Part shown: positions 1 to 64,000 of the stretch, piece by piece
How the letters are laid out: each line of letters starts with the position of its first letter
Numbering within the stretch: position 1 is the first letter of the stretch
Position numbers and translations under genes: made by a program
Source of the DNA: Artemia franciscana
Taxonomy: Eukaryota > Arthropoda > Branchiopoda > Anostraca > Artemiidae
Reading direction: 5' to 3'
Assembly: GCF_032884065.1 (NCBI RefSeq)
Contig: NW_027062693.1
Span: forward strand, 1,537,631 to 1,601,630
Length of the DNA stretch: 64,000 nucleotides
Notes under the pieces: generated by a model
Told to the model about the DNA's origin: nothing
What the model saw: the letters and a program-made list of their open reading frames with translations, nothing else
Database searches by the model: none

Positions 1-235
1 GTGAAAAAAATTATTTTTTTATTTAATTTCTGAACGTTTTTGAATTAATGCTCTCTCCACAAAAACTCTTTTGAGTTTTGATTTTGGCTCTCCGCACATG
101 AATAATTAAAATGAAAATTGCGTATTAATATTTATTGGCCAAATGGCTTTCTCATAGTTTAAATCGGAAAATTTTGTGAAAAAAGGAGCGGGTGAGGAGG
201 CCTAGTTACTCTCCAAGATTTTGATTACTTAAAAA
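1..235. repeat. direct repeat, copy of 1036-1272
   Basis: The first 235 bases match 1036-1272 almost base for base and then diverge after a shared TTACTTAAAAA. The second copy lies inside a complete modular repeat (about 790-2450), so the first is a partial, recently made copy. About 800 bases of other sequence separate them. Confidence 0.85.
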
Positions 236-359
236 TGACATTAGTTTGAAGATAGTACAAATTAATTTTGTTTTTATCCTTAAAAAAAAGAGCATTATGT
301 TAATAGAGCAAAATACAAAAATCAGCCAGTTGTAGTAATTTGTCCTAATGTTATTAATT

Positions 360-475
360 TATAAGACATTTTTCCTCAGAATATGTTGTTTTTTTTTTAA
401 GTAAAGAGCTGCATTAAACCACATATGAGGAAAAATGACATAAAATAGTCTTACCAAGCGTAAGACTACCACAAA
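360..475 (+). repeat. dispersed repeat fragment related to 38990-39075
   Basis: The stretch with 'agagctgcattaaacc' and 'taccaagcgtaagactacc' corresponds to 'cgagctccattaaacc' and 'taccaagcataaaactacc' at 38990-39075, inside the intron of the tail-collar gene. This shows that part of that intron is repetitive DNA. Confidence 0.55.
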
Positions 476-559
476 TTACCACCAATAAATAAACGAAACC
501 TAAAAAGAAAGGAATTCAGAGACAGTGCTAAAGCACTACGTATTGTAAAACCCATAAGG

Positions 560-780
560 CTTCAATTTTTTATTACTTGTTTATTATTTATTTTACACTG
601 AATATGAAAAGAGTGGTCGTATGAAGTCTGGAGGGGTTCATTCAATAGGAAGTCAGAAGTTTTAATGTTGTTTTTAAGGGTCAAAAGTGATTGAAAATCA
701 ACTAGCCCCCCCCCCAAGCTCTTTTTTCCTCAAATATTTTCTATAAAGTTTTGAGATTAATTAAATAAGATTAAATAAAA
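560..780 (+). repeat. single unit of the ~250-bp array family
   Basis: It contains the family's landmarks: a 'ggggttcattc' box, 'gggtcaaaagtgattg', 'aactagcccccc', a T-rich piece and 'tttgagatt'. The same order occurs in tandem at 19.1-20.2 kb. Related degraded units continue at about 2500-2930. Confidence 0.5.
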
Positions 781-789
781 AATAACAAT

Positions 790-2450
790 TTTTTTAACGG
801 AAAGTAAGGAGCGACATTTAAACTTAAAACGAACAAAAATTACTCCCTATATGAAAGGGATTTTTCCTCCTCAATGCCCGGCTATTTACGCTAAACTTTG
901 ACTCTTTCTCTTAACTCTACTTTGAAATCAGTAAAAACTTTAGCGAAAAGAACGGGGTGTTGAGGAGGAAAAGCCCCTTTCGTATACGGAATAGTTTTTG
1001 TTCATTTTAATTTTTAGTGTCGCTCCTTACTTTCAGTGAAAAAAATTATTTTTTTATTTAATTTCTGAACGTTTTTGAATTAATGCTCTCTCCACAAAAA
1101 CTCTTTTGAGTTTTGATTTTGGCTCTCCGCACATGAATAATTAAAATGAAAATTGCGTATTAATATTTATTGGCCAAATGGCTTTCTCATAGTTTAAATC
1201 GGAAAATTTTGTGAAAAAAGGAGCGGGTGAGGAGGCCTAGTTACTCTCCAAGATTTTGATTACTTAAAAAGGCAACTAAAACTTTTAATTTTTGACTAAC
1301 ATTTTCATTAATAAAAAAAACGTAAATTACAAATCAACATACGTAACAAACTTCTACATTCTTATGTTTTTGTTACGTGTATATATGAGGAGGTTCACCC
1401 CCTCGTCAATACCTTGCTCTTTACACTAAAGCTTAAATTTTGTCCCAATTCCTTAAGAATGACCCCTGAATCACAAAGGATGTAGAATAAATAGATGAGA
1501 TTACTAAACATACTTTAGCGTAAAGAGCGAGGTATTAGGAGGAGGTGAACCCCTCGTATGCGTAATAATTCATGTTCGTTTTGAGTTTAATGCTGTTCCT
1601 TACTTTCAGTTGAAAAACTTTTCATATTTATTTTTCATTGTTTATTTTTAAATAAGGCCAGAAAATCCTGCGCCCCCTTCATTGAAATTCTCTTCCCCCA
1701 TGACAAATTTCTCCATGGAAAGGTCCTCCCACTTAAACCCCCATCGATGTCTTCCCCCAAGAACCAAAAAAAACCTTTAAACGTCCGTACACTTCCCAAT
1801 AACCATCACTGTATGTAAACACTGGACAAAGTTGGTAACTTGCAGCCCCTCCCACGGAGACCGTTGGGGAGTAAGTCGTCCCCATAGGTATAGTTATTAG
1901 GTTTTTCGCCTCTAACGAATAAAATGACTATCTCAGAATTTTGATCCCGTGACTTTGGGGGAAAATGTGCGTGGGAGGGAGCCTAGATCCCCTCCAATTT
2001 TTGGTCACTTTAAAAGGGCACTAGAATTCTTAATTCTCGTTAGAATGAGCCCTCTTGCAACATTCTAGGACCACTGGGTCGATACGACTATCCCCGGAAA
2101 AAAAACTAATACAAAAAAAACAAAAAAAAACACGCACCAGTGATCGGTCTTGTGGCAAAAAATACGAACATCCACATTTTTCTAGATAGGAGCTTGAAAC
2201 TTCTACAGTGGGGTTCTCTGTTACGCTGAATATGATGGTGTGATTTTCGTTCAGATTCTATGACTTTTTGTTTGGGGGGGAGGGTCCACTATTTTCTAAA
2301 ATAAGGTAAATTTTCTCAGGCTCCTAACTTTTGATGGGTAAGACTAAACTTGATGAAACTTATATTTTTAAAATTAGCATTAAAATGCAATTCTTTTCAT
2401 GTAACTATTGGCATCAAACAGTTCGTTACCACGAACTGTTTGAAATAGTA
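790..2450 (+). mobile_element. modular inverted-repeat element, copy A (non-coding)
   Basis: This is a non-autonomous element of about 1.7 kb with no ORF of note. It starts with a long imperfect hairpin (about 790-1040) whose arms both carry the GTAAGGAGCGAC motif and the 'ctttagcg...agagcgggg' core. A second hairpin follows (about 1395-1560), then a shared body. It ends in a short palindrome of the form CAGTTCGT-tacc-ACGAACTG at about 2420-2445. Copy A lacks a short segment just before the end palindrome that other copies keep. The class is uncertain; a fold-back or MITE-like element is the closest description. Confidence 0.7.
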
Positions 2451-2934
2451 TTATGATCAGATAGCAAAGCTTTTGGGTCAACACAAATTCCCAGATCCCG
2501 GGGGCAAGTTTTGTAGTTTATACCCTTGGGTTATATAAAGTTTTATATAAGAAATAGTCGTGGGTAATTGGAAATTGCTCTAAGACCCTTCTTAGGAGTC
2601 AAAAAGCGATCGGAAGGTCATCTAAATCCTTTTTACATTCTATAAAATTTTGAAATAAGCAGTTCGTTCAGAATAGTTAAATTATTAAATAGCAAAGACT
2701 CTGGGGTCCAAACAAACTTTTAGAGCCTCAGGGCACAGTTTGTAAAATGTGCCAAACGGGCATATTAGGTTTCAATTTACAAGGAGGTCATGTAAGCTTC
2801 AGGGCGGGCTAATTTGATTGGAAATTTAAAGTTCAACTTCTACATTTAAGGTTCAAAAGTGATTGGAGGGTATCTACCGTACCCTACCCTTCCTCCCCCA
2901 AATCGGGCCCTCTTTTACTAAATTCAAGTCGTAA

Positions 2935-3240
2935 AGGCGTAAAAACTACTACGGTTTGCCCTCAATCAATACCGTCCTCTGCCATGTAATAACAACTACT
3001 AAGGTCCTCCCCCATGGTCTCCGTTTGTACTGCAGTCGCCCCTACCTAGCTCTATATCGGTAACACTTTCCCCCTTCCTGGGTCTCCATATCTTCTATGG
3101 TACCCCTTAATCTAGTTCCTTATCAATACTAGGGTCGCCCCTGCCACAGTGTATTATTACGTAATACGGTCCCACCCAGGCCTCTATATGTCCTAGGGTT
3201 CTATCCATACTGCATTGGTCAAAGTATTGTTTTAGGGCAG
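2935..3240 (+). repeat. degenerate ~33-bp minisatellite
   Basis: Units of the type 'ctagggtcgcccctacc' followed by 'tctatatgta' recur about eight or nine times with many substitutions, for example near 3000, 3035, 3070, 3130 and 3165. No coding frame runs through it. Confidence 0.6.
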
Positions 3241-3528
3241 GACACTATTAATTAACTAGATATTCAAGTTATTTCAGCTGAAGGCGAAATATCTCTATCC
3301 ATTATAGGTACTACAGTTGAGCCAACCATTTTTTATCCTATTAATTTTACTATACCATCCATTTTGCTCAAATTTTGGAAATAAATTAAGCCGATCTTTT
3401 CTCGTCATAGAGAAGTAAACTTTTTATTGTCATGGAAACTCAGTCTTCTAAAAGTAAACAAAGGATATGCACCAGTTCAGATAATGAATTCTAACAGCTC
3501 AGTAGCTTATCACGGATTCTTACAGAGA

Positions 3529-4336
3529 AGATAACACCAAAATGGATTTTTGTTCACAAAATTAGTTCACAAATAATTTATAAAACAAAGTGACTATAAA
3601 TCAAACACTACTTTCGACTGCATGAAAGCCCAAATGGGCTTGTAAAGACAGTCAAAGTCATTTTATTCTTCAAATCAACTTCATCTATACTACTTTAAAA
3701 AAAAAGAGAAAAAAAAAACACTGAAAAAAAAACATGCTGTCGTCTCACAACTTCCAATCATTATAACAAACACATTTTTTTTCTTTTTTTTCAAAGCTGG
3801 TCTGTCAAGAAGTGTTTCTTCAGGTGTGCCTTGATTTGGGGTATACTTACCGCACATTGAATCCCCCAGGATTGGAACTCCGAACGGTAGGACCCATATG
3901 CTTTATTGTACTAGTAGTAGTAGTATTAATTTATTTTCCAAAAGAAATAACAGAGACAAAATCAATCGGTAGCACTCCAAAAGTGTCGCTTTCGAGGGTG
4001 TGCTACTAACAAAAATAACATAAAATTAAGAGAAAAAATGAAAAAAAAACAAAAAAAACAACAATGAGTTAATCTATAATAAGCAGAAGGGTCAAACCGT
4101 GTATCGAGAAAAAATGTTACATAAATAATTCATACACAATAAAAACATAATATCATGATCAGGATGCAAAAAAAAAAGCTTTAAACAATTATTGCCAATA
4201 TTAAAACTATCAATCTCAATCTATTTCAATGGTATACCGAACCATTACCAAGCAATCCCAACCTTGAACATTCGATCTTTCCGAAAACTTCTTGTAAAAG
4301 ATTTTGAAACGTACCCATAGAACGTACCCATAGTTT
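3529..4336 (-). repeat. non-LTR retrotransposon 3' region, copy 1 of 3
   Basis: This block from 'gataacaccaaaatgg' to 'cgtacccatag' is nearly identical to 5797-6570, where it continues into the broken non-LTR element at 6.5-8.5 kb. It therefore represents that element's 3' end, read on the minus strand. It stops at a 13-bp local duplication of 'aacgtacccatag' and runs into T-rich DNA. The 65-residue frame inside it is not a gene. Confidence 0.75.
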
Positions 4337-4582
4337 TTTTAGTTTTTTTTCTTTTTTCTTTTTTTTTCTTTTTATTTTTTTTTAGTTTTGTTTTTCTCCT
4401 TTATTTTTCTTTTTTTTTCCTTTTTTTCATTTTATTTTTTTTGTAGTTTTCTAGCTTTTTTTTATATATATAGTTTTTTTTTAGTTTTTTAGCTTTTTTA
4501 GTTTTTTTATTAGTTTTTATTTTTTTTTCTTTTTAGTTTTTTGGTAGTTTTTACCTTTTTTTAGTTTTTTTAGTTTTTTTTT
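4330..4582. repeat. T-rich low-complexity tract
   Basis: About 250 bases consist mainly of T runs broken by 'ag' or 'ac', in a loose (T)n-AG pattern. It lies between the truncated retrotransposon 3' copy and Helitron-derived minisatellite. Confidence 0.85.
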
Positions 4583-4855
4583 ACTTATGTCCTGGTCGTC
4601 ATTTATACTCCCTGTGTCCCGGTCGTCATTTGTGTCCCGGTGCTTTGTTGATGGTGATTGCTAATCGAACATTCCTTGTGTCCTGGTCGCTTGCTCTTTG
4701 AGTTTCCCGGTCGTCATTTATATTCCCTATGTGGCGGTGTCCCGGTCGTCATTTGTGTCCCGATGTCCCGGTCTGTAATTTCGTTAGTTGGAAACATGAC
4801 GTCAGCCGACACAGAAACATGACGTCACCTGATCCACAGATCCACAGACAGACAA

Positions 4856-4958
<103 letters not shown>

Positions 4959-5299
4959 TAGCGTCATTTATATATCACCCCTGTATCCCCCAGTGTCCCT
5001 TTTGTAGTTGTTTCCCTGCGTCCCGGTCGTCATTTATATTCCCTGTGTCCCGGTCGTTATTTGTGTCCCGGTGTCCCAGTCTATAATTTCTCTTTGAGTG
5101 TCCCGTTCATCATTTATATTCCCTGTGTCACGGTCGTCATCTGTGTCCCGGTCTGTAATTTCGTCAGTCGACAAACATGACGTCAGTCAACAAATAACTT
5201 CATGACGGGATATTGGTCAATCCTTATAATGACGTCAGTCGACAAACATTACATCAGTCGACACACTAACATGACGTCAGTCAACAGACAGACAAGCAA

Positions 5300-5301
<2 letters not shown>

Positions 5302-5339
<38 letters not shown>
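5302..5339. repeat. (TA)n microsatellite
   Basis: About 38 bases of TA at the presumed 5' end of the minus-strand Helitron fragment, next to a duplicated 'gataacacc'. Confidence 0.95.
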
Positions 5340-5341
<2 letters not shown>

Positions 5342-5361
5342 TAACACCATATATATATATA

Positions 5362-5796
5362 GATAACACCAAAATGGATTTTTTTTCACAAAATTAGTTC
5401 ACAAATAATTTATAAAACAAAGTGACTATAAATCAAACACTACTTTCGACTGCATGAAAGCCCAAATGGGCTTGTAAAGACAGTCAAAGTCATTTTATTC
5501 TTCAAATCAACTTCATCTATACTACTTTAAAAAAAAAGAGAAAAAAAAAACACTGAAAAAAAAACATGCTGTCGTCTCACAACTTCCAATCATTATAACA
5601 AACACATTTTTTTTCTTTTTTTTCAAAGCTGGTCTGTCAAGAAGTGTTTCTTCAGGTGTGCCTTGATTTGGGGTATACTTACCGCACATTGAATCCCCCA
5701 GGATTGGAACTCCGAACGGTAGGACCCATATGCTTTATTGTACTAGTAGTAGTAGTATTAATTTATTTTCCAAAAGAAATAACAGAGACAAAATCA
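5362..5796 (-). repeat. non-LTR 3' region, copy 2 of 3
   Basis: Near-identical to 3532-3960. It joins the third copy at about 5797 across short 'acagagacaaa' microhomology, so it looks like a tandem duplication rather than a new insertion. Confidence 0.75.
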
Positions 5797-6570
5797 AAAT
5801 CAAAAACAGAGACAAATAATTTATAAAACAAAGTGACTATAAATCAAACACTACTTTCGACTGCATGAAAGCCCAAATGGGCTTGTAAAGACAGTCAAAG
5901 TCATTTTATTCTTCAAATCAACTTCATCTATACTACTTTAAAAAAAAAGAGAAAAAAAAAACACTGAAAAAAAAAACATGCTGTCGTCTCATAACTTCCA
6001 ATCATTATAACAAACACATTTTTTTTTCTTTTTTTTCAAAGCTGGTCTGTCAAGAAGTTTTTCTTCAGGCGTGCCTTGAATTGGGGTATACTTACCGCAC
6101 ATTGAATCCCCCAGGATTCGAACTCCGAACGGTAGGACCCATATGCTTTATTGTAGTAGTAGTAGTAGTATTAATTTATTTTCCAAAAGAAATAACAGAG
6201 ACAAAATCAATCGGTAGAACTCCAAAAGTGTCGCTTTCGAGGGTGTGCTACTAACAAAAATAACATAAAATTAAGAGAAAAAATGAAAAAAAAACAAAAA
6301 AAAAACAATGAGTTAATCTATAATAAGCAGAAGGGTCAAAACGTGTATCGAGAAAAAATGTTACATAAATAATTCATACACAATAAAAACATAATATCAT
6401 GATCAGGATGCAAAAAAAAAGCTTTAAACAATTATTGCCAATATTAAAACTATCAATCTCAATCTATTTCAATGGTATACCGAACCATTACCAAGCAATC
6501 CCAACCATGAACATTCGATCTTTCCGAAAACTTCTTGTAAAAGATTTTGAAACGTACCCATAGAACGTGT
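5797..6570 (-). repeat. non-LTR 3' region, copy 3 of 3, joined to its element
   Basis: The third copy of the 3' block. Unlike copy 1 it continues past 'cgtacccatagaacg' into the coding remains of a non-LTR element at 6459-8530, which identifies the origin of the other two. Confidence 0.75.
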
Positions 6571-8530
6571 AAAACCTGAAGGTGTAGTATTTCACTATTG
6601 GCTTGCCAACACTTCCGAACTTCTTGTATCATACTCGTGTTAAAAGTATTCCTTTTAAATAAGTCAGAAAACCCCTTTGGGCCAATATTGTTCAAACACT
6701 GATGTATAAACGTTCCAATCTGGTAATCTCTAATTTGTTCTACGTTTAAAATACCAAACTTTAAAATAATAGATTCAGTACTAACAGCGCCTCTTTCATA
6801 CTGCCTTGTTTTGTTGCATCTGTACTTTTTTGAAATTACCGTAAAAACTGCTAGCCCAAAGTGAATAACCGTTTTATTTGTATTGAGTTATTAAAGAATG
6901 ATACAGAATAATAATGACACTGGTTGGAAAAACATTTTTAAAGCGACGCAGTATTCCAACACCTCTTGAGACTTTAGAAGACACAATATCACTATGCTTT
7001 TTCCATGACAAATTAAAATCAATAAAAATTCCCAGATAACGTGTTTCTTCTATTCGGTCAATTACCACTCCAATAAATATGATTGGCTGCGGCAACTCTC
7101 CGTGTGTTCCAGTTCTTTTGAATATCATGTAGTTGGTCTTTTTAGCATTCACAGCAAGTAAGCTCTCGGACACGAGTGAATGCAGACAGCAGAGCACATT
7201 ATTTGCATTATCTACTAATTCCTGTACTGTCTTGTCAGTAACTAAAATGGCAATCTCATCCGAAAATGATGTCAGAAGCCCTACTATATAAAATCTCTTA
7301 GAATCAACATAAATAAAATACATCAGGGGAAATAAATTGAACCTTGTGGCACACCACATGCTATGTCATCAGTACTCGACTTTTTATGCTCTATGCACAC
7401 ACTCAATTTTCTTCCTCTCAGGCAAGATTCAAACCATTTAAGACATGTTCCACGATCTCCAAGACCGCTCAATCCATTTAAAAGTATACTAAAAACCACT
7501 ATATTAAAAGCTTTTTTAAAATCAATAAAAATAGATAAAACTTATAGTTTTATAACTTTTCAAAAGTTATCGATGGATCTGTCTGTTCAAAAACTGTTTC
7601 CCATGAGACTACACTTATTTCTTCTCTAAATCTCTGAATATTCTCACTTTCCAGTTCTCGGATAAACGCTCGGTTTTTCCTCTTCCGTGGTGGAGCATTC
7701 TAATTGGAACTTGGTTAAAACTGGGAAATGGTCAGACACTGGCGTCAGCAATACATCCGCATATGTTGAATTGATTCTTTTTGATGACACGAAAAAATTA
7801 TCAATTAATACCGCTGATTTCTCGGTCAATCTTGTAGGCAACGTAACAACTGGGTAAAGGTCATCAGCAAACCTAAGGTTTAGAAATTCTAGACTATCTC
7901 CACTAGCATTCAAAAGATTATAATTAAAATCACCCATACACACAAATTCATTTCCAGACTTTTTAACTTTCGGCAATAGGTACTCAAATCCATTGGAAGA
8001 ATCATCAAAGCTCGCTGTCGGAGGCTTATACACTACCGTAAACATTGTTATTTTTCGAGCCATTTTTCCACCATTGTGCGCATTAAAATCTACCTCAATT
8101 GAAACACTTTCGAACTTACCCTCTATCCATACATCAAGGTCTTCTCTCAGGTTATGCTCCAGCTGTTTTTTTTTTTGCCAAAAAAGTAACTCCATCTCTT
8201 GACGGACCAGTGCGACATCTTAAAACCAATTTATAACCTGAAAATTATGTGAACCTGAAAAACCGTGCTAGAAGATCAACAATCTTATAATATGAACTTG
8301 TCACGTGGCAGTTCCAACAACATACTCTAAAATCAACAAAACTAAGAAGTTTTCTAAGTTCTGACATCTCAACTTAAGTACTTAATCGCATAGGCTTATA
8401 ACTCAATCCTCTGTCATCTGTTGCAATATTGGATGCTAGAAACGTATTAATAGTAAGAGGATTTTTCTCCAATAAATTCAGAAGCGACTGTGTATCCTTA
8501 ACTTCTTGACCTAATAGTAGGACAAAAAAA
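6459..8530 (-). pseudogene. broken non-LTR retrotransposon ORF2 (endonuclease + reverse transcriptase)
   Basis: Reading the minus strand, 8530-8200 gives a degraded endonuclease start (VCCWNC, matching AWNCN in the element at 57 kb). Then 8195-7644 gives the rest of an APE-type endonuclease with DVWIEGKFES, VVYKPP, MGDFNYNLL, LIDNFF and SDHFP. A fragment at about 7640-7365 has the RT motif CGVPQGS. Then 7359-6874 has IYVDS and FSDE where the catalytic FADD should be. Finally 6695-6459 carries a C-terminal NNIGP piece. Most of the RT fingers and palm before CGVPQGS are deleted, and several frameshifts separate the parts. It is Jockey/CR1-like by motif style. The element cannot be active. Confidence 0.85.
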
Positions 8531-9270
8531 ACTTAGACAAAAAGCTTATAAATAAGGACGAAACGCACATGAAGAAAAGAGAAAGAAGTAAATGAATTTG
8601 TTCAAAAAAACTTCATCATCACATTATTCATATGCAGTCAGCCATTGTCTTAATCCTGCTTAGAGCAGATTGGCCGGGAACTTTAGCGAGTACCTGTCCC
8701 TTGTCCAACCCTGCATTGACCTTTCCATAACAGTATCTAGCGGCACAAACAATGTTTATAACTTTTTTTTTCGAGTCTAGAGAAAACATTTGTATATACT
8801 TTTAACAAAAAAAAATGATTATGATTTTTATTTGAAGTATGAAATAAAAATGGTACACCTATGAGAGTCAAGATATTTCTTTTAGAAAACAACTTTTTTA
8901 ATCACATTTTTTTTCCTGACATAACATTTTTAGACCAGATCTTTTTCAGTTTTTCATGTCTCTAAAATAAAGAGTTTATAATTTTGTTTTTAACTTCGTA
9001 AAGACATTTCATTTTTTTCTTATTACTTCTTTTTTTCTAGTCTTATAAGGACACTGTGTATTTTTTAAATGAAAAATTAGTTTATGAATTTTTTGGGAGT
9101 ATGAAATGCAAATGGAATACATATTATAGTCGTAACGCGGTGAACGTATGAAGACTTTTAAATAACATATTTGTATGATTGATTTTTTCAGTTCATTTTG
9201 TTTTTAACAGAAATTTTTCGTCAATTTTTTTCCAATTCTTAAAAGCAAATATGATAGTCATGTTTTTTCT
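8531..9270. other. AT-rich stretch without a recognised gene
   Basis: Mostly poly-A and poly-T rich sequence. Two similar segments with 'gtatgaaat...aaatgg' near 8838 and 9099 hint at an old local duplication. No coding signal was seen. Confidence 0.5.
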
Positions 9271-9284
9271 TTTATTAAATAAAA

Positions 9285-10951
9285 AAAAAAGTTTTTTAAA
9301 TGAAAGTAAGGAGCGACACTAAAACTTAAAGCGAACAGAAATTACTCCGTATATGAAAGGGGCTTTTCCTTCTCAACGCCCCGCTCTTTACGCTAAAATT
9401 TGACTCTTTCTCTTAACTCTACATTTAAAAACAGTAAAAAAAACTTTAGCGTAAAGAGCGGGGCGTTGAAAAGGAAAAGCCCCTTTCATATACGGATTAA
9501 TTTCTGTTCGTTTTAAGTTTTAATGTCGCTCCTTACTTTCATTTAAAAAACTTGTTTTTTTTATTTAATTTCTGAACGTTTTTGAATCAATGTATGTTTT
9601 GATTTTGGCTCTCCGCAGAGGAATAATTAAAACGAAATTTGTATATATATTTTTTTTTTGGCTAAATGGCTTTCTCATAATTTTGATCGAATGATTTTGA
9701 GAAAAAAAGAGCGGGGGAGGAAGCCTAGTTGCCCTCCGATTTTCGGTTAATTAAAAAGGCAACTAGAACTTTTAATTTTTTACGAATCTTTTTACAAGTA
9801 AAAGATATACGTAACTTATAAATTAGCTTACGTAAAGAACATTTGTATTCTTATGTTTTTATTACATATATGAGGGGGTTCGCCCCCTCGTCAGTACCTC
9901 GCTCTTTACACTAAAGCTTAAATTTTGTCCCAATTCATTAAGACTGACCCCTGAATCACAAAAGCCGCAGAATAAATAGTTGAAATTACTAAAAATACTT
10001 TAGCGTGAAGAGCGAGGTATTAGGAGGAGGTGAGCCCCTCACATGGGTAATAATTTCTGTTCGTTTTAAGTTTTAATACTGCTGCTTACTTCCAGCTGAA
10101 AAAACTTTTTCATTGTTTTTTTTTAAGTAATGCTAGTAAATGCTGCACTCCCTTCATGGATATTTTCTTCCCTCATGACAAATTCCTCGATGGAAAGTTC
10201 CCCCAGCATATCCCCCTCTTCTCAACCCCTGCCTCAAACCAAAAAATCCTCCTGAAAACGCCTGTACACTTCCCAATAGCCATTACCATATGTAAGCACT
10301 GGTCAAAGTTTTGAACTTGTAACCCCTTCCACGGGGACTCTGAGGGAGTAAGTCGTCCCCAAAGACATAGTTATAAGGTTTTTTGACTACGCTGAATAAA
10401 ATGGCTATCTCAGAATTTTGATCCGCTGACTTTTGGAAAATAATTAGCGTGGGAGGGGGCCTAGGTGCCCTCCAATTTTTTGGTCACTTATAAAGGGCAC
10501 TAGAACTTTTCATTTCCGTTAGAATGAGCCCTCTCGCAACATTCTAGGACAACTGGGTCGATACGATCACCCCTAGAAAAAAAAACAAAAAAACAAATAA
10601 ACACGCATCCGTGATCTGCCTTCTGGCAAAAAATATAAAATTCCACATTTTTGTAGATAGGAACTTCTACAGTAGGGTTCTCTGATACGCTGAATCTGAT
10701 GGTGTGATTTTCGTTAAGATTCTATGAATTTTAGGGGGTGTTTCCCCCTATTTTCTAAAATAACGCCAATTTTCTCAGGCTCGTAACTTTTGTGGGTAAG
10801 ATTAAATTTGATGAAACTTATATATTTAAAATCAGCATCAAAATGCAATTCTTGTGATGTAGCTATTGGTACCAAAATTCAAGTTTTTAGACTTTTGGTT
10901 ACTATTGAGCCGGGTCGCTCCTTACTACAGTTCGTTACCACGAACTGTTTA
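9285..10951 (+). mobile_element. modular inverted-repeat element, copy B
   Basis: A full-length copy of the family at 790-2450. Its hairpin 1 is at about 9295-9555, with arms sharing 'agtaaggagcgac' and 'gtcgctccttactt'. Hairpin 2 is at about 9875-10040, with arms sharing the 'acctcgctctttac' type core. It ends in the CAGTTCGT/ACGAACTG palindrome at 10929-10948. The body carries no protein-coding ORF. Confidence 0.8.
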
Positions 10952-10987
10952 ATGAATACAGCTTTTGTAATGTCATTTTTTTTCATG

Positions 10988-12697
10988 ATTAAATAAAAAA
11001 AAAGTTTTTTTTAACTGAAAGTAAGGAGCGACATTAAAACTTAAAACGAACAGAAATTACTTCGTATATGAAAGAGGCTGCTTTCTCATCAACGCCCCGC
11101 TCTTTACGCTAAAGTTTGACTCTGTCTATCAATTCTTCTTTTTAAAACAGTAAAAAACTTTAGCGTAAAGAGCGGGGCGTTGATTAGGAAGCAGCCTCTT
11201 TCATATACGAAGTAATTTCTGTTCGTTTTAAGTTTTAATGTCGCTCCTAACTTTCAGTTAAAAAAACTTTTTTTTTATTTAATTTCTGAACGTTTTTAAA
11301 TCAATGCATGTTTTGATTTTGGCTCTCCGCAGAGGAATAATTAAAACGAAATTTGCATTTATTTTTTTTTTTGGCTAAATGGCTTTCTCATAATTTTGAT
11401 CGAATGATTTTGAGAAAAAAAGAGCGGGGGAGGAAGCCTAGCTGCTTCCTCCGATTTTTTGGTTAATTAAAAAGGCAACTAGAACTTTTAATTTTTTCGA
11501 ATATTTTTATTAGTAAGAGATTTACGTAACTTATAAATTAGCTTACGTAAAGAACTATTGTATTCTCATATTTTTATTACATATCTGAGGGAGTTCGCCC
11601 CCTTGTCAGATCCTCGCTCTTTACACTAAAGCTTAAATTTTGTCCCAATTCATTAAGAATGACCCCAGAATCACAAAACCCGTAGAATAAATAGTTGAAA
11701 TTACTAAAAATACTTTAATGTAAAGAGCGAGGTATTAGGAGGAGGTGAGCCCCTCAAATGGGTAATAATTTCTGTTTGTTTTAAGTTTTAATGCTGTTCC
11801 TTACTTCCAGCTGAAAGTACTTTTTCATATTTATTTTTTCATTGTGTTTTTAAATAATGCTAGTAAATCCTGCGCTCCCTTCATGGAGATTTTCATCCCC
11901 CATGACAAATTATCGATGGAAAGTTCCCCCAGCATATCCCCCTCTTCTCAACCCCTCCCCCAACCAAAAAAATCCTCCTGAAAACGCCTGTACACTTCCC
12001 AATAACCATTACTATATGTAAGCATTGGTCTAAGTTTGTAACTTGTTGCCCCTCCCATGGGGACTGTGGGGGAGTAAGTCGTCCCTAAAGACATAGTTAT
12101 AAGGTTTTTCGACTACGCTGAATAAAATGGCTATCTCAGAATTTTGATCCGTTGACTTTGGTAAAATAATTAGCGTGGGAGGGGGCCTAGGTGCCCTCCA
12201 ATTTTTTTGGTCACTTAAAAAGGGCACTAGAACTTTTCATTTCCGTTAGAATGAGCCCTCTTGCAACATTCTAGGACAACTGGGTCGATACGATCACCCC
12301 TGGGAAAAAGAAAAAAAAAAAAAAAAAAAAAACAAATAAACACGCATCCGTGATCTGCCTTCTGGCAAAAAATACAAAATTCCACATTTTTGTAGATAGG
12401 AGCTTGAAACTTCTACAGCAGGGTTCTCTGATACGCTGAATCTGATGGTGCGATTTTCGTTAAGATTCTATGACTTCTAGGGGGCGTTTCCCCCTATTTT
12501 CTTAAATAACGCAAATTTTCTCAGGCTCGTAACTTTTGATGGGTAAGACTAAACTTGATGAAACTTATATATTTAAAATCAGCATTAAAATGCGATTCTT
12601 TTGATGTAGGTATTGTAATCAAAATTCCATTTTTTAGAGTTTTGGTTACTATTGAGCCGGGTCGCTCCTTACTACAGTTCGTTACCACGAACTGTTT
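10988..12697 (+). mobile_element. modular inverted-repeat element, copy C
   Basis: Begins within about 40 bases of the end of copy B, in the same orientation. Hairpin 1 is at about 11014-11268 with long, nearly perfect arms. An A-rich tract sits at about 12306-12332. The end palindrome is at about 12675-12694. The head-to-tail arrangement with copy B suggests tandem amplification. Confidence 0.8.
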
Positions 12698-12779
12698 GAC
12701 AGATTTTTTTAGGACCTGGATTTTTTTACATTTTTTTCATGTCTCTAAAATACATTGTATATATTTCTGCTTTGTTTTA

Positions 12780-13056
12780 GACCTCCACAGAGCATGCTTC
12801 ATCATTTTATGGACGTTTTGAAAATCTTGATTAACTCTATGTCATGTTTTGCTATGGGGGACTTTAATTTTGACCTTATAGATCAGTCATCTGTTATTAC
12901 TGACTTCTTTAATATAAGCTTGTCTATGGTTTGCATCCTTGCATAAGTATTCATTCAAGATTTTCAGAGATATCAGCTAAACTTCTAGATAATACCCTAT
13001 CTAATGCTTCTTTTAGTTTTCCCGGGGTCCTAGTCGAAGATGTATGCGACAACTTT
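12780..13056 (+). pseudogene. non-LTR endonuclease fragment
   Basis: The plus strand translates to MGDFNFDLI after an upstream PPQSMLHHF, the same order as the YKPP...MGDFN motifs of the APE endonuclease at 56.7-57.1 kb. The reading continues, with frame breaks, through 'isaklldntls' and 'fpgvlvedvc'. The fragment is sandwiched between modular repeat copies C and D and has no intact start or RT. Confidence 0.75.
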
Positions 13057-14655
13057 TTGGAGTTAACGCCCTGCTCCTTACGCTAAAGTTTTGACTCTTT
13101 CTCTCAACTCTACATTTTAAAACAGTAAAACCTTTAGCATAAAGAGCGGGGCGTTCAGGAGGGAACAGCCCCTTTCATATACGGAGTAATTTCTGTTCGT
13201 TTTAAGTTTTAATGTCGTTCATTACTTTCAGTTAAAAAAACTAGTTTTTTTATTTAATTTCTGAACGTTTTTGAATTAATGCATGTTTTGATTTTGGCTC
13301 TTCGCACATGAATGTTTAAAACGAAATTTGAACATTAATTTATTTTTGGCTAAATAATTTTCTCATAGTTTTGATCGGACAATTTTGATAAAAAAAAGAG
13401 CGGGAGAGTAGGCCTGGTTACCCTCCAATTTTTTGGTTACTTAAAAAGGCAACTAGAACTTTTAATTTCACGAACGTATTTACTAATAATAGTATACGTA
13501 ATTCACGAAATAAATTACGTAACGAACTTCTAAATTTGTATGTTTTTATTACGCATATGAGGGGGTTCGCCCTTTCGTCAATACCTCGCTCTTTAAACTA
13601 AAGCCTAAATTTTGTCCCAATTCCTTAAGCATGACCCTTGAATCACAAAGGCCGTAGAATAAATAGCTGAAATTAGTAAAATTACCTTTGCGTAAAGAGC
13701 AAGGTATGAGGAGGAGGTGAACCACTCATATGCGTAATAATTTCTGTTGGTTTTAAGTTTTAATGCTATTCCTTACTTTCAGTTGAAAAAACTTTTTCAT
13801 ATTTATTTTTTCGTAGCTCTTTAAAAAGATGCTAAAAAATCCTGCGCCCCCTTCATAGAAATTTTCTTCCCCCCTTAAGAATTCCTCCAAAGAAATTTCA
13901 CCCCGCATAAGCCCTTACCCTCAACCCCTCCCCCAACCAAAAAAGTCCCCCTTACAGTGTCTGTACACTTACACTTCCAAATAACCATTACTCTGCTTAA
14001 ACACTGGTCAAAGTTTGTAACTTGCAGCCCCTCCCACGGGGACTGTGGGGGAGTAAGCCATCCCCAAAAACATAGTTTTTTGGTTTTTTGACTATGTTGA
14101 ATAAAATGGCCATCTCAGAATTTGTATTTGGTGACTTTGAGAAAACAATTAGCGTGGGAGGGGGCCTTGGTGCCCTCTAATTTTTTAGTCATTTAAAAAT
14201 GGCACTAGAGCTTTTAATTTCCATTAGAATGAGCCCTCTCACGACATTCTAGGACCACTGTGTCGATATGATCACCCCTGAAAAAAAAACAAATAAACAC
14301 GCATCCGTGATCTGTCTTGTGACAAAAATACAAAATTCCACATTTTTCTAGATAGGAGCTTGAAACCTCTACATCATTGTTCTCGAATACGCTGAATCTG
14401 ATGATGTGATTTTCGTTAAGATTCTATGACTTTTAAGGGGGTTTTCCCCCCTATTTTGTAAAATTAGGCAAATACTCTCAGGCTCGTAACTTTTGATGGG
14501 TAGGTTTAAACTTGATGAAAATTATATATTTAAAATCAGCATTAAAATGCAATTCTTTTGAGGGAACTATTGGTATCAAAATTCCTTCTTTTAGAGTTTC
14601 GGTTACTATTGAGCTAGGTCGCTGCTTACTACAGTTCGTTACCACGAACTGTTCG
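13057..14655 (+). mobile_element. modular inverted-repeat element, copy D (5' truncated)
   Basis: Starts inside hairpin 1 (at 'ttaacgccctgctc'), directly after the endonuclease fragment. It then follows the family order with hairpin 2 at about 13560-13725, ending in the palindrome at about 14632-14652. More diverged from copies B and C than they are from each other. Confidence 0.75.
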
Positions 14656-14659
14656 ATAT

Positions 14660-15240
14660 TGGGCAAGCAATTTCACATTCTTGAAGTAATACATGTATGG
14701 TGTAATAAGGCAAATACGAAAATAGATCTTAGCAGTTCTATATCCTCCTACGCATGACCTATCAGAATAATTTATTGGCCATGTCAGCATGTCAAGAATG
14801 AATCTCGTAACCAAATGAGCTAAATATGGTAAAGGTCCAAATTAGTTCCTCCTGTAGTGTAAGGTACAGAAGTGTGAAGAGGTACTACCCGTAGAATGAG
14901 GATGTACAGTTAGAAGTGATTTGTTTATATCCTACTTCTATTGGACATCATCTGAGCCTCTTTCGATCAGCATTCTTTGTCGACAGTCCCCCTGGTATTT
15001 AACAACTAATTTATTACTGTATATTGTTCAGTCTATTGGACTCTGAATTTTGTAGTTCTTTGGGTGCCAAAGGCAATACTCCTTTAAGAGTTGAGCCTTA
15101 ACCCAGTTTGGGTGGCCGTGATCCACCTTTAAATAGAAAATTAAATAAAATGAACCTCAAAGTCAGTCAGTATTGGCATATAAAAATAACTAAATTTACA
15201 AGTAATTGTAATATTTTTTAAATAATTAACTTTTTGTTAC
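14660..15240. other. low-repeat stretch without a recognised gene
   Basis: The sequence after copy D does not match the dispersed families in this window. No long ORF or coding motif was seen. It could be intron or intergenic DNA upstream of the possible exon at 15248. Confidence 0.4.
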
Positions 15241-15247
15241 TTTGTAG

Positions 15248-15364
15248 ACTCAACAGTCACAAGGCAAAATTGAAGACGGAAGATCTGAAAGATCAACACA
15301 TCCCCTTGATTCTGGATTAAAAGATTTTTTAAGATCATCAATTTCGAACATGAGCGAAGTTTGA
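15248..15364 (+). CDS. possible terminal coding exon of an unknown host gene
   Basis: A pyrimidine-rich run and TTTGTAG acceptor precede 38 open codons ending in TGA. The translation begins TQQSQGKIEDG and includes THPLDSGLKDF, ending SNMSEV. The composition is hydrophilic and protein-like, unlike the poly-F/poly-K frames seen elsewhere, and the local sequence is not repetitive. No domain is recognisable and no upstream exon was found in the window. It may be a chance open frame. Confidence 0.25.
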   Translation, partial: TQQSQGKIEDGRSERSTHPLDSGLKDFLRSSISNMSEV

Positions 15365-16380
15365 TCTTGACAGTATGCCATAATTGCCCAAACAAAGACT
15401 ATTAACGGATCTCTTGAGGTCACTGCTAACTTTCACCAGCATCTGAAGGTATTTGTATGGTGAAGAAACTAAATAATGATAGCCTTATGAATTATAGGAC
15501 ACATCGGGCTTCAGAAAATAGGCTTTTGTTTGGCAACTATTATTTAAATACCATGATTTTTCAACAGCCTTAACTATCCAGTAATTATGCACAACTGCAT
15601 TTAAACTTCAGAAGTACAGTTACTGACAGTTAGACAGAATCCAGAAAGATATGAATTTTGGTTTGGCTTTGAAGCTCAGTCACACCAGGGACAAAGCAGA
15701 TAGTTACTTGTATTAGTTCGAGTATTTTCAGCTTATTGCAGTCTTCGGGAAGAGAATATATAAATTGCTGTAGTTAGCTGCCTGTTATGTTGACAAACAA
15801 ACTTTGGGTTAGGATTCCTATCAAAATCTAGGGTATTTTCTTTTTTCTCCAAGGCAGTTGTGAAAATTGCTGTGGGGCAGAGAAGCAGTTGTCCCCTACC
15901 CCTTGATGCACAATTTTTATCTTTAAGTTTTATCTTCTGTAAAATAATTGCTTAAAAGAAGTGTACAAGGAATATTACACATTTTAATAACATTTTTCTG
16001 CAGTTTCCACCGCCTCAGAGCAGAAAAATAATGTTTAGAGATTGTTCACTCGCCTTTTAAATAAAAATTTTTGCCACTTTAAATCATTTTTTTAAAATAT
16101 AATATAATCAGCATGTTTTTTTAGACAAGAATGTAATTTTAATTGTAACCAAGCCCCTCCCCCTCCCTGGAATCCTTGATCTGCCACTGTATCTATTCTG
16201 TCGATATTTAAAAATAAAACTTTTAGGTTGAAAATCTGCACAATTTTCTGCCGTAAGATACCTGTATTTAAACAATGAGCAAATTACATAGATTTCAATC
16301 TTTGCTCTGGTGCTGTGGGGGGCCATGATATACCAAGAGATATAGTGAATATAACGCTTGACTGGTTCGCACAAAATTGC
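15365..16380. other. low-repeat stretch without a recognised gene
   Basis: Unique-looking sequence between the possible exon and the 3' tail of the non-LTR element. No ORF with recognisable protein features was seen. Confidence 0.4.
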
Positions 16381-16390
16381 AATTTAAAAA

Positions 16391-18830
16391 TTTCAATTCA
16401 ATTCAATTCGTTTATTAACAAAACAAACAAATCACACACTATAAACTAACTACACCCTAAGAGAGCACTGCCCGTAACGGGTGACAGTATTCATTCAATC
16501 ATCAAGAATAGAAATATAAGTTAAGAAGAGAAAAGAAGAAGAAGGGAAAAAGAAAAAAACGTAAATTAATAAAACAAAACATAGAGAACTATCGGTAAAA
16601 GAACTTAGGATCTAATTCAATGTTTTCCATTAAGAAGCTTTTAATCTTACTTTTTAACTCTGGTAGGCTATTAGCATTTCTCAAAGTATTTGGCAAATAA
16701 TTCCATATTTTCGGTCCGGTAAATTTAATTGAAAAACCAGATGACGTGAGATGTCTCGTTTCTGTAACGAGTTGTGATGCATGCTGAGTATCATGTTGGT
16801 GAATTTCATCATTCCTTCGAAAAACTGACATAAACGACTCAGGTGGGGTATTTGAGCTTACTTTATATAAAGTTTCGGCAATCTTTTTTTCTCGACGTCG
16901 AGCCACATTTTATATCTTAAGTCTTATTAAAAACACCTTCACACTCTGACGAGGCTCAAGCTTGCAAATTGCACGTATAGCTTTATTCTGAAGAATTTGA
17001 ACTTGCTTCCATCCTGACTTATAATTTGAAGCCCAAATGCTTATTTCATATAAAAGATATGAGTGGAATAGACTAAAATATAGGATCAGTAATATTTTAT
17101 GGGGAAAAATAGATTTCAGTCTATGGAGAATACCAACAGCTCTTGACAGCTTCATACAAGGAAATTTAATGTGGATTGCCCAATCCAGCTCTTCATCAAT
17201 TATTATACCTAAATATTTAATGTGGTCAACTCTTTCAATTTTTTCGTGGTCTGCCGTATTTATCTTGCTATCGTCATCTGGGTCATTTCCATGTTTAAAA
17301 ATGATATACTTCGTCTTTTTTGTATTAAGGGAAAGCAACTGCTCTTCAAAGAATTTGGTTGCTGCCTGGAGGCAAACTTAAGCGTTTGTAATTAGTTGCT
17401 CACGGTTTTTATGTGCTAGAAATAGTACTGTGTCGTCCGCAAAATGTATTATATATGCAAAGGGGATATCAGCCGAAAGTTCATTCACATAAATTAAAAA
17501 AAGTAATGGTCCAATAACTGAACCCAGGGGCACCCCACAAGTTACATCGAATGAATCTGATAAGATACCATTAGCAAGTATTTTATAACGTCTATTTGTT
17601 AAATATGACCGAATGCATTCAAGAACCGTCGACTTTATCCCATATCCCTCTAATGTTTCAAGAAGGATGTCAAAATCGACACAATCAAAAGCTTTTGTTA
17701 AATCTAGAAAAATCGCCAGAGAATATAAGCCATATTCTTGCGCCGATTTTATATTCATTATAAGATCCGTAATTGCGAGTTCAGTGGATCTGTTTTTCCA
17801 AAATCCATATTGTTTATGAGAAAGAATTTTATTTGCTTCAAAGTATTCATATAGTCTTTTTGCAGCAAGCTTTTCATATATTTTCGAAAAAATTGGAAGT
17901 AAGCTAATTGGTCGATAGTTATCAATTACTGTTGGATCTCCTCCTTTAAAAAGTGGAATTAATTTGGATTCTTTTAGTTTAGTAGGGAAAATACCTTCGT
18001 CAAGGCCTCTGTTTATAAGGACTGTAAGAGGCTCAATGATTGCTGGTTGTACTTTTCGTATTAGTTGCAAAGAAAGCCCATCTAGGCCCGTTGACCTCGT
18101 CCCTTTAATTTCACGAATGCATTTTTTTACTTCATCACATGTAACAGACGGAAATTTTTGCATTTCTGCCATTGTCTCTTATTTCTTTAGTTTTGGAGGT
18201 GTTACCTGTGTCATTAGTTTTCTTTTTGATTTTGCATTCGACAGTTTATCTTTTATTTTTTGTCCCACATATACAAAAAATGAACCAAGAAGACTTGAAA
18301 TTTCTTCTGGTGATTTTATTGATTCTTTTTCACTTACTAGTTCTTTTATACGATGTATTTTTCTGATTTATTTGGATCAATGACCGAATTAATTATTTGC
18401 CAGGTTTTTCTGGGGTTCCCATTTGCATTTTTAAAACTCTTTTGAAAATATATTTGCTTTGCATTTCTTTTCAGCTGGTTTAACTTATTTCTATATTCTT
18501 TAAGCTGGTGAAAATTCTCTTCAGATGGATCATTTCAATATTGTTTATAAAGAGTTTTGCGGTTGTTAACAGAAACGAGAAGTCCCCGTGTCATCCATGG
18601 TTTTCTGGGCAAATGCTTACGCTTTGGTTCCTTGAACTCAGGACAGTGGTAATTATAACTGCTGGTAATTAAGTCAATAAATGTCGAATACGCTGAATTT
18701 GAATCAACATGGGCTTGAAAAAAATTTTCCCACTGAATACAATTTAAGCTTAGTACCAGATCTGCAATATTTTTGTCTGATTCATCTCGCCGATTAAGCC
18801 TTTAATTCGGTTCTGACTTTATCTTGCTTT
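16391..18830 (-). mobile_element. 5'-truncated non-LTR retrotransposon (second lineage)
   Basis: The minus strand contains, in order, the endonuclease-RT linker (about 18800-18200, including PRKPWMTRGL and NPRKTWQIIN), the RT, the C-terminal region and a 3' UTR. It ends in a pentamer run of the ATTGA type (about 16394-16412). Such short 3' tandem repeats are usual for CR1/Jockey-like elements without poly-A tails. Endonuclease and ORF1 are missing, as expected from incomplete reverse transcription. Confidence 0.75.
16589..18172 (-). pseudogene. non-LTR reverse transcriptase, frameshifted
   Basis: The 264-residue frame 18172-17378 contains RT motifs in order: TGLDGLS, LKESKLIPLFKGGDP, NYRPISLLP, QYGFWKNRST, AIFLDLTKAFDCVD, CGVPLGSVIGPLLFLIYVNE and the catalytic FADDTV. 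Frame changes at about 17378 and 16910 separate it from the thumb region (17338-16910, with IKYLGIIIDEELDW) and the C-terminal piece (16906-16589, with TGPKIWNYLP). The motif box has GVPLGS in place of the usual GVPQGS. It differs clearly from the elements at 6.5, 24 and 54 kb, so it is a separate lineage. Catalytic aspartates are present, but the frameshifts make it inactive. Confidence 0.85.
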
Positions 18831-19084
18831 TATCCGTCACTACATCAGTGAAAGTAACAAAATGATTTGATGTTTCAAATAATAGCACTTCAAATAATAG
18901 CACAAATATTTTTGATCAGTGTTGAGGAGAAAGGGCACCTAAAAAAAGGTAATATTGGTTGCCCTCCACGCACTGTTCAATATCCCTTCAAATACTTTGA
19001 AGTTCAAATACGTTGAAGTTATGCCTTTTTGAGATCCAGGATCAAACATGCCCTCTTTTCAGAGGCAACGCTATAGTGTTGCTA

Positions 19085-20180
19085 TAGTAAAGGCCATAAA
19101 GCTTCAACGTTTATTTTTTTTTCCAAGGGTACTTCACATGGAAGGGGTGATCGTATAAAACTCAGAGGGGCTCACCTGATAGAACATTGGGAGTTCTAGT
19201 GCCCTTTTTCAGAGTCAAAAGTGATCAGAGGGCAATTAGCCACCCCCGCACCTTTTCTTCTTCAAATGCATTTGACAAAAACTTTGAGATAGCCATTTTT
19301 TTTTTAAAAAAGTTCAAAGATCAAATAACAAAAACTCCAACGTCGGCACAACCCGCCAAAACCCAAAGGAAGGCGTTGTAGATTATGTCCTGGTGCATAT
19401 ATAGATATTGTTGAAGAGCGCTCGTATAATGTTGAAGAGCGCTCATTTGATAGGACATTGTAATTTCTAGCTTACTTTTCAAGAGTCAATAGAGATCAGA
19501 GGGAAACTAGCCCCCTCATACCCTTTTCCCCAAACCATTCAATAAAAAGTCTTAGATTGCCATTTTAATAAAAATATTTTAAAGATCAGATAACAAAACT
19601 CTAAGATCGACTCAGTGACCCAGAGCTAGGAGCAGGTGTTGTAAGTTATGCCCTTGTGGACATACAGGGTTCTTATGGAAGAGGTACTCGTATAAGCTTC
19701 ACAGGGGGCTCATTCGATAGCAAATTGAAAGTTCTAGTTCACTTTTAAGAGTCAAAAGGTGCCGGAGGGTAATTAGCCTCCCCACGCCCATTAATCCCCA
19801 AACCGAATCGATATAAAAATTTGAAATATCAATTTTGTTAAAATGAGCTCAAAAATCAGATAACAAACATTCTAGGTTTGACATTAACCTCTAGTGCGTG
19901 GGGAAAAGCGTTTTAAGTTATGTCCTGGGTATATATGGTTCTTATGGAAGAGCTACTCGTCTAAACTCCAGAGGGGGTTCATTTCATAAGAAATTCAAAG
20001 TTCTAGTTCACTTTTCATTAGTAGAATAGATCGTAGAGTCAAAATTCCCCCCCCCCCCACCTTCACTCCCCTTTCTTCAAACTCATCCAATAAATATTTA
20101 GAGCCATTTTGTCAAAAATAGTCCAAAGATAAAAAAATTCAAAGATCAACACAACCCCCCAATGCCATGGGAATACGTTG
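19085..20180 (+). repeat. tandem array of ~250-bp units, plus orientation
   Basis: About four units, each running from 'ggggctcatttgatag', through 'agagtcaaaagtgatcagagggcaa' type sequence and 'aactagcc', to 'gatcagataacaaaac' and 'gttgtaagttatg'. Unit starts fall near 19170, 19440, 19700 and 19970. The reverse complement of the same unit builds the larger arrays at 41-45 kb and 60.8-61.8 kb. Confidence 0.75.
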
Positions 20181-21890
20181 TAAGTTATTTAAAGAAGTAT
20201 TTCTTAGTATAATATTTGTTTCTTACTAGTTGAGCTCTGGTGAAACTTGCAGAATCATTTATTCTGACTCTTTGCTTTTACTTTAGAGTGTAAGAAGTCA
20301 TTTAAGCTAAAAGTAGTACTTGCTGTGATATTTCCTGTAAGTATCATGTAAGTATTTCATGTAAGTATAAGTCCTTATGTAAATTCTGAATTTATTTCAC
20401 TTTAAAGTCTCTGAATTTGTAAAAAGGATTTCACAGAAGCAAGGCATACTCCCAAGTTATCAGTTGATCGTATGGCTCGCATTAAATAGTGTGAACCTTT
20501 GATCTAACAGTGCAGCTGAACAGGGCTTGGAGATTTGGATTGTATATAATCGCCCAAATCAAATGGGATGTCAAAAATATGGTGTTAATTATTCCAAAAA
20601 ACTTTGTCTATGAAGAAAAATTTCAAATACTTGATAAAGGAATAAAGCTCAAATTTGTACATATAAATATTAATAAAGTACTAATATAAATTACATTTTG
20701 AATAAACACAAGAAGGAAACAAAGTTTGCTTTCTATGTCCGGTTACAAAAGGTTATCCATTCTTAGCCATCAGTTTTTTTAATCCAACGATTTTTTACCT
20801 TTCGAATCTATTTAATCACTACAATATTTATTCTTTATGCGAGTGTTAAACAGGCTGAGCAAGACTTTTAATCTGACAAGTCTTATTAAGCATAAGTCAC
20901 TGTATGAAAAATCTTTTCTGGAGCCGTTTACTTTTAGCCATCAACGGCTTTTAAAATGATTTTACTAATGAACACAGTTTCTGCACTATTTATGTATGAT
21001 AGAAACATTGACTTAGAAAAAATCTGCAATTAAAATATTCAGCAAATTTTCACTCTAACAAATAGATCTAACTACCTTAACAGAGAACTGAGATTAACCT
21101 CTATTTTAGGGCTTAGCAACAGTTATTGCATCACGACTTTACTATTAAAATTATACATATGCAATTCTGAACAATAAAAATTTCATTGTTACTAACTATT
21201 AGTAAAATATATTTATAACTATATATATCCCCTATAACACTAAAAACAACGGCTATATACACTAATTATTCACATTTTTCTAATCTTTGTTTTCCGACTT
21301 TTTCTTCTGTTTTATATTGAAGACATTTTTTTCAGTAATTCCTATCAGCTCACGCTCTGTCAGTTTGTTTATTCAAACTTTTGAACTTTTTAATTGTCTT
21401 CAAATTTCCGGTAACTCAGACGGTTTGATAAAGTATTTGCCTCTCTTCTCTTTTTCTAGCTTTAATGTCCTTATAGGACAAATTATGGAAAAGCTATTAC
21501 ACACGACTAGACTTGTAGCTTACGGCTTTGAAAAGACTCAAAGTTAGCTGTTCGACTTTTAAACTTTTATGATACTACCCATGTACTTGTGTTTGTATTC
21601 TGAGATTTGCTTACCACAGGGTGCATTCGATAGCTCAATAAAATATTTCCAGGTTCTTTTGCCTTACTGCGACTGCTGAAAGAGCTATTTTGAACGTGCA
21701 TAAAACAATCAATTATTTATAGCCACACTCTTTGTTTTGTGGCCACAATCTTCTCGTAGTCTTCGCCCTTAATCTAATGCTGGTATTTCCCCAAGGTTTT
21801 TTGGTTACTTTATTAACACATAAAATTTAAAAAAAAGACTATAAGATTACTCAGACATTTGGGCAAAGACATTTACTAAATTAAAACTGA
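20181..21890. other. AT-rich stretch without a recognised gene
   Basis: Contains short direct repeats such as the doubled 'catgtaagtat' near 20340-20365. The 86-residue frame at 21287-21547 is F- and S-rich with no recognisable domain, and is probably chance or the decayed end of the LTR element that follows. Confidence 0.4.
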
Positions 21891-21899
21891 ATTTTTTCC

Positions 21900-23735
21900 A
21901 TTTTTTCCATTTTTTGTTTTTTTCTAGATTAGTCCCTAGTTTTTATTTCTTCCCTGTAGTGGTGGCAAATTTTTCTTTGTTTCGTTTCTCAATTTGATCT
22001 CAGTTTATTAGCCTCATTAAAGATTAGTAGTCTTTGTGCTTTTTGACCTTTTGCTTTCTGCTTTAGTTAGCGACTTTAGCAACCTAACTTGGCACTGGTG
22101 GCGGTTTCGGTGGAGTTTTCGGTTTTTCAGCCCCTCACCACAGCTTTTCTCTCAAACTCAATGTTTTCAAGTTATGAAACACGTCTATTTCTGTTAAAGA
22201 GTGTGTCTGTTTCATCGGTTGCTAGCCATTTCTTTGTTTTTGGCTTTTGTTCAGCTAACCATATCTATTCTAAAACCACTGGTGACTCTAACGTATGAAA
22301 TTTGGTTAAGTCTTCTGACTCCTCTTAATTTTTCTGCTTCTTTTGGTTCATCTTCTTGTACATTACCATGTTCGTCACAATAAGTGAGTTTCTCTTTTCC
22401 ACACTTTGGACAAATGGCTTTCTTGGAAATTCAGGTTGTGTTGAGAGGATTTTCTTCTCTGCCACTTTCATGACCACTTATAGATGAGCTTTTGACCTTA
22501 TTTATATTATCTTGTTGTGGGTGGAAATATTTTAGCCCAGAGCAAGCCAAATATTTTTTCCACTCTTACAGACTATTTTGGATGTTAAAAAGATCAAAAA
22601 ATGAACATGTTTGTCTTATGTATGTGGGTGCAACCGTGTTTATCATTTCATCCTCTGAGAAAAGAGGTTCTGATTTCCAAGGTTTTGAGAAAAATACTTT
22701 CTTCATTCAGTTATGCTGCACTACGGCTTAAATTTTCTTTTTGGTGTTCTTTAAAACCAATGTTAAATTATTAGGTAGTTGCTTGATAATCTGAAAAAGT
22801 CCATTCTCTTTCGGTTTTAACTTCTTTGCTCCCTCCAGATTTGTTTCTTGTATATATATAAGGTCTCCAACGGTGTATTATCCTGTTCCTACTTTTCTCG
22901 CCATTATTTCTCAGTTAGCTTTCCACTTTCCAAGTTTAGCTAAAATTGATCCATAGGTTTTTTCAAGTGCATAATCATTTCCTGTTCACAGAGCTGTAAG
23001 CTGTAGCACATTCTATCATTTTCTATGGACTTTAATCAAATTTTCGGATCTCTATCATGTTGTAAGAAAATTAGGTTTCTTTAAAAGTTGTGAATATGTT
23101 GTGTATATTGTAAAAACGTCATAAGGTAAATGGTCACAACAGTTTTCCGATTCCTGTTTTGCCTGTATGTGAAGTATATATGCGAGTTCTCGGTGATTGT
23201 CTTCAATTTTTTCATTCGCAAACACAGAGCATATAGATAGGGAAAGCGTACGAAAGATAGGAATTGTAATGATCTACTACTGACAACACACAGTGATCTT
23301 CTTTCTCGGAAACTGGTAAGCCTTCTTCCGACTCCCATATATCGATAGAAATTAATTCATCCACTTTGCAAGGAGTGCAGTATCGTCCTACCTCTGCGCG
23401 CGGCTTTGTTGGTGACTTTTGCTTGGAAAATTCTTCGTATTCTTATATGAAGGATTTTACCTTTTGTAAATTTTAGGAACATAAAATTTCCCTTTTTTCT
23501 TCCGAGCGTTTTCATTTCTCCGAATTGGCAACCGCCTATTACATATGAAATTTGATTATTTCTCCCTCCAGTGAAGTTGGGACAATAGGAATGTTTTTAA
23601 ATTATTTTTCTGTACTCTTGGGGTGCTCTATAATATCTTATAAAAAGATCTTTGTCCTCAGATATATCAAGTGTTCTACATCTTTCAGAAAGTGTTTGAG
23701 GGCTTCTGGCAGCTCTTTTCTGTTTAATTACATAA
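21900..23735 (-). pseudogene. Gypsy-like LTR retrotransposon integrase region, decayed
   Basis: Hand translation of the minus strand gives, from 23735 downward: LPEALKHFLKD; an integrase zinc-binding region with IPIVPTSLEGEIIKF; then RYCTPCKVDELISIDIWE (the end of the HHCC module and the first catalytic Asp). VLSVVDHYNSYLSYAFPI follows, and near 22880-22740 the SH3-like C-terminal domain VGDLIYIQETNLEG...LFQIIKQLPNNLTLVLKN. A tail with CPKCGKEKLTYC follows near 22400. Stops and frameshifts are frequent and the middle of the catalytic core is lost. No LTRs were found. The upstream edge abuts a modular inverted-repeat fragment at about 23740. Confidence 0.75.
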
Positions 23736-23739
23736 GAAA

Positions 23740-23875
23740 ACTAGTTTTTTAACTGAAAGTAAGGAGCGACATTAAAACTTGAAACAAAAAGAAATTACTC
23801 TGTATATGAAATGGGCTGTCCCCTCCGCAATCCCTCGCTCTTTATGCTAAATCTTTTAATTGTTTTAAAAAGCAG
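23740..23875 (+). mobile_element. half of modular element hairpin 1
   Basis: 'aactgaaagtaaggagcgac' plus the 'tatatgaaatgggctg' segment are one arm of hairpin 1 of the family. The other arm is absent, so this is a truncated copy. Confidence 0.65.
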
Positions 23876-23879
23876 AATT

Positions 23880-25120
23880 GTGGCAAAGAGTCGAACATCT
23901 ACACTACTAATAAAAAAAAGAGAAAAAAGAACACTGAAAGAGGGAAAAAAACAAACATGCTGTCATCTCACAACTTCCAATCACTATAAAAAACACTTTT
24001 TATTCAACGCTGGTCTGTTTAGAAGTGTTTCTTCAGGCGTGCTTGAATTGAGGTAGACTTACCTCACTTTGAATTCCCCCAGGAATCGAATTCCGAACGG
24101 TAGGACCCATATTCTTTATTGTAAAACCTGAACGTGTACTATTTCGCTCTTGGCTTGCCAACACTTCCACATTTCTTGTATCGTACTTGTGATAAAAAGC
24201 ATTCCTTTTAAATAAGTCAGAAAACACCTCTGGGCCAATATTGTTCAAACACTGATACACAAACAGTCCAATCTGGTAATCTCAAATATGTCCTACGTTT
24301 AAAATATCAAACATTTGTACGGAGTTATTAAAGAATGCTACAGCATAATAATGACACTGGTTGGAAAAATATTTTTAAAGCGACGCAGTATTCCAACACC
24401 TCTTTATAGAGTTTAGAACACAAAACATCACTATGTTTGCATTATCTACTAATGCCTGTACTGTCTTACCAGTAACTAAAATGGCAATGTCATCCGCAAA
24501 TGATGTCAAAAGCCCTACTACATAAAACCTTATCAAATCAACATAAATCAAATACATCAAGGGACCTAAAACCAAACCTTGTGGCACACCGCATGTTATG
24601 TCAAAAATACTCGACTTCTTATGCTCTATGCACCCACTCAATTTTCTTCCTCTCGGCTAAGATTCAAACCATTTAAGATATGTTCTACGAGCTCCAAGAC
24701 CACTCAACGTACTTAAAAGTATGCCAAAAACCACTTTTTCAAAAGCTTTTTTAAAGTCAATAAAAATAGATAAGACATGTAGTTCCTTTTCAAGAACATC
24801 ATTCACAACATTTATCAAATGTTGAACAGTATGAGCCGTTGAGTGGTTTTTGCAAAAGCCAAACTGTGTTTCAGCTAGAAATCCATTCTTTGTAAGATGA
24901 TCGTATAACCGTTTATGAATTATTTTTTCATAAATCTTTGAAAGGAGCGTTAGGACTGAGATGGGTCTCAAGTTGGAAAGATCCTTTATAGCACTAGTTT
25001 TTGGTAGCGGTATTATTTTCGCTATTTTCAGTAAATCAGGAAAAAACACTAAAGTCATTGATAGTGATATTTTTACTGTAGTTATGGACAACATATTTTT
25101 TTTCAAAAATATCATCGACC
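23880..25120 (-). pseudogene. broken non-LTR retrotransposon (same group as 6.5 kb)
   Basis: The minus strand reads RT from 25115: IAKIIPLPKTSAIKDLSNLRPISVL, QFGFCKNHSTAHTV, LSIFIDFKKAFEKVVF; a frame break near 24657; then CGVPQGLVLGPLMYLIYVD and an intact FADD (24641-24375). The thumb and most of the C-terminus are deleted, and 24260-24033 resumes with NNIGPEVFSDLF. The 3' block matches the 3' regions at 3.5-6.5 kb. Endonuclease and ORF1 are absent. It is a sister copy of the 6.5-kb element that kept a different part of the protein. Confidence 0.85.
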
Positions 25121-26465
25121 CATTTTTTTAGCCTCTAAGTGGTTTCCATTGAATTTATGAATCAATTGTCTGTCGTAGAAATTGAACGTAAAACTTCAGA
25201 TTTTCCACGATAAAAAAGAATCAATGAGTCCGCAAAACCAACAAGTAAATGATAAAATTATATTCCTAGAAATATACTCTAAGTAATAGGTTTCATTCAC
25301 TTGCTATGCCATTGAATTGTATGCGTTTGTTTGTCATATATAATCCTTAGTTTTAAAAAATACCCTGTCTGATTAGCCATTCTTTAAGTTTTGAATTCAA
25401 TCCATGGCTTATTCTTGAGCCTGGACCTTCAGGGGATGGTAAAGAGCAATATTAAAACTAAAACGTGCAGAAACACTGCCTTCGGGAGGTTTAAGAGCTT
25501 AGACCTTGAGGTAAATCTTATTGTGTTGTGAGAGCAAAACTTTGGCTTTGTCCTGGCTTTTTTGTTTTTGTTTTTTTTTTCTACGCCGCCGATCTCAGCT
25601 TATTCCTGGAGACTGGTAAGGGTCTAACCTGTGCGGTTTTTACGGAAAGTTTGGACCTTAGGCCGGATTGATGAATATGACATTACATTTTGGAAAGCTC
25701 CGCAGAACTCTTGCCTGGGGCCAAAAAGGACGGTTTTTGCTTGTCCACGAGCCAGAGCCTATCGTGTGCGAAGTGAAGTGGAGCTATATAGCCTATGTCA
25801 GAGAGGAGTATATGAAGTTGTGCAGCCAAGCTTTTGTTTCATCAAACCATGTTTCTGCTTTCGAGTGGAAGGCTCTGTTCTAGCAAGCAAGCAGGCAGGC
25901 ACCACTTTCCAATCGAAGATGGAGCATAATCTAAAAGTGTTAAATATAAGCGGCAGTTACACCACCCCACAGCCAATATATCTTCTTTGAGTGATACATT
26001 GAAAAATTTACAGAAGCAAAAACGTGACATTTTCCCACGGGTTCGGAGGTGCTGCCATCTATTGTTTCTACCAATTTCTGTTCGTGATATCAGCTGAGTT
26101 TATCATTCGGTTTTTCGGGCTTGGGATTGCAGTAGAGAAATGGTATCAGATGTACCTAATAAACTTTAAAACCTCTCTCATTGCTAAGGAAATTGGAGCT
26201 TATCCTTTGCTCTTTTCTAAGTGGTGACGTTAGAAAGTTGACCTTCGGCCAAAAAATCAACTTTTAAACTAAGACAAATAAAAAAATTTTGCGGCGGCAA
26301 TCGATAGCTCTTGATGAGCTGAACAAAGTATATGACATCCATTTTTGGTACAAAAATTCCTTCATGAGGTTTATCAGTTTGAAAGTTTCAAAGGGTTGAC
26401 AAATTCAGTAGTAAGGTACACACTGAAACGAAATCTAGGCCAATGCAGATTGTGAGACATACAGA
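25121..26465. other. non-repetitive stretch; function unknown
   Basis: Higher in G+C than its surroundings between about 25430 and 26260. Its longest frame, 25631-25990 on the plus strand, encodes 119 residues beginning MRFLRKVWTLG, with no domain, signal peptide or homologue that can be recognised. It might be an exon, but no convincing splice sites bound it. Confidence 0.3.
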
Positions 26466-26489
26466 GGACTTATAAACAACAGTCAGCTG

Positions 26490-27060
26490 TTAGGTAATAA
26501 TCACCTTCGGCAAGGAGGGGTTAGCAACTTTTGCTAGTTGGTGTATCTATTATTTCTTTCCAGTGTGTTTGAAGGTAAAACCAATTTAGTTCCAGTGGAA
26601 AAACAATATAGGGGACTTGTTAGTATTAATCTGCTGTTAGGCTACAGTCAACTTCGGCGATGAGGGGTTTAAAACAATGCTAGTTGGCGTACCCATATAT
26701 TTGTTTCCGGTGAACTTGGGGGGCATCTCCCGTGATGCCTATCACGGGAGAGGGACTTATATGCAAGAATTGGTTCACTTTTAGCTCATAATCATCTTCG
26801 ACAATGAGGGGTTTGCTACTTTCGCTAGTTGGTGAACCTATTATTTGTTTCTGTTGTATTTGATGGTTATGCCAATTTGGTTCCGGCGGTAAGACATGTA
26901 GGGGAGTTGTAAGTAATAATCGGCTGTTGGGCTGCAATCATCTTCCACTATGAGGGGTTTATAACTTTTTCTGGTTGGTTTACCCATTTATTTGTTTCCA
27001 GTGAGCTTGATGTCAATCACGGGAGAGGGACTGGTAAGCAAGAATCTATTCACCTTGGTT
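26490..27060 (+). repeat. tandem array, ~145-bp unit, four copies
   Basis: 'atcatcttcggcaatgagg' type anchors recur near 26501, 26648, 26789 and 26936, each followed by 'gggttt', 'gctagttggtg' and 'tttgtttcc'. Copy 2 contains the palindrome described separately. Confidence 0.8.
26727..26750. repeat. perfect palindrome inside the 145-bp array
   Basis: CTCCCGTGAT, a 4-base loop, and ATCACGGGAG form a perfect 10-bp stem. The second arm alone recurs in a later unit near 27013-27025 ('atcacgggagaggg'). Confidence 0.85.
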
Positions 27061-27715
27061 TAAGATTGTTCAATTTGTGCAATTTAGTGCACATTGTGCT
27101 TGATCTTTTTAAATCTGAGAGAATTAAGTGTTTACGCAACGGGTACAAAGGATAACGTAAACCAATGAGGTATTTTAGTAATAATTAGTGTCACCTATGG
27201 TATTTTTATGCTGAAAATTTACGGATAGCTTTAAAATACTAACTAGATTATATAAGATATCGTTCCGAGTTTTCATCCGTCACGCTGTCTACGATTGAAA
27301 AGGATAAAGTTCAACTGGGTGCAAAGTCAATTTAGTCCCTTCTTTCGATACTATTTTTTCAACGCTGAGGAATGATCATGTGATTACTGTTCGATAGCAT
27401 AGAAAAAAAACAAAGTGTTGTTCTCGCAACACTTTAGTCAGCAAAGCAAGGAAAAAGGTTGCCGCAGAACTTCACATTGCCCGGGCAACTTAGGTCTAGT
27501 TAATTTTTGATTCTGAACATTATGATTTTTTAAATTAATTTTTCAAATTTTTCTTATGTCTGAAAATGCTATTACGCAAGTTTTTTTTCAACTTAGGAAT
27601 TCCTTCTTCTATTTACTGAACATTCAGAATAGGATGAAATTAATTTAAGACACTTGAATATATTTTCCCTGTTGTAACTAAGGTTTTATATGGATTAATA
27701 AAGGAGTTTTTTTTA
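27061..27715. other. AT-rich stretch without a recognised gene
   Basis: No ORF of note, no repeat family shared with the rest of the window. It ends at a short non-LTR RT fragment. Confidence 0.4.
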
Positions 27716-27718
27716 TCA

Positions 27719-27900
27719 TGGAGTATTCCCAAATTGTTTTGAACTTCTCTGTGTAACCCCAATTCATAAGGATGGTTTTCAAAATGATTCAGGGAACTAT
27801 AGACCGATATGTGTTTTACCCTTCATTTCCGAGTTCTAGAGAAGTGTTTTAGTATTAGAATCATGGGTCTTTTGGAGGATCATAACTTACTAGTATTAAT
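27719..27900 (+). pseudogene. non-LTR reverse transcriptase fragment
   Basis: The plus strand translates GVFPNCFELLCVTPIHKDG, then NYRPICVLPFISEF and a stop. This is the RT fingers segment preceding the palm (compare FKGGDP...NYRPISLLP at 18 kb). It is the only plus-strand RT fragment here and is very short. Confidence 0.8.
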
Positions 27901-28320
27901 TCTTAAGAAATAAAATATAATTCTTTCAAAATAGAAAATACCTAAATAACACAAAAAGTTCTAATAACTTCCAAAATAGTTTATACAAAATATATAATAT
28001 TTCATAAGAAATACAAGACGGTCCTTAAAAAACAAAAATAAAAAATCCTCACAAAATATAACATAGTCTATACAAAATTCAATATACTTCTTACAAAATG
28101 CAAAATAGTTACTTACAGAATACAAAATAGTTCTTACAAAGTACAAAACATCCAAAATAGTTAAGAAAACATTCTACATTCTAATAGTTATTTTATGCAA
28201 AAGACAAACTAGCTCTTTCAAATAGAAAATAATTCTAAAAGAATGCAAAATAGAAACTAAAATACAAATTTAAAAAAAATTGTTTTCACAAAAACAAAGT
28301 AGTTCACAAAGAAATAATTC
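27900..28320 (-). repeat. degenerate short tandem repeat
   Basis: Variants of 'acaaaatacaaaatagttctt' repeat roughly every 20-30 bases with frequent changes. The open frames in it are a by-product of the repeat. Confidence 0.6.
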
Positions 28321-28559
28321 TCATAAGAAGGGCTACAAAGTGCAAGGATATTTATTAAGGTATTGAATACTTCCTGGCTGAACAGCCACAAAACAGAGAT
28401 CAGCACAGCTGCCTTGGATCTTAAGGGTATAGTGCCATCGTATTTATTTATTTTTCTACGGTATTTATTTTTCAAAAGCCTAAAAATGGGCTACATGACC
28501 ATGATCCTGATTCTAGAAATATTTGCAAAAATTTGTTTTAGATAGCAATTGTCGTTTCT

Positions 28560-28915
28560 GCCTAACCTAGATCACTCCATCAATTAACATCATTTTCAGT
28601 CCATTTTGCATGATTTTAACATCAATTATTGCACATTTTGGATATTTTCCATCCATAAATTCAAAATGAAAACAGGTCCTTTAAAATAAAATTTTGTCTC
28701 ATTTTTATACTTTTCAAACTGTGAAAACGGTTTCTTGACTCCACCTAAATCACCCCATCAATTTACCCCATTTTTAATTTATTTCAAACCATTTTAAATG
28801 AAGATTTTCGACATTTTTACAATTTCCCATCCTAAGCTTTAAGATCAAAACAGGACTTGTGAAATAAGAATTTGATGAATTTATGAAATAAGAGTTTGAT
28901 TGTGTTCTTTTTTTC
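28560..28915 (+). repeat. two-copy tandem repeat, ~180-bp unit
   Basis: 'acctagatcactccatcaa' near 28565 and 'acctaaatcaccccatcaa' near 28743 begin two alignable units containing 'ccattttgcatgattttaac' type sequence and a 'gaaaacagg' segment. Confidence 0.6.
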
Positions 28916-29880
28916 TATAATACAGACGAAATGTAATAATTTAATATGATTTAATATTTAGTGGATAGTTCGATATCAATATCTAAATAGTAAATATTAT
29001 TTTTGTTTTTTCCTTCAATAACCTTTAGAATCATAACTTTATTTATTTTTTTTTAATTTCGTTTCAATATCAACTGCTTTAGAATGAAAAAGCTTAGTTG
29101 CAAATAGATCAACCGTTTTACCTCTAAAATAAAAAATAACAATATATTTTCTTTCCACATTTAGTTGTAGCACATTTCATTCGTTTTATTGTATATTCCA
29201 TTCCAATGTTTAAATCTTCTTCCCTATTACTTCGATTACGTGTATTTTCCATTTTCATTTCTCTAAAAGTTTCTACATTTATTAGTAAGTAATTTTATTT
29301 AACAAATTTCAAAATCGAAAATAATCTATGCGTTAACATATAATCTACTAACAATGATCTCCATGATTACTTTTCTTTCTGGAAATATAACGCTGTAAGT
29401 ACCATATTGAATAGCAAGAACTTGATCTCACATAAGTTTTCTCTTTATACCAGCAGTTGATCTACTTCGATAAATATGTGATTTCTGCTTTATAGCATCT
29501 AAGCAAAATAAAAGATATATTGTTTTAAAATAATTGTAACTTATAATTTTTCCACTATCAAAATTTTTATTTTTATATCCTAACTGTAAAAATCTATGTT
29601 AAGATTTAAAATGATCTTCATTGGCATTATTGAAATTACATTCCGAATCGTTTTGCGGATATTTATATCCATTTATACTCATTTTAATTCATTAGTGTTC
29701 ATATGGTTAAACACTGTATTGTTTCGCGTATAAGTATAATTTTTTTTCAGATTTTTCTAACACAGCAAAATTCAGTTACCATTTTGTTATCGCTTTCAAA
29801 GGAACTACACGTTTTCCATCTTAATTCACAACTGCACTTTCCTAAAACAGCCTATAATAGTTCCGCTATCTTCAATATTC
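28916..29880. other. AT-rich stretch without a recognised gene
   Basis: Long runs of A/T-rich sequence with loose internal similarity. No convincing coding frame. Confidence 0.4.
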
Positions 29881-29884
29881 ATAT

Positions 29885-30150
29885 CTTCAATACCAACCAA
29901 TACTTTTCAAATTGCTTTATTGTATTATTTCCCTCATAGGGCTCTGTTGTAATCACTTAAAAAATATATGACTTAGTTAAAATTGACTTTATGTATATCT
30001 TCAATACTAAGCAATGCTTTTAAAATGGCTTTATTCTATCATTTCTTTCTTAGAGCTGCTGTTTCATCGCTGAGATAATATATATGTATTGATGTTGACT
30101 TTATGCTTACCCAATACAAATCATTACTTTTCAAAATATGTTTTGATTTT
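29885..30150 (+). repeat. tandem repeat, ~112-bp unit, about 2.5 copies
   Basis: 'caatacttttcaaattgctt', 'caatgcttttaaaatggctt' and 'cattacttttcaaaatatg' recur near 29897, 30012 and 30122, each followed in the first two by a 'ttattt...cttag/catag' region. Confidence 0.6.
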
Positions 30151-31021
30151 TCGTTGTATTTTTTTTTTCATTTTTAAATTTGTTTTTATTTTTCATTGTT
30201 AAATTTGTTTTGAATCCTGTTTTGTTTCTTTTTTAAATTTGTTTTTTATTTTTTGTTATTTTATATCTTGGAGTTTGCCGTTATTTTTCATTATTTTTTT
30301 TCGTGCTTTTTTTTCGTTTTCAATTTTTTCGTGATTTCTTGGAGGAGGGGGAGGGGGTAAAGGCTAAGGGAAGGGCACTGGGACTCTTGGAGGCGGGGCA
30401 TGGATGACCATTGATTTGTCACTTTTTTATTCATTAAAATTCGCTTCTTATTATAAAATATGTCCAATTTACTTTACCTAAGCGCGTTCCAAGACAATTG
30501 CAATTAAATAAAAGATTTTTCAAGGAATTAAATCGTCATAAGAGGTATTCCAACTTTCTTTGTCAATCACATCTAGACATGTATTTGAAAATTTGATTCC
30601 GGCTGGATTATGCTGATGATTCAATGAAGTGGGCAATGTAAGTAGGTCAATGCTCTAGTTTAGTATTGGCAATGTTTATAGCTCAAATAAGGACGTCCCT
30701 TCCGGAGTATTGTATAACATAAAACTATCTCTTCCTAGGCTTGGTATTTATAGGATTACCTACTGCATCGCCTATTAGCTTATTATAATAGCATTCATAT
30801 AGTAGTAGTATATAATTGCAAATATATACATCCAAATATGTACATAATATAACAGCATTGTTTTGTGGTGATTTGAAAAGATTTGACGTTTTCCTTGCAG
30901 AAATACATCTTTTTTCAAATTCTAGCCATTCATTGAATACTTTGCTGTCTTGGCCTAAATTTGAGAAGTTTCATCAGGCACCCTTGCTAGTAGAGACTTA
31001 TTATATCTATCTATCTATCTA

Positions 31022-31094
<73 letters not shown>
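31022..31094. repeat. (TA)n microsatellite at outer Helitron 5' end
   Basis: Preceded by a short (TATC)n run at 31003-31021. Confidence 0.97.
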
Positions 31095-31097
<3 letters not shown>

Positions 31098-31144
31098 TAA
31101 GTTGTTTGTGTACTGACGTCATGTTTGTTTGTCGACTCTATATG

Positions 31145-31580
31145 ACGTCATTAAGAAAAAACAGCCGAGGAAGCTGCTCAAAGAGCTAATGCCAAAAGGC
31201 TTGCGGCTAATAGAGAAATTAAGAAAAGAAAGCGTGCCGAGGAATCACAACAACAGCGTGAAAACAGGCTTGCGGCTAATAGAGAAAGTATGAAAAAAAA
31301 GCGTGCCGAGGAATCACAACAACAGCGTAAAAACAGGCTTGCGTCTCAAAGAGAAATCACCAAAAGAAAGCGTGCCGAGGAATCACAAGAGCAACCTGAA
31401 ACAACTTGGACAGCGAGAGTCAAAACGTATCAAAACTGAAAATGATAGCGATGATGATTGGGTTTGGGATTTTGACTTGGATAAGGTCATCAATGCTTAC
31501 CAGATTTTAATTAAAAAAAAACTAAGGTTCGGCAATATGTATTTCATAGTGACGAAAGAAAAGTCAAGGTAAAACAAACC
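31145..31580 (+). pseudogene. Helitron ORF N-terminal region, basic tandem repeats
   Basis: The frame starting near 31148 reads AEEAAQRANAKRLAANRE, then three units of about 66 bp, each encoding a variant of KKRKRAEESQQQREN-RLAANRE. A stop follows near 31437, while another frame continues ESKRIKTENDSDDDWVWDFD. Arginine/lysine/glutamate-rich repeats of this style are common at the start of arthropod Helitron proteins. The frameshift and missing Rep domain make it a relic. Confidence 0.6.
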
Positions 31581-31735
31581 AAACAACTTAGAAGTGATCC
31601 CGATGATAAAACAAACGACGTTGAAAGGACTATCGTTTCCCAGCTGCAACATCTTTCCACATAAATAAAAATTTAGTGCTCCTGTTCAAAACAGCAATCA
31701 AATTGATGCCTACTGATACGCAACTGACCGGGAAA

Positions 31736-31935
31736 TCGGGACACAAATGACAAGCGGGACACAGGGAATATAAATGACGACCGGGACACTCAAAGAGAAA
31801 TTACAGACCGAGATACCGGGACACAAATGACGACCGGGACACAGGGAATATAAATGACGACCGGGACAGAGGGAGACAACTACAACGGGGACGCCGGAAG
31901 GGCACATGGGGGATATATAAATGACGACGGGGACA
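31736..31935 (+). repeat. minisatellite inside Helitron helicase
   Basis: Alternating 'gggacacaaatgacgaccg' and 'gggacacagggaatataaat' units, directly abutting helicase codons at about 31936. The same units border the helicase remnant of the inner Helitron (35400-35690, opposite strand) and of the 4.6-5.3 kb fragments. Confidence 0.8.
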
Positions 31936-32281
<346 letters not shown>

Positions 32282-32284
32282 TAG

Positions 32285-32312
32285 CCGTTCGGGTGGCGCT
32301 TCGGGCCACCCT
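32285..32312 (-). terminator. Helitron 3' terminal hairpin (inner element)
   Basis: GGGTGGC pairs with GCCACCC around a short loop, just upstream of CTAG on the minus strand. Helitron 3' hairpins act as rolling-circle termination signals. Confidence 0.7.
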
Positions 32313-32431
32313 AACACCTAGTTGGTGGGGTGCTTCGCGCCCCCCCCCCCAAGCCCCCCCGCGCGCGTAAGTCGTTACGCGCCATATTAGTTACACGACA
32401 TTGTAGTTGTGTCCCTGTGTTCCACCTGTGA

Positions 32432-32433
32432 AT

Positions 32434-32480
<47 letters not shown>
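32432..32480. repeat. (TA)n microsatellite
   Basis: About 48 bases of TA near the inner Helitron 3' block, in the position of the TA tract of the outer copy. Confidence 0.95.
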
Positions 32481-32483
<3 letters not shown>

Positions 32484-32520
32484 TGAAAAGAGAAATCACC
32501 AATGCTACAGCACAAACACA

Positions 32521-32559
<39 letters not shown>
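32521..32559. repeat. poly-A tract (poly-T on the element strand)
   Basis: About 38 A residues with no interruption. Because the RT ORFs run on the minus strand, this is not a poly-A tail of their transcript. Confidence 0.95.
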
Positions 32560-32562
<3 letters not shown>

Positions 32563-33209
32563 ACAGAAGGAGAAAAGGAAGACTGTTTTCCTAAATTAGT
32601 GATTAATATAGACCAGCACTTGAATGAGGCCTTAACCCTACTCATCCATACAATCACATAGGTCAAACAGTATAGCCACACACAATCAACCATAAAGAAT
32701 AATCCATGGACAGGCAGTCATGTCGTCAATAAGTATAAGTCGTCATTTACCGAACAATAGAAAAAATAATATAGACAAATAATTCAGAGGCAACACCCAA
32801 CATAAGGGCTCATCAGGAGAATACACTGGCCTATATAGGGTTTCGCCACTCTAAATTGTCTACCCAGCACAGTGTTGTGGCTACCACAGAATATCCATGG
32901 CATCCCCGCGTCAGGTATCACCCCCAAAATACATGCCTATGAAAAAAAAACAGCAAATGTAAAACAACCAAGTAAAACCAAAACAAGCTTATCCTGTTAA
33001 TATATCCCTCCCTTTAGCAACAATAGGTAAACTAAATATTATAAATTTTACCAAATCACAAATATTAACACATTGCAAAAAACCTGAATGAACTAAACAA
33101 TTATAGAATTCATCTTTACCATGTGGCTAATTTTTTTTAAAAATGCGCTCAATTAGAAACACAATTCAAAATAAATGGCGCTGTGACAACATTTCTCGAA
33201 CCTCCGAAA

Positions 33210-34307
33210 TTAGTTAAAAATTTCTTTAAGTATTTCTAGATAATTCTTTTGATATTTATTTAAAAGTTCGTTATAATGAAAACTAAATTTTTTAAATTGC
33301 CAAGTTAATTTATTTGCAGAAAAACCTCTTGATATCAATTTTTGGCTTAAGATTTTACATCTATTTTTAAAATCAATATAATTACTACAAATCCTTGCAT
33401 AACGAAGTAACTGCGAGAAAAACGCTGAATATGTGATATTTGAGTGTATATTACTTTCAGGGAATGGGAAACTAATCACTTCAAAATCAAAATCATCCGT
33501 TTTATTATACATTTTAAAACTTAATTTATTATTATCACAAATATTAATATTTAAATCTAAGAAATGATCTTCATGACCAGTGCCATGACTAGGCTCAAGA
33601 ATAAGCTCTGATGGATATATATTTTTAGAAATATCAATGAAATCCTTACAATTTAAGACCAAAATATCATCTAAATATCTTTTATTATTTGACAAAGCAT
33701 GTTTTAAATTAATTGGATTATTCTTATCCATCATATATTTATATTCTAGTTGACTTAAAAACAAGTCAGCTATAAATGGGCTGGCATTCCCCCCCATGGG
33801 AATTCCCATAATTTGCTTGCACAAATCACCCCCAAATCTTATATAAGTATTGTATAAAACAAATTCCAATAACTCAAAAATCATATCCAAGCTGTAACAT
33901 CTCAAGTAAACTGTAGTATTAAAGCAGTTTGTCCATATGGCTTTTTTATTATAACTGTCTATTTTTAAGAACCTTTTACTAGATAAGAGGAAAGATTTCT
34001 TTATAATAGTTTTTAAATTATCAAACACTAAATTAAGTGATAAATTAGTATACATTGTCGTAAAATTGAAAGACTCAATTCTTTTAGCTGAAACCATTGT
34101 TAAAGAATCTATCACCTGCAGTGAATTATTAACACTCCAATATGGATTAAAATTCGAAAATTTTTTAATACCAGAACAATAGGTTTTAAGTTTATTTACA
34201 ATTTCCTTTAAAATTAAAGAGAGGTCAGTAGCAGCAATGCGGGTTGGACATTTAGCTGCTCCAGCAATAAACCGTGGTTTAGGGAAGTATTTCTTCAGTC
34301 TTTTCAA
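33210..34307 (-). CDS. Penelope-like reverse transcriptase, catalytic ORF
   Basis: 365 residues. Motifs in order: PKPRFIAGAAKCPTRIAATD near the start; SFNFTTMYTNL (RT motif A, with the first catalytic Asp position apparently substituted in the N-F-T-T context); GIPMGGNASPFIADLFLSQL (motif B); RYLDDILVL (motif C, catalytic DD); and HFLDLNI. The GIPMG and RYLDD pattern is that of Penelope-like/TERT-related RTs, not the GVPQGS/FADD of the non-LTR elements nearby. No GIY-YIG endonuclease follows the stop within the element, so if it is a Penelope-like element it is an endonuclease-lacking or truncated one. The reading frame is long and open, so decay is recent. It overlaps the preceding ORF by about 29 bases in another frame. 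Confidence 0.8.
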   Translation of the reverse strand: MKRLKKYFPKPRFIAGAAKCPTRIAATDLSLILKEIVNKLKTYCSGIKKFSNFNPYWSVNNSLQVIDSLTMVSAKRIESFNFTTMYTNLSLNLVFDNLKTIIKKSFLLSSKRFLKIDSYNKKAIWTNCFNTTVYLRCYSLDMIFELLEFVLYNTYIRFGGDLCKQIMGIPMGGNASPFIADLFLSQLEYKYMMDKNNPINLKHALSNNKRYLDDILVLNCKDFIDISKNIYPSELILEPSHGTGHEDHFLDLNINICDNNKLSFKMYNKTDDFDFEVISFPFPESNIHSNITYSAFFSQLLRYARICSNYIDFKNRCKILSQKLISRGFSANKLTWQFKKFSFHYNELLNKYQKNYLEILKEIFN

Positions 34308-35304
34308 TTAAATTCTCATCCTCTATATTTACCTTTTCATAAACATTAGTTGTGCATAACTCCCTTTTTAAGATATCACAATACAGCTTCTGACAAATTA
34401 TGGCAAAATTATTATTAGCTTTATCCACTGGCACAATTACAAATTCATTCTTTAGATTAGCAATTGCTTGTTTAATCTTCGCATTATAAAATAATGATTT
34501 AGTGTTACTATTTTTTAAGTTAGAATATATTTTATTTCTTACTCTACTAATAATTAAATTCTTCCAACTTTGAAAACTCTCTTTATTTTTATTCTCTTTC
34601 TTACACCACTTATCAATAAATAAATCGAAATCATTTTCCAAGCCATCAAGAACACTCGATGGTTTCAGATGATGAGAAAGACAGAAATTAGCCCCTTTAT
34701 TCATTATAATTTGAAGATCATCTTGCTTTATTATTGACAAGTCCCCTGTTATAACATGTTTGTAAGTAGGATTTACAAATGGGCCAAGTTGCTTACAATT
34801 ACAAACCGGTTTCCAATTTATATCGCTATCTAGTTTTTTTAGTATTAAATTATAATTAAAAATAATTTGCCCAATAGTTTTTGAAAATTTATAAGTTAAA
34901 ACTGGACTATCATTATAATTTAAATTACTAGGAAAGGCCTGTTTCACATGCCGCTGATTTAAAAATTCTGGTAAATTAATATCTTCAATCTGCTTACAAG
35001 TAAAATTAATAGGTAAATATAATCTGTTATCCTTATTACTAATCGTATCGAACTTTTTCTTTTTTGAAATAAATTTCGTTTTAGTTAGAATGCAAATTGT
35101 ATCACATATTACTTTAAAATTATAATCAAGAGCTGTATTATTCTTAACAATCCAGAAAAGTTTGATTAAATTCCTCTTGGATAAATTATTTAGACACTTT
35201 ATTACAGAAATCATACCCCTAGATTCAAGTAGCTGGCATTGATTTATAGAAAGCATATGTACATCTAATTCATTTTTTCTATTATTTTTCCTATGTCTGT
35301 GCAT
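34279..35304 (-). CDS. Penelope-like RT, N-terminal ORF
   Basis: 341 residues, rich in Lys/Asn. Landmarks are VCNCKQLGPFVNPTYKHVIT, GANFCLSHHLKPSS, and FVIVPVDKANNNFAIICQK, which lead into the catalytic ORF: together they form the usual one-protein layout of this RT family, split here by a frameshift at about 34290. The first codons overlap the helicase remnant on the same strand, so the native start is probably an ATG a few codons downstream (near 35257). The insertion junction in the helicase lies near 35285-35290. Confidence 0.75.
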   Translation of the reverse strand: MHRHRKNNRKNELDVHMLSINQCQLLESRGMISVIKCLNNLSKRNLIKLFWIVKNNTALDYNFKVICDTICILTKTKFISKKKKFDTISNKDNRLYLPINFTCKQIEDINLPEFLNQRHVKQAFPSNLNYNDSPVLTYKFSKTIGQIIFNYNLILKKLDSDINWKPVCNCKQLGPFVNPTYKHVITGDLSIIKQDDLQIIMNKGANFCLSHHLKPSSVLDGLENDFDLFIDKWCKKENKNKESFQSWKNLIISRVRNKIYSNLKNSNTKSLFYNAKIKQAIANLKNEFVIVPVDKANNNFAIICQKLYCDILKRELCTTNVYEKVNIEDENLIEKTEEILP

Positions 35305-35402
35305 ATAAATAGATTGTCAGGTTTAGTGACTCTTGAACATGAAACATATAATTGTCCATGGGAAAAACAATCCGTATTCAGATCTATACCTCATTATTTT
35401 AA
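35283..35402 (-). pseudogene. helicase C-terminal remnant of the inner Helitron
   Basis: On the minus strand 'gtatagatctgaatacgg' through 'ctatttatatgcacagac' corresponds to 31998-32095 of the outer copy. It translates in part as [13 protein letters not shown]. It is interrupted upstream by the minisatellite and downstream by the RT ORFs. Confidence 0.8.
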
Positions 35403-35690
35403 TGATGTGTCCCTGTGTCCCGGTCGTCATTTATATTCCGTGTGTCCCGGTGTCCCGGTCTGTAATTTCTATTCGAACAATCCCTGTGTCCCGGTCGTCA
35501 TTTATATATCCCGCCTGTGCCCCTGGCGTCCCAGTTGTAGTTGTGTCCCTATGTCTCGGTTGTCATTTATATTCCCTGTGTCCCGGTCGTGATTTGTGTC
35601 CGGGCGTCCCAGTCTGTAATTTCTCTTTGAGGTTCCCGGTCGTCATTTATATTGCCTGTTTCCTGGTCGTCATTTGTGTCCCGGTATGTA
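35400..35690 (-). repeat. minisatellite of the inner Helitron
   Basis: The reverse complement of the 31736-31935 units ('gtcccggtcgtcatttatat' type). The plus-strand frames of 99-123 residues here are artefacts of the repeat. Confidence 0.8.
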
Positions 35691-35979
35691 ATTTCATCAG
35701 TTGACAAACATGACATCAGTCGACAAACAACTTCATGACGCATACAGCTCAATCCTAATAATGACGTCAGTCGACAAACATGACGTCAAACGACACACAA
35801 ACATGACGTCACTCGACACACACACAGACAATTTATTTTTATATATAGATATATATATCTATCTATATTCACAGGCGGGACACAGGGACACAACTACTAT
35901 GGCGCGTAACTAATATGGCGCGTAGCGACTTACGCGTGCGGGGGAGCTTGGAGGGGGCACAAAGCGCCCAATCAACTAG

Positions 35980-36016
35980 GTGTTGGTTTGGCACGAAGCG
36001 CCACACCAACCACTAG
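35980..36016 (+). terminator. outer Helitron 3' hairpin and CTAG terminus
   Basis: A stem of about 12 bp with one mismatch and a short loop, directly followed by CTAG and then T. Equivalent to the inner element's end on the opposite strand. Confidence 0.7.
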
Positions 36017-36237
36017 TTTGATACAAGATTTAAAATTTACAAGTTCCTCTAAGAAATTTAAAATGGCTATTATCTTCGTCAGTATTAATTAGGTTTAAAA
36101 TCCCTATTCTAAATAGTGTCCCCCATTCAAAAATGAGAGCAGTGTCATGCCTCTAATGTTACTTTACAAATATCAAGTCTATAATTTTAAGTTCATAAGA
36201 CTGAAGAAATTATTTTTCAGTATGTGCTTACTTTAAC

Positions 36238-38472
36238 AAGAGCTAAGAGGTCATATGGCACTTGTGACGAGGCGAGAAGAGCTAAGAGCCAAGACATCAT
36301 ATGGTATTAGCTCTAACAAAATTCTATGAATCAATAGATTGATTTAAAAAGGAAATTAAGAGGCTTAATGCCGGTCAGGATTTAAAATAAGAGCTCTGAG
36401 TCACGATGTCCTTCTAAATATCAAAATTCATTAAGATCCGATCACCCACTCGCAAGTTATAAATACCTAATTTTTTCTAATTTTTCCTTTCCCTTTAGCC
36501 CCCCAGATGGTCGAATCTGGGAAAACGACTTTATCAAGTTAAGTTGTGCAGCTCCCTGACACTCCAACCAATTTTCATCGTCCTTGCACGTCCAGAAGCA
36601 CCAAAATCGCCAAATCACTGAACCCCTTTCCCCAACTCCCCCAAAGAGAGTGAATCCAGTACGATTCTGTCAATCACGTTTCAAGGACATTTGTTTATTC
36701 TATCCACCAAGCTTCATCCCGATTCCTCCACTCCAAGTGTTTTTCTAAGATTTCCCCCTTCAACTCCCCCCAATGTCAAAAGATGTGGTCGGGATTTGAA
36801 ATAAGAGCTCTGAGACAAGAATTCCTTCTAAAAATCAAATTTCATTAAGATCCGATCATCTATTCGTAAGATAAAAATACCCCAATTTTCAAATTTTCCG
36901 AGAACTCCGGTTTCCCCCTCCAACTCCCCCCAATGTCAAAGGATCTGGTCGGAATTTAAAATTAGAGTTTTAAAGCACAAGATCCTTCTAAATATCAAAT
37001 TTCATTAAGATCTGGTCACCCTTTCGTAAGTTACAAATGCCTCAATTTTCAAAGTTTTCTCCCCCCCCCAATTCCACCAAAGAGAGCAGATCCGGTCCGG
37101 TTATGTCAGTCACGTATCTTAGACAGGCTTGTATTCTTCTCATCCAGTTTCATCCTGATCACACCGCTTTAAGTATTTTCTAAGATTTCCGGTCCCCCCA
37201 ACTGCCCCCCTCAATTCCGCTTGATCAGGTTGATATTTAAAATAAGAGATCTGAGTTACGAGGTACTTCTAAATATGAAGTTTCATGAAGATCCGATCAC
37301 TCCTTCGTAAGTTAAAACTACGTCATTTTTTCTCATTTTTCAGAATTACCCCCCCCCCCAAATAGAGCGGATCCGTTCCAATTATGAAAATCACGTATGT
37401 AAGACTTCTGCTTATTTTTCCCACCAAGTTTCATCCCGAGCCCTCCAATCTAAGCGTTTTCCATGATTTTAGGTTCCCCCACCCCAAACTTCCCCCCATG
37501 TCACCAGATCCAGTAGTGATTTTAGGTTCCCCCACCCCAAACTTCCCCCCATGTCACCAGATCCAGTAGCTTTGAGACACGATATCCTTCTAAATATCAA
37601 ATTTCATTAAGATCCGATCACCCGTTCGTAAGTTAAAAATACCTCATATTTTCTAATTTTTCAGAATTAACCCCTCCCCCAACTATCCCAAAGAGAGCAG
37701 ATCCGTTCCGGTTATGTAAATCATGTATCTAGGACTTGTGCTTATTTTTCCCACCAAGTTTCATCCCGATCCCTCCACTCTAAGTGTTTTCATAAGTTTT
37801 AGGTTTCCCCCTCCCTACTCACCCCCAATATCACCAGATCTGGTCGGGTTTAAAATAAGAGCTCTGAGCCACGATATCCTTTTAAATATCAAATTTCATT
37901 GAGATCCGATCACCCGATCGTAAGTTAAAAATACCTCATTTTTTCTAATTTTTCAGAAATAACCCTCCCCCCCCCCAGCTACCCCAAAGAGAGCGTATCC
38001 GTTCCGTTTATGTCAATCATGTATCTAGGACTTGTGTTTATTTTTCCCACCAAGTTTCATCCCGATCCCTCCCCTCTAGGTGTTTTCCAGGTTTTATGGT
38101 TTCCCCCTCCCAACCTCCCCCCCCTTAAATGTCACCAGATCCGGTAGGCATTTAAAATAAGAGCTCTAAGACACGATATCCTTCTGAACATCAAATTTCA
38201 TTGAGATCTCGTCACCCGTTCGTAAGTTAAAAATACCTCATTTTTTTCCATTTTTTTTTCGAATTAGCCGGCCCCCCACTCCCTTTCCCTCCGCCCAGAT
38301 GGTCAAATCGGGAAAACGACTATTTCTAATTTAATCTGGTTTGGTCCCTGATACGCCTGCCAAATTTCATCGTCCTTGCTTACCTGGAAGTGTCTAAAGT
38401 AGCAAAACCGGGACCGACAGACCGACCGAATTTGCGATTGCTATATGTCACTTGGTTAATACAAAGTGCCAT
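36238..38472 (+). mobile_element. element with short inverted ends and ~300-bp internal tandem units
   Basis: The left end contains CATATGGCACTTGTGACGAGG and the right end contains TATATGTCACTTGG...AAAGTGCCATAAAA, so ATGGCACTTG and its reverse complement mark the two ends. The interior is a tandem array: anchors of the type 'gatccgatcacccgttcgta' occur near 36436, 36851, 37010, 37290, 37610, 37902 and 38203, about 300 bp apart in the last four units. No protein is encoded. Shorter relatives occur at about 43040-43790 and 61810-62250, and single units at about 40000-40330. Class unknown. Confidence 0.65.
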
Positions 38473-38508
38473 AAAAACCGAACACTCACCAAATTAATCA
38501 ATTCTTTT

Positions 38509-38546
38509 CTTATCTTTACCCGACGAGATAAGGGTCTCGTATAAAA
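38509..38546 (+). promoter_or_regulatory. predicted promoter of the tail-collar gene (TATA box, two GATA motifs)
   Basis: TATAAAA at 38540-38546 lies 50 bases before the first ATG. CTTATC (38509-38514) and GATAAG (38527-38532) form an inverted pair just upstream. GATA factors drive many gut genes in arthropods, so gut expression is a reasonable guess. The mobile element ending at 38472 leaves only about 70 bases of non-repeat upstream of the TATA box. Confidence 0.45.
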
Positions 38547-38595
38547 CTTCGAATAAATCCTAGTTGAAAGTCTGTGAGAAAGTATCTACAGAAAA

Positions 38596-38683
38596 ATGAA
38601 AATCATAACCATATCTATAGTAATTCTGGTAGTCGTTTCAGCCAAAGAGCCAACCAGCAAAGAAACCTATGATGACTATGAAG
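38596..38683 (+). CDS. tail-collar gene, exon 1 (signal peptide)
   Basis: ATG opens 29 codons beginning MKIITISIVILVVVSAKEP: a basic start, a hydrophobic core and a VSA cleavage site after residue 16, that is, a textbook secretion signal. The mature part starts KEPTSKETYDDYE. The exon ends after the first base of a codon at a G|GTAAGG splice donor (38684). Joining to the acceptor at 49653 restores the frame exactly: the split codon becomes GAT (Asp). The ATG is preceded by AGAAAA, an acceptable eukaryotic start context. The frame is too short for ordinary ORF calling and would be missed without the downstream exon. Additional small exons in the 11-kb intron cannot be excluded. Confidence 0.65.
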
Positions 38684-39084
38684 GTAAGGTTTTAATTTTT
38701 ATCCAAAGCCTCGTCTTGATTTTTGAAATAGGGTTATAACATTTTTCACCTTAGTAAACTTATGCACAAATTACGGAGAGAAAATTTGACCAATTCTTAA
38801 TTCATGTGTAATAAAAGACAACGCCATTCTCACAAGTATTATACATGTGAATTGATAGCCATTCTAATCCTACAAACGACTATTTCTTCAGTAATAAAAG
38901 CAATAAGAAAGTATGACAATGCTTCCACTGTAAAATTAATAGTGTTACTCACCTAATCCATACAATTAAATAAAAAACTTTTCCTGCAAAAAACTTTTTC
39001 AAAGAAAAGTAACGAGCTCCATTAAACCAAAAGGAGCAAAAATGTAATCAAATAATCTACCAAGCATAAAACTACCATACATTG

Positions 39085-39990
39085 GTATCAAACAGGTCGT
39101 GGTAACGAACTGTAGTAAGGAGCGACCCGGCTCAATAGCAACCAAAACTCTAAAAAATGGAATTTTGATACCAATAGCTGCATCAAAAGAACCGCATTTT
39201 AATGCTGACTTTAAATATATAAGTTTCATCAAGTTTAGTCTTACCCATCAAAAGTTAAGAGCCTGAGAAAATTTGCGTGGTTAGAGAAAATAGGGGAAAA
39301 CACCCCCTAAAAGTCATAGAATCTTAACGAAAATCACAACATCAGATTCACCGTATCATAGAACCTTACGGTAGAAGTATCCTATCTACAAAAATGTAGA
39401 ATTTTGTATTTTTTGCCAGAAGGCAGATCACGGATGGGTGTTTTTTTGTTTGTTTGTTGTTTTTTTTCCCAGGGACGATCGTATCGACCCAGTTGTCCTA
39501 GAATGTTGCGAGAGGGCTCATTCTAACGAAAATGGAAAATTCTAGTGTCTTTTTTAAGTGACCATAAAGATTTGAGGGCACCTAGGCCCCCTCCCACGCT
39601 AATTATTTTCCCAAAGTCAATGGATCAAAATTCTGAGACAGCCACTTCATTCAGCGTAGTCGAAAAACCTTATAACTATGTCTTTGGGGACGACTTACTC
39701 CCCCGGAGTCCCCGTGGGAGGGGCAACAAGTTACAAACTTTGACCAGTGCTTACATATAGTAATGGTTATTGGGAAGTGTACAGGTGTTTTCAGGAGAAG
39801 TTTTTGGTTGGGGGGAGGGGTTGAGAAGAAGGATATTGGACGGGGTAACTTTTTATCGAGGAATTTGTCGTGAAGGAAGAAAATTTCCATGAAGGGAGCG
39901 CAGGATTTACTAGCATTATTAAAAAAAAATTGTGAAAAAATAAATACGAAAACATTTTTTTCAGCTGGAAGTAAGGAGCAGCATTAAAAC
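39085..39990 (-). mobile_element. modular inverted-repeat element, 3' half, reversed
   Basis: The minus strand reads the family body from the 'gaaaaaactttttcat' region to the end palindrome (CAGTTCGT...ACGACCTG, one change). Hairpins 1 and 2 are missing here; half of hairpin 1 occurs at 40330-40460. Confidence 0.75.
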
Positions 39991-39999
39991 TGATCTTAA

Positions 40000-40330
40000 C
40001 ATGTATCTGAGACTTCAGCTTCTTTTTCTCACCAAGATTCATCCCGATCCCTCCAATCTAATCGTTTTCCATAATTTTAGGTTCCCACACCCCAAACTCC
40101 CCCAATGTCACCAGATCCGGTCGGAACTTAAAATAAGAGCTTTGAGACACAATATCCTTCTAAATATCAAATTTCATTGAGATCTGATCACCCGTTCGTA
40201 AGTTAAAAATACCTCATTTTTTCTATTTTTTCAGAATTAACCCTCCCGCAACTACCCCAAAGAGAGCGAATCCGTTCCGGTTATGTCAATCATGTATCTA
40301 GGACTTGTGCTTATTTTTCCCACCAAGTTA
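40000..40330 (+). repeat. fragment of the ~300-bp unit family
   Basis: Matches units of the element at 36.2-38.5 kb ('gatcacccgttcgtaagtta', 'caatcatgtatctaggactt'), truncated on both sides by modular-element pieces. Confidence 0.7.
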
Positions 40331-40462
40331 AACTGTTTTAAAAAGAGGAGTTGAGAGAAAGAGTCAAACTTTAGCGTAAAGAGCGGGGCGTTGATGAGGA
40401 AGCAGCCCCTTTCATATAAGAAGTAATTTCTGTTCGTTTTAAGTTTTAATGTCGTATTGATA
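40330..40462 (+). mobile_element. half of modular element hairpin 1
   Basis: The right arm with 'tttagcgtaaagagcggggc' and 'tttcatataagaagtaattt'. It ends at 'taatgtcg' where unrelated DNA starts. Confidence 0.65.
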
Positions 40463-40479
40463 TTTGTCGTATTTGTATT

Positions 40480-43015
40480 GATATTAATTCCTGAAAGCTA
40501 AATATCTAAAGTTATTTTTTCAAAGCTAAATATCTAAAGTTTTTTTTTCACTCAGGCTGGATTTAAAGCTTTGATATTTCTAGGTCCAAGCGCAATTTTT
40601 GCAAGATTTTCAGGGAAATTTCCAAATATTCTAGAATAGGGAAAATTGCATGGCCTAGTAGTCCTATTGGTGGATCCTAGTCTGGTTTCAATGCTGTTTC
40701 CATTTCATTTTTAATTCTGTAATAAGCACAAAAGAAAATTGTAATATTATTTACTTTAGTAAAGCGCCTAATAAGCAGCAGGCCTTATGATTTTACGGTT
40801 AGAGAAACAGGCAGTAGACATACTCTTGTTTATAGTGAGGAATGTAGGTGTCTTGAACAGTTTTGGAAAAAGGTTATAAATGAATCTCGTAATTTTAGGA
40901 GTAGTATATTGTTAATACATTTTTTGGGCTGGGGGAGGATATTGAGGGAGGCTAAGTGTCAGCTCCCATGATTTTAGAGTAAACTATCATTAACCAGTTC
41001 TTTTTTGGAGGAAGGGGGATTAGGTTCAGGAGGGAGGGCCAGGGGCCTGCTCTCATGATTTATCAATAATTAATTATTTTTGGAGAGTCAGGGGGGGGGT
41101 CATTCTGGACCAGGTTTCGGCTCCCATAAACTTTGGAATTAAATATTATTAATAAATTGTTTTTTTTTGGAGGGGGTTCGGTCTGTGGATAGCCAATGAT
41201 GAGTTTTAATTTTAAAATAAAATTATGGTAACAAGATTTCCTCAAAGGGGAGGAGTAATGCAAAGAAGGCCATGGGTCAAGTCCTTTAAGTTTTGGAACA
41301 TAATAAAGCAGAGGGGGGGGGGTTGACTTATCTGATCTTTGAACCATTTTAAAAACCCTCGCATAAAAACTTTACATGCCTCCATGATAGAGCAGACAAC
41401 ACTTGCCCACAAGCTCTGGGGGGGGGGGGGTAGTGTTAACTCTGGAGTTTTTGTTATCTGATCTTTTGACTTGTTTGGAAAAGTGGCTTGGTGGGGGGGG
41501 AGATAGTTGCCGTCAAGTTACTTTTGATTCTCAAAGAGGGAACATGAACTTTCGATTTCTAGTCATTTGAGTCCTCTCCAAAGTTAACCCTTTCCATAAA
41601 AATATCATATGCACCTGAGTGGAAGTTACATCCCTTTCCCTGGGTTTTGGGGGAGGTTACATTAACCTTATTTTTTTTTTATCTGATCGTTGGACTGTTT
41701 CAAACAAATGTATATCTCGAAATTTTGATTAAATGCGTTGGGAAAAAAAGGTGTAGGTATAATGGGGCAGGGATAGATACCCCCGTTCACTTTGACTCTT
41801 AAAACAAGGACTCTCCATCCAAAGTTATTACGACAACCTCTTCCATTAGACCCTACATACTCCCAGGGCAAAAGTTACAACCCTGGTCTCTCCAATTCCA
41901 AAGGAGGAGGGTATTTTTGTCCTTAAGTTTTGTTATCTGATCGTTGGATTATTTAAAAGATTATATCTAAATCAACTTGATCGATGCATTTAAGGAACAG
42001 AGGGTGTCTGAGGGAAGTAGTTAGACCTACCCTCCTTTCCCTTACGACTCATAAAAAATGTATTTGGAACTTTCAATTTCAAACGTATTGAGCTACCTCT
42101 GAAGTTTATATAGCCACCCCTTACGTAAAAACCTTATATGACCCCGGGACATAACTTAAAACACTTGCCACAGGGCTCCGGGGGTTGTGTTGACCTCCAA
42201 GTTTTGCTATATGATAATTGAATTGTTTACAATAAAATGACTGTCTCAAAATTTTACCGGATAGGTTTGGGGGAAAAGGGCCTGAGGGAAGGGTTAGATT
42301 ACCTCTGACCTCTTTTGGCTCTTAAAAGTGAATATAAAAGTGAAATTGAAAAGTGAATTTTCAATTTCCAACCAAAAGAACCCATCTGAAGCTAATATGC
42401 GCCACCCTTCCGAAAGAACCATATATGCTCCCAGAGGATAATTTACAACACCTTTCCCTGGGCCTTGGGGATTTGTCAGCCCCTGAGTTTTTTTATCAGA
42501 TCTTTTAACTGTTTTTAAAAATTTTATCAGATGTATTTGGGAAAATAAGGGCGTGGGGGGGGGCTATTTCAACTCCCATCACTTATGATTCCTAAAAAAG
42601 ACTCTTTAACTTCCGATTTTTATCAACATACCCCCCTCCGAAGTCTATACGACCATCCATTCCATATGAAGTGCCTCTATAGTAAAACATAAATATTAGA
42701 GTCTTATAGGCTTGGGGTTGGTGGGGAAGGCTAGTTGCCATCAGATCACTTTAGAATCTTGAAAACCGAACTAGAAGTTCAATTTCTAGTCATTTGACTC
42801 ACTTTCGAAGTTTATACGACCACCTTTTCCATAAAAACTGTAAATGCCTCACGCATAAGCTACAACCCTCCCCCGGGTTTCGGGAGGATTATGTTGACCC
42901 TAGCACTTTCATCTGATCTTTGCACTATTTTAAACAAAACGGCTATATCAAAATTTTGATTGGATGCATTTGAGGAAAAGAGGGTCTTGGGAGGGGGTAC
43001 ATTCCAGCCGATCAT
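40480..43015 (-). repeat. composite repeat with ~250-bp units, matching 60340-61790
   Basis: The first part (40480-40960, including 'actcaggctggatttaaagc' and 'gtctggtttcaatgctgttt') is alignable with 60370-60790 in the same orientation. Then come reversed 250-bp units, each showing 'ttgttatctgatc', a 'tttgaactgtttt' variant, 'caaaattttgat', 'gatgcatttgggg' and 'agtttatacgaccacc'. About eight units are degraded to different degrees. The G-rich and C-rich runs are part of the unit. Confidence 0.7.
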
Positions 43016-43024
43016 TTTTGATAC

Positions 43025-43790
43025 CTCTTAAAACAAGAGAGGACAGCTCATGTGGCACTTTTGACGAGGGAAGAGCCAAGAGTTTCATCCAACCAAGTTT
43101 CATTACCATCTCTCCACTCTAAGCGATTTTTCAAGATTTCTGGTTTCCCACTCCGACTCCATCCAATGTGAACGGATCTGCTCAGAAATTTAAATAAGAG
43201 CTTTGAAACACAAGGTCCTTCTAGATATCAAGTTTCACTAATATCCGATAACCCGTTCATAAATTAAAAATACCCCATTTTTTCAAATTTTTCCGAACTA
43301 ACCGCCCTTCAACTCCCCGTTAAATGGTTGAATCGGGGAAGTAACTATTTCTAATTTAATTTTATCGGGTCCCTGAAACGCCTGCCAACTTTCAGTGATC
43401 GCTATAGTGATCATGTATTTAGTTTTGGATCTTCATCATGTAAAAATTGGAGTGGCCCGGGATTGGAGCCTGAGACCTCTCGCACAATAAGCGATAATCA
43501 TACCCTTAGACCAAAAGCCATACTTAAGAAGAACAATCATTTTTTTATCAGCAATTGAAATTCTTCTCAAATATCTTGTTCGCTCGCTCCCCCCTCCCTA
43601 GATGGTCAAATTGGGAAGAGACTATTTCTAATATAATCTTGTCTGGTCCCTAATACGCCTGTCAACTTTTGTCGTCCTAGTTGACCTAGAGGTGCCCAAA
43701 CCAGCGAAAGCGGGACCGATAGAAAGAAGGAGGGACAAAATGGCGATTGCTATATGTCACTTGGTAAATACCAAGTGCCATAAAAGTAAC
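43025..43790 (+). mobile_element. second copy of the ATGGCACTTG-ended element
   Basis: Starts with 'agctcatgtggcacttttgacgagg' type sequence and ends with CACTTGG-taaata-CCAAGTGCCATAAAA. It has one 300-bp unit only and includes a tRNA-like segment at 43449-43521 that splits it. Confidence 0.6.
43449..43521 (-). pseudogene. tRNA-Pro-like remnant (SINE or tRNA pseudogene)
   Basis: The minus strand reads GGCTTTTGGTCTAAGGGTAT, then GATTATCGC...GCGAGAGGTC and GGCTCCAATCCCGGG. This is the tRNA-Pro layout: A box TGGTCTAAGGG, anticodon stem and B box. The anticodon-loop position reads ATT rather than a proline anticodon, the anticodon stem has a mismatch and the acceptor arms do not pair. It is therefore not a functional tRNA. 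A shorter relative lies at 62225-62246. Confidence 0.65.
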
Positions 43791-45065
43791 TAAAACATTC
43801 AATTCAATCAAATGATCTACCTCTGATGTCTATACGACCACCCTTTGCATAAAACCATATCTGCCCCAAGGGTTTAACTTACAACACATTCCTCGGGCTC
43901 TGGGGGGGGGGGTGTCAAATCCTCAGTTTTGTTATTTAATCTTTAAACTATCTTGAACAAAATTGTTATCTCAAAATGTTGGTCAGGTGCATTTGGGGAA
44001 GAAAGGGACTGGGGGGCTAGCTACCCTCTGATCACTCTTGACTCTTAAAACAGGCTTCAAAAATTCCGGATTTACAATCGAATGAGCCCCTTCCGAAGTT
44101 TATACGACCATCACTTCTATTTAACACCTTTTATGTCCCGGGAGCATAGTTTACACAACTTGTTCCCTGGTTCTGGGAGGCTGTGTTATCCCTGAAGTTT
44201 TGTTGTATGCTCTTTGGTTTATTTTTTGACAAAATTGCTATATAAAAAATTCGGTTGGAATCCTTTGAAGAAAAAGGATTGATTGGGAGGTGAATTGATC
44301 TAGTGAATGAACTATTTTAACAAAATGGGTATTTCAAATTTCTTTCGGATTGGTTTGAGGACAAAAGGCCGGGGACACGCTGTCCTCCGGTCTCTTTCGA
44401 CTTTTGAAAACTGAGCAAGAGCTTTTAATAAGACCTTTCATATGAATTACAAATGCCGAAAGCACAAAATACAACGCCTGCCCCCGAGCTAGGGGTGGGG
44501 GGCTGTTATGTTGACACTGATGTTCTGTTATCTGATCTTTGAACTCTTTTTAACAAAATGACTATCTGAAAATTTTTATCAGATGCATTTGGGGAAAAGG
44601 GCGGGAGGTATTTAACATCTGATCCCTCTTGTTGTTTTAGAAGTGAACTAGAAATTTGAATTTCCAAGCAAATAAGCCCCCTCTGAAGTTTATAGAGCTT
44701 TCCTTCCATAAGAAAAAATTTTACCCCAAGGGCATAATTTACAACGCCTGTCCCAAGGACCTGCGGAGTTTTGTTTTGTATTCCGATCTTTGAAGTATTT
44801 TTAACACAATGGCAATCTAAAAATATTTATTGGATGCATCTTGGTAAAAGAACGTGGTGGGGCTAGATGTCCTTCAATCACTTTTTACTCTTAAAGAGGG
44901 CACTGGAGCTTCCGATTTCGAATCGAATGAGCCCCTTCCAAAGTTTGTACGAATACACCTTCCATATGAAGTGTTGCTTGGAAAAGAAAATTATTGGACC
45001 CGTATAGCCTTTACTATAATCAACGCTTGCGCGTTGCCTCTGAAAAGTCCTGGGTGTCATTTATA
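43790..45065 (-). repeat. array of ~250-bp units (continued)
   Basis: About five more reversed units of the family, with 'gttatctgatctttgaact', 'agatgcatttggggaa' and 'aagtttatacgaccat' markers. Ends near the 'ctgggtgtcatttatag' at 45050-45066. Confidence 0.65.
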
Positions 45066-46290
45066 GTAGTATATGCCCCTTTTGAACCGACGGACGGAGA
45101 TAGTAGTGACCCATATGATATTCACTTACAGTTTTAGGAGTAAGTAGAAAGGGTTCTAGGTGCAAATTCGGTGTTTTATTAGAAGATTTTTAAAACCCAG
45201 GTCGGTAGAAATAAGGATTGATGGTATCCTAGCCCAGATAAATTTTCTGTAGGAAAAGAAAAAATATTAATTATTCTCTTCACTGGACGTTGCGTAACTC
45301 CACAACCGAAACTGTTTTAAAACCGTTTTTCCGTTATTCAATATTACAATTTAATAGCAGCTCTGGCAGGAGAATTCTTTGAAATAGCTTACCGAGGGTG
45401 GACAGCACCGTCATAGGGCGGTATCTAGAGTAATAGGACTTAAGTATATTTGTGTCTATCCCCGAACAAAAGGACTTAAGAGCCGAATAAGTATCAACAC
45501 ACATTTGAAATAAAATCTCTAATTTTTAACATAAGTGACACGTGCTGAAGGTGATTCACCGTGGTACTATCGACACTGGGTGCTTTGCAGTATTTCGGCT
45601 TTGATACTTCGTCAATAACCTTTTGTTTTTAAGAAATTATTAAATATTTCTTTGCTAAACACAAAGCTTCAACTTTTCACGTCAATACTTACTCGAATCA
45701 TTTTCCAGCCTAGCATTTTCCAGTGCGTCTACTGATGTTCAAGAACATTAGCCAAAGAATATTTGACATCCAATTCATACTGTTTGAAAAAAAGCCAAAT
45801 ATTATAGAATTATGTTTGGGGGTCTTTGGAGGCCTTCACTGCATCAACTGACTCTGTTCTTTCGTATTTTTGGAAACAAAGTACATATGAACTAGACTGA
45901 GTTCTCCTTGAATCTCTCCACACTTCGAACCATAATTTTGAACAATATTTGGCATGCTTAATCGCAGGGGACTTGTAACATCTTTGTTTTCATTATTTCT
46001 TCATAGACCCTAGACAGAGACACTTTGTGGGATCCGTATAGAAAATCTTAACTCGATAAAATATATTTCAGAATTGACCTAATCGAAAAATATCGAGGCA
46101 AAAAAGGTGAAATTAGCTTCCCCAAGGAGTTAGGAGAGTGGCAAACGAATGATGTTATTTCGTGGTTCAAAATAAACATGTTTATCCCATTTGGGTTTTC
46201 AGCTTTCAGAGAAACCACTCTTACCGCTTTTTCTCCGACTTGTTTGTCTAATTGAACTTTTTTCGTCGAATATTTTGTAGTTCTCATTAA
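45066..46290. other. intronic stretch without recognised content
   Basis: Not clearly related to the repeat families here. No coding motif was seen on either strand. Confidence 0.35.
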
Positions 46291-46294
46291 AACT

Positions 46295-47340
46295 GTGACT
46301 GATAGCAAATCACAACTTCCAAATAAGTCGAGTCACAAAATATCAAATTTAACGCTTCAAACTATGACTTTGAAAAAACATAAACATGAGAGTCTAAAAA
46401 AAAACGAAAACAGAAATGATCAAGCGATAAGCTTGACAAACCGACAGCTCCAAACAAGTCAAACCAACAAATATAAAAACCAAACTTAGCAAATCAAAAC
46501 TTTCAGACAAAACATCAGTTCTAGACCAGCCAAACAACAAAATATCAAAACTTAATATAAGCCATAATTTTTCATGGTTGAGAATCAATGTTGAAAAAGG
46601 CCAAATCATCAGTTCCTGATTACACAAATTACCACAAATTAATATGGCAAACCATACGTTTCAGATAAAATACTTATGAAAGAATAAAAAACTAAACTCA
46701 GAAATACAACGTAAAAACCAAAAATTTAATATAGCAAACCATAACATTCAGTCTACACGCGTATGAAAAGTTATGAAATCAAATTTAAAAAGACCATTTC
46801 ATGTGTTCCAAGCATGTCAAACAACATAATATCAAAGTTTAACTTAGTAAACCATAACTTTAAGACAACAGACTTATGAAAGCCTAATAAATTAAACTCA
46901 GAAAAGACCATATAATCAGTTCCCGACATGACAAACCACAAAATACTAAAAATTAAAAAACAAGCCATGTGTTTCAAATAACACACACTTGAAAGGTTAA
47001 GAAACCATCCTTGAAAAACACCAAGTTCATAAGTTCCACACTAATCAAACCAGAAAATACCGTACAAACCAGAAAAGCTTAGCATAGTAAAACCTAATTT
47101 TTAGTCTATACTCTTAGAAAATATATAGAAACCAAAATCAGAAGAGACCAAAATTTAGGTTCTGGACAAGTCAAACCAGAAAACACCATAACATAAAACA
47201 GCAAACCATAACATTCAGACAGCAAACTAATGAAATGTTAGGAATTGAAACTCAGAAAAAAGCAAACTGTCAGTTCTTGACAAGAATCGCCACAAAATAC
47301 CCAAACTTAACAGAGCAAGGTCAGTTTGCACGGGTTTTAG
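46295..47340 (-). repeat. degenerate tandem array, ~130-bp unit, about eight copies
   Basis: Each unit contains, with many substitutions, 'tcagttcccgacatgtcaaa', 'ccacaaaatatcaaaattta', 'catagcaaaccataacattc' and 'gacttatgaaa'. Clear starts fall near 46500, 46610, 46790, 46915, 47030 and 47160. All small frames inside are by-products. Confidence 0.7.
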
Positions 47341-47399
47341 AATACAACATCGTTAATAATAATATTAGAGGAGTGGGATCTAAGATTCATCTAGTTGTG

Positions 47400-47960
47400 G
47401 ACAAACCTAGCTTTAGTGATCCGTGATAATCATTTTTCTTGACAAAGGAGTGGGTTTTTTCTTAACGTCATTTTTGTAAGGATTTAGTAATGCCGTTCAG
47501 GTAAGATGAAACATAACAAAACAAACAAATTTATACTGATTTGTGACATCCATTTAATTTTCCTTTTTAAGACAATGAAGAGGTTTTTTCCTGAATGACA
47601 CATAAGTGAGATTCTTTTAATGACAGATCACGGAAGATGAAGCATCTCGCAAAAAAACCTCGTTGCACTGAATCATAATAATAATTATTTTCCCTCTCAA
47701 GACGACGGAACAAACTTTTTACCTAGTGATATTCACGTAAATTCATCGAATTGATAGTTCAAATAAGATGAAACATTAAAGAAGAAAACAGAAAGCCTAG
47801 TTTTAGAGATTTAGAATGCTAATTTCTTCAATTTTCAAAACAATGGAACAAGTTTTTTTTTAACAATATTAACGTAAGATTTTTGTAATTACAATTTACT
47901 TAAGACGCACGAAAAGATTTTTCATAAGACGAACGAATAGATTTTTCATAAGGTTAGAAA
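47400..47960 (+). repeat. degenerate tandem array, ~135-bp unit, four copies
   Basis: A 'tttagtgatccgtgataatc' type start recurs near 47410, 47540, 47670 and 47810, each followed by a 'gacaatggaacaag' variant, 'taacgtaa' and 'taagatgaaacat'. It follows directly on the previous array but is a different unit. Confidence 0.65.
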
Positions 47961-48639
47961 CATACAAATGTTGGAAACATGCGAAACATGCGATTGGTTA
48001 GATCAAGGTTAGAAACATGCGAATGGTCTTAAAAAGTCAGCAGGACATGAATAGAATTTCAACCCACAAAATTTTCTTGACAAGCCAAACCGCATAAATA
48101 CCAAAACATAACATAGCTTCGTCAGTTCCCATTAGCATTGGAGTAAAATACCGTTACTGATATTTTTAGGAGACCGGGGCCGTGGACGACCTGTTCCATA
48201 AAGCCTTGGAATTAAATCTCAAATTTTTTTGGAGGGGGTGCACATGAGCCATGGAGGACCAAGCGCTCGGGGTAGATGCTTATTTTACTTACGTTTTGAA
48301 ATAAGTAGAGGGGGCAGAGGACATTTGTACGTGGGGGAAAGCGTTCACTTCAAATGAAATAGCATATTATTAATAGAAATTTAGGAGGACAGACGAATGA
48401 GAACTTGGAGGGCCAGGGGTAAGGGCGGGGGAGAAGGCAGTAGCCATTTCTCTTTATTTAGTTGAAAAATTTCATGATTTACTAATATACCAATAAAACT
48501 GATAGGACTCCAAAAGCGTACAGCACAGAAAGAAAACCAGATAAACACGTATTTGAAAACGTTAATTAGTGAAACTAGATTAACACCAAGAATCATAGTA
48601 TTCCTTCGACATTCTGAAATAAACAAGTAAAGCATAAAT

Positions 48640-48945
48640 GCGAAATGATTGACCTTCACTCGAAATTAAAGAGATTTGTTGTGCAATTTTTGTCTTGCTT
48701 CCAGGAATCACAGCATTAATACGACAGTTCAATATAAGCCAATTATGCATGTATGTGAATTCGTGTAACCTTCACTCTAAGCCAAACAAATCGGTTAGGC
48801 AACTAGCATACGAGCCAAGTACTATTATGACCCACATAGTGACCCTAGCATTATTGTATCATCTTAATTCAATATACACAAATATGTGAAATATTGTGAC
48901 CTTCGTTCAAAGTCAAAGAAATCTTTTACACAACTAAAGTGCCAG
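48640..48945 (+). repeat. degenerate tandem array, ~120-bp unit, three copies
   Basis: 'gaccttcactcgaaattaaa', 'aaccttcactctaagccaaa' and 'gaccttcgttcaaagtcaaa' mark unit starts near 48651, 48767 and 48898. Confidence 0.6.
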
Positions 48946-49640
48946 CCAAATTAGAGCTAATTGACCCCAACAGGAGATGTTGGGTATAAATTTGGTCTAG
49001 GTCCCTGTCTGAAGTATAGCCCTTATACTACGAACTTTTTGTGTCGAATTTTCATTAAAGCCTAGGTAAGAAAAAAAGATATTGCTGAAAAACTGATTTC
49101 AATTTTATTCAATTTTTTTTTTATTTGACATTCAAATAAATAAGAGTTAATTTTTTTTGTAGAAAAATCGCATAATTATTACATTTTAATTTCATTTTCT
49201 TTTCTGATAAGAAAAACTGTAATTCTGCATGTGCTCTACTTTTTTTTAGTCCGAGTACACTTTAGGTATATCGAGGTACCAGAAAGGGAAACTTTTGAAG
49301 CAATTTATTCAAGACTATGTAACGCCCTCAATTCCTTTTAAATGACCCTATTCCGGGTGAATCCCCCTCCCCCTCTCCATTCCAATCTCATATTTCAGCC
49401 TTAGGTTCCAAACTTTCTTACGGTGCATTTAACCAGGCTTTCGAAACATGTTCATCAGTTTGAGATAATTTAAAAGGAAAGTGGAAGAAAAAAGGCAACA
49501 TATTTTTTTTCAGATGCCTCACTAATTTACAAGAACAGTTTATAATTTTAGTCTACATTTCATAGTCATTTTTAAGCCAGTGATACTGAGACAACTGGCT
49601 ATCATACAGAATAGCCTGGTATATAATATAATGAAGGTTT
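48946..49640. other. 3' part of the intron, no recognised content
   Basis: AT-rich, with a short C-rich piece near 49362-49378. No repeat family or coding motif was recognised before the splice acceptor. Confidence 0.35.
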
Positions 49641-49653
49641 ATTTTTATTACAG

Positions 49654-50327
49654 ATAATTGCAAGGGGCTCTCTTGCTCCAGAGTGCAAAGTCGTAATGAA
49701 GACTGCATTTCTGCACTTCCAGATGCCACTGACCTTATATTGACCTTACCATACCAAAGTCACTGCGCTAAATCATTATCAATTGGTGATTTACAAACAT
49801 ATATAGATCAAAGCATAAGACAGTTCAGGACAGGGCAGATATTTGCATTTGCAACAGATAAAAGAGACCCTTATCTATTACCATGCGATGGCGCGTCATA
49901 TTATAAAGCCGATTATCCTGACTTGTATGATGCCCTTAAATACACCATAGGTACTGAGGAGGAAGGAGATGATCCCTTAAAGTTTAGAGTGCCTAATTTG
50001 GGTCCCACTCCTTATTTAAGAGCAGCCTCTCGTAGCAGTGTTGGTGAGAAGACTATGCAGAGCATACAATCACACAGTCACACTTCTGAGCCAATAGTAG
50101 GTCAAATGGACAATATTGCGAGTTTTGGCAGAGAACTACGGACTAGCGGTGCTTTTTCAGCAACTCATTTAAACAATAACCCACCTAGTCCAAAAAGTTG
50201 GGCTAGTAACCTTGGTGATAATGATATGACGATTGTTAAATTTCAAGCAACACCTCGCATAAATAGTGCAGGTAGTTCAGAGACTCGTCCTAATTCGTAT
50301 GGAGTGTACTATGCAATTCATATTTAG
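49654..50327 (+). CDS. secreted phage tail-collar (tail-fibre) domain protein, terminal exon
   Basis: Joined to exon 1 this gives a 253-residue protein. After the signal peptide comes a linker with Cys32, Cys37, Cys47 and Cys67. Residues 48-78 (ISALPDATD then KSLSIGDLQTYI) match the N-terminal pattern of phage tail-fibre proteins. Residues 90-152 form a tail-collar domain: GQIFAFATD, LPCDGASYY, YPDLYDALKYTIGT, FRVPNLGPTPYLRA. SHSH follows at 169-172, and the C-terminus has the family's usual ending SSETRPNSYGVYYAIHI. In phages this fold lies in tail fibres or collars and often mediates receptor or glycan contact. The reading frame is intact, with AATAAA at 50370-50375 and again at 50393-50398. 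The acceptor is TTATTACAG. The spliced secretion signal and added cysteines are not phage features, so a domesticated, laterally acquired gene is inferred. The exact role is unknown; extracellular binding is the most natural guess. Confidence 0.75.
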
Positions 50328-50369
50328 GTTAGTGGATCTTATTTTAAGTGTTGTTGTAAAATTATTAGA

Positions 50370-50398
50370 AATAAAAGGGAAATTTAATGGCAAATAAA
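50370..50398 (+). terminator. two AATAAA polyadenylation signals
   Basis: AATAAA at 50370-50375 and 50393-50398, 43 and 66 bases after the stop of the tail-collar exon. The second overlaps the start of the decayed downstream gene. Confidence 0.45.
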
Positions 50399-50735
50399 CA
50401 CATTAAAGAACTCAGTAAAATAAACGACCCCGAAGACTGATCAGAAAGCTGTTGACAAATCGGATGGCTCAAAATCATTTTCTATTGATGATATAAAATA
50501 TTTTAACAAAATCCCCAAGCTCGATTTTCGTATAAAAGAGGTGCATGCGAGCTTTTGAGGGATTATTCAAACTTTTGAACGGGTGAATTCTTTACAGATG
50601 TAGCTTTATTTCGATGGAATCCAGCGTTTAAAAACAAGCTATCCTAAACTCACCAAGAAATTAGAAAATACACGGGGAACCCCTACGGATTCTCTACATG
50701 TTGAAGTCCCAGATTTACCAAAGAGATATACCTAA
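50387..50735 (+). pseudogene. decayed second tail-fibre/collar gene
   Basis: It begins at an ATG 59 bases after the stop of the intact gene, reading MANKHIKELSKINDPED. After a one-base shift it continues TDQKAVDKSDGSKSFSIDDI, then KYFN: the same N-terminal fibre pattern as KSLSIGDLQTYI upstream. After two more frame breaks it reads LYFDGIQRLKTSYPKLTKKL and LHVEVPDLPKRY, which align with LPCDGASYY...YPDLYDAL and FRVPNLG...YLRA. It has no signal peptide and ends before the SHSH and ETRP parts. An AAAAGGGA sequence 6 bases before the ATG resembles a Shine-Dalgarno site. It appears to be a former phage-style neighbour gene that was never adapted. The alignment was made by eye. Confidence 0.6.
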
Positions 50736-51285
50736 CAGATTTACCTAGCGTAAGGGGTGCTTTTTCTACCACTGCAATATGTTTTTACCAATTTGATAAC
50801 CTGAAATTTCATAGCAAATGTCAATATGATAATCTTATGTAACTCATTTTTCATTTTCTTGAAATACACTTAACTATTTATACGGTTCCCTCTCGTAACT
50901 GTAACCGTAATTAATACTCCAATAAACCCCCTAAACCTTGCCCAGGGACATTCAACCTTTCTTTTCTAGTTTTCTTTTCTATTCTCTTGTAGACACACAT
51001 TGCTATAATCAAAATGGTATAAATATTTAAAAATTGTAAAACTAGTAGGAAATAATTTCGTTTCAAGGAATAGAATAAAAAACATGATAAAAGGAAAGAT
51101 GGATAGTTAAGAATAGTTCAAAATTCCATCAGTATTATTGAAATTACAATTTTTACTGCAAACATACTACACAAAGTCAGATTCAAATCAAATTATTATT
51201 GGAAATTTATAATTGTGATTCCGAATAGGATATCTTTTTGCAGTACAGAAAAAAAGATACATCAAATGTTTCTTAGTAACAAACT
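50736..51285. other. AT-rich stretch without a recognised gene
   Basis: No clear coding remains continue from the decayed fibre gene. No repeat shared with other regions was noted. Confidence 0.35.
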
Positions 51286-51288
51286 GCA

Positions 51289-52290
51289 AGTAAGGAGAGA
51301 CACGGCTCAATAGTAACCAAAATTCTATAAAAATGGAATTTTAATACCAATAGATAATTCAAAAGAATTGGCTGATTCTGCTGGTTCTAAATATATAAGT
51401 TTAATTAATTTTAGTATTACCCATCAAAGGCTAAGAGCCTGAGAAGATTTGTCTTATTTTTGAAAAAGTGGGGAAACATCCCTTAAGAGTCAAATAATCT
51501 TAATGAATATCACGCTTTCAGATTCAGTGTATCAAAAAACCTTATTGAAGATGTTTGAACCTTCTTTCTGCTATAATGTCATATCTTCTTTCTTTTTTGT
51601 CAGAAAAAAATATCACGGATGCGTATTTATCTGTTTTTTTTTTCCGAGGTATATTCGTATCAACCCAGTGTTCCTATAATAATGAAAGGTGGTTCATTCG
51701 ACCGCAAATTTTATCATAGTTGAGAGACCCAATAACTATGCCTTGGATATAATATTGCCCCCCAACACCCCAGGAGAAAGATCTTTCAGTTAGGAAATTC
51801 CTCCGTTGTCTACAAATAGTATTTGTTATTGGGAAGTATACCTACAATTTTGGGCGGGGAGGGACAAATTTGATTCTGGGTTTTTCTATTGAAGAATTTT
51901 TCCTGAGGAAGGAACTTTTCAGGGGAACTATCAAGGGGAAATTTTACAGCGGGAAAATTTGCCGTGATTGCTATGCACAATTATCTTTTATGCCTTGCTT
52001 CTCTTATCAGTCTTAGTTTCACGCATGGAGAAGTTAAAAGTAATTGTCTGGAGTAAATTTTAACTGAGAATGCATTGCTTAGAGAATAATCCTGAGAGGA
52101 GGGGTATTTCTCCATGGAGGTTTAGCCATATATCCTAACGTTATTTATAACAAGATCAGAAATCGAATAAACTGAAAGTAAGGAGCAGTATTAAAACTTA
52201 AAATGAACAGAGATTACTACGTATATCAAGGGGGCTGCCCCTCCTCAACACGTTGCTCTTTACGTTAAAGGTTGAATTTTGTTCAAAATT
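51289..52290 (-). mobile_element. highly diverged modular inverted-repeat element
   Basis: 'agtaaggagagacacggctc' and 'aatagtaaccaaaattctat' mark the family's 3' end in reverse. The piece at 52165-52280 ('gtaaggagcagtattaaaac', 'tcaacacgttgctctttacg') is half of hairpin 1. It is much older than copies B and C. Confidence 0.65.
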
Positions 52291-52559
52291 CTTAGGAAAC
52301 ATCCATATACGAGAACTGAAATCATTAAAATTAAAACTCAGAGTAAAGAACTCAAACGTTTAAGAATTTCATACATAATAATTTCTACTTTTAATGATGA
52401 TTATTTACATTCTATTCTTATTGATTCATTTTATTTGTATGTAATTGGTTACTCATCTTAACATTTATTTAATAAACTAACAAATAATTTTATACTAAAG
52501 AAATATTTTTCTTCATTTATATTTCCATTTTTTAAACTTTTTTTGACTAGAAAAATCTA

Positions 52560-54150
52560 ATTCATTTTATCTTATACTTAGATTGCCGAACATTGTTCAA
52601 TTTTGTTTCGAAAGTAGTCAAAGATTTAATGTCACTCTTCCACATAAATAAATTAGTAACAACCCCAAAGAACCCTCAAGCCAACGGTAAAACTGAAAAT
52701 AGACGACAATTATTTACACAACATAATAGACACAAAACATCCTATGAATGTATACAGAGCATAATAGAAGAGATTGGCAGTAAATATTACCCTATTTAAC
52801 AAATGTAATTAACACGACATTTTCCCCAACAATAAACGATAATCCCTATTACAAACTATTTGGAAGAGACTTTCAAATCCCCCACGACGAGATTATGGAG
52901 TCAAGACAACATCATAATCGTTCCTTAGATTATAAACATGAGTTTATCAATAGAATGAGAAAGATCTATAAGCTCGTAAAACAAGAAATTGAAAAATCAA
53001 AAATAAAACAAGAGGCCAAAAATATACAAAATTTTAAGGGAGAACTTAATTTTCAAATAGAAGATTGCGTTTACTTGAAAAGTTAAATTAAAGCTGACGG
53101 CAAATCTCTGATCAGTACTATGGAACCTGCAAAATAATAAAAAAAAATATGATAAGGGTATTACATTTAAAATACTAAACCCCAAATCTGGAAAAATCTA
53201 TAAGACCCACATTAGTCGCATAAAAAGGGCAAAACTTACAGAAGCTTGGGCTTCACGTCCCAAAACGTTGGAATCCTCAGACGATGAAAATAAATCACCA
53301 CAATAAAGATTAAGGGAGCTTAAATATTTCAACGATAAACAAGGATATTTTGAAAATAATTGTGAAGAGGATGAATTCCATGAATTTCTAACTATGAGAA
53401 GTATGACCAACCCCAAAAACAGAGCAACAATCATGCAAAACAACAAAGAAAGCGATTAATCTTCAGGTGAAAATTAAGAAAAACTACGCTATACAATTTT
53501 CCCAGAATCCCAATTTTTCCTGACAGAATCTCGACCCTCTACCCTCCAAACGTTTCCCAAATGACACAGTATCCCCTACAACACCTATAGATAGATTCTT
53601 AACACTATATAAAAAACTAAATAAAGCTGTAGATACTCCCGGTTACCAAAGGCCAGAACATCCCAACCAGCCACAGAAGAAAACGTGACGTGAAGCAATG
53701 GACATAATAAATTATCCCATTAAAACCAGACAAAGTTCGTTTGCAAAAAATCCTGGAACACATGAAGAGCAATACCTCGAAATATTAGTATCAAAAGCCA
53801 AACCCAAGGATTGGGCATCCCGGAAAGAAACTATGATGCAATCAATCCCCCATCCTCCATAAGATATGGCCTTCGAACAATGGAGGCATCCTAAGAAAAC
53901 ATTTGACACTTCCCAAAGTTCACAAGAATCCTTGAATTCCCCCAAATCAATAAATCAACAAGAAGAATCGATAAACAGGCCCAATACTTCCAGAGGAGAA
54001 GAAATTTTCGAAGAACAAGCCGGTTCAACACCTAAATCTCAAATGTCTTCTTCCAAAGACTCAAAGACTAAATCGTCAAGTACATGCTCTTCGGAAACTG
54101 ACTGTAAATCAGACCAAGAAGAGCCTAAGGACTCAGAGAAATAGAAGCTA
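52560..54150 (+). pseudogene. LTR-retrotransposon integrase C-terminal region, decayed
   Basis: 52593-52799 reads INKLVTTPKNPQANGKTEN, the end of the integrase catalytic core (the PQ-NG-E signature). Then, with frame breaks, it continues through 'yyklfgrdfqip' and 52895-53086 (IEDCVYLKS), to a GKIYKTHISRIKRAK stretch near 53185-53235 that matches the end of Gypsy-type integrases. The 53866-54144 frame (92 residues, rich in S, E, K, Q) may be the element's acidic tail, or chance. No LTRs, protease or RT are present. Confidence 0.7.
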
Positions 54151-54211
54151 CATTCTACGACAGAACACACAAAAAGAAGCGAAATTAAGAAGTACAAAAT
54201 TTCTAAAGAAA

Positions 54212-54556
54212 CAGGGTAAAGTTTATATTTTTATCCAAGGCCTCATCTTAATTTTTAAAATAGGGTGATAAGATTTTTCATCTTAGCAAACTTATGCACA
54301 AATTACGGTGAGAAAATTTCACCATTTCTTAATTATTTCAAATAATCTTAATCATGTGTAATAAAAGACAAAGCCATTCTAATCCTATAGACAACTCTTT
54401 CTTCAATACTTAAAACAATAAGAAAGCATGACAATACTTCTACTATAACATTATTAGTGCTACTCACCTAATCCATACAATTAACTAAATAAACTTTTCT
54501 GCAAAATAACTTTTTCAAAGAAAAGTAAAGAGTTTCATTAAACCAAAAAAGAGCAA
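54212..54556 (+). repeat. copy of the first ~360 bp of the tail-collar gene intron
   Basis: Aligns with 38684-39045 from the donor site onward: GGGTAAAG versus AGGTAAGG, then 'tttttatccaaggcctc', 'cttatgcacaaattacgg', 'catgtgtaataaaagacaa' and 'actcacctaatccataca'. It carries a splice-donor-like start. It is either a repeat that supplied the intron start or a duplicate of the gene's 5' end. Confidence 0.75.
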
Positions 54557-56526
54557 ATATGAACGATTTACTGGAAAAAAACTGGTAAAAACTGGAGGAC
54601 ATACATCATTGCAACATCGATACACAAAAACAGCAGCTTGATAATCTCGAATCTGACCAATGTTAAGCACTCGTAATTTCTCAAAACATGACGCGGTATC
54701 ATTCACATTTTCTACACAATTACCAAGAAGACGTACCGTTTTATTTTGTAGGATCTGAACTCTTTTAAAATTTACATAGAAATTACTAGACCAAAGGACA
54801 CAACCATAAGAAATATAAGGCGCAACAATGGTGTGGTATAATAATAAAAGAACTGGTAATGGTAAAACCTGCTTTAATCGACGCAAAATTCCCAAACCTC
54901 TAGCAACTTTAGCTGCAACAGGATCACTATGGTTCTTCCAAGATAGATTACAATCAAGCTGGAACCCCAAATAACGCACTTCACACACCTGTGACAAAGG
55001 CCTGCCATTAAAAAATATCTTTATATCAACACATGGAGGCTTACCAACTCTCCTATAAATAATAAAATTAGTTTTATTAACGTTTACTGACAAAAGGCTC
55101 AAACTTGTAAATACAAAAAATGCCTTTAATACCCAATTAACTTTCAACAACAAATCATCGACAGATTGAATAGACATAGTTAAAGCTGTATCATCCGCAA
55201 AAGTCGTAATACAACACTCAGGTAAGTAGAAACGCATTGAATCAACATGCACAAGGTACAGAAGTGGTCCCAAAACAGACCCTGAGGTACACCACACCTC
55301 ACTTAAAAAGGAGAAGAAAACACATTATTTAATAGAACTTGAATAGATCTACCACTTAAGAAACTATTAAACCACTTTAAATAGTTACAACAAACTCCAA
55401 GGGATTGTAGACGTTTGAGTAGTATATTAAAATCCACTGTATCGAATGCTTTTCTAAAATCGATAAAAACGGTCAAAGGGATTTCACCACGTTCAAAGCA
55501 TTTATTTGAAATATCACAAAGGGAATGCACGGCGTCCGACGTCGAATGACATTTCCTAAAGCCAAACTGGTTTTCACTTAACATCCCCGTTTTCATAAGG
55601 TGATCATAAAGCCTTTTCTGGACAATTTTTTCAAATATTTTCGAAAACAAGGGTAGGATAGATATGGGTCTATAATTTTCAATTTCTAGCTTAGAGCCAC
55701 CTTTGTGAAAGGGGATTGCTTTTGCCCTTTTAAGCGCATCAGGGAATATACCGGTTTGGAGGAGAAGATTGATGATTTGGACTATACATGGTATTAAATA
55801 ACACATCACTGACTTAAAAGTTTTCGGATTAATGCCATCTGTCCCTGCTGAATTCGATTTGATTGTTTTCACAACCTTCAGAATTTCGTCTCCAGTACAA
55901 GGCTGAAATTCAATTTCATTTCCAATTCCTCTATCATCCACAAATTCATCTTTCATTAAATCATTATTAAAATTCACCAACCCTTGCGCCTGTACATTTT
56001 GCCCAACACTTGAAAAAAACCCAGCAAATTTAGTCGTGAGACTTATTTCATCATTAACAAGTTCACCTTGAATCAGTAGCAAATTAGGTGGAGCTTCTTT
56101 CTCTTTTCCCAATTGGTCATTAATAACTTTCCAAATTCCTTTAGTATTATCCTTATTTAAACTCAATTGGTTGGCAAAGTATTCTTTTTTAGCCTTTCTT
56201 CTCATCGAGTTGACTTTGTTGCGCATTATTTTGAATTCTTCCAGTTTAATGGCACATTCACTATTTAAATATTCCAAATACGCTTGATTTCTCAAATCTG
56301 ACACTTTAAGAATTTCAATAGTTATCCAGGGCTTTCTGGGTTCACACTCACGGGGTTTCAAGAATTTCACTGGGCAAGTCTTATCATAAATTGGCTGTAC
56401 GACCCCCATCATACGATCAAATGCACCAGAAGCTTTATCTTTCATATCCATAATCTCACTAAAATCAATGGTACTCAACTCTTCACCAAGCCTCTGTAAA
56501 TTCACCTTATTCAATGACCTAGTCAT
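54557..56526 (-). pseudogene. non-LTR ORF2, reverse transcriptase part
   Basis: The 407-residue frame 56526-55303 begins with the linker (ECEPRKPWITIEILK, NTKGIWKVINDQL) and carries RT motifs TDGINPKTFK, ALKRAKAIPFHKGGSK, NYRPISILPLFSKI, QFGFRKCHST and TVFIDFRKAFDTVD. A frame change at 55300 interrupts the motif-B box. The next frame (55297-54557) has SGSVLGPLLYLVHVDS, the intact catalytic FADDTALTM, and thumb motifs YLGFQLDCNLSWKNH. The thumb is complete but the C-terminus runs into flanking DNA. Jockey/CR1-like by motif spacing. One corrected shift would separate it from a functional-looking domain, so its loss of activity is recent. Confidence 0.9.
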
Positions 56527-57363
56527 TACTTTTTTATTTTATTTCTTTTTATTCGACCACAAGGTACCGCTCCAACAATTGGGAAATGGTTCGAACAAGG
56601 GTATAGAACCACATCGGCATAACTACGGTCCAGATACTTAGAACCAACAAAAATATTATCAATAAGAGTGGCTGAATGACTCGTAACACGTGTTGGAATA
56701 TTTACTATGGGGAAAATATCATGAGCAACCATCAAATTAAAAAAATAAAATTCGCTCCATTCAATGTAAGCAGATCAAAGTTGAAATCACCCATACAAAT
56801 AAAATCTAAACCTTTCCGAGACACTGCACGCGCAAGTTGATCAAACCCACGTTCAAATTCTTCCCAGCTAGCACTTAGTGGCTTATACACAACACTAATC
56901 AAAAATTTACTACTTCCCATATCAAATTCCAGACTAAAACTTTCGAATTTACCCTCTATCCAAACATCAATATCATTTCTAACATGGTATGTCAACGACT
57001 TAGAAATCAAACACGCAATTCCCCCTCTATAAAGTGACGTCCGGTTTTTAATCTCCAAATTATAATCTGGAAAAGAATACAATGAGACAGAGTGTTCCTG
57101 ACTCAAAAGCTTTCACATATACCAATAAAACTAACTTTACCTTGAGAATCCGAGAGAAATTGCAACACATCCTCATAACACGTGGCTAGGTTGCAATTCC
57201 AGGCACATAAACTCAGTAAATCAGATTCCACGGGGTTCAACTGCGAACATTGAACATAAGCACTGTTTCTCAACTGTTTAAATTTAACTTGGTTCATACA
57301 AGGTTCAATATCATTTGCTATTTGTGCCGACAAAACCTGTTCAAGGAGAAAAGGTCGGCTCAT
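56526..57363 (-). pseudogene. non-LTR ORF2, APE-type endonuclease part
   Basis: Three overlapping frames. 57363-57103 contains LLSLCAWNCN and ends at FIGICES (catalytic Glu). 57106-56732 contains RGGIACLISKS, DIDVWIEGKFESFS, VVYKP and MGDFNFDLL. 56735-56526 contains SHSATLIDNIF and SNHFP, where most relatives have SDHFP. Frame changes at about 57105 and 56735. This domain nicks target DNA to prime reverse transcription. The Asp-to-Asn change in the final box would damage catalysis even without the frame breaks. Confidence 0.85.
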
Positions 57364-57651
57364 TAAATCATCCAGTATAGACGCAGCGAGAGTAAATGAA
57401 ATCTCCTACCAAAACAAATCTCTCCAAATGAAAAAAAAGCAAGAAAGAAAAAATACACATAAAACGGTAAAAAAGAAAAGAAGAAAATATAAGCAAAAAC
57501 CTTACAATAAAATAAACAAATGTAAAAAAAAACACTAATCATAACATATGAAACTAGATAACTAAATACAGTCGGTAATAGAACGGATTTTCATGACTGT
57601 TGACCCTGCACTAGGCTTTGCCAAAATTTGACCCTGATCAGACCAAACATT
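57364..57651 (-). other. ORF1-ORF2 spacer of the retrotransposon
   Basis: A 288-bp A/T-rich spacer. It is not known whether ORF2 is reached by reinitiation; no overlap or stop-start pair is present. Confidence 0.5.
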
Positions 57652-58614
57652 TCATTGACCATACTTGTCTTTCGCTGCGTTCAAAATGTCCCGGCGACGT
57701 TTAGTTAGAGACTCCGATACAAAAACACCAGCTGAAGCAAGTTTAGCTTTAGCTTTAAACACATTACGGGCCATATCTTTGCCAGAAAATTTAACAACAA
57801 TCGAAACAACTCTAATAGACCTCACTTCATGCTGTTTAGTCGGATTATTCAATCGAAGACGGTATACATTAATCAAATCAGAAGAGGGGACGTCTGTCAC
57901 AGACATTTTGTTATTTATAATGCGAAACATTGTCTTACGAGTGTCTACACCAGGTAACTGCTTTACCCCTTGAAAAACAAGACTATCGAGTAAGGATTCT
58001 TGATCATAATCATCAAGCTTTTTTTCTATTCTACTAATCCTCTCCTCCAAATTTTCAATTTGATTTCTCAGACTACTTAGAGTCTGCTCAATTTTTACAA
58101 ACTTTGGATTAAACTCGAGTGTGACTGAATCAAAAAGCTGGCTGACTATCAGTTCAGTAGCCTCTTTCAGTGACCTTGGGTTTTTAAGCTTTTCAGTCAC
58201 TTTCTTTGTAATATTATCCAGCAGATAACTTCTTGTCTTCTCTAGTTGGGCTTCAGTTGCAACTAATTTTTCATAAATTGGGGCAATACTTGAAGAAACT
58301 GAGTTAGACCCTAATTTATCACTTGCTTTCAGGGCTAAAAAAGCCTTAGAAAGAGTTTTATAAACTTCGGGGGTATTATCAAGTTCCACAATTGCTTTTT
58401 TGAAAGCAGGTGTGGATGAATCTATCGTTTTAGGATTATATTCTTGAAGTTTCGCTTCTATTAGCCTAAATTCATCATGACTACCGTAACAAAAGACCAG
58501 ATAAGTGGGCTTTCTGTGCGAATCCTTTCCTATTTGCAAAATTCTCACAGGCCATAGGGGGTAGTTCTTGAATTTAACTAGCGCAACATCAAACTGCTTG
58601 AAACGCTGCATCAT
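57652..58614 (-). CDS. retrotransposon ORF1 protein with N-terminal PWWP-like domain
   Basis: 320 residues, intact. Residues about 5-60 look like a PWWP domain: FDVALVKFKNYPLWPVRI (with YPLWP in place of the PWWP signature), then YLVFCYGSHDEFRLIEAKL and a closing EY. PWWP domains bind methylated H3K36 nucleosomes and DNA. The conserved Trp is present; by my alignment one of the usual cage aromatics is Cys. Residues about 165-205 form a coiled coil (LSSLRNQIENLEERISRIEK). Residues 210-320 resemble the RRM-like/C-terminal nucleic-acid-binding region of retrotransposon ORF1 proteins (SLLDSLVFQGVKQLPG, VSIVVKFSGKDMARN, VFVSESLTKRRRDILNAAK). Zinc knuckles are absent. It probably forms trimers on RNA; the PWWP-like module may guide the particle to marked chromatin (inference). 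Confidence 0.8.
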   Translation of the reverse strand: MMQRFKQFDVALVKFKNYPLWPVRILQIGKDSHRKPTYLVFCYGSHDEFRLIEAKLQEYNPKTIDSSTPAFKKAIVELDNTPEVYKTLSKAFLALKASDKLGSNSVSSSIAPIYEKLVATEAQLEKTRSYLLDNITKKVTEKLKNPRSLKEATELIVSQLFDSVTLEFNPKFVKIEQTLSSLRNQIENLEERISRIEKKLDDYDQESLLDSLVFQGVKQLPGVDTRKTMFRIINNKMSVTDVPSSDLINVYRLRLNNPTKQHEVRSIRVVSIVVKFSGKDMARNVFKAKAKLASAGVFVSESLTKRRRDILNAAKDKYGQ

Positions 58615-58869
58615 TCACAATATCTTATTTTTAGAAGTCGATGAACAGAGCAAAAAGACTTATTTTTATGTGAGGGTCGAGCCTCCCTATTGCATCCAAG
58701 TGGATTCAAATCCAACCTATATAAAGTCAGCCTAAAAGACTTTCCTTCGTATCAGTGAGCAGTGCACTTTCCAAAGAGGGCCCACAATTTGCCAATTCCA
58801 CAATAAATAATCCTCCAAACTATTTCAGTCCCAATTTGCAAAACTTATTTCAGTAATTGCAAGTTACTT

Positions 58870-59590
58870 CGTAGCAGCACATTTAATTCAAAGCAGTAGC
58901 TAGCTCAGATCATGAACAATGTGAAAAGATAATCCGATTAGTTTATATGTTGTAACCTTGAAAACTGGTTCAGTACTGAAAACTATATTTGTCTTGAATA
59001 GTGTTATAAACTACAAATAAAATCAAACTGAATGCTTGATTTAATGCTATTAATTGCTGAAAGATCATCAGTTCAATATTTTATTTCACTCTGTATTTAT
59101 TTTCTTGAACAGTCTCAGAAAGAACTAATAAAAATTAAACTGAATATTTCATATTTAATACTATTAATTGCTGAAAGCTCATCAGTTTAATCATAGTTGA
59201 AAGTTCTATTGTCCCATTAAAATTTAATTTTATAGTAATTTTTATATCTATTATCAATGTTTTAATAAGTATAAAAAAAGTATTAGTAATCTGATTGGTT
59301 TTCATCAAAGTGCCAATGACTCAGTAGGTTTTAGAATTTTACAGTGAAGGGAGGAGGCAAAACTCCTCGCAGCAGTGAAAATAAAAATAAACGTTATAGT
59401 GAAATAAAAGCTTGAACTGATGATCTTTCAACAATTAATATCATTATCATCAAATATTCCATTTGATTGTATTTTACTTTCCAAAACTGTTCAATACACA
59501 TATAGTTTTTAATAAAGCGGCAGTGATGCAGTAGGTTTTAGACTGTTACGCTCAGAGAAGGAGGCGATATCCAAACTCTTGATAGTAGTT
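58870..59590. other. AT-rich stretch with diverged direct and inverted repeats
   Basis: 'attaattgctgaaagatcat' near 59049 and 'attaattgctgaaagctcat' near 59163 are direct copies; an inverted version ('gatctttcaacaattaatat') is near 59420. Another copy is near 60340. No gene was recognised. Confidence 0.55.
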
Positions 59591-60075
59591 ATTTTTGTTC
59601 ATTTCAAGCTTAATTTGCATATTCAATTTAAGTTTCACTTGTTTTAAGATTTATTTATTCATTTATAATAGTACGTACTGTATGTTTGTTTGCTGTGATT
59701 GTTTTGTAATTTCTATTCGTTTTTTCATTTCATATAGCCTATACTTCAATAACAAAATATTTTTGTTTGTCTTAAGCTTTATTAGCACATTCAATTTAAA
59801 TTTTATTAGTTATAAAATTTATCTATTTATTTATATTAGTACCTATTGTTTTTGTTTTGCAAAGATTGTTTGTCTAATTTATGTTCGTTTTGGGTTTTAT
59901 TTACGCTTCTGTAACAAAATAATCTTGTTCGTTTTAAGCTTTATTTGCATATCCAACTTAAACTTTCCTCGTTTTGGGAATTATTTATTCAATTATGTTA
60001 CTACCTATTGTAAGTTTTCTTTTGCAGTGATTGTTTATTTAATTTCTGTTGCTCTGGGTTTCACTTATTCTTGAG
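59590..60075 (+). repeat. tandem array, ~166-bp unit, three copies
   Basis: 'ttcaagcttaatttgcatat', 'cttaagctttattagcacat' and 'tttaagctttatttgcatat' start units near 59602, 59769 and 59936, each with 'tatttattcatttata' and 'gtgattgtttgt' type parts. The unit length is close to a multiple of three over this span, which keeps a 159-codon frame open by chance. Confidence 0.75.
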
Positions 60076-60339
60076 TAGTAATTTATGGTCGTTTTGAGTT
60101 TGAGTTATTGTAGGGTTTTGTTTCTTCTAATCGTAAGTATAATATGGCCTTTACTTTTCGTTAAAAAAGTAACTTTTTCCGCTTTTTCGGATAGTCTTTG
60201 CTAATCATTTTAGTTTGTTTTTAATTGCAAATTTTCAAGTTTTTAAAATTCACTATTCCAAAAAGTCTTTTTAGTCCAAAACAAATTAACAGTCTTGGCA
60301 AGAACTAATAAAATTAAACTGAATATTCAATTTACAATG

Positions 60340-61790
60340 ATATTAATTGCTAAAACCTAAATAGCCAAAGATTTTGTTCACTCAGGGCCGGATTTAAAGC
60401 TTTGACATTTATGGGTTCAAGCGCATTTTTTGCAAAATTTTCGGGAAAATTTCCAAAACTTCGACAATAGTGCAAATCACAGGGCCTAGTGGGCCTATTT
60501 GTGGATCTAAGTCTGGTTTCAATACAGTTTCCATTTATTTTAAATTCTGGAATAACCACAAAAGAAAATAGTAACATAATTCATTTTAGTAAAGTGCCAA
60601 ATAAGCAGTAGGCTTTATGCTTTTACCGTTATGGAAGCAGGCAGTAGACAAAATCTTGTTTGTAGTGAAGAATAAAGGTGTCTTGAGCAGTTTTGGAAAG
60701 GGCTTATAAACAGAATCCCATAATTTTGGGAATAGAATATCGTTAGTAATTTGTTTGGGCTGGGGGAAGATATGGAGGACGGGCTAAGTATAAGTTTCGT
60801 TGATTTTGGAAGAAACTATCATTATTAAATTGTTTAGGGTGTCTCAGGGAAGTAGACGCCCTCCTATCACTTTCGACTCACAAAAAATGTAACCGGAACT
60901 TTCAATTTCAAATCAAAAGAGCTACCTCTGAAGTTTATACAAACAATCCTTCCATAAAAACCTTATATGCCCCCGGGACATAACTTAAAACAGTCGCCAC
61001 TAGGGGTTGTGTCGACCTACAAATTTTTGTTATCTGATGATTGAATTGTTTTGAACAAAATACTCTCTCAAAATTTGATCGGATTGGTTTGGGGGAAAAG
61101 GGCGTGGAGGAGGAGTTAGATTACCTCTGACCTTTTTTGACTCTTAAAAACTGAATTATAATTTTAAATGTCCAACTAAATGAAATCCCCTGAAGCTAAT
61201 ACACACCTGATGAATGCCCCCAGGGTCTAATTTACACCACCTTTTCATGGGCTCTGGGGATTTATGTCAGCCCCCGAATTTTGTTATCTGATCGTTGAAC
61301 TGTTGTTAAAATTTTTATCGGATTTATGGATAGGGGGGGGGCTATTTTGCCTACAATCACTTTTGATTCCTAAAAAACGCTTTTTAACTTCCGATTTTTT
61401 ATCGAAATAGCCCCCCCCCCTGAAGTCTATACGACCATCCCTTCCATGTGTCTCTTTGCGGAAAAAATAAATAAACATTGGAGTCATATAGCCTTGGGAT
61501 TGGTGGGGGAGACTAGTTACCATCAGATCACTTTTGAATCTTGAAAACAGAAAGGGAACTTTTAATTTCTGATTATTTGAGTGCCTTTCGAAGTTTATAC
61601 GACCACCTCTTCCGTAAAAACTGTATACGCCTCCACGCATAAGCTTTAAGCCTTCTCAGGGTTTCGGGGGGGGGGTATCTGATCTTTGTTCTATTTCAAA
61701 CAAAAGGGTTATATTAAAATTTTGATCAGATGTATTTAGAGAAAATAGGGACTGGGGAGGAGGTATATTCCCGTTGATCATTTTTGACAC
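60340..61790 (-). repeat. composite repeat, second copy of 40480-43015
   Basis: Same order as at 40.5 kb: 'actcagggccggatttaaag', 'tctggtttcaatacagtttc', 'gtgtcttgagcagttttgg', then about four reversed 250-bp units. Shorter than the first copy by internal unit loss. Confidence 0.7.
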
Positions 61791-61799
61791 CTCTTACAG

Positions 61800-62250
61800 C
61801 AAAAGCCAAGAGCTCATATGGCACTTGTGGCGAGGTCAGAAGTGCCAAGAACCAAGAGCTTCTTCCCACCAAGTTGCATTACGATCTCTCCACTTTAAGC
61901 GTTTTCCACGATTTCCAGTTTCCCACTCCAACTCCCCCCAATGTCACCGGATCCGTCCGGGATTTAAAATAAGAGCTCTAAAACACAAGGTCCTTCTAAA
62001 TATCAAACTTCGTTGAGATCCAATAACCCGTTTGTAAGTTAAAAATACCTCATTTTTCTAACTTTTCCGAATTAACCGTCCTTGAACTCCCCCTCAGATG
62101 GTCGAATCGGGGGAGCGACTATTTCTAATTTAATCTGGTTGGGTCCCTGATATGTCTGCCAAATCTCAGCAATTGTTATATTGATCACGTATCTAGTTTT
62201 GGATCTTCTTCATGTAAACATTTGGGTAGCCTGGGATTCGAACATCATTT
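61800..62250 (+). mobile_element. third copy of the ATGGCACTTG-ended element, 3' truncated
   Basis: Begins 'agagctcatatggcacttgt', contains one 300-bp unit and ends inside a tRNA-like segment at about 62225-62246, where the B-box sequence GTTCGAATCCCAGG is read on the minus strand. Confidence 0.6.
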
Positions 62251-62780
62251 ATCAATTTTGTGCATGAAAATACAGTTTTTGGATAAAAAATTGATTCTTT
62301 TCTTAATAAATATTTTTGTGAAATAGAAAAACTTCTTACATACATCAATTTTTTTTTAAATAAGCCATTAAACAGCACTCTAGGATATTCCAGTGCCCCA
62401 CGAGCTACGGAGGAAAAAAGGGGGAAAAATGCCCTTGATGCAAAATATCATAGTTCAAGCAACCTTTCCAGTTCTCAAGCCCATAGATTTTCTTTGTTAT
62501 TCAAGTCAAGGGGCTGTAAGTTTAATAGACAAGGGTTTCAAACAGAGCAATTCTAAGAGTATACATTTGTGTTTCCATCTCACTATTTTTAAGGATTTAT
62601 GGGCTAATGTATTTCTTAGTATTGGAAATGATCCTCTCTAATTAAGTTGCAAGCTACCGCTACAAACCGGACCGGCATTAGCCATGATACTGTAAAAACA
62701 ACAAACCAGAGAAATAAATTTGAAAAATATATTTTTCATATCAGATAAGTTCTAATTAAAAAAAAAGATAGAGCATTGAG
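62251..62780. other. stretch without a recognised gene
   Basis: The 82-codon frame at 62393-62641 starts MPHELRRKKGG and has no recognisable domain. The surroundings do not match other repeats in the window. It could be an exon or chance. Confidence 0.3.
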
Positions 62781-62784
62781 ATAG

Positions 62785-63560
62785 AGTCCAGCTTTGGCGT
62801 AAAGAGCCAGGTATTGAAGAGGGAACAGCCCCTTACATATACAGAATAATTTCTGTTTGTTTTAAGTTTTAATGTCACCTTTACTTTCAGTAGAAAAACA
62901 ACTTGCTATTTAAAATTTTATTTCTTATCTGTTTTAAATTATGCCAAGAAATCTGACCCAATCTCCATGGATAAACCCCCCCACCTTGGAAATCCTCTAA
63001 GAAATTCACTCCCGGTGAAAATTTACCCCAAACAATTTCTTTTAACCACTCTGCACGTAAAGTTGAGTCGGAAAAGAGAAAGAAAGACATATAAAAAGAA
63101 TTTTGTATACAAATTCTGGAAAATTCCTACAGTGTTCACTCCCTGAAAACTCCCCTAAACATGGGAAGGTCCCCCTCGAAAAACAAAACAGCAGAAAATT
63201 GCCCCCCCTCTCCCAAAAAATTTACGCATACATCCCAATAACAAATTCTATTTGTAAACAATGGGCAAATTTTGTAATTTAAAGACCATAACCCTAAGGC
63301 TGTGCGGGGGGGTCAAGCTATACCCAAAAGCATAGTTATTGAGCCTTTCAATCATGATGAACATGGCTATCTCAAAATTTTGATCGCACAATTTTAAGAA
63401 AAACAAGTGGTGGGAATTTTGGTTCCAATCCTTTAGTATGTCTCCTGAATCCCCCAAGTCGTTCATTAAAATAAATGGCTCTTTTGAAATTACTAAAAAT
63501 ACTTTAGCGTAAAGAGTGAGAGATTTAATGTTGCTCTTTACTGTCAGTTGAAAACCAATT
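62785..63560 (+). mobile_element. diverged modular inverted-repeat element pieces
   Basis: 'ggcgtaaagagccaggtatt' and 'cagccccttacatatacag' are half of hairpin 1 (62790-62890). Body pieces with 'gttattgagcctttcaatca' and 'actttagcgtaaagagtgag' follow to 63560 in mixed order. Confidence 0.55.
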
Positions 63561-64000
63561 GTTTTTCTAATTTAATTTCTGATATTTTTTTTAATAATGA
63601 TTGGAAATCCAGCGCCCCCTTCATGGAAATTATTTTTCCCATGAAAAAATCCCCCTTGGAAACATAACCAATACTATATGTAAACAATGGGAAAAGTTTG
63701 GACTTTGCCCATTTTGCATTTTTTTATCTGGGAAAATTGGCCCAAGCTTTGCCCCCCCCCCCAGGATTTTTACGAGGGACAAACTAAATATGCGTAAAAT
63801 GGGCAGGGTTTTGAAGTCGAAGAAAGTAGTTTAAATACTACTTTCAGTCATCACTGTAATTTTTCTATAGTAGCAAGACGAAAGACTATTAAAAAACTTA
63901 CGCATCCATTAATTCCAATTACCCACTGTCACTTCCAAAAGTGGAAGAGGGGGGTCGACTTTCAGAGAGCACTTACAAAAGACGGCATGTGCCCTGTGTT
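63561..64000 (+). other. window end: diverged modular-element remains, no gene
   Basis: 'cgcccccttcatggaaatta' and 'atactatatgtaaacaatgg' correspond to parts of the modular family body. The last 150 bases show nothing recognised. Confidence 0.45.

Follow-up and report, generated by a model that had tools for sequence, protein, structure and literature searches.

A split gene of Artemia franciscana joins a signal-peptide-like exon to a phage tail-fibre tip module

The stretch of Artemia franciscana DNA analysed here (64,000 nucleotides, called the window) belongs to C107, which is not one of the chromosome-sized contigs. It carries a two-exon gene with the following features, all on the forward strand:

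38540..38546, +, TATA-box-like sequence TATAAAA, 50 bases 5' of the ATG, read from the sequence; its function is putative
38596..38683, +, coding part of exon 1: signal-peptide-like N-terminus and short acidic tail (translation)
38684..49653, +, GT..AG intron of 10,970 bases with LINE-like and repeated stretches
49654..50327, +, exon 2: cysteine-bearing linker, short helix-like neck, Collar domain, variable insert, ETRP..AIHI end and stop (ORF, Pfam, profile)
49659..49766, +, linker with cysteines 3, 8, 18 and 38 (exon 2 translation)
49776..49826, +, neck segment LSIGDLQTYIDQSIRQF (alignment with the paralogue; putative coiled coil)
49833..50000, +, Collar domain PF07484, residues 61-116 of the exon 2 protein (Pfam)
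50073..50081, +, HxH motif, residues 141 and 143, aligned with His445 and His447 of T4 gp12
50118..50213, +, variable tip segment, codons 156-187, with 12 of the 15 haplotype differences of exon 2
50280..50324, +, ETRPNSYGVYYAIHI at the C-terminus, forming the module's returning strand (alignment, viral-contig profile)
50370..50375, +, AATAAA polyadenylation-like signal shortly 3' of the stop, read from the sequence

Exon 1 starts with the ATG at 38596, encodes MKIITISIVILVVVSAKEPTSKETYDDYE and ends with base 38683, in front of a GTAAGG donor at 38684 in phase 1. This phase fits the acceptor of exon 2 (ACAG ending at 49653). The reading frame of exon 2 is open from 49635 to 50327, giving 224 residues from the acceptor onwards, and the joined two-exon model has 253 amino acids. 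A diverged paralogue on scaffold C8 consists of a collar exon and a signal-peptide-like exon 22.9 kb upstream of it; the latter was found as a homologue of exon 1 on the same strand (blastn E values 1e-9 and 2e-9 in 50 kb of C8). Exon order, strand and phase are all identical in the two genes, whereas the length of the intron differs (22,879 bases in C8, where the splice junction is 4772592/4749712). The homologous first exons are separated by a 9-nt in-frame gap, and the hydrophobic MKII..VVSA start is conserved between them along with the phase. The C8 gene also has an AATAAA polyadenylation-like signal 3' of its stop. The DNA 5' of the ATG aligns poorly between the paralogues, and no TATA-box-like sequence occurs at the corresponding place upstream of the C8 gene. 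The preliminary description had proposed that exon 1 ends at the GTAAGG donor in a phase matching the exon 2 acceptor; this was borne out, and the C8 pair is joined in the same phase. The gene structure is thus supported by the comparison of copies. Exon 1 probably supplies a signal peptide, and secretion of the protein is plausible.

Between 46273 and the acceptor, parts of the intron can be aligned with its C8 counterpart; their order is largely preserved, except for the LINE-like stretches, which align out of order. Middle exons were sought by taking 196 intron ORFs of at least 20 amino acids and looking for translated matches in the C8 intron. Fourteen of the 23 same-strand matches contained stops in C8, and the nine stop-free candidates were 20-44 amino acids long. 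No convincing middle exon was found in the intron by this translated comparison, and even a small one appears unlikely.

Contig C107 is colinear with scaffold C20 (38 Mb) at about 98% identity, as determined for part of the window and 50 kb of C20, and is therefore most readily interpreted as the other haplotype of the same locus. Both exons are kept in C20 at about 98% (98% for exon 1). The family search of the assembly gave six matches, three of them above the cut-off, namely the window, C20 and C8 copies; the remaining three, one on C7 and two on C6458, scored below it (18.2-18.5 bits). Around a sub-cut-off match on C6458 (stretch L026), the long ORFs looked retroelement-like when judged by eye. 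The three copies constitute a small family of two-exon genes in which a putative secretion signal is joined to the receptor-binding tip module of phage tail fibres.

Since the window is on a contig which is not chromosome-sized, contamination or an assembly chimera might be suspected. This explanation was rejected and its probability is practically negligible, because both exons recur on the 38-Mb C20 at about 98% and a diverged exon pair is present on the 54-Mb C8. The window is therefore no chimera, and the related spliced copy called for in the preliminary description was found as the C8 paralogue, which has both exons in the same genome. The claim that this is an animal gene agrees with 97 cuticle-domain matches in the assembly. 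The gene is a genuine nuclear, two-exon arthropod gene.

The exon 2 protein contains the CDG box, YP.L, VPNLG, SHSH, SSETRP and the ..AIHI end; all the motifs listed previously for exon 2 are thus present in the 224-residue translation. Counting in the translation likewise gave four cysteines in the linker (residues 3, 8, 18 and 38) and one in the CDG box (residue 78), as had been described. In the linker of the C8 paralogue, cysteines 8 and 18 are kept and 3 and 38 are both absent. This joint absence suggests disulfide pairing 8-18 and 3-38. The neck LSIGDLQTYIDQSIRQF is identical to that of the C8 paralogue in 13 of 17 residues.

The Pfam Collar domain was recognized in exon 2 with an E value of 1.3e-6, and the scores of the window, C20 and C8 copies (28.6, 28.5 and 31.1 bits, respectively) all exceeded the cut-off of 24. 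A second profile was built from 20 IMG/VR proteins hand-picked for their ETRP-type ends. It matched window exon 2 with 49.3 bits over residues 58-223 of 224 and the C8 copy with 38.1 bits over residues 58-213, whereas the best score among the 941 of 1000 shuffles reported was 5.9 bits. The match of exon 2 is therefore not due to chance and its assignment as a tail-collar protein holds, although the 49-bit score is somewhat flattered since the profile rows were chosen for likeness to the query. According to this viral-contig profile, both the window and C8 copies have the complete tip module of a tail fibre, including its returning ETRP..YxI strand. The exon 2 protein had no match in NCBIfam, and Rfam gave 0 matches in the window. 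A bacterial promoter scan of the window was uninformative, as the DNA is animal.

A pooled profile of 16 rows (A3), 14 of them viral and taken from the same 20 proteins, reached the solved structure of T4 gp12 over the full length (E 1.2e-18) and, more weakly, that of gp37 (E 1.6e-4); the link of exon 2 to gp12 runs via these viral rows. No solved relative in the PDB was found for the exon 2 protein alone. The single match of the three-copy profile, LSm7 (E 1.4), was at chance level and was discarded. Along the entire pooled profile, the modules follow in the same order as in the receptor-binding domain of gp12 (PDB 1ocy, 1pdi, 5iv5), from the collar to the C-terminal strand. In contrast to gp12, the shrimp module is encoded in the nuclear genome of an animal by a split gene whose product begins like a signal peptide, a cysteine-bearing linker stands in place of the fibre shaft, the insert is shorter, and no other phage genes were recognized near it. 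In T4 gp37, the collar was described as two pieces (811-860 and 1016-1026) with the receptor-binding part (907-996) between them (PMC12724248), and the order in its tip (PDB 2xgf) is that of collar, insert and end strand here. The profile match of the shrimp protein to gp37 is weak, and the shrimp protein has one HxH only.

Histidines 141 and 143 are invariant in the window, C20 and C8 copies and occupy the column of gp12 residues 445 and 447, a correspondence of sequence position only. His445 and His447 of gp12 were reported to bind zinc on the threefold axis (PMC3004832). Of the 14 viral rows in the pooled profile, 12 have the HxH motif; the short tail fibre 9cuy lacks it. Judging from the alignment, HxH is the probable zinc site of the shrimp protein. 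The terminal ETRPRN..YxIK has a counterpart in a Roseobacter phage fibre and many viral contigs. Both the metal motif and the end strand are conserved across the copies.

The differences between the haplotypes are not evenly spread over exon 2: 12 of 15 fall within 93 bases of the insert and none in the linker, and 0 of 20,000 permutations were as extreme (96-base windows). The insert is one of two such hot spots in 41.5 kb of aligned haplotypes. As the other, equally hot one starts at 22568-22580, outside the gene, a neutral or conversion origin of the insert differences is possible. The variable segment has the position of the receptor-binding part of T4 gp37 (PMC12724248), and the insert is open and in frame in both paralogues. 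The paralogues have diverged to a dS of about 0.7. Comparison of the window gene with C8 gave a dN/dS of 0.58 overall (p 0.0016), 0.25 for exon 1 (p 0.007) and 0.24 for the C-terminus (p 0.014; Fisher tests, five in all, uncorrected). Constraint on the collar part alone was only marginal (p 0.065), and dN/dS reached 0.82 in the linker and 0.87 in the insert. Between haplotypes, the insert dN/dS of 1.31 was not above 1 by test (10 vs 2 changes, Fisher p 1.0). The elevation being non-significant, positive selection in the insert was not accepted.

The explanation we favour, and consider fairly probable as a whole, is that the gene encodes a secreted, zinc-locked trimer which binds microbial surfaces via its variable insert. 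The putative signal peptide encoded by exon 1 would direct the protein out of the cell. Exon 2 would provide a complete tip module with neck, collar, HxH metal site, receptor-binding tip insert and returning C-terminal strand. The neck and collar would trimerise the chains, and three HxH pairs would together hold a zinc ion that locks the trimer; three copies of the variable insert would be displayed at the tip. Binding of bacteria or glycans is plausible from the module type; the ligand would most likely be lipopolysaccharide or a bacterial or algal glycan that the filter-feeding shrimp encounters. Animal collectins have a cysteine-bearing N-terminus, a trimerising neck and a globular recognition head, and the shrimp protein, with its phage-fibre architecture, might work in a comparable way. 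This is a working analogy only and no sequence relation is claimed; the fold of collectins differs from the phage-fibre module. Only tentatively do we extend the proposal to a secreted pattern-recognition protein derived from a phage fibre tip, with a ligand-binding tip that is polymorphic between haplotypes and remodelled between paralogues, i.e. an immune or feeding lectin keeping the phage's job of gripping bacteria.

Alternatively, the secreted trimer might have a structural role, e.g. in the eggshell, cuticle or gut lining, with the collar as a trimerisation cap only and an unconstrained insert. The insert dN/dS values, both between paralogues and between haplotypes, are in line with this role, which we nevertheless regard as rather doubtful: the collar, metal site and end strand have been conserved, the insert has stayed open and in frame in both paralogues and carries receptor binding in phage, and the haplotype variation is concentrated there while the linker has none. 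The gene might also be decaying or silent, with exon 2 intact owing to its youth and the link to exon 1 unused, and an incomplete copy immediately downstream of the C8 gene, which contains two TAG stops, could be taken as a sign of this. Such decay seems improbable, however, since two paralogues at this dS keep the frame, splice sites, phase and poly(A)-like signal, and exon 1 and the C-terminus look constrained.

The origin of the module was approached through its relatives, which comprise two phage records, one weak Burkholderia plasmid record and IMG/VR viral contigs known here only as viral. The better of the two matches among 50,697 phage records, the tail fibre of Roseobacter phage CRP-207 (UAW58936.1; 28.7% over residues 44-222, E 4e-4), shares the SETRP end with the shrimp protein and is far too distant for a donor. 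No close relative was found in the phage records, plasmids, viral contigs and genome contigs searched, and two narrow viral-contig scans and one genome-contig scan for a donor gave nothing. A broad viral scan yielded at least 51 loci among the matches listed; 49 were used as tree rows and two with modules of at least 400 amino acids were left out. In the resulting quick tree, with 25 of 49 inner branches unresolved, the animal sequences stood apart as a clade of their own, with a stem of 3.9 changes per site. The shrimp sequences nest in or near no donor clade among these 49 viral rows, as a recent transfer from a phage or bacterium would have them do. Since no donor was found, lateral transfer of the module is likely but unproven. 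The transfer from phage and its direction, as suggested in the preliminary description, were thus not established, given the very long branch and the lack of a close relative; the module may have been recruited from phage.

An old eukaryotic lineage of the module, or its passage via virophages or giant viruses with collar proteins, would require no direct recruitment from phage, and we give this origin serious weight while holding it somewhat less than probable. Collar-domain proteins have been reported in virophages (PMC3671162, PMC12724248), and the lone animal clade on its long stem and the absence of a close phage or bacterial relative in the searches fit this origin. Against it stand the phage and plasmid records and the viral contigs of unspecified kind among the relatives, and the fact that no viral gene was recognized beside the copies. 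Pfam was run on 12 of the window's 20 ORFs of at least 120 amino acids; seven of the 12 matched reverse transcriptase or its endonuclease (four above the cut-off), and, the collar exon apart, no viral structural or replication gene was among them. In the C8 stretch of 50 kb, no more than two further ORFs reached 150 amino acids. Such an origin would be compatible with the proposed function.

Among the paper titles listed, none dealt with collar-domain proteins in animals; such genes may already have been annotated in databases. Chimeric genes of arthropods arising by horizontal transfer include some for secreted proteins of crustaceans in which animal and foreign sequences are combined (PMC13389597); the main text of that paper makes no mention of phage, collar, tail fiber, Artemia or Branchiopoda.

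Phage tail fibres are devices recognising bacterial surfaces, and the present family suggests that the shrimp may use a viral attachment device extracellularly. If so, a host-encoded, spliced and secreted phage-type module would mean that recognition modules cross from phage-like systems into animal extracellular biology. For A. franciscana, genome and RNA data are already available, with transcriptomes reported in PMC11492255. Whether animals use phage adhesins for recognising bacteria is a question directly testable in a laboratory species.

Exon 2 of the gene lies in the following open frame:

49635-50327, + strand: open frame of exon 2, 224 residues when read from the acceptor

The exon-2 protein matched the Pfam Collar family at 28.6 bits (cut-off 24), and the top PHROG tail-fibre family covered its residues 56-223 (E 1.2e-7). 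A profile from 20 IMG/VR modules scored 49.3 bits over residues 58-223 and 38.1 bits with the diverged paralogue on scaffold C8; of 1000 shuffles, 941 were reported, with 5.9 bits as their best score. The pooled profile A3, which consists of 16 rows, 14 of them viral, aligned end to end with the T4 short tail fibre gp12 (E 1.2e-18) and matched the long tail fibre tip gp37 at 1.6e-4; the link between exon 2 and gp12 depends on the viral rows. These matches of the two profiles indicate that exon 2 carries a complete tip module, beyond the short Collar motif. The collar module noticed in the preliminary description was thus confirmed, both by the Collar score and by the profile match over residues 58-223. 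Only two of 50,697 phage records matched the exon-2 protein, the better one being a Roseobacter phage tail fibre (E 4e-4). Neither a direct sequence search of the PDB nor a search of NCBIfam gave a match.

Searches of the own genome covered the 1,270,528,402-base assembly (6,468 contigs), in which the window is C107:1537631-1601630. The 97 matches of Chitin_bind_4 in the assembly identify it as an arthropod genome. The contigs C1, C7, C8, C20 and C21 measure 34.7 to 71.5 Mb, and C22 to C24 measure 0.02 to 0.26 Mb. With exon 2 as a query, six candidates led to three matches, located in the window itself, on C20 (96%) and on C8 (62%). The C8 protein yielded five matches from seven candidates, and one of the five is a partial copy of the collar gene (C-terminal part) with two TAG stops, situated just downstream of the C8 gene (C8:4748555-4748746, - strand). 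The window is colinear with C20, of which 50 kb were compared, in blocks of approximately 95 to 98%, and the gaps represent additional, largely repetitive DNA on one side. Divergence was 1.8% over 41,514 aligned sites in eight hand-picked blocks, and from these alignments we read C107 and C20 as two putative haplotypes.

The copy on C8 is a genuine paralogue. An exon starting MKIIVILAIVVSA is located on the same strand 22,879 bases upstream of the C8 collar exon; it is similar to exon 1 (blastn E ~1e-9), shows a 9-base in-frame gap relative to it and ends at a GTAAGT donor in phase 1. Since frame and phase are kept in two diverged paralogues, a chance pairing of the ATG with the collar frame appears very unlikely. 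Intron stretches near exon 2 align between the window and C8 with their order largely kept; duplication of the gene therefore probably included its intron. AATAAA occurs shortly 3' of the stop in both copies. A small middle exon in the gene is unlikely. The proposal of a spliced animal gene built on a phage-type tail-fibre module was upheld, and the phase 1 exon pair of the C8 paralogue strengthened it. At the sequence level, the module, the paralogue, the conservation of the motifs and, by comparing the copies, the exon structure are demonstrated.

The overall dN/dS between the window and C8 paralogues was 0.58. By part, it amounted to 0.25 (exon 1), 0.82 (linker), 0.51 (neck and collar), 0.87 (insert, the variable tip segment) and 0.24 (C-terminus). 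Five Fisher tests were made in all, with rounded counts; the nominal p values were 0.0016 for the gene as a whole and, by part, 0.007 (exon 1), 0.014 (C-terminus) and 0.065 (neck and collar).

Exon 1 encodes a signal-peptide-like start, likely with cleavage after ..VVSA. In exon 2, a cysteine linker is followed by the neck, the collar, the HxH motif, the variable insert and the returning end strand. The linker contains four cysteines, and the pairs 8-18 and 3-38 are suggested because the paralogue keeps 8 and 18 while missing 3 and 38 together. In the neck, LSIGDLQTYIDQSIRQF, 13 of 17 residues are identical in the paralogue. HxH is invariant across the three copies. In T4 gp12, zinc is bound on the threefold axis by His445 and His447 from each chain (PMC3004832). 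Aligned with the profile, gp12 in 5iv5 shows QMSYHKH starting at 441, which places the histidines at 445 and 447, in the same HxH column as residues 141 and 143 of the exon-2 protein. Of the 14 viral rows in A3, 12 contain HxH, and the solved 9cuy fibre lacks it; the motif is therefore common, not universal, in the collar family. In T4 gp37, the collar is described as residues 811-860 and 1016-1026 and the receptor-binding part as 907-996 (PMC12724248).

The exon-2 sequences of the window and C20 differ at 15 bases in 14 codons, ten with amino-acid changes and four silent. Twelve of these differences are packed into 93 bases (50119-50211), and none of 20,000 permutations placed 12 differences in one 96-base window. 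The cluster corresponds to codons 156-187 (nine amino-acid and two silent codons), which sit between HxH and the end strand, the position of the receptor-binding tip in phage fibres. When the haplotype alignment was scanned in 40,770 overlapping windows of 93 bases, 14 of these contained at least 12 differences, in two places only. The other hot spot in the 41.5 kb aligned (windows starting at 22568-22580, stretch 22568-22672) lies outside the collar gene. Divergence between the haplotypes is clearly in excess in codons 156-187. The local dN/dS was 1.31, not above 1 by test, and the excess may be due to balancing selection, conversion or chance.

Secretion and binding of the collar protein are likely. 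The protein would be a secreted homotrimer, its three chains knitted by neck and collar, with zinc locking the HxH pairs on the trimer axis. The three inserts would make the tip, which could bind a repetitive surface ligand with avidity. Likely ligands would be surface sugars of bacteria or algae, since the brine shrimp filter-feeds in brine rich in bacteria.

The collar family was met in phages, viral contigs and bacteria in the collections searched; transfer of the module from phage-like elements is hence the natural reading, and lateral transfer is probable. No relative emerged when viral and prokaryote collections were scanned with narrow patterns. When 49 viral collar modules were placed in a quick tree with the three animal sequences, the latter formed a separate lineage whose stem measured 3.9 changes per site; 25 of the 49 inner branches lacked resolution. 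Collar proteins were also described in virophages (PMC3671162; PMC12724248). Among the literature matches listed, no title dealt with collar-domain proteins in animals. A 2026 paper that surveys HGT chimeras in arthropods (PMC13389597) does not mention phage, collar, tail fiber or Artemia in its main text, nor does the main text of a 2026 metazoan HGT compendium mention collar, tail fiber or Artemia.

Other elements were observed in the window:

57652-58614, - strand: 320-aa ORF with a marginal PWWP match (25.7 bits, cut-off 25.6)
54515-57112, - strand: endonuclease-like and reverse-transcriptase ORFs
33210-35316, - strand: pair of directly neighbouring ORFs, of which one matches reverse transcriptase below the cut-off
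31854-32321, + strand: long AT-rich microsatellite that translates as IYIYIY; included among the ORFs, not gene-like

The PWWP ORF lies upstream of the endonuclease-like and reverse-transcriptase ORFs on the same strand, and together they possibly form a LINE with a chromatin-reading domain in ORF1. The ORF pair at 33210-35316 resembles a Penelope-like element; it may be a polymorphic insertion, since its flanks (32243-32481 and 35294-35780) are only ~230 bases apart on haplotype C20.
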